A stretch of DNA of 40,164 bases from an uncultured Porphyromonadaceae bacterium. Lineage in GTDB: Bacteria > Bacteroidota > Bacteroidia > Bacteroidales > Muribaculaceae. A program made the translations under genes and the position numbers. The notes beneath the pieces were generated by a model, which was not told where the DNA came from, did not search any database, and worked only from the letters and a program-made list of their open reading frames with translations. This document shows positions 1-40,164 of the stretch, one piece after another (position 1 is the first letter of the stretch; the number at the start of each line of letters is the position of its first letter). Location: NCBI GenBank assembly GCA_947175495.1, contig CAMWNB010000021.1, positions 1-40,164 on the forward strand. The letters are read 5' to 3'.

Positions 1-76
1 GGAAAGCCATGGGATTGTGGCTCTCTACGCCTTCGTACTTGATTTTACCGATTGAGGGAAAATATTCTTTTGCCAT
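1..76 (-). CDS. xylA: Xylose isomerase, N-terminal fragment (cut by window edge)
   Basis: The first 25 codons are present, beginning MAKEYFPSIGKIKYEG and continuing to a NPMAF motif. This matches the start of bacterial xylose isomerases, which convert D-xylose to D-xylulose in the cytoplasm. The ATG at 76 lies 45 bp after the xylB stop, on the same strand, so it is the last visible gene of the minus-strand xylan operon. The rest lies outside the window, so catalytic residues cannot be checked. The call rests on the N-terminal match and on the xylB neighbour. Confidence 0.85.
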   Translation of the reverse strand, partial: MAKEYFPSIGKIKYEGVESHNPMAF

Positions 77-121
77 TGTATAAAGAATTAGTTTATTGAT
101 ATTTCTTACAATTATTTCGTA

Positions 122-1600
122 TCACTTCTGAAGACGCTCTTTCCAGAGCGCGTAGGCCTCGAGCACAGCAGGACGCGTGGCTGCATCGGGAGTGACGCGG
201 CCGAGGAGTTCGAGCGAGGCGAAGGCTTCGTCGCGGTTCTTATAGATGCCTGCGCCCATGCCTGCACCCTTGGCTGCTCCTACACTGCCGTCGGTGTCGT
301 AAAGCTCGATGGTGGCTCCGCTCACGTCGGCCAACGTCTGACGGAACACGGGGCTGAGAAACATGTTGGCCTTGCCGGCGTGTATGCGGTCTACGGCCAA
401 GCCGAGCGTCTGCATGATTTCAATGCCGTACATGAAGGAGAACACTATGCCCTCCTGGGCGGCACGGATGATGTGACGGCGGTCGTGCACGTTGAAGTTG
501 ATGCCGTGGATGGAGCAACCGGTCTCTCGGTTTTCAAGCAGACGCTCAGCGCCGTTGCCGAAAGGCATGATGCTGACGCCGAGCGAGCCTGCGGGCACCT
601 GGGCGGCCAGTTCGTTCATATCGTCGTAGCTGATGCCGGCAGGAGCCACGTTGCGCTTCACCCACGAGTTGAGGATACCTGTGCCGTTGATGCAGGCAAG
701 GACACCGATGCGAGGAGCTGCGGCAGTGTGGTTGACATGGGCGAAATTGTTGACACGCGACAACGGGTCGTAATCGACTGTGCCGTTCACGCCATACACC
801 ACACCGCTCGTGCCGGCGGTGGAGGCCACTTCGCCCGGCTCGAACACGTTAAGCGACAGCGCGTTGTTGGGCTGGTCGCCGGCGCGATAAGTCACCGGAG
901 TGCCTTCTGCAAGACCAAGTTCGGCAGCGGCTTCGGCCGTAAGACGACCCTGCTCGCAGAATGTGGAACGCACCTCGGGCAGGATGTCGGCAGGGAAACC
1001 GAACCAATCCATCAGGAACGAAGCCGGCGAATCGGTCTTGAAATCCCAGAGCATCATCTCGGAGAGGCCTTCGGGATTGGTCACAATTTCGCCGGTCATG
1101 CGCATGGCGATGTAGTCGGCAGGGAGCATTATCTTGTAGATGCGCTCGAACACTTCCGGCTCGTTTTCCTTCACCCATGCCAGTTTGGCGGCGGTAAAGT
1201 TGCCGGGAGAGTTGAGCAGATGGCTCAGACACTTGTCGGCACCAAGGGCATCGAACGCAGCACGGCCATAGGGCACGGCGCGGCTGTCGCACCAGATGAT
1301 GGAGTCGCGCAGCGGCTTGAGGTAGCGGTCGACACACACCAGACCGTGCATCTGATAGGAGAATCCTATGGCGGCGATGTCGGCAGGCTTCACTCCAGCC
1401 TTGGCCACGACGGAAGCGGTGGCTTCCTTGAGATATTTCCACCAGCTGTCGGGATCCTGCTCGGCCCAGCCAGTATGAAGGGCTTTGATAGGTGCTTCCT
1501 GTTTGGGGAAGAAATCGGAGGCAACTGCACGGCCCGTGGCGGCATCGACGAGCGAAGCTTTCACTGAGGATGTGCCTATGTCATAACCTAATAAATACAT
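122..1600 (-). CDS. xylB: Xylulokinase (FGGY family)
   Basis: A 492-residue FGGY carbohydrate kinase that phosphorylates D-xylulose to xylulose-5-phosphate, feeding the pentose phosphate pathway in the cytoplasm. The N-terminus has the phosphate-binding DIGTSSVK motif (residues 7-14), an MHGL sugar-site motif (84-87) typical of xylulokinases, and a GDQP motif with the presumed catalytic Asp242. Full length for the family and no signal peptide. It starts 24 bp after the GH67 stop and is followed 45 bp later by xylA, so the intracellular xylose pathway is wired into the polysaccharide operon rather than kept in a separate xyl operon. No promoter of its own is visible. Confidence 0.93.
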   Translation of the reverse strand: MYLLGYDIGTSSVKASLVDAATGRAVASDFFPKQEAPIKALHTGWAEQDPDSWWKYLKEATASVVAKAGVKPADIAAIGFSYQMHGLVCVDRYLKPLRDSIIWCDSRAVPYGRAAFDALGADKCLSHLLNSPGNFTAAKLAWVKENEPEVFERIYKIMLPADYIAMRMTGEIVTNPEGLSEMMLWDFKTDSPASFLMDWFGFPADILPEVRSTFCEQGRLTAEAAAELGLAEGTPVTYRAGDQPNNALSLNVFEPGEVASTAGTSGVVYGVNGTVDYDPLSRVNNFAHVNHTAAAPRIGVLACINGTGILNSWVKRNVAPAGISYDDMNELAAQVPAGSLGVSIMPFGNGAERLLENRETGCSIHGINFNVHDRRHIIRAAQEGIVFSFMYGIEIMQTLGLAVDRIHAGKANMFLSPVFRQTLADVSGATIELYDTDGSVGAAKGAGMGAGIYKNRDEAFASLELLGRVTPDAATRPAVLEAYALWKERLQK

Positions 1601-1624
1601 TGCAATGTTGTGTTTTGGTTGATA

Positions 1625-3589
1625 TCATCTATAGGAATCGAGGAGAGAGTCGGAGGGGCACTCGAAGTTGGTGATCGGCAACTTCACCGCCATATATTCT
1701 TCAAGAGTGCGGGCCGGACGTTCCATACCTTCCGGCAGGGACATGCGCGAGAACTGTGCGAAATATTGCAGGCAGGCATCGCGCCACCAGCGGGCGTCCT
1801 TCACCTGCGTGCGCAGGCGCGGCGCCACAGCCTCGTAAAGCCCCGGGAGCAGGTAGGGGCGAGCGTCGTCCCACACTGCAGGATAAGCCGCAACGGTGCG
1901 CACGCCGCGGTCGTAGGCGGCGCAGAGTTCCTGCCACAGTGTGCGGCCGCTACGCATGCGGTGGCTCCACGGGACATGATGGAACCACAACAGGAACTGC
2001 TCGGGGCATGTGTCTATGTTGTCGAGTTTGTCGCACAACGATGCGGGATACTGGCCCACGGCATTGCTGCCGCGACTCGAGCGATCGAATCCGATGCCGT
2101 CGCGGTCGGCCCGATGGTAGTAGCGCGGCAGCCAGTCGGGGCGAGAACCCGGCACATCGCACCATGGCTCGGGACCGTAGTGGTGACCGAAGGCAAACAG
2201 GTGGTGCAGTCCCAGCGGCATCATATAGTCCACCACAGCCTCGCGCGATCCGAGGAACATGTCGCGCACGGCGGCGCGCACGCTGTCGGGCACTTCAGCC
2301 ACATTATTATATAGATGCTGCGCAGCCCACTCGTCAAAGATTTCGGCTGGCGACAACGTGGGGTCCCACGCCATACGCCCGAAAGCGTACCAATTGACAT
2401 CGGCCACGGGATTGCCCGTCAAACAGGGACTGTCGCCCACATTGGCAACACCTGCAATGCCTCTGAGAGAAGCGGGGTCGACATATTCGAAAAACTCGCT
2501 CCACATGGGCGCAAGATATGCCAGATGATTGGAATGGCCGAGATACTCCTGCGTCACCTGCAGTTCGGCCATCTGCTGCGTCCGGGGCATGGCTCCGAAC
2601 AGCGGACTGTAGGGCTCGCGCGGTTGAAAATCCACCGGGCCGTTCTTGACCTGCAGTATCACATTGTCGGCAAACTGCCCGTCGAGTGGCTGAAATTCCA
2701 GATAGGCCTGCTTGGCACGGTCGGCGTCGGCGGGCGAATAAACAAACGCGCGCCACATCACCACGCCGCCATGAGGCTCGAGCGCCTCTGCCAGCATATT
2801 GGCTCCTTCGGCATGGCTGCGACCGAAATCGCAGGGGCCGGGCTGTCCTTCGGAGTTGGCTTTCACCAGGAATCCGCCGAAATCGGGAATGAGGCTGTAT
2901 ATCTCGTCGGCCTTATCGGCCCACCAACGGCGCACTGCCGGGTCGAGCGGGTCGGCCGTCGGAAGGCTGTCGAGAGCCATGGGCGAAGCAAAGTTCACCG
3001 ACAGATATGTGCGTATGCCATAGGGACGCAGTTCGTCGGCAATAGCCTTTACTTTAGGGAGATATTCTGCGGAAAGAATGCGCGGCGACGCGTTCACATT
3101 GTTCAGCACCGAACCATTTATACCCACTGCGGCACATCGCATGGCATAATCGGCATACTGCGGCGACAGGCTGTCGGGCAGTTCTTCCCACTTCCATATG
3201 CTGTGGCCGGCATAGCCGCGCTCCACGGTGCCGTCAAGGTTGTCCCAATGGTTGAGCAGGCGCAGCTCGCAGGCGGGATTCTCCACCCGGCACATACCGG
3301 CCGTATCGGCACCGGTCGCGTGCAGCTGCACAAGGCGGCAGGCCGCGTAGAGCAGGCCGGCCTCCGATGGCGACGACAGTGTCACTCCACCATCGGCACC
3401 GCGCTCGATGCGGAAGCCGTCAGGCGATGTGAAATCGCCGCTCACAGAGTCGATGGCCATTTCCACCTCGCCGGGATAAGTCCCGGCAAGATAACAGGTG
3501 GCCACGACCGCAGGCGTGAGAACGTCCGCGTTCTTGCCGCACGCGGCAAGCAACATGCAGAGCAATATGTAGCCTAAACGTCTCATCAT
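1625..3589 (-). CDS. aguA: GH67 alpha-glucuronidase, lipoprotein
   Basis: A 654-residue GH67 enzyme that removes (4-O-methyl)glucuronic acid from the non-reducing end of aldouronic acids released from glucuronoxylan. Family signatures include LLNHWDNLDGTVERGYAG near residues 111-128 and VKANSEGQPGP. The likely acid is Glu247 and the base pair Asp320 and Glu348; their spacing (73 and 28 residues) equals that of the characterised Cellvibrio enzyme residues E292/D365/E393. The N-terminus is a lipoprotein signal with Cys17 in LAAC; there is no acidic run after the Cys, so a periplasmic rather than surface location is inferred. The start overlaps the preceding GH43 stop by 4 bp (ATGA), suggesting translational coupling. 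Confidence 0.94.
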   Translation of the reverse strand: MMRRLGYILLCMLLAACGKNADVLTPAVVATCYLAGTYPGEVEMAIDSVSGDFTSPDGFRIERGADGGVTLSSPSEAGLLYAACRLVQLHATGADTAGMCRVENPACELRLLNHWDNLDGTVERGYAGHSIWKWEELPDSLSPQYADYAMRCAAVGINGSVLNNVNASPRILSAEYLPKVKAIADELRPYGIRTYLSVNFASPMALDSLPTADPLDPAVRRWWADKADEIYSLIPDFGGFLVKANSEGQPGPCDFGRSHAEGANMLAEALEPHGGVVMWRAFVYSPADADRAKQAYLEFQPLDGQFADNVILQVKNGPVDFQPREPYSPLFGAMPRTQQMAELQVTQEYLGHSNHLAYLAPMWSEFFEYVDPASLRGIAGVANVGDSPCLTGNPVADVNWYAFGRMAWDPTLSPAEIFDEWAAQHLYNNVAEVPDSVRAAVRDMFLGSREAVVDYMMPLGLHHLFAFGHHYGPEPWCDVPGSRPDWLPRYYHRADRDGIGFDRSSRGSNAVGQYPASLCDKLDNIDTCPEQFLLWFHHVPWSHRMRSGRTLWQELCAAYDRGVRTVAAYPAVWDDARPYLLPGLYEAVAPRLRTQVKDARWWRDACLQYFAQFSRMSLPEGMERPARTLEEYMAVKLPITNFECPSDSLLDSYR

Positions 3590-4563
3590 TCGCCTGTGCC
3601 ACCGCCGTCGATGGTCTGTATGCGGCCGTCGGCATCGTAGGTAAGCTCACACACCTTGAGGCTGCGCAGCCACGACTTGCCGCCGGAGGGAACACTGTCA
3701 TGGTGGAAAAGATACCACTTGCCTTCGTACTCGATGATGCAATGGTGGGTGGTCCATCCCACAACAGGTGTCAGAATCACTCCCTGATATACGAACGGTC
3801 CATAGGGGTTGTCGCCGACAGCATAGCACAGCAGATGGCTGTCGCCGGTGGAATAAGAGAAGTAATATTTGCCATTGTACTTATGCACCCACGAAGCCTC
3901 AAAGAAGCGATGCGGATCGTCGGCACGCAGAGGTTTGCCATCGGCATCGACCACCTGCACGGGGCGTGGCTCTTCGGCAAACTGAAGCATATCCTTGGAG
4001 AGGCGCACGCAGCGGCTTGGCAGCGACGGTTCTGCCCCTTCGGGCAGATAAGCCGACTCGAGAGCCTTGTTGTCGCGGTAGCGCTGAAGCTGGCCGCCCC
4101 AGAGGCCGCCGAAATAGAGGTAGTACTCTCCGTCGGCGTCGTCGTGCAGCACACAGATGTCCATCGAATAGCTGCCGCGGATGGGGTCGGGTTCGGCCAC
4201 GAACGGACCTTCGGGCCTGTCGGCCACGGCCACGCCTATGCGGAAGATGTCGTTCTTGTCCTTGAGAGGGAAGTAGAGATAGTACTTGCCATCCTTTTCG
4301 GCACAGTCGCAGTCCCAGAGCTGACGTCCCGCCCAGGGCACATCGGCGATGTCGAGTGCTTTGCCGTGGTCAGTCACCGTGCCGGTCATGGGGTCGCCGT
4401 CAATTGACAGCACATGCATGTCCTTCATCACATACTGGTCGCCGTTGTCGTTTTCCACATTCTCGCATTCCCAGTCATGGGAAGGATATATATATATGCG
4501 GCCGTTGAACACATGTGCGCTCGGATCGGCCATAAAGTCGTCTGGGAACAGATAGCGTTTCAT
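3586..4563 (-). CDS. GH43 beta-xylosidase / alpha-L-arabinofuranosidase, cytoplasmic
   Basis: A 325-residue single-domain GH43 enzyme. The five-bladed propeller triad is visible: base Asp13 in MADPSAHV, pKa-modulating Asp135 in YSMDICV, and acid Glu222 in FFEASW. There is no signal peptide (MKRYLFPDDF), so it should act in the cytoplasm on xylobiose or arabinosylated xylosides imported by the GPH symporter of the same operon. The sequence type resembles the short intracellular GH43s of Bacteroidetes xylan loci (probably subfamily 1), but beta-xylosidase and arabinofuranosidase activity cannot be told apart by eye. It lies 46 bp after the GH10 gene and overlaps the GH67 start by 4 bp. Confidence 0.9.
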   Translation of the reverse strand: MKRYLFPDDFMADPSAHVFNGRIYIYPSHDWECENVENDNGDQYVMKDMHVLSIDGDPMTGTVTDHGKALDIADVPWAGRQLWDCDCAEKDGKYYLYFPLKDKNDIFRIGVAVADRPEGPFVAEPDPIRGSYSMDICVLHDDADGEYYLYFGGLWGGQLQRYRDNKALESAYLPEGAEPSLPSRCVRLSKDMLQFAEEPRPVQVVDADGKPLRADDPHRFFEASWVHKYNGKYYFSYSTGDSHLLCYAVGDNPYGPFVYQGVILTPVVGWTTHHCIIEYEGKWYLFHHDSVPSGGKSWLRSLKVCELTYDADGRIQTIDGGGTGE

Positions 4564-4609
4564 ATCGCCAAAGTTATAAAATTATTTTTTATTTCTAAAT
4601 TTATTTTTT

Positions 4610-5722
4610 CTATTTCACAGCATGGTACTCCGCGAGTTTTTTCAAGAAGGGCTTCATACGGTAGCTGCGGTCGAAGAGCAGCGGATACTCGCGGCGGGGC
4701 GTAGGCCAGCCGTTTTTCCAGGAGTCGCCGTCGGACACGCCCCATGCAGTCACGCGCAGAATGTCGTCGGAATGGCGCAGGAACATGCTGAAGAAGGCAT
4801 CCATGCGGCTGTTCCATTCGGCTGCGACCTCGGCGGGCAGACCGTGGGGATAAGGATTAATCACCTTACCGAAACCTGCGGCATCGGCCACGTTGGCCGA
4901 ACGCGTCAGCGTGGGCAGCGCGCTCATGTCCCACTCCGTTATCATCACTTTGCATCCGGTGGCGGCAAATGCGTCCATCGACTGCTCGAACTCGTTGAAA
5001 TCGGGGTAGTCCATGCCCATGTGGGCCTGCATGCCGATGGCATCGATGCGCAGACCGCGCTTCTTCAGATCGTTTACGAGACGCACCACGGCATCGCGGC
5101 GTCCGGCCACATTCATGCCATAGTCATTGTAATAGAGTTCGGCATCGGGATCGGCTTCGTGGGCATACTGGAAAGCCAGCGGAATGAACTCTTCGCCGAG
5201 GATGTCGTAGAAAGGCGACTTGCGGTAGCTGCCGTTCTCGATTATCGCCTCGTTCACCACGTCCCAGCCTTTGATGCGGCCTTTGTAACGGCCGACTACG
5301 GTGTGTATATGGTCCCGCATGCGCTTCTTGAGCTCGTCGGCACTCACATAGTTGCCATTGTCGTCGTAGGGGAACCATGGCGCGAGCTGGCTGTGCCAGA
5401 TGAGGCAGTGGCCTATGATGACCATGCCGTTACGCTCGCCAAACTCGACGAAAGCGTCGGCATCGTCCCAGAAGTAGACATCCTTTTCGGGATGTATCTT
5501 TTCGCATTTCATCACGTTCTCGGCCACGATGCTGTTGAAGTGGTGGCGCACAACCTCGGCGCCTGCGGCATCGATTTCTTTGGCTTGATCGTCGTTTATG
5601 GCTACGCCCACACGGAATTTGTCTCCGAACACATCCTTGAGAGCGGGGTCGGCAACGGTGGGCACGGCGGCGCCTGCGCCGAGAGTGGCGAGGGCAAACA
5701 GGGTAGCAAGTGTAGTCTTCAT
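4610..5722 (-). CDS. GH10 endo-1,4-beta-xylanase, compact form
   Basis: A 370-residue secreted GH10 xylanase with only the catalytic barrel. The signal peptide ends around residue 19 (GAGAA-VPT) and has no lipobox Cys, so a soluble periplasmic enzyme is likely. The acid/base is Glu158 in WDVVNEAI and the nucleophile Glu263 in MITEWDMS, where the more usual ITELD has Trp in place of Leu. The substrate-binding GHCLIWHSQ motif lies at 104-112. No carbohydrate-binding module is present, unlike the second GH10 at 30282, which fits trimming of imported oligosaccharides rather than attack on insoluble xylan. It begins 4 bp after the symporter stop, so co-transcription is clear. Confidence 0.95.
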
Positions 5723-5726
5723 AATT

Positions 5727-7139
5727 TTATTTTCCTATGTGACGACGTTCTATTTCGGCATTGATTTCGTCAATGCGTTTGTCATCGAGTTCATAGCGCG
5801 AGATGATAAACATGGAGAGTAGAAGCAGAATGGCAGGAATCACAGCCACAAGCCAAAGGATGCCCTGCTGGGCGAAGGCCGACTGCGCGGCCGCGTCCTT
5901 GTTGAAGCCGACGAAAGCAAGCACCAGGCCCGGCACCACGCCGCCCATGGCCATACCCGCCTTGTAGAAGATGCCGGTGAGGGCGTTGACGATGCCGCTG
6001 ATCCGCTTACCGTGGGTGTACTCGCCGAAGCTGATTACCTCTGGTACGAGAGCCCACATATAGCCGGTGGCCACGATTACGCCGGTTGATTTGATGAACT
6101 GGGCCGCATAGACCATCCACATGTGGCTGCGAAGGGACTCGACTACGGATATGGCATAAAGCATGACCATTCCTATGATGGCGGTTGTCAGAAATATATA
6201 GAACATTCCCTTTTTGCCCACCTGCCGCTTAATCCATGGAATAAGAGGCATGAAGATGAAGGCCGGAATGGAACCGAGACCCATGAAAATGGAGAGTTCG
6301 GCCGCGGTGCCTCCGAGGTTGTAGTTCATATAGTACGCACCGGCGCTGTTGCTGATTGCCATCATGGCAAATGCAGTAATGAAGAAAAACGCAAGCACAC
6401 GCAGGGGGCGGTTGCGCACAAACTCAAGCCAAAGGTCGCTCACGCGCACGTTGTCGGCCTCGCTCTTGTCCATCACCACACGCTCGCGGCACTGCGAGAA
6501 GCAGAAAATGAGCAACGCCAGGCCTACGAGGCCATAGATGAGCATGGTCATGAACCAGGCATAGTCGTTCGACGAAAGATCCTGTGTCTCCGTGGGGTCA
6601 AATGCCTTTACGAGCAGTGGTATGCCCATGCCGACGGCAAGACCGCCCGCGTTGGCCATGAACATGCGGGTGGATGTCAGCACCGTAATCTCATGGGTGT
6701 CGCGCGTCAGCGATGCGTTGAGAGCGCCATAGGGCACATTGACGAGCGTATAGCACATCGACAGGCCTACATATGTGACATAAGCATACACCAGCGAACC
6801 ACTGAAGCCGTTCCAGAAGCAAAGTATGGCAAAACCGGTGAGTGGTATGCCGCCGAGAACGAGATATGCACGATACTTGCCGAGCGAGGGATTGTGTTTG
6901 TCGACAAAAGCGCCCACAATGGGATCCCACACTACGTCGACTATGCGGACAATAAGGAACATGACGGCTGCAACCGCAGGGTCGAGACCGAACACGTTGG
7001 TATAGAAAAACAGCAGATACATGCTGATTGTCTGATAAATCAGATTCTGGGCAAGGTCGCCCGAGCCGAAGCCTATCCGCTGCAGCCAGCCGAGTTTGTA
7101 GAAACCTTTGCTTTCGGCTTTGTTGAGAGTGTCGTTCAT
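5727..7139 (-). CDS. GPH-family sugar:cation symporter (xylose/xyloside uptake)
   Basis: A 470-residue integral inner-membrane protein with about 12 hydrophobic segments. The N-terminal half carries [15 protein letters not shown] and [18 protein letters not shown], the signature of the glycoside-pentoside-hexuronide (MelB/XynT-like) symporters. It should bring xylose or short xylo-oligosaccharides from periplasm to cytoplasm using a cation gradient; the substrate is inferred from its place between the GH10 xylanase (4 bp downstream) and the acetylesterase (12 bp upstream). The start [22 protein letters not shown] is typical for the family. Together with the cytoplasmic GH43, xylA and xylB it completes the inner part of the pathway. 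Confidence 0.88.
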
Positions 7140-7151
7140 GGTATGGTCAAG

Positions 7152-8792
7152 TTACTTTTTTGCAGGTAGTGTGGTCAGCACCGCGTCGGCAACGCGCTTG
7201 CCAAGGGTTTTCTTGTCGAGAGGATGGATGTCGTTCCACTCGCCGAGGTCGCTGTTGCGGATGAGCGTGGCTCTGGGTGTTTCTTCGGTCGCTTTGGCCT
7301 GCATGCGGCGCATCTCTGCCCATGCGTTGCGGCCGCCGGTGTCGCTTTTGTGCAGGAAGTCGGCCAGTTCCACCACGTAGAAAGGCAGCATATCATCGCC
7401 CAGCAGCGTGCGCCACTCGGCCATCATTGTCTTGAGTTTGGCAGCGTATTCGCGGCGGTTGCCCACGTTCGACTCGCCTTGATACCACACCGCGCCAGCG
7501 AAGTTCACCCCTTGCAGCGGGGCTATCATGGCGTCGTGAAGCACCACGGGAGTGTATTGGAAGAACATCATGCCGGGGCCGGCAGGCATCTGCGCACCCG
7601 TGCGGTGCTTCCACAGTCCTTCGAGAGAGGTTTCGCTGCCGTCGGCGTAGATGAGTTTATAGGGTTTGTCGAGCACGAACTGCGGGCGGCCGCCACCACT
7701 GATGCAGCGTACCGTCACCACATTGTCGCCTTCGTGCAGCACGCCGGCAGGTACAGTGTAGATGCGGGGAGGGTACTGATAGCCAACGGTGCCTACGAAT
7801 GTGCCGTTGACAAAGGCTGAGTCGGCGCCCTCGAAGCAACCCAGGCGCAGCGTAGCAGCACCTGCGGCCTGCCCGGCGCTTACCGACACATGGCGGCGCA
7901 ACCAATGCGAGCCATTGAGGTTGGAACCATTGGCGGGATTCTGCCCCCATGCGCTTTCAAGCAGGTCGACCTCGGGCCAGTCGCTGTCGTCAAGAGCCGG
8001 GTCGCACCATTGCATTCCTCCCTGACGGCCGGGGTCGGAAGCAAACAGCACACCGTTCCATCGGGCATAATTCTCACCTTCAAGACGCTTGATGCGCTCG
8101 CGATAACCATCGTCCTCATACACTTTTTTCTTTGCAATGTCGGCAGGCCACGGAGCCAGGCTCTCCTCGTTCATCCATGCCTCCACGGGCGTGCCGCCCC
8201 AGCTGGCGTTGACTATGCCGACAGGCACTCCTGTGGCCTCGTTCAGTGCCTTGGCGAAAAAATAGCCGAGGGCGGAAAACGCCATCACATCGGGTTGCGC
8301 GCATTCGCGCCACGCCGAAGCGGGCGTGTCGGAGAGCGGGCCGTGGAACGCAGTGGTCTGCGGCACCTTGTACTCGCGTATCTGCGGGTTGCTGTAGGCT
8401 GCTATTTCGTCGGCAAACATGTCGGTGACACGCCGCACGGGCAGCTCCATATTGGACTGACCGGAGCAGAGGAACACATCGCCGCTGAGCACATCTTTCA
8501 ATGTAATGTCATTGATGGTGATTGAGTATGGACCTCCGGCCTTGAGCGCAGGAAGTTCAAGCATCCATCGGCCTGCACTGTCGGCCGTCACTGTCACTGC
8601 CTTGGCCTTGCGGGCATCGCTTTTTGCCGTGACACTCTCGCCCGGATCGGCAGTGCCCCAGAGCCGCACGGGCTCGCCACGTTGCACTACCATGCCGTCG
8701 GAGAGCACTTGTGGCAGCGACACACGGGCATCGGCGCCGGATGCGCCGAGCAACAGCGTGGCCGCGGAGAATATATATGCTATGCTTTTCAT
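7152..8792 (-). CDS. SGNH acetylxylan esterase (sialate O-acetylesterase-like)
   Basis: A 546-residue secreted esterase expected to remove acetyl groups from xylan backbones or oligosaccharides. SGNH-type features are the nucleophile Ser113 in LCSGQSNMEL, the WYQGESN block, and a C-terminal Asp521/His523 in NDIHP. Between them lies an inserted beta-sandwich resembling the GH2-type sugar-binding domain (WLRRHVSV, FVNGTFVG, GDNVVTVRC). The same architecture is found in proteins annotated as sialate O-acetylesterases and in CE6-type acetylxylan esterases; the xylan context favours the latter. A signal peptide ends near residue 22 (GADA-RVS), with no lipobox. Its ATG overlaps the GH35 stop by one base (TAATG). 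Confidence 0.87.
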   Translation of the reverse strand: MKSIAYIFSAATLLLGASGADARVSLPQVLSDGMVVQRGEPVRLWGTADPGESVTAKSDARKAKAVTVTADSAGRWMLELPALKAGGPYSITINDITLKDVLSGDVFLCSGQSNMELPVRRVTDMFADEIAAYSNPQIREYKVPQTTAFHGPLSDTPASAWRECAQPDVMAFSALGYFFAKALNEATGVPVGIVNASWGGTPVEAWMNEESLAPWPADIAKKKVYEDDGYRERIKRLEGENYARWNGVLFASDPGRQGGMQWCDPALDDSDWPEVDLLESAWGQNPANGSNLNGSHWLRRHVSVSAGQAAGAATLRLGCFEGADSAFVNGTFVGTVGYQYPPRIYTVPAGVLHEGDNVVTVRCISGGGRPQFVLDKPYKLIYADGSETSLEGLWKHRTGAQMPAGPGMMFFQYTPVVLHDAMIAPLQGVNFAGAVWYQGESNVGNRREYAAKLKTMMAEWRTLLGDDMLPFYVVELADFLHKSDTGGRNAWAEMRRMQAKATEETPRATLIRNSDLGEWNDIHPLDKKTLGKRVADAVLTTLPAKK

Positions 8793-10483
8793 TATCGGTA
8801 GTTATAGGTTTTTATATGCAGAATCTTGTTGTCGTCGACACTGATGCGCACATGGCGTCCCTGGTGCGTCTCATCGCCATTGAAAGTGCGCACGCGGCTG
8901 AAACTGCCGTCGGCAGCGACTGCCACTTCCTCCACCGTGGCCAGACCTACGCGGGCGGCGGACGTCGGCCCTGCATCCTCAGAGCGGTCGGCTCCGGCGT
9001 TGAGAAATCCGTCCTCGCCGAGATTGGCAGCAGCGCGGCCTTCGCTTACATCCTCGAATTTAGCCACTACGCCCGTGCCGGCCAGAATGTATTCGCCGGG
9101 GGCGAGGCGAATGAGTACGGCGCCGGTCTGTGGCCACGGCGAACCGTTCTTGGCCCGCGGGTCCCACGGCAGGGTAAAGTAGTGCGACAGAGTGATGCGA
9201 GTGCGGCCATCAGTGATTATTGTCTCGGGCTTCTCTGCGCTCAGCAGCACACCGTCCATGGCGTCGCTGCCTTGATAGCGGGCAAGCAGCGGCGTCAGTT
9301 CGGCCAGCGTGGCGTATGCGGCCGCCATGGGGGCGCCGGGATCATCGTTGCCGTTTTCGATGGAGAACGGACTGATGCCTATGGCATCGTGATGACCCAG
9401 CACATAATAGGCCTGCGCACCGTTTTCGTCGCCACGCTTCACCTCGGGGATAAACAGTGGATTATCCGGAAGGGCGTATTGCGCCACCCAATCCTCGAAG
9501 CCGCTGTCGTAGATGTCGGGCGAAAGCATGTCGACACTCGGAGCTGCGGCATGCCATATGTCCTTGAGATGGGCCAGCGGGCCGGCCGACGGGTATTCGC
9601 CGGGGCGGCGCCCACGGCTGTTGAGCGCTGCGTTCACATACAGTGGCAGTGCGCAGATGCTACGAGCCTCGCGCGCGAGCTGTTCAACGTAGGAAGCATA
9701 GTTCCAGGCCATGAAATATTCGTCGGTGTAGCGGTCGTTGCCGAACACTTCTGCCCACGAGCCGGATTTGCGCTCGCCATGCTGCTTCCATTTCCCGGCC
9801 AGAGCAGGGTGCAGATTCTTTTTGTTTGACGCGAGATACTTCATGAGCGCCGGCGGCACTCCTTTGGCATATTCCGCATCGGCAGCCTTGGAGTGGTCAC
9901 GGGCATCCTCGAGCATGCCTATCTCGTTTTCAATCTGCACCATTATCACCGTGTTGTCTTTGTCGTAATCAGTCACATGGCGCAACCATCTGCCAAAAGC
10001 AGCGCGGTCGGCTTCCAGCACTTCGGACGAGAATGCCGATGCAATCTCCAGCGGCTTGCCGGCGGCTGTGCGGGAGCGGGGAAAACGCTTTGTGTCGGCT
10101 TTGAACCATTCGGGAGCATAGCAGCTCATGGAATTCTTCCACGCGCCGAACCAAAGAAACACCACTTTGAGGCCATTGCGGCGCGCCTCATCAATCACCT
10201 TGTCTGTAAGGGCAAAATCAAATTGTCCCTCATGCGGCTCGGTGAGCTCCCAATAAGCAGGCACAAGCACAGTGTTGAGATTCATGCGCTTGAGCTTCGG
10301 GAAGATAGCCTCGATGTCGGCATCGCATGTGGCGGAAGAATTGCCAAGCTCGCCGCCGAGTATCACAAACGGCTGCCCGTCAACACTCAGCCGCGCTGCC
10401 GGCCCTCTTCCTTCGAGGCGTGTGCCGCCGGATGCTGCAAGGACAGCTGCCGCGGCTATGATTGTGGCTAAGATTCGTTTCAT
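8792..10483 (-). CDS. GH35-like beta-galactosidase (DUF5597 type)
   Basis: A 563-residue secreted TIM-barrel glycosidase and first gene of the minus-strand operon. GH35-type residues are the acid/base Glu187 in VQIENEIG and the probable nucleophile Glu347 in LFIPEVKRG. The N-terminal portion (VILGGELGNSSATCDADI, then VLVPAYWELTEPHEGQFDF) is characteristic of the Bacteroidetes GH35 group with a C-terminal DUF5597-like beta domain, here roughly residues 400-563. Such genes recur in xylan loci, where they may remove galactose (or another sugar) from side chains; the true substrate is not evident from sequence. The signal peptide ends near residue 18-20. The HTCS-type promoter module lies directly upstream. 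Confidence 0.83.
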   Translation of the reverse strand: MKRILATIIAAAAVLAASGGTRLEGRGPAARLSVDGQPFVILGGELGNSSATCDADIEAIFPKLKRMNLNTVLVPAYWELTEPHEGQFDFALTDKVIDEARRNGLKVVFLWFGAWKNSMSCYAPEWFKADTKRFPRSRTAAGKPLEIASAFSSEVLEADRAAFGRWLRHVTDYDKDNTVIMVQIENEIGMLEDARDHSKAADAEYAKGVPPALMKYLASNKKNLHPALAGKWKQHGERKSGSWAEVFGNDRYTDEYFMAWNYASYVEQLAREARSICALPLYVNAALNSRGRRPGEYPSAGPLAHLKDIWHAAAPSVDMLSPDIYDSGFEDWVAQYALPDNPLFIPEVKRGDENGAQAYYVLGHHDAIGISPFSIENGNDDPGAPMAAAYATLAELTPLLARYQGSDAMDGVLLSAEKPETIITDGRTRITLSHYFTLPWDPRAKNGSPWPQTGAVLIRLAPGEYILAGTGVVAKFEDVSEGRAAANLGEDGFLNAGADRSEDAGPTSAARVGLATVEEVAVAADGSFSRVRTFNGDETHQGRHVRISVDDNKILHIKTYNYR

Positions 10484-10501
10484 GGTGTCTTTTTATCTTT
10501 T

Positions 10502-10569
10502 GCAAATTTACTCTTTCTAATGCTAAAACCAATCGGCCGATGTAACCAATTTCACTCAGCGTGTAACAT
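10502..10569 (-). promoter_or_regulatory. HTCS-type promoter module of the minus-strand GH35-xylA operon
   Basis: Read on the minus strand: ATGTTACA (10569-10562), a second GTTAC (10546-10542) 21 bp after the first GTTAC, then 31 bp to the -7 box TAAATTTGC (10510-10502). The position expected for TTTG (-33) reads GATT, so the promoter should depend on an activator. The distal repeat lies inside the last codons of the GH115 gene (codons for V, T and R before its TGA). The same geometry occurs at 13135-13202 and 17400-17467. Transcription should start about 4-6 bp past the box, near 10497. Confidence 0.75.
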
Positions 10570-13108
10570 CCGCCTTTCCATAGGGCGTCTCGTCCATGAA
10601 AAGATACGAAGGTTCATAGCCGCCGAAATCCAATATTATCTTTTCAAAAACAATGCCCGGAGCCATCGGCTGGAGAGTGAGCATGTGTTCATTACCGCTG
10701 CCCAAAGGCAGACGCACCACTTTCTCGACCACCCGACGGGCTACTGTGGGATAGAATTTCGTGTAGATATTTTCTGGCGACTCGTTCAGATCGGAGTTGA
10801 AGTTCACCACAGCCGGCTCGCAGCCGTCGAGCGCGACCCGGTAGGTGTGGCCTCCGATGTGCAGGAAGTCGAGCGTCGACTTCACCACCACATGCACATC
10901 CACGGAGTCCACTCCCGCCTCGGGTGCTATGATTTTGTATGTAAGGGATGCACCATCGGTTGTCTCCGTATATGGCATCAGCGCAACTCCGCCGAGAGTG
11001 CGGCCCATGTCGGGAATAACGGTCCACTTTGTGCCGGCGGCTGCATCGGCCGCATAGAAATGCTCAGCCTCAATGACAGCCACCCCTTTGGCCGCCTGCG
11101 ACGCGTAGCCGCCCGAGGCACGATCTGTCGTTTCCACGCGATGCAACTCGGGCAGTGTGTCGGCCGGGAAGTTGTCGTTCCATGAAGTGTAGCCTATGTG
11201 TTTCTGCGTCATCATGCCGCGCCATTTGCCGCCTGCAGTTTTATTGTTGTATGCGTCGGCAAGTTCGGCGTCGCGACGGAAACAGCGTTCGGCACGGTCG
11301 GCCCAATCGTTGGCCACGGGGTCGCCGGCCGCACTGAGCTTCAGATTCATAGCCTGTGCATAGTACATCTCATAGAGGTTGGACATCGCCTGCACCGGAA
11401 ACAGCACGAGTTCGAAGAAAGCGTCGCGCGCCTCCTCGGGCAGCTCCATATAAAGGCGTAGAGCCTCAGCCTCGAGGCGGGCGTATTCATCAGCCACGCG
11501 GCGCCATTCGCCGTTGTTGATGTTGTAGGTGGAAGCGTCGAGCATTTCCGCTGTCACGCGTCCGTTGTATTTACTATAAAGATTGAGTATGCGGGCAGCT
11601 TCCGCACCATGTTTTTCTCCGAAGATTCCATTACAGAACTCCACGGAATGCTCCATGAAATTGTCGGCATTGTAACGCGTGGGGTTCCAGGCCATGTCAA
11701 GGAAAAGAGTGATGGGATACTCCATGGGCTTGAGGTCGCCCACGTTAAGAATCCACAAACGGTCCACTCCATAGTCGTAGGTAAGCCGCAACTGCTCCCA
11801 CATGCCCTGTATCGGCGTCATGTTAAGCCATTTGCTGTTGCGGGGCGCACCGACGTAGTCTACATGGTAGTACATGCCCCACCCTCCCGGATGCTTGCGC
11901 TCCTTGGCATCGGGCAGACGGCGCACATTGCCCCAGTTGTCGTCGCACACAAGCATTATCACATCGTCGGGAACGCGGAGCCCCTTGTCATAATAGTCCA
12001 GCACCTCCTTGTAAAGCGCCCACACCTGTGGTGTTTCCTTGGCCTTGCGGCCCGTTTCTTCAGCTATGATTCTGCGCTGGTTGGAGATGATTTTCTCAAG
12101 CAGGGCCACATCAGCATCCTCGCTCATGGCCTCATCGCCATCGCCGCGCATGCCTATGGTCACCACGTCCTCAGTGTCCTTGGCTCGCCGTATGCCCTCG
12201 CGGAAAAATCCGTCGATCATTTGCTGATTGCTTGCATAATTCCACTTGCCGTACTCCTTGCGTTTGCGCGCCCACTCCTGATGGTTGCGGGCCATAGGCT
12301 CGTGGTGGGAAGTGCCCATTATCACGCCCATGGCATCGGCCGTCGCACTGTTTTCGGGGTCGTCGGCATAGAACGACCACATCCACATAGCCGGCCACAT
12401 GAAGTTGCCGCGCAGGCGCAGAATGAGTTCGAAAACACGGCCATAGAAACGATGGTCGCCGTAGTCGGTGCCGTAGGTATTCTTTACCCACGAACTCAAG
12501 CAGGGTGCCTCATCGTTAAGAAATATGCCACGATACTGCACAGCGGGTTCGCCGGCCGTATAGACACCACGCTTTATCGAGGCGTTGTCGCGATGAGCCA
12601 CGGGCGCGTCGGCCCAGTCGTACCAAGGCGACACTCCGAGTTGTTCCGACAGTTCGTATATGCCATAGACAGCGCCACGGCGATCGCTGCCGGCCACCAC
12701 CAAAGCCTCTTCGACACCCGGAGCGGGATTCTGCACAAACGAAATCACATATTTTTCGCGCTTGCCTTTCAACGCGGCCACATCGACTTTCCCCGCTTTG
12801 GCAAGCGCTCTCAGCGTGGGGCCATCGAAAGTGCCGGCCATTATCACTCGCTTCCCGGTGGGACTGTCCGACACGACTGCCTCGACACCGCCTACACGGC
12901 CAAAATCGGCTGCAAGATTGGCGGCGGCAATCCGCACTGCCGAATTCTCGGCATCTGCCACAACTATGGGAGTCGGTTCATTGTTTTCGATGAGAGTAAA
13001 GCGGTCGGCGGCAAGGTGGTCGCTGGTTATACCGCTATGGTCGATTGCCGTCGCAGCAAGCGAACAGATGCCGCAAATCGGCAAAAGGAATATGCGCAGT
13101 ATTTTCAT
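10556..13108 (-). CDS. GH115 alpha-glucuronidase
   Basis: An 850-residue secreted GH115 enzyme that removes (4-O-methyl)glucuronic acid from internal as well as terminal xylose residues of glucuronoxylan, complementing the GH67 enzyme. Recognised blocks include YGIYELSEQLGVSPWYDWAD, RGIFLNDEAPCLSSW, LRLRGNFMWPAMW and IGMRGDGDEAM, in the order usual for the family, followed by a C-terminal beta-sandwich region from about residue 690 (VIEAEHFYA). I choose the ATG at 13108 because it begins a signal peptide (MKILRIFLLPICGICSLAATA) and follows the promoter; an in-frame ATG at 13138 would lie at the predicted -7 box and before the transcript start. It is a single-gene unit transcribed away from the HTCS gene. 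Confidence 0.93.
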   Translation of the reverse strand: MKILRIFLLPICGICSLAATAIDHSGITSDHLAADRFTLIENNEPTPIVVADAENSAVRIAAANLAADFGRVGGVEAVVSDSPTGKRVIMAGTFDGPTLRALAKAGKVDVAALKGKREKYVISFVQNPAPGVEEALVVAGSDRRGAVYGIYELSEQLGVSPWYDWADAPVAHRDNASIKRGVYTAGEPAVQYRGIFLNDEAPCLSSWVKNTYGTDYGDHRFYGRVFELILRLRGNFMWPAMWMWSFYADDPENSATADAMGVIMGTSHHEPMARNHQEWARKRKEYGKWNYASNQQMIDGFFREGIRRAKDTEDVVTIGMRGDGDEAMSEDADVALLEKIISNQRRIIAEETGRKAKETPQVWALYKEVLDYYDKGLRVPDDVIMLVCDDNWGNVRRLPDAKERKHPGGWGMYYHVDYVGAPRNSKWLNMTPIQGMWEQLRLTYDYGVDRLWILNVGDLKPMEYPITLFLDMAWNPTRYNADNFMEHSVEFCNGIFGEKHGAEAARILNLYSKYNGRVTAEMLDASTYNINNGEWRRVADEYARLEAEALRLYMELPEEARDAFFELVLFPVQAMSNLYEMYYAQAMNLKLSAAGDPVANDWADRAERCFRRDAELADAYNNKTAGGKWRGMMTQKHIGYTSWNDNFPADTLPELHRVETTDRASGGYASQAAKGVAVIEAEHFYAADAAAGTKWTVIPDMGRTLGGVALMPYTETTDGASLTYKIIAPEAGVDSVDVHVVVKSTLDFLHIGGHTYRVALDGCEPAVVNFNSDLNESPENIYTKFYPTVARRVVEKVVRLPLGSGNEHMLTLQPMAPGIVFEKIILDFGGYEPSYLFMDETPYGKADVTR

Positions 13109-13134
13109 GGACAGATACGAAACTATATTTGTTT

Positions 13135-13202
13135 GCAAAGTTACAAATCACACGGCAAAGCGGCTTCGCGCGATGTAACGTTTATTTATACGAATGTAAC
13201 AT
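13135..13202 (-). promoter_or_regulatory. HTCS-type promoter module of GH115
   Basis: On the minus strand the module reads ATGTTACA (13202-13195), GTTAC (13179-13175), then after 31 bp the -7 box TAACTTTGC (13143-13135). The two GTTAC repeats start 21 bp apart, about two helical turns. No TTTG sits 20 bp before the -7 box (GAAG instead). This is a mirror copy of the module in front of the GH43-xus operon. The predicted transcript start is near 13130, about 22 bp before the chosen GH115 ATG. Confidence 0.75.
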
Positions 13203-13246
13203 TGTTAAATAACACTCATTAAATTAGCCTTTTTCGAAAGAAAAAT

Positions 13247-13286
13247 TTTGCAAGTTACATTTAAAAGATGTAATTTTGTGTTACAT
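13247..13286 (+). promoter_or_regulatory. Promoter of the HTCS gene with overlapping GTTACAT sites
   Basis: A complete Bacteroidetes promoter: TTTG (13247-13250), 20 bp, then TAATTTTGT (13271-13279). Because the -33 element is intact, expression is probably constitutive at a low level. GTTACAT lies between the two boxes (13254-13260) and again at the start site (13280-13286); the second forms an inverted pair with ATGTAA (13268-13273) that brackets the -7 box. The placement would suit autorepression by the HTCS, but the spacing (26 bp) differs from the 21 bp activator module. Confidence 0.65.
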
Positions 13287-13350
13287 TACAAACGATACCA
13301 TAACGAAAAACATCACCGGCCAGCCGGAGCCTTACGCCTACACGCCTGTC

Positions 13351-16300
13351 ATGAAAAGAACAACAGCACTCGCCTTGTTACTGTGCGCAGCAGCCATCAT
13401 GTGCCACGCACAGTCCACCCACCTGTTCAATACCGACCACGACCTCTCAAGCAGCCTTGTCAACCAACTGTACCAGAACCGCGACGGCATGATGTGGGTC
13501 TCGACTGAAGACGGACTCAACCGCTACGACGGCAACAAGTTCATAATCTACCGCAACATACCCGGCGACAGCACCTCTTTGTGCAACAACTTCGTAAAGT
13601 CGGTGTTCGAGGATGCCGACGGACGCCTCTTCGTGTGCACGCGCCGAGGACTTCAGCGCTACTATCCCGAGTCTGATTCTTTCGGACCGCGTTTCGTCGA
13701 CGCTGACGGAAGCACGTTCATGGCATCCGTCAACCAGATCGTGCGCCGCAACAACAATGAATACTGGATTATAGGCGACTCGCTGAAGACCTTCGCTCCA
13801 TCCGACGCGCCGACCACACGCCTTTGCGACATACGACCTCAGGGACAGATCATAAAAGACATACATTGCGCTGTGCTCGACAACGACGGCTACATCTGGC
13901 TGTCGAAAGATGAACAGGGATTGCTGCGGATTGCGCCGGACAATACATTCACCCGTTTCTTCGGAGCCAAAAACGATCCGGCCGTATCCTCCATGACCAT
14001 CGGTTCCGACGGCATCATGTATGCCGGCACCACATCGCATGGCCTCATCCGGTTCAATCGTGACACACAAGCGTTCGACTATCTCACAGGGAGTATCGGA
14101 AAAGAGGTGAAATGGGTGTTTGCCGACACCAACGGCGACATCGTACAGGCCATCGACGGCGGCGGCATCATGGTCTACACCCCCGCCACCGGCTCGAATA
14201 CCCACTTCCGTTTCGGCGACGGCAACTTCGTTTCCGAACGGCAGAAAGCCCATTGCGCCATGCGCGACGCCGACAAAAATCTCTGGATCGGCCTCTATCA
14301 GTTCGGCGTAGCCATGATTCCGACACAAGCCAACTCATTCGACTACATAGGCCACAAATCCATCAACCGCAACATAATAGGCAGCAACTGCGTATCGGCC
14401 ATAATGCGCGACCGCAACGGCACGTTGTGGGTGGGCGCCGACAACGATGGCATCTACACTATCGATGCCGCAGGAACATGCACATCCCATCTGTACAACA
14501 ACGACATAGCGGCACCGATGTGCCTGTTCGAAGACAGCCACAGCAACATCTGGGTGGGCACATATCTGCGCGGCGTAGGCATCGTCGACCGCCACACCGG
14601 AGCCATGCGGCGCATCGATGTCAGCGATGGCCCCAACCGACCGGGCAATGTGTGCTTCTCCATCACCGAGGACCGCGACCACAACGTATGGCTGGGAATG
14701 CTCAATTCCGGTCTTGTGAAATACGACCTCGCTACGGGAACCGCCATAACAGACTTTCGATGGCGCGAAAAAATCGACCCGTGGATCGCCTCGCTGTATT
14801 ATTCTCCAAAAACCAACTCTCTGTACATAGGCACTTATTCCGGCCTGCAGACCGTCAACAATGTGTCGCTTGCCGAACCAGTAATCACTAAAATCATCAG
14901 CGAGGACGTGGTCTACTCCATGGATGAGGGTCCAGACGGCACCATATGGCTGGCCACGACCAACGGAATCGTAAGCTATGTGCCGGCAACGGGCAAACAC
15001 CGCCGTTACACCACCGTCGACGGACTGCTGAGCAACACCGTCTACGCCATCCGCCACGACGGCAACCATGTATGGGCAAGTCTGAATTCCGGCCTGTCGC
15101 GCCTTGACCCGGAAAGCGGCACAATCGCCAACTTCATGCTCGACGACGGCCTGCAAGGCAACGAATTCTACAAAAGTTCCGCATTTAAGGACGCCGGCAC
15201 AGGCCGGATGTATTTCGGCGGCACAGGAGGCATCACCTGTTTCAATCCGCGCGACATAACTGCTCCCGGCCGCTCATGGACGCCACGCATAGCCGAGTTC
15301 CACGCCCACGGCAAACCGGTGCACAGCGACAAGCCAGTCTACGACACTTCCGAATTCCATCTGGGTGCATACGACAGTTCCTTTTCCGTGGAATTCAGCA
15401 CCAAAGAGCTGGGGCGCCCCGAATCGGTGCTTTTTGCCTACGCTATCGACGACAAGCCCTGGGAAACACTGCGCGCAGGCACCAACATCGTGAATCTGCA
15501 CAACCTCGGCGCAGGCAAACACAGTCTGAAATTCAAGACCATCGACAATCTTGCAGAGTCCGAGACTCGCACTGTCAGCATCTTCGTCGCAAGTCCATGG
15601 TACGCCACAGCCTGGGCCAAAGCGCTCTACGCCACATCGCTGCTGATGCTGCTATGGTGGATAGCACGCAGCTACGCCACCCGCATGCGCCACCGCGCCG
15701 AACTGCTCGAACTAACCCACACCGAACAGATAAACGAAGCACGCCTGCAATCATTCGTAAACATATCCCACGAGATACGCACGCCCATGTCGCTGGTGAT
15801 CAGTCCGCTTCAAAAACTGCTCGCCACCGACACCGACACCGGACGCCGACACGAGTACGGCCTCATATTGCGCAACGCCAAGCGCATCCTGCGCCTCATC
15901 GACGAACTCATGGACCTGCGCAAAATCGAGAAACGGCAAATGAGGCTGACACTCAGCCGCACGCCTCTCGTGCCCTTCATCAATGATCTTTGCGACACGT
16001 TTGCCCAGGTGACAGCCGGAAAGAAAATCACTCTCACTTTCGACTACGATTCCGACGACACCGCAGCCGACATCGACCGCGCCAACTTCGACAAGATACT
16101 GATGAACCTGCTGTCTAACGCCGTAAAATACACCCCGGAAGGCGGTCAAATCGCCATACGCCTCGCTGCCGACAGAACAAACGACACGGTGACAATTTCC
16201 GTGACCGACACGGGCATCGGCGTGCCCGATGCCGACAAGCAACGCATCTTTGACCGTTTCTACCAGGCCCACGGCAACAGCGCCGGAGGCACCGGCGTGG

Positions 16301-17331
16301 GACTGCACCTCACCTACCAGCTTGTGAGCCTGCACCGGGGCACAATCGCCGTGACCGACAATCCGGAAGGTCCCGGCACTTGCTTTGCCGTCACAATCCC
16401 TGCAGAAAGCAGCCAGGACTCCCCCGCCCGCGACATGACCGACGACGCATTCCCGGGCTCCCGTCCCGTGCGCCTCGGCATCCCTCTCAGCGACGCCAAA
16501 AGCCTGCTTGTGCCCGACCTCGACGAGCCGGTGGAAGAGCGCACCGGTGTGGCCGCAGCCCATGTGCTTATCGCAGAAGACGATGAAGAAATCCGCAACT
16601 ATCTTGCCCACGAACTGTCAGATAAATACAAGGTGACAACCTGCGCCAACGGACGCGAGGCCCTTGAATTAATCTTCCATCGCGCACCCGACCTCATCGT
16701 CAGCGACATAATGATGCCCGTGATGGATGGTCTTGAACTCACACGCACCATCAAGCAGAATATCAACCTCAACCACATCCCGGTGATTCTCGTGACAGCC
16801 ATGACGCGCGACGAGGACAACATCAGCGCTCTCGAGGCAGGGGCCGACGACTACGTCACAAAGCCGTTCAACATCGAAATCGTCAGATCCAAAATCGCCG
16901 GCGTGCTGTCGCGATATCGCCTCCTCAAGAACCGCTACAGCGGCAGCCAGGAACACGACGACAAGATAGACAAAATCGAGGTGGCCTCCAACGACGAAAA
17001 ACTCATGAACCGCATAATGTCCGTAATCAACAAGGAAATGGCTAATCCCGAACTCACCGTGGAGCAGCTTGCTTCCGATGTAGGTCTCAGCCGCGTTCAT
17101 CTCCACCGAAAACTAAAGGCACTCACCAACCAGTCGCCACGCGATTTCATCCGAAACACACGCCTGCGCCAGGCCGCGAGACTGCTGCGCGAAAAGGACC
17201 TGTCGGTGGCCGAAGTAGCCGACCTCACTGGTTTCAGCAACGCCGGCAGCTTTACCACTTCCTTCAAGCGTCTCTTCGGCGTGACGCCAAGCGAATACAG
17301 CGAAGCTAAAACCGAAGAAACCGCCAACTGA
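13351..17331 (+). CDS. Hybrid two-component system (HTCS) sensor/regulator of xylan use
   Basis: A 1326-residue one-protein two-component system spanning the inner membrane. Order: signal peptide (MKRTTALALLLCAAAIMCHA); a periplasmic sensor of two beta-propellers built from repeats such as DGMMWVSTEDGLNRYDG and GTLWVGADNDGIYTID; a Y_Y_Y domain; a membrane segment near 754-775; HisKA with His807 in NISHEIRTPMS; HATPase (NLLSNAVKYTPEGG, DTGIGVP, GGTGVGLHL); receiver with Asp1119 in SDIMMPVMDG; and a C-terminal AraC-type DNA-binding domain from about 1240. The ATG at 13351 is preferred over an in-frame ATG at 13276, which lies inside the predicted -7 box. It should sense a xylo-oligosaccharide and activate the flanking operons, like XynR of Prevotella. 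Confidence 0.95.
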   Translation: MKRTTALALLLCAAAIMCHAQSTHLFNTDHDLSSSLVNQLYQNRDGMMWVSTEDGLNRYDGNKFIIYRNIPGDSTSLCNNFVKSVFEDADGRLFVCTRRGLQRYYPESDSFGPRFVDADGSTFMASVNQIVRRNNNEYWIIGDSLKTFAPSDAPTTRLCDIRPQGQIIKDIHCAVLDNDGYIWLSKDEQGLLRIAPDNTFTRFFGAKNDPAVSSMTIGSDGIMYAGTTSHGLIRFNRDTQAFDYLTGSIGKEVKWVFADTNGDIVQAIDGGGIMVYTPATGSNTHFRFGDGNFVSERQKAHCAMRDADKNLWIGLYQFGVAMIPTQANSFDYIGHKSINRNIIGSNCVSAIMRDRNGTLWVGADNDGIYTIDAAGTCTSHLYNNDIAAPMCLFEDSHSNIWVGTYLRGVGIVDRHTGAMRRIDVSDGPNRPGNVCFSITEDRDHNVWLGMLNSGLVKYDLATGTAITDFRWREKIDPWIASLYYSPKTNSLYIGTYSGLQTVNNVSLAEPVITKIISEDVVYSMDEGPDGTIWLATTNGIVSYVPATGKHRRYTTVDGLLSNTVYAIRHDGNHVWASLNSGLSRLDPESGTIANFMLDDGLQGNEFYKSSAFKDAGTGRMYFGGTGGITCFNPRDITAPGRSWTPRIAEFHAHGKPVHSDKPVYDTSEFHLGAYDSSFSVEFSTKELGRPESVLFAYAIDDKPWETLRAGTNIVNLHNLGAGKHSLKFKTIDNLAESETRTVSIFVASPWYATAWAKALYATSLLMLLWWIARSYATRMRHRAELLELTHTEQINEARLQSFVNISHEIRTPMSLVISPLQKLLATDTDTGRRHEYGLILRNAKRILRLIDELMDLRKIEKRQMRLTLSRTPLVPFINDLCDTFAQVTAGKKITLTFDYDSDDTAADIDRANFDKILMNLLSNAVKYTPEGGQIAIRLAADRTNDTVTISVTDTGIGVPDADKQRIFDRFYQAHGNSAGGTGVGLHLTYQLVSLHRGTIAVTDNPEGPGTCFAVTIPAESSQDSPARDMTDDAFPGSRPVRLGIPLSDAKSLLVPDLDEPVEERTGVAAAHVLIAEDDEEIRNYLAHELSDKYKVTTCANGREALELIFHRAPDLIVSDIMMPVMDGLELTRTIKQNINLNHIPVILVTAMTRDEDNISALEAGADDYVTKPFNIEIVRSKIAGVLSRYRLLKNRYSGSQEHDDKIDKIEVASNDEKLMNRIMSVINKEMANPELTVEQLASDVGLSRVHLHRKLKALTNQSPRDFIRNTRLRQAARLLREKDLSVAEVADLTGFSNAGSFTTSFKRLFGVTPSEYSEAKTEETAN

Positions 17332-17349
17332 CTGATTATCAATCGCAGT

Positions 17350-17375
17350 GTTACGCCACGCGAAACATTTGTAAC
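17350..17375. repeat. Extra inverted GTTAC pair upstream of the GH43-xus promoter
   Basis: GTTAC at 17350-17354 and GTAAC at 17371-17375 (part of TGTAACAT 17370-17377) form an inverted pair with the same 16-bp gap as the direct repeats downstream. Together with the GTTAC copies at 17402 and 17423 the start positions are spaced 21, 31 and 21 bp, close to whole helical turns, so all four half-sites would face the same side of the DNA. This may be an upstream auxiliary operator; no promoter is seen for a minus-strand gene here. Confidence 0.45.
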
Positions 17376-17399
17376 ATAAATCTGCGACATTCGGCCCAC

Positions 17400-17467
17400 A
17401 TGTTACAACTACCTAAACTTGCGTTACGAAAAAGATATTAATTTTTGTTTCAACAGGCTAATTTTGC
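17400..17467 (+). promoter_or_regulatory. HTCS-type promoter module of the GH43-xus operon
   Basis: ATGTTACA (17400-17407), a second GTTAC (17423-17427) 21 bp after the first, then 31 bp to the -7 box TAATTTTGC (17459-17467). The position where TTTG would be expected at -33 reads ATAT. The predicted start near 17471 leaves a leader of about 38 nt before the GH43 ATG at 17509. The repeats would be centred at about -46 and -67, positions typical of activators contacting RNA polymerase. Confidence 0.78.
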
Positions 17468-17508
17468 ATAAAAATTAAACCTAATCAGAAACATTCATTC
17501 ACCCCACC

Positions 17509-19233
17509 ATGAGAAACGCCATTGCAATAGCCGCAACAGCAATCCTCGCCACAGCCTGCACGGCCACACACAAGAGTGCCGATCCCGTGCCCGGCACAGC
17601 TCTCTTCGAGAGTTTCAGCTACGAAGGAAACGACAGCATATATGCTGTCTGTCCGCTTGCGGACAGCGCGAGCTATCACAACCCCATCCTCCCGGGCTGG
17701 TATTCCGACCCCTCCCTGTGCACAAACGGAGAAGGCGACTATTTCCTGGTGACATCGACTTTCTGCTACTTCCCCGGCGTGCCCATCTTCCACAGCCGCG
17801 ACATGGTGAACTGGCGCCAGATCGGCCATGTGCTCAATCGCGAGAGCCAGCTTGAGAACTTCCCCGGACAGCACATCAGCGGCGGCATTTTCGCACCCGC
17901 AATCAGCTACAACCCCGCCAACAAAACATATTACATGATTACCACCAACGTTGGCGCGGGCAACTTCTTCGTAAAGACCACCGATCCTTTCTCGGGCGAA
18001 TGGAGCGATCCCATCTATCTGCCTGAAGTGCAGGGAATAGACCCCGCATTCTTCTTCGACGAGGACGGAAAGGGCTACATAGTCAACAACGACGACGCTC
18101 CCGACGGCAAACCGGAATACGCAGGCCACCGCACAGTGCGCGTCGTGGAATTCGACCCGGCCACCGACAAGTGTGTGGGCGAACGCAAAATTGTCGTCAA
18201 CAAGGGATGGCGTCCGCAGGACAAGCCCATCTGGTGCGAAGGCCCCCATATTTATAAAATCAACGGAGAGTACTATCTCATGACAGCCGAAGGAGGCACC
18301 GGCGACTGGCACAGCGAGGTTATATACCGCGGAAAGACGCCCTTCGGTCCCTATACCCCCTATGAGAATAATCCGATCCTTACCCAGCGCAACCTCGACC
18401 CCTCGCGCCCCAATCCCATCACATGCGCCGGCCATGCCGACCTGCTGCAGACTGCCGAAGGCGACTGGTGGGCAGTGTTCCTCGCATGCCGTCCCAACAA
18501 AGGCGGTTTCGAGAACCTCGGCCGCGAGACATTCATGCTGCCCGTCACCTGGACCGAAGACGGCTGGCCCATCATCAACCCCGACATGCAGCCCGTGGCC
18601 ATGACCGCACGCCGCGAAGGCGTGGCGCGCGACGACGCCAACCGCACATTCGGCAACTTCAAAGCCGAGGAGAGCTTTGACAGCACCAATCTCGCACAGA
18701 CCTGGATGACGCTGCGCACTCCTGCCACCGACCTCTACAGCCTCACCACCGTCCCCGGTCATCTCGCACTCGCGTGCGCGCCTGCAACAGCAGCCGAGAA
18801 AGGCACTCCCGCCTTCGTGGCTCGCCGCATCCAGCACCACACATTCACAGCCTCCACCCCCATGACATTCGTTCCCGACAGCGCATCTCAGGCAGCCGGC
18901 ATTCTCGTGTTCAAAGACGAGACGCACCAGTATTTTCTCGGCCGCGGCCTCGACGCACAGGGCAACGACATCGTGTTCGTAGACCGCACCAGTCCGGAAG
19001 GCTATGAGACAATCGGCAGCATTTCCATTGACCACTCGCTGCCCGCAGTGACCCTCCGCGTAAGCAGTCCCGACGGCCTCACCTACGACTTCGCCTGCTC
19101 CACCGACGGCGGCAAACAGTTCGACACCGTGGCCGAAGGAGTGGACGCCCGACACACCTCAACAGCGGCAGCCGGAGGATTCACCGGCACCACCGTGGGC
19201 CCGTACGCCACATCCATGCGCAATTCACATTAA
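17509..19233 (+). CDS. GH43 beta-xylosidase / arabinofuranosidase with C-terminal domain, lipoprotein
   Basis: A 574-residue GH43 enzyme and first gene of the plus-strand operon. The lipoprotein signal ends at Cys17 (ATAC); no acidic residues follow directly, so a periplasmic face is inferred. Catalytic residues are base Asp67 in GWYSDPSL, Asp178 in VQGIDPAFF and acid Glu244 in IWCEGPH, in the order usual for subfamily 12-type proteins. From about residue 370 a second beta-sandwich domain (GH43_C2-like) follows, which in relatives completes the active site. It likely removes arabinose or xylose from xylo-oligosaccharides, but the exact bond is not decidable here. The operon promoter module lies just before it; xusA follows after a 142-bp gap. 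Confidence 0.9.
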   Translation: MRNAIAIAATAILATACTATHKSADPVPGTALFESFSYEGNDSIYAVCPLADSASYHNPILPGWYSDPSLCTNGEGDYFLVTSTFCYFPGVPIFHSRDMVNWRQIGHVLNRESQLENFPGQHISGGIFAPAISYNPANKTYYMITTNVGAGNFFVKTTDPFSGEWSDPIYLPEVQGIDPAFFFDEDGKGYIVNNDDAPDGKPEYAGHRTVRVVEFDPATDKCVGERKIVVNKGWRPQDKPIWCEGPHIYKINGEYYLMTAEGGTGDWHSEVIYRGKTPFGPYTPYENNPILTQRNLDPSRPNPITCAGHADLLQTAEGDWWAVFLACRPNKGGFENLGRETFMLPVTWTEDGWPIINPDMQPVAMTARREGVARDDANRTFGNFKAEESFDSTNLAQTWMTLRTPATDLYSLTTVPGHLALACAPATAAEKGTPAFVARRIQHHTFTASTPMTFVPDSASQAAGILVFKDETHQYFLGRGLDAQGNDIVFVDRTSPEGYETIGSISIDHSLPAVTLRVSSPDGLTYDFACSTDGGKQFDTVAEGVDARHTSTAAAGGFTGTTVGPYATSMRNSH

Positions 19234-19375
19234 ATATATATACCAACACCAAAGAAATTATCTAAAACCGGAAAAACAGAAAAGAACTAAAACACCTGAA
19301 ACACTCATCTTGCCAACATCAAGAATGAAAGCACATTAAAATTCACTTAACCTGAACCAAACCAATCACCAACAC
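19234..19375 (+). other. A/C-rich leader between GH43 and xusA
   Basis: The stretch is poor in G and T, with many A-rich runs and no hairpin or T-tract that I can see. It holds no copy of the GTTAC module and no good TAnnTTTG box (the closest, TCATCTTG, matches six of eight positions), so xusA is probably transcribed from the GH43 promoter. An unstructured leader of this kind would favour strong translation of the SusC-like protein. Confidence 0.5.
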
Positions 19376-22300
19376 ATGGAAAATGTAAAGAAATTATTTC
19401 GATGCATTTCAGTGCTGACACTGATTCTGCTGTGCAGCGCCTTCTCGGCCCACGCAGAAAACGTGTCCGGTACTGTGGTCGACGATACGGGCGAACCCCT
19501 TATCGGCGTCAGCGTAATGCTCAAAGGCAAGAACGCCGGCGTGACCACCGACATTGACGGCCACTACACCATCCAGGTGCCCGACGTCAAGACCGCAACG
19601 CTCACATTCAGCTATGTGGGCATGGAAGCACAAGAAATCAAACTGAACGGCCGCAAGACCTTAGACGTAACACTTAAGCCCAACAGCAACTCTCTCGAAG
19701 AAGTGGTGGTAGTGGGCTACGGCCAGCAGAAAAAAGCATCTATAGTAGGCGCCATCACCCAGACCTCGGGCGCTGTGCTTGAGCGCGCTGCCGGCATCCA
19801 CGACATCGGCGCCGCCCTCACCGGCAACATGCCCGGTGTCGTCACCACCCAGTCGAGCGGTATGCCCGGCGACGAAGAGCCCCAGATTACCATCCGCGGT
19901 GCCTCTTCCTGGAACAGCTCGTCGCCTCTCGTGCTTGTCGACGGCATCGAGCGTCCCATGAGCTCTGTCGACATCAGCTCCGTCGAGTCCATCTCGGCTC
20001 TTAAAGATGCATCGGCCACTGCCGTCTATGGTGTGAAAGGCGCCAACGGCGTCATCCTCATCACCACCAAGCGCGGCACCGAAGGCAAAGCCAAGGTCGA
20101 CGTCGGCTTCACCGCCACCATGAAGACCATCTCACGCCTTCCCGACAAGTACGACTCCTACGACGCCCTCATGCTCCACAACCGTGTGATTGAGCACGAA
20201 CTCGCGCTCAGCCCTGCATCGTGGAGCTACCTCGTGCCCCAGGCCCGCATCAACAAATACCGCTACCGCACCTCTATCGAGGACATCGAGCGCTACCCCA
20301 ACATCGACTGGAAGGACGAACTCTTCAAGGACAATGCCATGAGCTACAACGCCTATGTAAACATCGCAGGCGGCACTAAATTCGTGCGCTACTACACGGC
20401 AGTGGACTTCGTGGATGAAGGCGACCTCTTCCGCAGCTTCGACTCCGACCGCGGTTTCAACACAGGCTTTGCCTACAACCGTCTGAACGTGCGCTCCAAC
20501 CTCGACTTCTCCATCACCCCCACCACCACCTTCAAGGTGAACGTGGCAGGCTCCAACTCGTCGCGCAAAACCCCGTTCAACAGCTCGGGCATGTACACCG
20601 TCGACTGGGGTGCAGCTCAGATTTGGGGTTCGGTCTACAGCACCGCACCCGACATCTTCATGCCGCAGTACAGCGACGGCGCCATCGGCTACTACCCGCT
20701 GAACGCCGCTCAGACCACCAACTCCGTGGGCAACATCCTCTCGGCCGGCACCATGCGCATGACCACCACCCGCATCAACACAGACTTCGTGCTTGAGCAG
20801 GACCTGAGCATGATCACAAAGGGTCTTAACTTCCGCGGCATGATTTCGTGGGACAACCTCTTCGTAGAGAGCAAACGCGGCATCGAGATTCCTTCAGGCG
20901 CCGCACGCAAGCGCAAATGGATCGATCCCGCCACCGGCGCCGTGCAGGAAGAACCCTACGACGGCCTCACCCACTTTGACTATCACACCGACCCCAGTCT
21001 CAACCAGCACTCGGGCGAAATCCAGAACGGCAATACCCAGCGCCACGTCAACTATCAGCTGCAACTCAACTGGGCACGCCAGTTCGACGGCAAGCACGAC
21101 GTTGGCGCCACAGGCGTATGGACCCGCCAGGAAGACGCCTACGGCAGTGAAATCCCCCGCTACCGCGAAGACTGGGTGTTCCGTACCACCTACAGCTTCG
21201 ACGGACGCTACATGATTGAATACAACGGTGCCTACAACGGCTCCGAGAAATTCGGCAAGGGCTACCGTTTCGGTTTCTTCAACTCCGGTGCCATCGGCTG
21301 GCGCATCAGTGGCGAACCTTTCTTCAAGGCTCTCCTGCCCTACGTCAACAACCTGAAAATCCGCGCCAGCTATGGTGAAATCGGTGACGACACCGGCGAC
21401 CGCTGGCTCTACATGGACCAGTGGGCCTTTGGCGGCAACGCAATTGTCGACGGCTCCGCACGTCCCGGCAACACCAGCCCCTACTCCTTCTACTACCAGA
21501 CCATGATGGGCAACCCCGACGCACACTGGGAGAAGGTGACCAAGATGAACCTCGGCATCGACTACGGCTTCCTCAACGACATGTTCGCGGGCTCCGTGGA
21601 AATCTTCAAGGACAAGCGAAAAGACATCCTCGTAAAGGGCTCCGACCGCTCCGTGCCCAGCTACTTCGGCGGCAGCGCTCCCACGGCCAACCTCGGCCGT
21701 GCCGAGAGCCAGGGTTTTGAAGTTGAACTGCGCTTCAACTATCCCATCAACCGCGACATGCGCGTATGGGCCAACCTCAACATGACGCACGCCAAGAACA
21801 AGATCATCGACCGCGACGATCCCCAGCTCAAGCCCGACTACCTCAAGCAGGCCGGCTACGCCATCGGGCAGTACCGCTCACATATCGACGCAGGCTTCCT
21901 CAACAACTACGACATGATCTACGGCGCGCCCGCGTTCAGTGAGCTCAACGACCAGCGTCTCCCGGGCGACTACTACATCGTCGACTTCAACGGCGACGGC
22001 GTTGTCGACGCCGACGACCAGGCTCCCTACGGCTACACCGAAACTCCGCAGAACACCTATAACGCCACCCTCGGCTTCGAGTGGAAGGGCTTCAGCGTGT
22101 TCGCGCAGTTCTACGGCGTCACCGGCGTAAGCCGCACCGTCGACCTGCGCAGCTTCGAGAACCAGATGAACAATGCCTACGACCTGCACCGCGACTGGTG
22201 GGCCGCCGACGGCTCGGGCGACATGCTATATCCCCGCTGGCTCTCCACTCCCAACAGCAACGCCTACGGCACACAATGGATTTACGACGGCTCCTACATC

Positions 22301-22507
22301 CGCCTGAAGAACGTGGAAATAGCCTACACCTGGAACGCCGGCTGGATCAAGAAGCTCGGCCTGACCAACCTCAAGGTCTACCTTAACGGCAACAACCTGT
22401 GGCTCTGGACCCGCATGCCCGACGACCGCGAGAGCAACTACGGCTACGCCGCTTCGGCCTATCCGACAACCCGCCGTTTCAACCTCGGCGTGAAGTTCTC
22501 ACTCTAA
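19376..22507 (+). CDS. xusA: SusC-like TonB-dependent transporter, first xylan pair
   Basis: A 1043-residue outer-membrane TonB-dependent channel that imports xylan oligosaccharides together with its SusD partner. Order: signal peptide ending AHA (about residue 26); carboxypeptidase-regulatory-like domain (VSGTVVDDTGEPLIGVSV, about 29-105); TonB-box-like LEEVVVVGYG; plug with the RGASSWNSSSPLVLVDG block and TAVYGVKGANGVILITTKRG; then a 22-strand barrel ending in FNLGVKFSL with the terminal aromatic residue. Gene order (SusC, SusD, SusC, SusD, unknown, GH10) equals the xusA-E/xyn10 core reported for Prevotella and Bacteroides xylan users, so the symbol is given by synteny and context. xusB begins 4 bp after its stop. 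Confidence 0.93.
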   Translation: MENVKKLFRCISVLTLILLCSAFSAHAENVSGTVVDDTGEPLIGVSVMLKGKNAGVTTDIDGHYTIQVPDVKTATLTFSYVGMEAQEIKLNGRKTLDVTLKPNSNSLEEVVVVGYGQQKKASIVGAITQTSGAVLERAAGIHDIGAALTGNMPGVVTTQSSGMPGDEEPQITIRGASSWNSSSPLVLVDGIERPMSSVDISSVESISALKDASATAVYGVKGANGVILITTKRGTEGKAKVDVGFTATMKTISRLPDKYDSYDALMLHNRVIEHELALSPASWSYLVPQARINKYRYRTSIEDIERYPNIDWKDELFKDNAMSYNAYVNIAGGTKFVRYYTAVDFVDEGDLFRSFDSDRGFNTGFAYNRLNVRSNLDFSITPTTTFKVNVAGSNSSRKTPFNSSGMYTVDWGAAQIWGSVYSTAPDIFMPQYSDGAIGYYPLNAAQTTNSVGNILSAGTMRMTTTRINTDFVLEQDLSMITKGLNFRGMISWDNLFVESKRGIEIPSGAARKRKWIDPATGAVQEEPYDGLTHFDYHTDPSLNQHSGEIQNGNTQRHVNYQLQLNWARQFDGKHDVGATGVWTRQEDAYGSEIPRYREDWVFRTTYSFDGRYMIEYNGAYNGSEKFGKGYRFGFFNSGAIGWRISGEPFFKALLPYVNNLKIRASYGEIGDDTGDRWLYMDQWAFGGNAIVDGSARPGNTSPYSFYYQTMMGNPDAHWEKVTKMNLGIDYGFLNDMFAGSVEIFKDKRKDILVKGSDRSVPSYFGGSAPTANLGRAESQGFEVELRFNYPINRDMRVWANLNMTHAKNKIIDRDDPQLKPDYLKQAGYAIGQYRSHIDAGFLNNYDMIYGAPAFSELNDQRLPGDYYIVDFNGDGVVDADDQAPYGYTETPQNTYNATLGFEWKGFSVFAQFYGVTGVSRTVDLRSFENQMNNAYDLHRDWWAADGSGDMLYPRWLSTPNSNAYGTQWIYDGSYIRLKNVEIAYTWNAGWIKKLGLTNLKVYLNGNNLWLWTRMPDDRESNYGYAASAYPTTRRFNLGVKFSL

Positions 22508-22511
22508 CATC

Positions 22512-24476
22512 ATGAAAGCAATGAAACTCAAAATATCCACATTCATCACCTGCGCCGCTATGGCTCTCGCCGGCGGCACGATGCTGACGTCCTGCGAAGA
22601 CTACCTCGACAAGGACCCGGACTCCACGGTCGACTCCAAGGATGCCTTCAAGGACTTCACCAACTTCCAGGGCTATATTGAGGAGATTTACAACTGCGTG
22701 CCCAACAAGAACATCCACTACTGGACATGCACCTGGAACCTCGGCGACGACGAGTGGCTGGTGCCCAACGGCAACTGGCACATGCTCCACCAGGTGGACC
22801 TCGGCAACTTCTGGGCATGGCAGGACGGCACGCTCGGACAGCCCGGCTTCTGGTTCGACAAGAGCGCCGACCGCCTCGATCCCCGCAACACCGACCAGTC
22901 CAGCCACGCTCTCTACGGCCACGCATGGTACTGCATCCGCAAATGCAACCTCGGCCTCGAAAGCCTCGACAACTTCGTCGGCACCGATGAGGAGCGCCGC
23001 TTCATCCGCGGCCAGTTGCTCTTCTTCCGCGCATGGTGGCACTTCGAGATGATGCAGTTCCTCGGCGGACTGCCCTACCTCGACCGCACCATCCCCGCAA
23101 GCGAAAGCCCCACCGAGCAGCGTCTCAGCTTCCAGGAAGCAGCCGACAAGTGCGCCGCCGACTTCCGCGAGGCCGCCGACCTTCTGCCCATCAACTGGGA
23201 CAACACCACCACCGGCAAGAAGACCGTAGGCCACAACGATTTCCGCATCAACAAAATCATGGCTCTCGGCTACCTCGGCAAGAGCCTTCTCTGGGCCGGC
23301 TCGCCCCTGATGGAGAACGGTGCCCAGACCGGCGGCGGCATGACCTACAACTATAACGCCCAGTACTGCGAGCGCGCAGCCAAGGCCTTCGGCGAACTCC
23401 TCACCCTCGTGGAGAGCGGCCAGACCCAGTACGCTCTTGCAGAGTTCAACTACAAGAACGTCTACAACCACGAGAAGGCCGACGACGCCACCACCTGCTA
23501 CAGCGACATTTTCTGGAGCTCCCGCAACCAGGGCCGCGTGCCCGGCAGCACCGAGTCCATCTTCCGCGGCGGCACGGTGGCATGGGGTAACGGCGGAAGC
23601 AATTCCTATGTGCGTTACAACTACTCCCGCACCTTCTGCCCCAACAAACTCGCCGGCGGCGCCGACAACCTCGTGCACCATCCTACTGCCAACTACGTCG
23701 AGAACTACGGCATGGCCAACGGCCTTCCCCTCGACGATCCCGACTCCGAATGGGACATCAACCGCCCCTTCAAGGACCGCGACCCCCGCTTCTACCACGA
23801 CATCGTGTTCGACGGCTTCAAATACGTCAACGGCGCACGCGAAACCATGAAGTACGCTTCGCTCTACACCGGCGGCGACTATCGCGAGACCACCTCGGGC
23901 AGCTCTACAGGCTACCTCTATCAGAAACTCGTGCCCCACACCTGCAACGACACCGACGAAGCCGACGGCTACGGCATCAACCCCAACGCCGACGTGCCCT
24001 ACATGCGTCTGGCCGACATCTATCTGATGTACGCCGAAGCAGTCGGAGCTGCCAGCGGAGCCTCCGGCAAGAGCGACAACTACTCGCGCACTGCCGTCGA
24101 TGCCGTCAACGTGATCCGCGACCGCTGCGGCGCCGGCCATGTGGCCACCAAGTTCACCGCCAGCCGCGAGCGCTTCCTCGACGAAGTGCGCCGCGAACGC
24201 GCCGTCGAGCTCTCTTTCGAGGGACTTCGCTTCAACGACCTGCAGCGCTGGCTGCTGCTCACCGAGCCCAAGTACACGCTCAAGACCTCCCACGAGTTCA
24301 TCCGCGTGGAAGACGACAAGTTCTACGAGGACAACGACCCCGCCGAAGCACGCGTGGCCGAATTCCACACCGAGCCCGTGTTCCAGCGCGCATTCACAGC
24401 CAAGCACTACTGGTTCCCGCTCAAGAAGAACGACACCCAGATGTACGTAGGCTTCGAGCAGAACCCCGGATGGTAA
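22512..24476 (+). CDS. xusB: SusD-like xylan-binding lipoprotein, first pair
   Basis: A 654-residue RagB/SusD family lipoprotein that caps the XusA channel at the cell surface. The lipobox LTSC places the lipid on Cys28, followed by EDYLDKDPD, an acidic stretch like the surface-export signal of Bacteroidetes lipoproteins. Family features are the helical TPR-like repeats, FIRGQLLFFRAWWHFEMMQFLGGLPYLDR, and the C-terminal ERFLDEVRRERAVELSFEGLRFNDLQRW block. Two starts are possible, 22512 or 22521; both leave a good signal peptide, and the first lies 4 bp after xusA. Substrate specificity is inferred from the locus. Confidence 0.92.
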   Translation: MKAMKLKISTFITCAAMALAGGTMLTSCEDYLDKDPDSTVDSKDAFKDFTNFQGYIEEIYNCVPNKNIHYWTCTWNLGDDEWLVPNGNWHMLHQVDLGNFWAWQDGTLGQPGFWFDKSADRLDPRNTDQSSHALYGHAWYCIRKCNLGLESLDNFVGTDEERRFIRGQLLFFRAWWHFEMMQFLGGLPYLDRTIPASESPTEQRLSFQEAADKCAADFREAADLLPINWDNTTTGKKTVGHNDFRINKIMALGYLGKSLLWAGSPLMENGAQTGGGMTYNYNAQYCERAAKAFGELLTLVESGQTQYALAEFNYKNVYNHEKADDATTCYSDIFWSSRNQGRVPGSTESIFRGGTVAWGNGGSNSYVRYNYSRTFCPNKLAGGADNLVHHPTANYVENYGMANGLPLDDPDSEWDINRPFKDRDPRFYHDIVFDGFKYVNGARETMKYASLYTGGDYRETTSGSSTGYLYQKLVPHTCNDTDEADGYGINPNADVPYMRLADIYLMYAEAVGAASGASGKSDNYSRTAVDAVNVIRDRCGAGHVATKFTASRERFLDEVRRERAVELSFEGLRFNDLQRWLLLTEPKYTLKTSHEFIRVEDDKFYEDNDPAEARVAEFHTEPVFQRAFTAKHYWFPLKKNDTQMYVGFEQNPGW

Positions 24477-24521
24477 TCCTCTTTCCTAATTTCTAATCAT
24501 CAGAATATCACATTTCAATAT

Positions 24522-27374
24522 ATGATACCGACACAGAAAAAAGCCTTGATCGTGCTGATGGGCGCCGTCTGCCTCCTGCCTGCAAAGGCCGGTGCGGCCA
24601 CGGCCGATACCGACAGCGTCGGCAAGGACCTTCACACGGAAGCCACTTTCCGCGAGGCCGCTCCCAGCGACATCGTAGGCGGCATCTCCGTCGTGAACGT
24701 AGAAGAGAACCAGAAGAAAGACCACACCTTCGGCATTCTCGATAACATGCAGGGCTTCGTCAGCGGCTGGAACGGCGCATCGCTATGGGCCATGGACGGC
24801 GACAACGACGGCGGCTACCTCGTGCTTGTGGACGGCGTGCCCCGCAGCGCCGGCGACGTGCTCCCCAGCGAAGTTAAGGAAATGACATTCCTGAAAAGCG
24901 CCGCAGCCACCGTGCTCTACGGCAGCCGCGCAGCCAAGGGCGCAATCCTCATCACCACCAAACACGGCGAGGACAAGCCTCTGAGCATCTCCGTCAACGC
25001 CAACGCCGGCTGGAACGTAGCAAAGAGCTATCCCGAATATCTCGGCTCCGCCGAGTACATGACCATGTACAACCAGGCACGCTCGCTCGACAACCTCGAT
25101 GCCACCTACAGCCTCACCGACATCTACAAGACGGCCTCCGGCGTAAACCCCTACCGCTATCCCAACGTTGACTTCTACAACGACGAATTCATCGGCAAGG
25201 TGAAGAACCGCTACGACGTCACCGCCCAGATCAGCGGCGGCAACAAGCGCGCCCGCTACTACACCAACATCTCGTATTTCTACGAAGACGACGTGTTCAA
25301 GGTAGGCGAAGCCAAGGACAACAACATCAACCGCTTCAGCGTGCGCGGCAATGTGGACGTGGACATCACCGACTGGCTCGCAGCTCACGTCGGCACATAC
25401 ACCACCTTCTACAACTCGCGCGAAGGTCACAGCCTCGACGGCAACAACTACTGGCAGACAGCCTCGACGTTCCGTCCCAACCGCATCTCCCCGCTCATTC
25501 CCCTGAGCATGATCGACCCCAACGCCCTCGCAGCCCTCGAGCTCGTAGGCGGTACGAGCAACATCATCGACGGCAAGTACTTCCTGAGCGGAACCAACAT
25601 CGACAACAAGAACATTTTCGCCAACTACTACGCCGGCGGCTATAACAAGCACACCGCACGCAACTTCCAGTTCAACGCAGGCATCGACATCAACCTCGCC
25701 CGTCTGCTCAAGGGTCTTACCTTCCACACGCAGTTCGCCACCGACTACCAGACGTCGTACAACACCGCGTTCAACAACGAGTATGCAGTGTTCATCCCCA
25801 CCTGGAGCAACTACGCCGGCAACGACCTCATCGTCGACCTCGTGCAGGAAGGCATCGACAAGAAGAGCGGCGTGCAGAACGTCAGCAACAGCACGGACAA
25901 CCAGACCATCAGCTTCAACGCCGACTTCAGCTACCGCAACACCTTTAACAAGGTGCACAACGTCGACGCCATGATCCTGGCGTCCGGCTGGCAGCAGACC
26001 CTCACGGGTGTCTACCACCGCACCAGCAACGTCAACCTGGGCTTCCGCGCCGCCTACGACTACGCCGGACGCTACTTCGCCGACTTCCAGGCTGCCGTGG
26101 TTCATTCCGCCAAGCTGGCTCCCGGCCATCGCACCGCCTTCTCACCCTCGCTCACTCTGGGCTGGCGCATGAAAGACGACCTGTTCCGTGAGAGCACCGC
26201 TGTCGACGATCTCTCGATCAGCGCCAGCGGCAGCATCGTGCACAGCGACCTCGACATCACCGACTACTACATGTGGCGCGGAGCCTACGTGCCCGGCGGC
26301 TGGTTCAGCTGGGGCGACAAAGGCGGAGCAGCAGCCTACTATCCCGAACGCGGCGAGAACCTCGACCTCACGTTCATCAAGCGCAAGGAATTCAGCGCCA
26401 CCGTCAAGGGCTCCTTCTTCCAGCGCATGATCAACGCCCACGTCGATTTCTTCGTCAACGAGATGAGCGGCCTGCTCGTCAACCCGAGCGCCAACACCAA
26501 GTACCCCGACCATCTCTCCACCTACTATCCCGCAGCCAGCTTCGTGCCCTATGTCAACTACAATGCCAACCGCCGCATGGGCCTTGACTTCGCCATCGAC
26601 TGGAACAAGCGTTTCGGCGACGTAGGCGTGCAGGTGGGTGTGGTGGGCACATGGTACGACACCAAAGCCACACGCCGCGACGAAAACAACGAGTACGCCT
26701 ATCAGAACCGCGAAGGCACGCCCATCGACGGCCTCTGGGGCTACCAGAACGCCGGCTTCTTCCAGGATGCCGCCGACATCGAGGCGTGGCCCGACCAGAG
26801 CGCCCTCGGAGGCGAATCACAGCCCGGCGACATCAAGTACATAGACCAAAACGGCGACAAGGTGATCGACTCCAAGGACCAGGTGTACCTCGGCAAGGCC
26901 GGATGGTACGGTTCGCCCTTCATGCTCGGCCTCAACCTCACTCTCAACTACAAGGGCTTCACGCTCTTCGCCCTCGGCACAGGCAACTGGGGCGGCCACG
27001 GCTCGCTGGCCGGCAACAGCTACTACTACGCCACCGGCACAGAGAAATACTCCTCCGAGATGCGCAACGCATGGAACGGCACCAACGCCGCCACCGCCAC
27101 CCTGCCCCGTCTCACCACCGGCGACGGCGCCGCCAACAAGGTGGCCTCCGACTTCTGGATCTACTCGACCGACGCGTTCCGCCTGGCCAAGGTCCAGCTC
27201 ACCTACGACATGCCCGAATCGCTCATGAAGAAATGCTTCCTCAGCGGCGCTTCCATCTACGTCAGCGGCAACAACCTCTTCACCTTCGGCAAGAACCGCA
27301 AGATTCTCGACCGCAACATCGGCTCGGCTCCCGCCTACCGCCTGTTCAACGTAGGTCTTACCGTCAAGATTTAA
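24522..27374 (+). CDS. xusC: SusC-like TonB-dependent transporter, second pair, lacking the N-terminal regulatory domain
   Basis: A 950-residue SusC family outer-membrane channel. After the signal peptide (MIPTQKKALIVLMGAVCLLPAKAGA) it goes almost directly to the plug region (FGILDNMQGFVSGWNGASLW, then TVLYGSRAAKGAILITTKHG). The usual carboxypeptidase-regulatory-like domain present in XusA is missing, and no clear EEVVVVGYG-type TonB box is seen. The barrel is complete and ends in LFNVGLTVKI. As part of the xus core it should import xylan fragments with XusD, perhaps of a different size or decoration than XusA/B. It starts 45 bp after xusB; the gap has no terminator. Confidence 0.9.
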   Translation: MIPTQKKALIVLMGAVCLLPAKAGAATADTDSVGKDLHTEATFREAAPSDIVGGISVVNVEENQKKDHTFGILDNMQGFVSGWNGASLWAMDGDNDGGYLVLVDGVPRSAGDVLPSEVKEMTFLKSAAATVLYGSRAAKGAILITTKHGEDKPLSISVNANAGWNVAKSYPEYLGSAEYMTMYNQARSLDNLDATYSLTDIYKTASGVNPYRYPNVDFYNDEFIGKVKNRYDVTAQISGGNKRARYYTNISYFYEDDVFKVGEAKDNNINRFSVRGNVDVDITDWLAAHVGTYTTFYNSREGHSLDGNNYWQTASTFRPNRISPLIPLSMIDPNALAALELVGGTSNIIDGKYFLSGTNIDNKNIFANYYAGGYNKHTARNFQFNAGIDINLARLLKGLTFHTQFATDYQTSYNTAFNNEYAVFIPTWSNYAGNDLIVDLVQEGIDKKSGVQNVSNSTDNQTISFNADFSYRNTFNKVHNVDAMILASGWQQTLTGVYHRTSNVNLGFRAAYDYAGRYFADFQAAVVHSAKLAPGHRTAFSPSLTLGWRMKDDLFRESTAVDDLSISASGSIVHSDLDITDYYMWRGAYVPGGWFSWGDKGGAAAYYPERGENLDLTFIKRKEFSATVKGSFFQRMINAHVDFFVNEMSGLLVNPSANTKYPDHLSTYYPAASFVPYVNYNANRRMGLDFAIDWNKRFGDVGVQVGVVGTWYDTKATRRDENNEYAYQNREGTPIDGLWGYQNAGFFQDAADIEAWPDQSALGGESQPGDIKYIDQNGDKVIDSKDQVYLGKAGWYGSPFMLGLNLTLNYKGFTLFALGTGNWGGHGSLAGNSYYYATGTEKYSSEMRNAWNGTNAATATLPRLTTGDGAANKVASDFWIYSTDAFRLAKVQLTYDMPESLMKKCFLSGASIYVSGNNLFTFGKNRKILDRNIGSAPAYRLFNVGLTVKI

Positions 27375-27389
27375 ACCTCGCTAAGCACT

Positions 27390-29168
27390 ATGAAATCTAT
27401 CTATAAAATAGCAGCCGTAGCTGCCCTGGCTTTTGCCTCCGCATCGTGCGACGACCTGTTCGAGCCCGCATTCGAGCCCTCGCAGGACATCAACTCGACC
27501 GAGGACTTCCCCAAATACGCCGACGGCCTGCTCTACGACGCCTACCTCCTGATGCCCTACAGCACAGGCGTCAACTCCGACCTCGCCACAGATGACGCGG
27601 TCAGCAACAACAACTCCAACGAATATCTCAAGATTGCCACCGGCAGCTGGACCGCAAACAACGGCACCCTCTCCTACTGGAAGAACGGCCGCGGCGGCAT
27701 CCAGTTCGTCAACCTGCTGCTCACAAAGGTCGACGATGTGGACTTCAGCACCAACGACCGTGTGCAGCAGATGTTCGTCGACCGCCTCAAAGGCGAGGCC
27801 TACGGCCTGCGCGCGCTGTTCATGTACCACCTGCTCCGCCAGCACGGCGGCTGGGTCGGCAGCGAGCTCCTCGGCGTGCCCGTGCTCCTCGAGCCCGAAA
27901 CCGCATCAAGCGACTTCAACCAGCCCCGCGCCACCTTCAAGGCATGCGTGCAGCAGATTTTCGACGACGTGCAGCTGGCCACCTCGCTTCTGCCCACCGA
28001 CTACACCGACATCACCAGCGAAAGCGACATTCCCGCCAAATACCGTGAGCTCGGAGTGAGCATCGACGAGTACGTCCGCGTGTGCGGCGCCGACTTCAAC
28101 GGCCGCATGAGCGGCCGCGTGGCCCAAGTGATTGCCGCACAGACCGCCCTCCTCGCCGCCAGCCCCGCGTTCTCGGCAGGCTCCGGTATCGAATGGGCCG
28201 AGGCAGCCGACCGCGCTGCAGCCGTACTCGACCTCAACAACGGTGCAGCCGGCCTCTACGACCAGGGACACCTCTACTACACCGGCAACGAAGTGAGAAA
28301 ACTCACATCCGGTGCCAACCGCGAAGTGATCTGGCGCGACAACATCAGCCAGAGCAACACCCTCGAAAAGGACAATTTCCCGCCCTCGCTCCGCGGCACC
28401 GGCCGTGTCAATCCCACGCAGAACCTCGTCGACGCGTTCCCCGACGCCGCCGGCTATCCCATCACCGACGGAAACGCCACCTACGACCCGCAGAATCCTT
28501 ACGCCAACCGCGACCCGCGTCTGGCACTCTACATCGTAGTGAACGGCAGCAAATGGGGCCACAACGACACCGAAATCATCTCCGGCACATACGGCACCAA
28601 CAACGACGCCCTCAACGCCGAGCAAGGCTACAGCACCCGCACAGGCTACTACATGCGCAAGCTCCTCAACAGCCTGTGCAACGTCGACCCCTCCGTCAAC
28701 ACCGAGCAGGACCACGCCAACGTGCGCATCCGCTACACCGAGCTCTATCTCGACTACGCCGAAGCCGCCAACGAGGCCTGGGGTCCCGTAGGCCGCGGCA
28801 CACACGGCTACAGCGCCTACGACATCGTGAAAGCCATCCGCAAGCGCGCAGGCATCGGCGTGGGCGGCGAAGACCCCTACCTCGAGAGCATCAAAGGCAG
28901 CCAGGACGAGATGCGAAAACTCATCCGCAACGAACGTCGCCTCGAGCTCTGCTTCGAGAACGTGCGCTTCTGGGATCTCCGCCGCTGGAAGGCCGACCTC
29001 AACGAGACCGCACGCGGCATGCGCATCACCAAAAACGGCGGCACGCTGCACTACGACGTCATTGACGTGGAGAACCGCAACTATCACGACTACATGAACT
29101 ACGGTCCCATCCCCTACAGCGAGACCATCCTGTTCAACAATCTCGTGCAGAACGACGGCTGGAAGTAA
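27390..29168 (+). CDS. xusD: SusD-like xylan-binding lipoprotein, second pair
   Basis: A 592-residue SusD homologue paired with XusC, 15 bp downstream of it. The lipid-attachment Cys20 (ASASC) is followed by DDLFEPAFEP, an acidic start consistent with surface display. The fold-typical blocks are LKGEAYGLRALFMYHLLRQHGGW, RIRYTELYLDYAEAANEAWG and the C-terminal MRKLIRNERRLELCFENVRFWDLRRW. It binds oligosaccharides at the cell surface and closes the XusC channel during import. The specificity (xylan) follows from its place in the xus core, not from a recognisable binding-site motif. Confidence 0.92.
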   Translation: MKSIYKIAAVAALAFASASCDDLFEPAFEPSQDINSTEDFPKYADGLLYDAYLLMPYSTGVNSDLATDDAVSNNNSNEYLKIATGSWTANNGTLSYWKNGRGGIQFVNLLLTKVDDVDFSTNDRVQQMFVDRLKGEAYGLRALFMYHLLRQHGGWVGSELLGVPVLLEPETASSDFNQPRATFKACVQQIFDDVQLATSLLPTDYTDITSESDIPAKYRELGVSIDEYVRVCGADFNGRMSGRVAQVIAAQTALLAASPAFSAGSGIEWAEAADRAAAVLDLNNGAAGLYDQGHLYYTGNEVRKLTSGANREVIWRDNISQSNTLEKDNFPPSLRGTGRVNPTQNLVDAFPDAAGYPITDGNATYDPQNPYANRDPRLALYIVVNGSKWGHNDTEIISGTYGTNNDALNAEQGYSTRTGYYMRKLLNSLCNVDPSVNTEQDHANVRIRYTELYLDYAEAANEAWGPVGRGTHGYSAYDIVKAIRKRAGIGVGGEDPYLESIKGSQDEMRKLIRNERRLELCFENVRFWDLRRWKADLNETARGMRITKNGGTLHYDVIDVENRNYHDYMNYGPIPYSETILFNNLVQNDGWK

Positions 29169-29219
29169 TATTCAGCGCCTCTCTCCGTTATTTCTTTCAA
29201 CCATCAATATCACAAAGAC

Positions 29220-30263
29220 ATGAAAATCATCAAATATACAGCTATCATCGCAGCCCTGGCATCCGTAGGCTCCATGACATCGTGCAAGAACGCCGGCCAG
29301 GACTTCCCCAACTTCGAAGGCGGCATCTCGGTGTACTTCGCCAAGCAGTATCCCGTGCGCACCCTTGTCATGGGCGACGACACCTACGACACCAGCATGG
29401 ACAACGCCCACAAGTGCACCATCTACGCAACAATGGGCGGCGCCTATGAAGGCCGCAACATCACCCTCGAGATTGCAGCCGACCCCTCGCTCACCGACAA
29501 CCTCACCTTCGACGGCACACGCCCCGTCAAGGCCATGCCCGAAAGCTACTACAGGCTGGCCTCGAACACCATCGACTACGCCGGCTCCCACATGGGCGGT
29601 GTCGAGGTGGAATTCACCGACGCCTTCTTCGACGACCCCGACGCGCTGGCCAACAATTATGTGATTCCCCTGGTGATCAAGAGTCAGAAAGGTGCCGACC
29701 GCATCCTCACAGGTACTCCCGTGGCCGAAGGCAACACGCCCCCGCGCACACTCTCGTCCGCATGGAGCGAGCTGCCCAAGGACTATGTGCTCTACTGCGT
29801 CAAGTACATCAACAAGTACGACGCCGAGTACGCAGTCCGCGGCCTTGACAAAATCACCGAAGGCGGCGTCACCACCACCAACGTGCGCCACGAACAGTAT
29901 GTAGAAAACGACGAGCTCCGCACCGTCTACACCCGCAACCTCTCCACGGCCGTCTACCCGGTCAGCACCGTGTTCACTCTCCCCGACGGATCCAAGCAGA
30001 CCGTGACATGCGAGCTCGTGCTCACGTTCGACGACAACGACCAGTGCACCGTTTCCACTGCCACCGCAGGATGCACAGCCTCCGGCACCGGCAAGTTCGT
30101 GCGCAACGGCGACAAGAACAGCTGGGGCAACAAGGACCGCAACGCCCTCTACCTCGACTACACCGTGGACTTCGGCACACGCCAAGTGGCCACCCTCGAC
30201 ACTCTCGTGGTAAAGAGCCGCAACGTGTCGTACGAGGAATTCACCCCCGAGTATAAGAACTAA
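29220..30263 (+). CDS. xusE: XusE-type outer-membrane lipoprotein (DUF1735-like), probable surface glycan-binding protein
   Basis: A 347-residue lipoprotein with Cys22 in MTSC. The N-terminal region (ISVYFAKQYPVRTLVMGDDTYDTSMDNAHKC, shown here only as the match block's key words) resembles DUF1735 proteins that accompany SusD genes; the C-terminal half is a beta-rich domain with DRNALYLDYTV. No catalytic motif is visible. In the conserved xylan core the fifth gene encodes such a protein of unproven function, and DUF1735 relatives elsewhere act as surface glycan-binding proteins, so xylan binding is inferred. It lies 51 bp after xusD and 18 bp before the modular GH10. Confidence 0.82.
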   Translation: MKIIKYTAIIAALASVGSMTSCKNAGQDFPNFEGGISVYFAKQYPVRTLVMGDDTYDTSMDNAHKCTIYATMGGAYEGRNITLEIAADPSLTDNLTFDGTRPVKAMPESYYRLASNTIDYAGSHMGGVEVEFTDAFFDDPDALANNYVIPLVIKSQKGADRILTGTPVAEGNTPPRTLSSAWSELPKDYVLYCVKYINKYDAEYAVRGLDKITEGGVTTTNVRHEQYVENDELRTVYTRNLSTAVYPVSTVFTLPDGSKQTVTCELVLTFDDNDQCTVSTATAGCTASGTGKFVRNGDKNSWGNKDRNALYLDYTVDFGTRQVATLDTLVVKSRNVSYEEFTPEYKN

Positions 30264-30281
30264 CGCCTTATTTCTGACACA

Positions 30282-32489
30282 ATGAAACTGCTCAACATAG
30301 CAACCATCGGCACCGCAGCCGTCATGCTGGCTGCGTGCGCCGACGATTTCAACACCAACGACTTCAAGGTGGAGCCCTCGGCCGAAACCTCACAGTACGA
30401 GTGGCTCAACGAGTACGGAGCGATCAAGTCGTACATCAACTACAGCAACGTAGGCCCGCTCTTCCGCCTCGGCGGCGCTCTCGACGCCTCAGAGATGAAC
30501 AAGCGCGGACTCGTCTACGCCCTCGCCGTGGCCAACTACGACGAAGTCACCTTCGGCAACCACATGAAGCACAACTTCGTGATGAACGCCGACGGCGCCA
30601 TGGATTTCGGCACCATCCGCACAGCCATCGAGACCGCGCGCAACGGCGGACTCAAAATATTCGGCCACACTCTCTGCTGGCACTCCCAGCAGAGGGGCAG
30701 CTACCTGCTCAGCCTCCTCCAGGACAAAGAACTCGACATAGACCCCGACCAGAAGAACGAGGTCGTGGACTATGAGATCGACTGGGGCACACAGAGCGGC
30801 TACTCCATGTGGGGTCAGTGGGGCAAAGGCGCCACAGCTGCCATCAACACGGACGACGGCTGCCTCGAGGTGGTCAATCCCGAAGCCGCCGACAACTTCT
30901 GGGACCTCCAGTTCTTTATCGCCGACGGATTCAACATCGTAAAGGACACGGAGTACACGCTCACCGTCACTGCCCGCACTCTCGGCGGAGAAGCCAACAT
31001 CCGCGGCGGCATCGGCACCTGGAGCGAAACCGCATCGGTCAACTACACCGCAGGCCCCGAGTGGAAGGACTACACATTCACCTTCACTCCCGCCTTTGAA
31101 GGCGGCTCGCATCTGCTGACACAATGCGGCGACTTCGTGGGCACCGTACAGTTCAAGAGCGTCAAGCTCACACACAAGGAGGCTGCGGCCGTCACCATCC
31201 GCCAGAGCCTCATCAACGGCGGCGACGCCGACAACGGCACCACAGAGAACATCCTTTCCCGCACGCCCGGCAGCGGCGACAACGCCGCACCCGTGGTAGA
31301 CGACCCCGCCGGCACAGGCAAGGTTTATGTAGCCGAAATCGCAGGCAACCCGGCCAACGACTACGACTCGCAACTGTTCATCACCACCTCCACCGCTCTC
31401 AAGGAAGGCGACAAGATCCACGTCAAGTTCCGCTACCGCTGCTCCGACGTGCGCAGCATCTCCACGCAGGCCCACGGCGCACCCGGATCCTACCTCCACT
31501 GGCAGTTCATCGGCACGCTCAACTGCACCACCGAGTGGAAGGACTTCGAGTACAGCGGCGCCATCACCGCAGAGCAGGCCGGCTCCGACGGCTGCCGCAC
31601 CATCGCCTTCAACCTCGCATCCGCGCCCGACGCCGCCCAGTTCTACATCGACGACGTTGAGTTCGACATCGAGAAGAGCGCCAACGCCATCCCCCTCACT
31701 CCCGAGGAGAAGGCCGAGATACTCAAAGGCGAGCTCAAGCGCTGGATCTACGGCATGATGGAAGCCTGCGACGGCTACGTCACCGCATGGGACGTTGTCA
31801 ACGAAGCCATCGCCGACGGCGGCAGCTACGGCGTCAAGTACGGCGAAGACACCGACAACGAGTTCTACTGGCAGAACTACCTCGGCGAGAACTACGTGCG
31901 CTATGCCGTTCAGTATGCCCGCGAGGCATTCGCTGAGTACGGAGGCAACCCCGACGAGCTCCTGCTCTTCGCCAACGACTACAACCTCGAGGCAGCCTAC
32001 AACAACACGGCCAAGACCGACGGACTCATCCGCACCATCCGCCAGTGGGAAGCCGACGGCGTCACCCGCATCGACGGCATAGGCACGCAGATGCACGTCA
32101 CCTACAGCCTCAACCCCGAATACCAGGCCAAGCAGGAACAGTGCGTTGTCGACATGTTCACCAAGCTCGCCGCAAGCGGCAAGCTCATCCACGTCTCCGA
32201 ACTCGATATGGGCATCCAGGATGAACAGGGCAACACCATCATGACCCCCGACCTCACCTACGAGCAGAAACTGCTGATGAGCGACTACTACAAGTTCATC
32301 GTCACCAAGTTCTTCGAAATCATCCCGAAGGAGCAGCAGTACGGCATCGTGCAGTGGGCAGCCACCGACAGCCCCGAAGGCAGCGGATGGCGCGCTGGCG
32401 AACCCATCGGCATCTGGGACAGCAACTACAGCCGCAAACCCGCCTACGCAGGCTGGTGCGACGCGCTGAAAGAAGCCACCGGCAAATAA
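30282..32489 (+). CDS. xyn10C: Modular GH10 xylanase with CBM region inserted in the catalytic barrel, surface lipoprotein
   Basis: A 735-residue GH10 endo-xylanase. The lipobox LAAC (Cys19) is followed by ADDFNTND, consistent with surface export. The barrel is split: the first part (about 45-165) ends after GHTLCWHSQQRGSYLLSL; two beta-sandwich modules of the CBM4/9/22 type follow (about 165-305 and 313-467); the barrel resumes with the acid/base Glu508 in WDVVNEAI and nucleophile Glu640 in VSELDMGI. This inserted-CBM layout is the hallmark of the Xyn10C-type enzymes of Bacteroidetes xylan loci, which cut the polymer at the cell surface to feed the Xus transporters. It is the last gene before a strong terminator. 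Confidence 0.95.
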   Translation: MKLLNIATIGTAAVMLAACADDFNTNDFKVEPSAETSQYEWLNEYGAIKSYINYSNVGPLFRLGGALDASEMNKRGLVYALAVANYDEVTFGNHMKHNFVMNADGAMDFGTIRTAIETARNGGLKIFGHTLCWHSQQRGSYLLSLLQDKELDIDPDQKNEVVDYEIDWGTQSGYSMWGQWGKGATAAINTDDGCLEVVNPEAADNFWDLQFFIADGFNIVKDTEYTLTVTARTLGGEANIRGGIGTWSETASVNYTAGPEWKDYTFTFTPAFEGGSHLLTQCGDFVGTVQFKSVKLTHKEAAAVTIRQSLINGGDADNGTTENILSRTPGSGDNAAPVVDDPAGTGKVYVAEIAGNPANDYDSQLFITTSTALKEGDKIHVKFRYRCSDVRSISTQAHGAPGSYLHWQFIGTLNCTTEWKDFEYSGAITAEQAGSDGCRTIAFNLASAPDAAQFYIDDVEFDIEKSANAIPLTPEEKAEILKGELKRWIYGMMEACDGYVTAWDVVNEAIADGGSYGVKYGEDTDNEFYWQNYLGENYVRYAVQYAREAFAEYGGNPDELLLFANDYNLEAAYNNTAKTDGLIRTIRQWEADGVTRIDGIGTQMHVTYSLNPEYQAKQEQCVVDMFTKLAASGKLIHVSELDMGIQDEQGNTIMTPDLTYEQKLLMSDYYKFIVTKFFEIIPKEQQYGIVQWAATDSPEGSGWRAGEPIGIWDSNYSRKPAYAGWCDALKEATGK

Positions 32490-32511
32490 ACACTTTACGT
32501 CCCAAACCGGC

Positions 32512-32545
32512 AAAGCGCGGCATCCGCACGGGTGCCGCGCTTTTT
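32512..32545 (+). terminator. Rho-independent terminator of the xus operon
   Basis: A perfect 11-bp stem (AAAGCGCGGCA at 32512-32522 with TGCCGCGCTTT at 32533-32543) with a 10-base loop runs into a T-tract. It stands 22 bp after the xyn10C stop and ends the roughly 15-kb transcript starting near 17471. Confidence 0.9.
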
Positions 32546-32602
32546 CTGTCGCCTCACCAACGGGGTAGCTGAAATAACCATGTTGAAATTTATTGTTAAA
32601 AA

Positions 32603-32635
32603 TTTGCACAAACGCCTATTTATCATTATCTTTGC
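32603..32635 (+). promoter_or_regulatory. Promoter of the LruC-like lipoprotein gene
   Basis: TTTG (32603-32606), 20 bp, TATCTTTGC (32627-32635): a full match to the Bacteroidetes housekeeping promoter. It comes after the xus terminator and has no GTTAC module, so this gene seems outside the xylan regulon. The predicted start near 32640 also rules out in-frame ATGs upstream of it, supporting the ATG at 32685. Confidence 0.75.
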
Positions 32636-32684
32636 CTCCGGAACTTTACCTTCTATTATTTTATCTTGCTTTTATCAGACCATA

Positions 32685-34850
32685 ATGAATCTAAAACACC
32701 ACGCCACGGCCTGTATCCTTGCGTCAATGGGAGCAGCCGCATGCCTGTTCACGGCATGCACCGATGAAATTGCGACTATCGACAAGAACGAAGAATACAC
32801 ACGCGCCTTCGTAAAAGAATTCGGAATTTTCGACACCACCCACGACTGGAACATCGCCACCCGTGCAGGCGTCGACGTCAGCACCGAGAAGCCCTCCGAC
32901 ATACGCGTCACCGCCACCATCGGCGACAAGCAGTATCTGCTGGCCCACTACAAGGGCGTCAGCGGCAGCCGCCACATCGCCTTCGACATCCCCAAAGGAA
33001 TAGACCGTGTGCGCGTCAGCGACGACTTCCACAGCTACGAGGTGGCCCTCGGAGCCAAAGTCGACTTCGCCGGCAGCGGCCGCGCCATCTGGGAAGGCGG
33101 CGACAGCAAAGTCACCATCACCCGCGCCCCCTACCGATTTCTCACCGAGGAAGGCGTCATGGCGTTCAAAAACTATCTTCCCGAAGATCAGGACAACCTT
33201 GGCAAGGTAGTGCAGAACTTCACTTTCATATCCAACGGCGACTTCACCGTCTACCCCACCTACTGGCAGACCGACAGCTACAACACCATCGGCATCTACT
33301 ACATCGACGAAGAGGCCAACGAGATGGTGCACATCCCATTCTACTCCAACAAAATCTCACCGATCGACGGCACCCAGGGCAATCTGCTCTACACCTACGG
33401 CGACCCCGACGCTGAAGACAAAGTGCCGGCCAAAGGAAACATCCCTCTCCGCGACCCACAGAACCCCATGGATGCGGCTCTCCTTTTAGCGGGCTCGCAA
33501 CTTAACCCTGCGGACTTCAACAACAACGGTCTCACGGATTTCACCCAATTCTCTGCCGAGGACTGGAGAATCTTCAAACGCCGCTTTCTGCTGAAGGTTC
33601 GCGAAGTCAATAAATACTACTTTAACCTCGCCGGCCAAAATGGTGTGAACACCTACTTCGACATCGATTATTTCATCAACAGCGACGCTTACAAAGCACA
33701 AGACGCTATTGACAATGCGGCTTTCAAATTGTTCCAGATAACCGACATGCTGTATGAAGTGAAAGATGCTACGCACATCAATATCACTGCAATCGCCGTG
33801 GGTCCGATCAATGACTGGATTTATCCCGGCGAAAACCGGGAAAGCCATCCAAGCTCAAGCAACGGGCAAGAAGTCCGCGGATGGAGATCGCGAGGAGTAC
33901 ACATCGACATCGCACCCGGCACCAAATTCGGCATGTACCTGCGAGTATGGTATTATAGCGACCCAGTCGACAAAAAGCCATCTATCGACAATGTCGACGT
34001 GGTGCGCCTGAAAATCGGCGAAGACGGCATGCCCATAAGCGACGGCTACCGGCGCTTCTATTCCGAAGCACATTACAATCCGGAGATTGTCGGTTCCGAT
34101 GTGTTTGCCGCCACCTACATGTACGAAGCGCCCACCGGCACATATCGCGTGCTTGGCTTCGAGGACTATGGCAGCCCCCACGACCTTAACGACATGATGT
34201 TCTTCATATCCTCCGACATACCCGCCGATATTCCCGACGTGGAAGATATCGACCACCCGAAGATGTCGTGGATACTCGCCGTAGAGGACCTTGGATCCAC
34301 CGACGACTTCGACTTCAACGACCTCGTGCTCAAGATAGAGCATGTAAGCGGCGAAACCACCGCCACCGTCACCCCCTTGGCCGCCGGCGGCACGCTGCCC
34401 ATGCGCATGTTCTACAACGACCAGGAAATCAGCGGCTCCGGCAACTATGCCCATGTCAACCAGTTCTTCGGCGTGCACGACCACACCGTGATGCTCAACA
34501 CCGGCCGCGCCACCGGCACAGCCGAAAGTGTCACCATAGAAGTGCCCGAGGACTTCAGCATGGCCAACCTGCAGGGCGTCATCGACAGCAAGATGGGAGG
34601 CTTCCACATCAAGGTGAAGCAAAGCGACGAAGGCGTGGAAGGCAACTGGACCGACGACGTCATCGACATCACCGCCGCCGAAGCCGGCGCGGTGCCGCAG
34701 ATTCTCTGCGTGCCGGGCTCATGGCAGTGGCCTCTGGAACGCATCAGCATCAAACAGGCCTATCCCGAGGTCGGCGAATGGATTCTCAACAAGGAAAACA
34801 ACACCGACTGGTATCTCCACCCCGTGCCTTCAATTGTGTGGAAACGATAA
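32685..34850 (+). CDS. Surface lipoprotein with LruC/DUF4114-like acidic motifs, function unknown
   Basis: A 721-residue lipoprotein; Cys25 in LFTAC is followed by TDEIATIDKNEE, acidic enough for surface display. The C-terminal half carries two related motifs, YGSPHDLNDMMFFI and STDDFDFNDLVLKIEH, of the D-x-N-D type seen in LruC and DUF4114 proteins, where they may bind calcium. The last third repeats beta-sandwich-like segments (TVTPLAAGGTLPMRMFY). No enzyme motif is seen. The reading frame is open from 32532, but that start falls inside the upstream terminator, so 32685 is used. It forms a single-gene unit between two terminators; I cannot tell whether it relates to xylan. Confidence 0.8.
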   Translation: MNLKHHATACILASMGAAACLFTACTDEIATIDKNEEYTRAFVKEFGIFDTTHDWNIATRAGVDVSTEKPSDIRVTATIGDKQYLLAHYKGVSGSRHIAFDIPKGIDRVRVSDDFHSYEVALGAKVDFAGSGRAIWEGGDSKVTITRAPYRFLTEEGVMAFKNYLPEDQDNLGKVVQNFTFISNGDFTVYPTYWQTDSYNTIGIYYIDEEANEMVHIPFYSNKISPIDGTQGNLLYTYGDPDAEDKVPAKGNIPLRDPQNPMDAALLLAGSQLNPADFNNNGLTDFTQFSAEDWRIFKRRFLLKVREVNKYYFNLAGQNGVNTYFDIDYFINSDAYKAQDAIDNAAFKLFQITDMLYEVKDATHINITAIAVGPINDWIYPGENRESHPSSSNGQEVRGWRSRGVHIDIAPGTKFGMYLRVWYYSDPVDKKPSIDNVDVVRLKIGEDGMPISDGYRRFYSEAHYNPEIVGSDVFAATYMYEAPTGTYRVLGFEDYGSPHDLNDMMFFISSDIPADIPDVEDIDHPKMSWILAVEDLGSTDDFDFNDLVLKIEHVSGETTATVTPLAAGGTLPMRMFYNDQEISGSGNYAHVNQFFGVHDHTVMLNTGRATGTAESVTIEVPEDFSMANLQGVIDSKMGGFHIKVKQSDEGVEGNWTDDVIDITAAEAGAVPQILCVPGSWQWPLERISIKQAYPEVGEWILNKENNTDWYLHPVPSIVWKR

Positions 34851-34865
34851 TCACCCCCCTCAAAG

Positions 34866-34902
34866 CTGCGGCGGCCCCACAACGGGCCGCCGCAGTTTTT
34901 TT
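34866..34902 (+). terminator. Rho-independent terminator after the LruC-like gene
   Basis: A perfect 12-bp stem (34866-34877 with 34884-34895; CTGCGGCGGCCC pairing GGGCCGCCGCAG), six-base loop and a run of seven T. The preceding AAAG can extend the stem into the T-tract, as in strong or bidirectional terminators. Confidence 0.92.
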
Positions 34903-35015
34903 GCGCCGGATACGGAATGGAGTCCCCGGTCCGTCAGAATTGAACAAATGAAGGGGTGGTATGTTATTATGGTATAAGATTCAAACATTCAGGACATTTT
35001 TGGCACACGCGCCCA

Positions 35016-35048
35016 CTTGCGGATAGTCTTATTAATCCGTAATTTTGC
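35016..35048 (+). promoter_or_regulatory. Promoter of the export operon
   Basis: CTTG (35016-35019, three of four bases of the -33 element), 20 bp, then TAATTTTGC (35040-35048). Predicted start near 35053, which places the in-frame ATG at 35017 outside the transcript and supports translation from 35095. The AT-rich stretch 34903-35015 before it shows nothing else recognisable. Confidence 0.65.
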
Positions 35049-35094
35049 ACTCCACAACCGGAATTTAAGAACAAAACATTTCAACTTCATATTT

Positions 35095-36546
35095 ATGAGG
35101 GCTTTAATCACCACATTAGCCACCTTCGCAGCCATAGGAATGATTGCCGCACAGCAGCCTGCCGCACCCGACGGGCCGCTCACCCTGGAGCAATGCCGCT
35201 CCATGGCGCTTGTCAACAACAAGGACATGAAGGTGGCCGACCAGAAAATCCGCACCGCCGAGTATCAGAAAAAAGAGGCCTTCGCCGCCTATCTGCCCGC
35301 AATAGACTTTGCCGGCGGCTACATGTACAATCAGAAGGACCTTGCCGTGTTCGGCTCCGACCAGCTGCTGCCCACAAAGACCTTCGATCCCAAAACGGGA
35401 AAGTATGAGTTCAACCTCGTCACCAATCCCGAGACCGGCATGCCCGTGAAAGGACCCGACGGCCAGTACGTGCCTGAGACCGTGGCTCTCATCCCCAAAG
35501 ACGCCATGACTTTCGACATACACAACGTGTTCTTCGGCGCTGTCACCCTCACCCAGCCGGTCTACATGGGCGGCAAGATAGTGGCCATGAACAAGCTCAC
35601 AGGCTTTGCCAAAGACCTGGCCGAAGCGCTGCGCGACAACGAGGCCGAAAACGTCATCTACGCCGTCGACGCCGCCTACTGGCAGGTGGTGTCGCTCAAG
35701 GCCAAACAGCGTCTTGCCCAAAGCTACGTCAGCCTGCTCGACTCGCTCGACCGCAACGTCGGACTCATGGTGCGCGAAGGCGTGGCCACCAAGGCCGACA
35801 AACTCAGTGTCGACGTCAAGCTCAACTCAGCCCGCGTCGACCTCACCAAAGTCGACAACGGACTGGTGCTCTCGCGCATGGCGCTGGCCCAGCTGTGCGG
35901 CCTGCCGCTCGACTCGCCCATGCTGCTGGCCGACGAGGACATCAACGACATCAGCGCGACCACTCCCCCCGCACGCGAATACGACATGGAGCAAGTCTAC
36001 GAGGCGCGCCCCGACCTCCGTGCCTTGCAGATGGGCATTAACATTGCCGGCCAACAGAAAAAAGTGGCCATGGCCTCGATGCTGCCCAACCTCGCCATCG
36101 TGGGCACCTACTCGTTCAGCAACCCCAACATGTTCAACGGCTTTGCCAAGAAATTCAACGGCGCGTTCTCTGTCGGCGCCATGCTCACCATCCCCATCTG
36201 GCACTGGGGCGGAAACTACAACAAATACAAGGCTGCCGAAAGCGAGGAGACAGTGATGCGCCTGCGCATGGACGACGCCCGCGAGATGGTGGACCTGCAG
36301 GTGAAACAGGCTGCATTCCGCACGCAGGAATCCGTGAAGACCTACGCCATGACCCGCGTCAACCAGGAAAGCGCCGACGAAAACCTGCGCACGGCCACCC
36401 TGGCCTTCAGAGAGGGCGTGGCCACCACCGACAACGTAATGGAAGCTCAGACCGCGTGGCTCAAAGCCCATTCCGAACTCATCGACGCACTCATCGACGT
36501 GCATCTCTGCGACACATACCTGTCGAAAGTACTCGGCACATTATAA
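35095..36546 (+). CDS. TolC-type outer-membrane efflux protein
   Basis: A 483-residue outer-membrane factor, the exit duct of a tripartite exporter. The signal peptide MRALITTLATFAAIGMIA ends before AQQPA. The protein shows the two-repeat layout of the TolC family: long amphipathic helices around LTLEQCRSMALVNNKDMKVADQ and DLRALQMGINIAGQQKKVAMA, alternating with barrel strands such as GGYMYNQKDLAVFG and IVGTYSFSNPNMF. It is the first gene of a four-gene operon; the HlyD-type adaptor follows after 27 bp. The cargo is unknown. Confidence 0.9.
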   Translation: MRALITTLATFAAIGMIAAQQPAAPDGPLTLEQCRSMALVNNKDMKVADQKIRTAEYQKKEAFAAYLPAIDFAGGYMYNQKDLAVFGSDQLLPTKTFDPKTGKYEFNLVTNPETGMPVKGPDGQYVPETVALIPKDAMTFDIHNVFFGAVTLTQPVYMGGKIVAMNKLTGFAKDLAEALRDNEAENVIYAVDAAYWQVVSLKAKQRLAQSYVSLLDSLDRNVGLMVREGVATKADKLSVDVKLNSARVDLTKVDNGLVLSRMALAQLCGLPLDSPMLLADEDINDISATTPPAREYDMEQVYEARPDLRALQMGINIAGQQKKVAMASMLPNLAIVGTYSFSNPNMFNGFAKKFNGAFSVGAMLTIPIWHWGGNYNKYKAAESEETVMRLRMDDAREMVDLQVKQAAFRTQESVKTYAMTRVNQESADENLRTATLAFREGVATTDNVMEAQTAWLKAHSELIDALIDVHLCDTYLSKVLGTL

Positions 36547-36573
36547 CAGAACAATAAAACATCACATACCGTC

Positions 36574-37599
36574 ATGGCAACAACCGACAACACCAGTAAC
36601 AACGCCCTGCAGCAGGAAAAACAAGCCAACCGCTCGCTGATTCTGACAGTGGCCGTCATAGTCGCCGTAGTGGCCGTAGTGGCCATCATTGGCTTCTGCT
36701 TCATGAATAAACCTTCCGAGATTATCGAGGGCCAGGTGGAAGGCACCACTGTGCGTATCTCCGGCAAACTGCCCGGCCGCATCGTCGAATTCTACGCCCA
36801 CGAGGGCGACACCGTGCAGGCCGGCGACACGCTGGTGCGCATCCATTCGGCCGTGGCCGAGGCACAGCTCGCACAGGCCCTGGCCATGGAAGACGTGGCG
36901 CGCCAGCAGAACCGCAAAGTCGACGCAGGCACGCGCAAGCAGATCGTGCAGAGCGCCTACGACCTCTGGCAGCAGGCCAAGGCCGCAGCGTCCATCACAA
37001 AGAAGACCTACGACCGCATGGAGCGTCTCTACAGCGAAGGAGTGCTCAGCGAGCAGAAACGCGACGAAGCCAAAGCCGCCTACGATGCCGCCGTGGCCGC
37101 CGAGAACGCAGCCAAGAGCCAGTACAGCCTCGCCGTGGCCGGAGCTCAGAGCGAGGACAAGCAAAGCGCCGCGGCACTCGTGCAGGCAGCAGCCGGAGGC
37201 GTCGACCAGGTGAAAGCCGTGCTCGACGATGCCTTCCTGACATCGCCCTGCGCCGGCACCATCGACCAGGTCTACCCCGAGGCGGGCGAGCTGGTGTCGC
37301 TCGGAGCGCCCATCATGAGCGTGCTCCGCAGCGACGACCGACATATCATCTTCAACGTGCGCGAGGAACTGCTCAACGACCTCCCGATGGGCAAGCACAT
37401 CAAAGTGATGATTCCCGCCCTCGGCAAGAAAGAGATCGAAGCCGAGATTTACTACATCCGCGACATGGGCTCCTATGCCACCTGGCGCGCAACAAAGACC
37501 ACCGGCTCGTGGGACAGCCGCACCTTCGAAATCAAGGCACGCCCCACCGAGGAAGTGCCCGGTCTGCGCCCCGGAATGTCCATCATCTACAACAAATAA
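36574..37599 (+). CDS. HlyD/EmrA-type membrane fusion protein
   Basis: A 341-residue periplasmic adaptor anchored by one N-terminal membrane segment (about residues 20-44, LILTVAVIVAVVAVVAIIGF). It has the split biotinyl-lipoyl domain (VRISGKLPGRIVEFYAHEGDTVQAGDTL and later SPCAGTIDQVYPEAGELVSLG) flanking an Ala-rich coiled-coil hairpin (about 88-200), then a beta-barrel domain. It should bridge the inner-membrane permeases (10 bp downstream) and the TolC-type duct. The closest familiar layout is that of the YbhG/YhiI adaptors of ABC-2 exporters. Confidence 0.9.
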   Translation: MATTDNTSNNALQQEKQANRSLILTVAVIVAVVAVVAIIGFCFMNKPSEIIEGQVEGTTVRISGKLPGRIVEFYAHEGDTVQAGDTLVRIHSAVAEAQLAQALAMEDVARQQNRKVDAGTRKQIVQSAYDLWQQAKAAASITKKTYDRMERLYSEGVLSEQKRDEAKAAYDAAVAAENAAKSQYSLAVAGAQSEDKQSAAALVQAAAGGVDQVKAVLDDAFLTSPCAGTIDQVYPEAGELVSLGAPIMSVLRSDDRHIIFNVREELLNDLPMGKHIKVMIPALGKKEIEAEIYYIRDMGSYATWRATKTTGSWDSRTFEIKARPTEEVPGLRPGMSIIYNK

Positions 37600-37608
37600 T
37601 CCACCCCC

Positions 37609-38769
37609 ATGTCGGCATTCACTGACTCTCTACGTCTGGGCGTTGCCAGGCTCGCCTCGCGAAGGCTCTACATCTTCGCCATGGCCGTGGTGCCGCTGCT
37701 GACCACAGTGTTCTTCGTGAGCCTGATGCACAGCGGGCTGCCGCTGCGCACCCCCGTGGGCATCGTCGACAATGACCTGTCGCCGTCGTCGCGCAAGGTG
37801 ACACGCATGCTCAACGCCGAAGAGCTCCTCGACATACGCTACCACTACGACTCGTTCGAAGAAGCGATGGCGGCAGTCCGCACAGGCGAATCGTTCGGAT
37901 TTTTCCTTATTCCCGAGAATTTCGAGCGCGACGCAGTGGCCGGCAAAAACCCGTCGCTCAGCCTGTTCACCAACATGAGCTTCTTTGTGCCCGGCACACT
38001 GTCGTTCAAGGGCTTCAAGACCGGTGCCGTGCTCACCTCCGGAAGCCTGGCTCAGACCAAGCTCACGGCTGTCGGCATGACCGACCGCGCCACACAAGCC
38101 ATGCTTCAGCCGGTCGTGGTCGACACCAACGCGATAGGCAACCCCTGGACCAACTACAACTACTACCTCACCAACTCTTTCATGCCGGCACTGCTGCAGT
38201 TCATGATTCTGCTGCTGACGGTGTTCACCATCACCGAAGAAATCAAGACGGGCCGCTCCGTGGAGTGGCTGCGCACGGCCGACGGCTCTATTCTGCGCGC
38301 CCTCGCCGGCAAACTGCTGCCGCAGACTCTCGTGTGGCTGCTCACAGGCATGGCCATGCTCGGAATGCTGTTCGGATTCTTCGACTTTCCTCTCAACTGC
38401 AGCATCTGGACCATGGCCGGAGCCATGGCACTGATGGTGGTGGCATCGCAGGCCATGGGTGTGTTCATGGCCTCCATTCTTCCCAACCCGCGCCTTGGCC
38501 TCAGTCTGGCGGCTCTCACCGGCATACTCACATTCTCCGTCGCGGCATTCTCCTTCCCGGTGGCGAGCATGTACGGCAGCCTGGCCATCTTCAGCTACAT
38601 CCTGCCCGTGCGCTACTATTTCCTCATCTATGTAAACCAGGCTCTCAACGGCTTGCCCGTTTATTATTCGCGCTACTTCTTCGCCGCGCTGATAGCGTTT
38701 CCGCTTGTGGCCTCCACGCTGCTGTGGAGGCTCAGAAAAGCCTGTCTGAAGCCGGTGTATGTACCTTAA
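37609..38769 (+). CDS. ABC-2 type exporter permease, first of two
   Basis: A 386-residue inner-membrane protein: one membrane segment near residues 22-42, a soluble extracytoplasmic domain of about 150 residues (TPVGIVDNDLSPSSRKVTRML onward is its conserved start), then a cluster of about five membrane segments (from FMPALLQFMILLLTVF). This is the ABC2_membrane_3 layout of YhhJ/YbhS/YbhR-type permeases. The TITEEIKTGRSVEWLRT loop is the coupling region usual before the permease core. It would normally work with an ATPase, but none is encoded in this operon as visible. Confidence 0.88.
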   Translation: MSAFTDSLRLGVARLASRRLYIFAMAVVPLLTTVFFVSLMHSGLPLRTPVGIVDNDLSPSSRKVTRMLNAEELLDIRYHYDSFEEAMAAVRTGESFGFFLIPENFERDAVAGKNPSLSLFTNMSFFVPGTLSFKGFKTGAVLTSGSLAQTKLTAVGMTDRATQAMLQPVVVDTNAIGNPWTNYNYYLTNSFMPALLQFMILLLTVFTITEEIKTGRSVEWLRTADGSILRALAGKLLPQTLVWLLTGMAMLGMLFGFFDFPLNCSIWTMAGAMALMVVASQAMGVFMASILPNPRLGLSLAALTGILTFSVAAFSFPVASMYGSLAIFSYILPVRYYFLIYVNQALNGLPVYYSRYFFAALIAFPLVASTLLWRLRKACLKPVYVP

Positions 38770-38781
38770 AAAGCGAGCATT

Positions 38782-39984
38782 ATGAACCCCTTCAAATCAA
38801 TAGTCACTGGCTTCGCCGACATGTGCCGCGTGTTCCGGCACGAGATGAGCGTCATTGTGCACGACATGGGCGTGATGCTCTTCTTCATCGCGCTGCCGCT
38901 TGCCTACCCCATCGTGTACACGCTCATCTACAACCCAGAGGTAGTGGACAACCTGCCCTTTGCAGTCGTCGACCACTGCCGCAGCGCCGAATCGCGCAAG
39001 CTCGCCCGCATGATCGACGCCACACCCGAGCTTGAGCTCTACGACTACGCGTCCGACATGCAGGAAGCACGCCGCATGTGGGCCGAAGGCGATGTCATCG
39101 GCATCCTCGAAATTCCCTCGGACTACGCGCAGCGCATCGCCTCCGGCGAGCAGAGCCACGTCACCTATTTCAGCGACATGAGCCTGCTGCTGCGCTATCG
39201 CGCCGCCCTCAGCGCCCTCACCGAAGTGCAGTTGCAGACCGGAGCCGACATCACCCGGGAGCGAATCAACTCCATAGGCCTGCCCGCAAGCACCATCTCG
39301 GCCTCCCCGGTGGGCGTCGACACCAGTTTTCTGGGCGACACGCAACAGGGTTTCGCCTCATTCATCATGCCGGGCATTGTCGTGCTCATCCTGCAGCAGA
39401 GCATGATTCTCGGCATATGCCTGATAGCCGGCACAGCTGCTGAGCGACGCCGCCGCGGCGACCGGCTCACCGACCGCGTCGACACCGAATCCGGCCCAAT
39501 GGCCGCGGTGCTCGGCAAGGCGCTCGCCTACGTGGTGTTCTACATCCCCGCCACCATCTACATCCTCCACTATGTGCCCGTGTGGTTCAATCTGCCCCAC
39601 CAGGGCGAAGCGTTGCAGTGGATGCTCTTCATCGTGCCCTTCCTCACCGCCTCGGCCATGTTCGGCCTTACGCTGAGCCATCTGATGCGCACCCGCGAGG
39701 ATTGTTTCATCTACATAGTGTTCACATCGGTAGTGTTCCTGTTCCTCTCGGGCCTCACATGGCCACGCTTTGCGATGCCCGATTTCTGGTACGCCATCGC
39801 CGACACCGTGCCGGCCACATGGGGCGTGGAAGGCTTCATCCGCATCAACTCCAACGGCGCCTCTCTCGCCGAGCAGAGCGAACCCTATCTATGGCTGTGG
39901 GGGCTCACCCTCGCCTATTTCATCTCCGCCGTCGTCCTTCAGCGCGTCTCCCGCTCCCGCAGCCGCCTCGCCTCCGCCGTTTGA
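38782..39984 (+). CDS. ABC-2 type exporter permease, second of two
   Basis: A 400-residue paralogue of the preceding permease with the same layout: membrane segment at about 34-54 (LFFIALPLAYPIVYTLIY), periplasmic domain containing PFAVVDHCRSAESRKLARMID, then a membrane cluster from about residue 195, with GTAAERRRRGDRLTD as the cytoplasmic coupling loop. The two proteins probably form a heterodimer. The gene starts 12 bp after its partner and ends the operon; no ATPase gene follows before the palindrome at 40022. Confidence 0.88.
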   Translation: MNPFKSIVTGFADMCRVFRHEMSVIVHDMGVMLFFIALPLAYPIVYTLIYNPEVVDNLPFAVVDHCRSAESRKLARMIDATPELELYDYASDMQEARRMWAEGDVIGILEIPSDYAQRIASGEQSHVTYFSDMSLLLRYRAALSALTEVQLQTGADITRERINSIGLPASTISASPVGVDTSFLGDTQQGFASFIMPGIVVLILQQSMILGICLIAGTAAERRRRGDRLTDRVDTESGPMAAVLGKALAYVVFYIPATIYILHYVPVWFNLPHQGEALQWMLFIVPFLTASAMFGLTLSHLMRTREDCFIYIVFTSVVFLFLSGLTWPRFAMPDFWYAIADTVPATWGVEGFIRINSNGASLAEQSEPYLWLWGLTLAYFISAVVLQRVSRSRSRLASAV

Positions 39985-40021
39985 GTTAGAGCCCGTTCCC
40001 CAATATTTGTTAACGCCGGGG

Positions 40022-40116
40022 TCGCATATCTCTGAGTGATTTTTGTCTTGTGACGAAGGAGCGTAGCCTTAGCTACGTGACTGAGGAACAAGGCAAAAAG
40101 CGCCGGAGAGATGCGA
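40022..40116. repeat. Long imperfect palindrome after the export operon
   Basis: Three nested arm pairs share one centre near 40069: TCGCATATCTCT (40022-40033) with AGAGATGCGA (40107-40116); TTTTTGTCTTGT (40040-40051) with ACAAGGCAAAAA (40088-40099); and CGTAGC (40062-40067) with GCTACG (40072-40077) around a four-base loop. Only short unmatched stretches lie between. A smaller inverted pair GATGAT/ATCATC (40115-40140) follows. It may be a bidirectional terminator or one copy of a dispersed REP-like element; no open reading frame or terminal T-run supports another reading. Confidence 0.6.
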
Positions 40117-40164
40117 TGATAAAGTAACTTTTGTATCATCACACAATTAATTGCGCTCTGAATC

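Follow-up and report, generated by a model that had tools for sequence, protein, structure and literature searches.

A GTTAC direct-repeat module as the probable operator of an HTCS in a xylan locus of an uncultured Porphyromonadaceae bacterium

In gut Bacteroidota, HTCSs act as major switches for the use of glycans, but few have a known operator. The locus described here raises the question of which DNA word may connect such a sensor to the xylan genes around it. The window, i.e., the whole stretch of DNA analysed, covers 40,164 nt of contig CAMWNB010000021.1 (GCA_947175495.1) from an uncultured Porphyromonadaceae bacterium. Its HTCS gene (13351..17331, plus strand) encodes 1326 aa that unite a propeller sensor (Reg_prop), a histidine kinase (HisKA, HATPase_c), a receiver (Response_reg), and an AraC-type HTH (HTH_18) in one polypeptide, the architecture by which HTCSs are defined. 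The S/CHIP motif is absent from the alpha3-beta4 loop of the receiver, which reads NHIP in the window and three relatives and QHIP in locus L020. As S or C is found in only 84% of HTCSs, being typical of most and not defining for all (PMC11253607), NHIP is a deviation, not an exclusion from HTCSs.

Anatomy of three modules around the HTCS gene

An earlier note on this DNA had placed the same operator-promoter module at three promoters of the locus, and these positions proved correct to the base. The pattern GTTACN{16}GTTACN{31}TANNTTTGC matches the window at three positions and no others, namely 17402-17467 on the plus strand and 13200-13135 and 10567-10502 on the minus strand; 100 dinucleotide shuffles of the window gave no match. 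All three modules open with the same eight distal bases, ATGTTACA, as the note had claimed, followed by gaps of 16 and 31 bp. The gene assignments given there, with modules in front of GH115, GH35-xylA, and GH43-xus units, were likewise right.

The first module (13135..13202, minus strand) has its distal ATGTTACA at 13202-13195, the proximal GTTAC at 13179-13175, and the -7 box TAACTTTGC at 13143-13135, and precedes a GH115 gene (10556..13108, minus strand). The second (10502..10569, minus strand; distal ATGTTACA 10569-10562, proximal GTTAC 10546-10542, -7 box TAAATTTGC 10510-10502) overlaps the final codons of GH115 with its distal box and fronts the GH35...xylB-xylA operon. This begins with a GH35/DUF5597 gene (8792..10483, minus strand) and continues (1..8792, minus strand) with genes for a SASA esterase, an MFS_2 transporter, GH10, GH43, GH67, an FGGY kinase (xylB-like), and the start of xylA, of which the contig edge leaves the first 25 residues (76-1, minus strand). 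Shared strand and short gaps suggest that these genes form one transcript. In congener G254, a complete xylA-like ORF follows xylB. The third module (17400..17467, plus strand) carries the distal ATGTTACA at 17400-17407, the proximal GTTAC at 17423-17427, and the -7 box TAATTTTGC at 17459-17467. It stands before a GH43 gene (17509..19233, plus strand) and xus-type genes (19376..32489, plus strand) for SusC, SusD, a SusC-like protein, SusD, a DUF5627 protein, and GH10; the second SusC has no Pfam match and was named from similarity to relatives. An accessory pair, GTTAC...GTAAC (17350..17375, plus strand), lies 52 bp upstream of this module, its left half kept in both congeners and its right half in one, and an extra TATTAAnnnTTGTTT is conserved in the same promoter.

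The -7 box TAnnTTTG of the sigma-ABfr promoter consensus (PMC7366714) is present in all three modules and in the promoter of the HTCS gene. TTTG at 19-21 bp before the -7 box occurs in none of the three modules. The HTCS gene's own promoter (13247..13278, plus strand) has the canonical -33/-7 form TTTG-N20-TAATTTTG, with a 20-bp gap that is equal in the window and in the congener loci L025 and L026.

Occurrence, conservation, and spacing

The earlier note had proposed a pattern search of this genome and its relatives as a check. A scan of the 2.34-Mb genome with the pattern minus its final C, allowing up to two mismatches, returned four matches, i.e., the three window modules and a further one on contig C33 that differs at one position, versus none for the reversed pattern over the whole genome. 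Among 297 genomes of the same family, the exact module occurs at 14 sites in seven genomes, 13 of these sites lying in xylan-type loci, and the reversed control matched once. The HTCS sensor was found in 18 of the 297 genomes at E<=1e-90 and in 12 at E<=1e-150. The exact module is confined to seven of these 12 and absent from the 285 others (Fisher p=2e-11); at the looser cut-off, the comparison is 7/18 against 0/279 (p=8e-10). The five genomes among the 12 that have no exact module count against reading it as the operator of this HTCS. The fourteenth site, in G130, was rejected as a regulon member, being probably due to chance; it precedes a sigma-54-activator-like gene in an apparent mobile element, with neighbouring ORFs that, from their translations alone, read as recombinases. 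The reversed pattern, too, produced a single match across the 297 genomes. A count over all 79 HTCS loci, with up to two mismatches allowed, gave 31 module matches versus four for the reversed control. Within 13 stretches fetched around HTCSs and their neighbours, a search for the GTWAC form (up to two mismatches) gave one match, against two for its reversed control, which likewise speaks against the operator reading; the one match, in G057, is perfect and precedes a GH97 gene at a distance of 12 kb from the HTCS.

Orthologous promoters in two congeners show how much of the module is kept. L026 has three exact modules and L025 two, with a gap of 32 in the third, at GH115; a gap of 32 also occurs in one L027 promoter. 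The gaps that had been called invariant are therefore 16 and 31 bp in all three window modules, yet the 31-bp gap is not absolutely rigid among relatives. In all seven congener promoter pairs compared, the box positions are alike at 16/16, versus 14-16/47 spacer positions at GH35, 19/47 at GH115, and 23-28/47 at GH43, although these promoters were picked by the pattern itself, which favours the boxes, and as gap-31 modules only, so that the L025 GH115 promoter was left out.

Spacing counts drew on 57 of 80 HTCS loci (the window and 56 of the 79), the 23 left out being mostly remote sensor matches. Here, TGTWAC pairs at 21 bp numbered 53, and other spacings averaged 2.5. Where a TAnnTTTG box lay within 80 bp of the second GTWAC in a 21-bp pair, the distance between them was 31 in 21 of 47 cases, 52 (that is, 31+21) in six, 32 in three, and 70 in three. 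The fixed spacing to the promoter asserted in the earlier note is borne out by this peak at 31 bp, in the form of a gap of 31 or 32. At 25 distinct exact sites, the first gap prefers A at +11 (68%), A at +13 (80%), and T at +18 (84%), as expected if a two-helix AraC-type domain also touches a second groove; this list holds exact 31-bp sites only, so it is no proof of the register, on which the 57-locus count bears. Loci whose HTCS has an SRVH-type first recognition helix contained 53 pairs, versus an average of 3.8 at control spacings, and other HTCS loci five pairs versus 1.1, in a comparison from which nine duplicate loci and 23 without a DNA-binding-domain match were left out. A pair was present in 26 of the 53 SRVH-type loci and in 5 of the 35 others; its absence from 27 of the 53 is a further point against the operator reading.

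Two broader generalisations were tried and rejected. The idea that module promoters are depleted in -33 boxes did not hold as a statistic, with TTTG at 19-21 bp in 4/25 module promoters versus 10/129 unselected boxes, and TTG in 8/25 versus 19/129. A general rule for all HTCSs was examined through the self-similarity of 129 TAnnTTTG boxes from 28 Bacteroides xylanisolvens HTCS loci; averaged by position, the comparison showed no clean signal (best z 3.3, reached with lag 34). Counted per promoter, lag 21 gave at least 10/14 matches in 19/129, versus 2-9 at the other lags tested, and at least 11 matches in nine, versus 0-3. At least nine matches were seen in 34 promoters, in ten of which the second half begins 35-39 bp before the box. 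This per-promoter signal is suggestive only.

A predicted operator, its proposed mechanism, and its alternatives

A published mutant offers a view of a related system. Despres et al. (2016) inserted into the HTCS gene BXY_29350 of the xylan PUL 43 of B. xylanisolvens XB1A, and the paper describes strong repression of six tested PUL 43 genes and of four of five tested PUL 70 genes (BXY_46590-46620), with PUL 70 susC unaffected (PMC4855328). RT-PCR joined BXY_29170 and BXY_29180, the product of BXY_46620 was named a GH2, and the term 'binding site' does not occur in the main text (PMC4855328). The B. xylanisolvens HTCS is 41% identical to that of the window over 1345 aligned positions and shares its first recognition helix, SRVHLHRKLK. 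GTWAC pairs at 21 bp precede each of the first three large ORFs in a plus-strand cluster of 33 kb that is consistent with PUL 43, the HTCS gene and the next ORF, and a four-gene operon (SASA-like, MFS, GH10, GH67) fitting BXY_46620-46590. Seven pairs thus fall in 85.8 kb, versus four in 537 kb at 27 other HTCS loci of that genome. Gene order, strand, and span point to these matches between locus tags and ORFs, including that of the HTCS to BXY_29350. As proposed for the window genome, the system would control xylan operons and a distant operon, here one with GH67 and GH10, each preceded by GTWAC repeats. It differs in that the repeats often comprise three to four half-sites, the nearest ones degenerate. 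A perfect GTWAC stands 31 bp before the -7 box in only one of six promoters, which counts against the operator reading; four further promoters have 31 or 32 (two at 32) when GTAGC, GTATC, GAAAC, or GAATC is admitted as a degenerate last half-site, and the HTCS promoter has no -7 box by the TAnnTTTG pattern. No pair was found near the unaffected PUL 70 susC, but 1791 of the 3300 upstream bases read N, which makes it a weak control, and it was set aside as such.

The module is very probably the operator-promoter of the window HTCS, working by the mechanism outlined below. Co-occurrence with the HTCS, conservation of the boxes, the peaks at 21 and 31 bp, the SRVH enrichment, and the B. xylanisolvens mutant data all support the earlier note's prediction of a direct-repeat site for the AraC domain; sites beyond the locus, and the roughly half of SRVH-type loci that have no pair, soften it. 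The strongest competing explanation, which is nonetheless unlikely, is that the module belongs to another regulator (a stand-alone AraC-type protein, some other activator, or a second HTCS), the HTCS gene being a mere neighbour. The SRVH-type loci without the GTWAC word would fit such a regulator, as would the arabinose copy on a contig other than that of the HTCS and genome G300, described below, with a variant module at araM and no HTCS found. The window genome also encodes another propeller protein/HTCS (contig C1, L132) with an SRVH-type DNA-binding domain, 46% identical, but no GTWAC pair lies in the 20 kb around it. All seven module genomes carry a window-type HTCS, the three sites flank its gene, and the published mutant data fit the sites.

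A class II AraC-type activator needs two half-sites in tandem, spaced by two turns, of which the inner lies immediately before -33, as in E. coli AraC, which at araI1-I2 occupies two tandem half-sites 21 bp apart with the proximal one adjoining the polymerase site. The module shares the 21-bp tandem half-sites and the proximity of the inner one to the polymerase site; E. coli AraC is a cytoplasmic ligand sensor at a sigma-70 promoter, whereas here a membrane HTCS would act at a Bacteroidota -7 box. In the proposed mechanism, the HTCS would sense xylan oligosaccharides in the periplasm, phosphorylate its own receiver domain, and thereby free its AraC-type DNA-binding domains. Response-regulator fragments of two HTCSs do bind target promoters in a phosphorylation-dependent manner (PMC11253607). 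Two AraC-type domains may then bind in tandem along one face of the DNA, each on its own GTWAC half-site and 21 bp (two turns) from the other, with the promoter-proximal domain ending 31-32 bp before the -7 box, where it would adjoin the -33 region and contact RNA polymerase. Having no TTTG at -33, the three target promoters should need an activator, whereas the complete TTTG-N20-TAAnTTTG promoter of the HTCS gene implies that it is probably made constitutively. GTTAC words at 13254 and 13280, inside the HTCS promoter spacer and at the presumed start and similar in the congeners, may reflect autorepression. Their position suits a reading of the module as a repressor operator, or of the repeats as both activating and repressing; this is very improbable for the target promoters, where 31 bp separate the sites from the -7 box downstream, so that they lie outside the core promoter, and the mutant of the homologous HTCS is reported to lose expression (PMC4855328). 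Chance, or recent duplication of one promoter, can practically be dismissed: it would cover the shared boxes and nothing beyond, the window promoters have orthologues in congeners, and they do not look like copies because 11-19 of 47 spacer positions agree between them, in keeping with the earlier note's remark that the intervening sequence differs.

A fourth copy at an arabinose operon

The C33 module precedes genes for an aldose epimerase (araM), an SSF symporter, L-ribulose-5-phosphate 4-epimerase, L-arabinose isomerase, and an FGGY kinase, i.e., araM-araP-araD-araA-kinase without araR, on a contig separate from the HTCS. The same operon in Bacteroides is described as araMPRDAB, under the repressor AraR of the NrtR family (PMC4666351). 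Apart from araR, the gene order is the same; unlike there, araR and an AraR-like box are absent here, and an HTCS-type module stands in the promoter instead. Across 49 genomes of the genus, including that of the window, a close araM was found in 17 (18 places, 17 with upstream sequence). G000 and G254 each have the araM module with one mismatch, with boxes alike at 14/16 and spacers at 19/47. The G300 promoter reads GTTAC-N17-GATAC-N31-TAATTTTG, three mismatches from the plain pattern, and the remaining 14 places differ from it by at least four. In G115 and G234, araR lies inside the operon, and a GTGTN7ACAC box is present no more than 80 bp from araM. One more such box lies 292 bp from araM in G032. 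In G000, G254, and G300, neither araR in the arabinose operon nor a GTGTN7ACAC box at araM was found, the pair of features that would place the operon in an AraR regulon, and the NrtR winged-helix domain, present in 14 of the 49 genomes, was not found in G000, G254, G266, or G300.

These observations tip slightly towards a rewiring, in which the arabinose operon left AraR, with loss of gene and box, and became part of the xylan HTCS regulon by way of a new 21/31-bp operator. This reading builds on a possible wider rule, under which HTCS half-site pairs would keep a single register of 31-32 bp relative to the -7 box. Against such a takeover stand G300, where no HTCS was found (a 71% complete genome, searched without a positive control), G266, which has the HTCS and no close araM, and most other araM promoters, which have neither module nor AraR box. 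If it holds, the fourth copy would put araM-araP-araD-araA-kinase under the same HTCS, and a periplasmic xylan sensor would induce cytoplasmic arabinose catabolism before arabinose arrives. The arrangement points to a single sensor that turns on fibre breakdown as well as sugar use.

The kind of operator is already known, since 21-bp direct repeats were predicted as sites of 16 B. thetaiotaomicron HTCSs (Ravcheev et al. 2013, PMC3878776). These likewise form two-site direct repeats with an average spacing of 21 bp at own-locus and some distant operons, and the direct repeats about 21 bp apart at the operons of the present locus are of the type by which HTCS operators were recognised there; no xylan HTCS is among the three pathways described, and a fixed distance from the -7 box is not stated in the text (PMC3878776). 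The xylan-HTCS word may already be contained in the logos or additional files of that study or in RegPrecise. No report of this word, its -7 distance, or an AraR-to-HTCS change appeared in the literature searched, which lay outside subscription papers, figures, supplements, and RegPrecise; as far as these searches show, the word, the promoter register, and the fourth genomic copy before araM-araP-araD-araA-kinase are new. With a concrete word, spacing, and promoter register, a xylan HTCS regulon becomes readable from sequence. The module also gives a testable geometry of activation and brings to light what looks like a takeover of arabinose catabolism from AraR by an HTCS.

GTTAC words at HTCS promoters

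The promoter of the hybrid two-component sensor (HTCS) gene (window 13254-13284) carries GTTAC words in its spacer and at the presumed start, and similar words are found in the congener loci L025 and L026; they may serve autorepression. In two other Bacteroidales, the module itself, in its GTWAC form with 21-bp half-site spacing and 31 bp to the -7 box, is located upstream of the HTCS gene (L047:9831 and L066:9884, the gene behind the latter being a sensor-like ORF), which suggests autoactivation in those Bacteroidales. In the same-family genome G130, a GH10-like gene close to that genome's HTCS has a GTTAC pair with 21-bp spacing (L140:18583, minus strand) ~1.7 kb upstream of its start, with no -7 box at 31 bp from this pair.

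Half-sites and neighboring genes at other promoters

Within the window, the GH43 module has an additional GTTAC...GTAAC pair (17350-17375) 52 bp upstream of it, partially conserved in congeners. At the GH35 module, the distal half-site (10559-10569) overlaps the last codons of GH115 (Asp-Val-Thr). After the xus genes, a large ORF (32532-34850) gave a weak match to DUF4114 as its sole match. While window modules contain two half-sites, the B. xylanisolvens PUL 43 and PUL 70 promoters (L189, L193) display arrays of three to four in 20-21 bp steps, some of them degenerate. Elsewhere in the host genome, an HTCS-type module precedes an arabinose operon lacking araR (G000:C33:13877-15151; L004, L024), whereas two congeners, G115 and G234, retain araR and an AraR-like box.

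The HTCS receiver domain

PMC11253607 describes an S/CHIP motif in most HTCS receivers. The window HTCS (13351-17331) instead carries NHIP, and L020 carries QHIP; this deviation may reflect a different REC-DBD restraint in the clade of the window HTCS.
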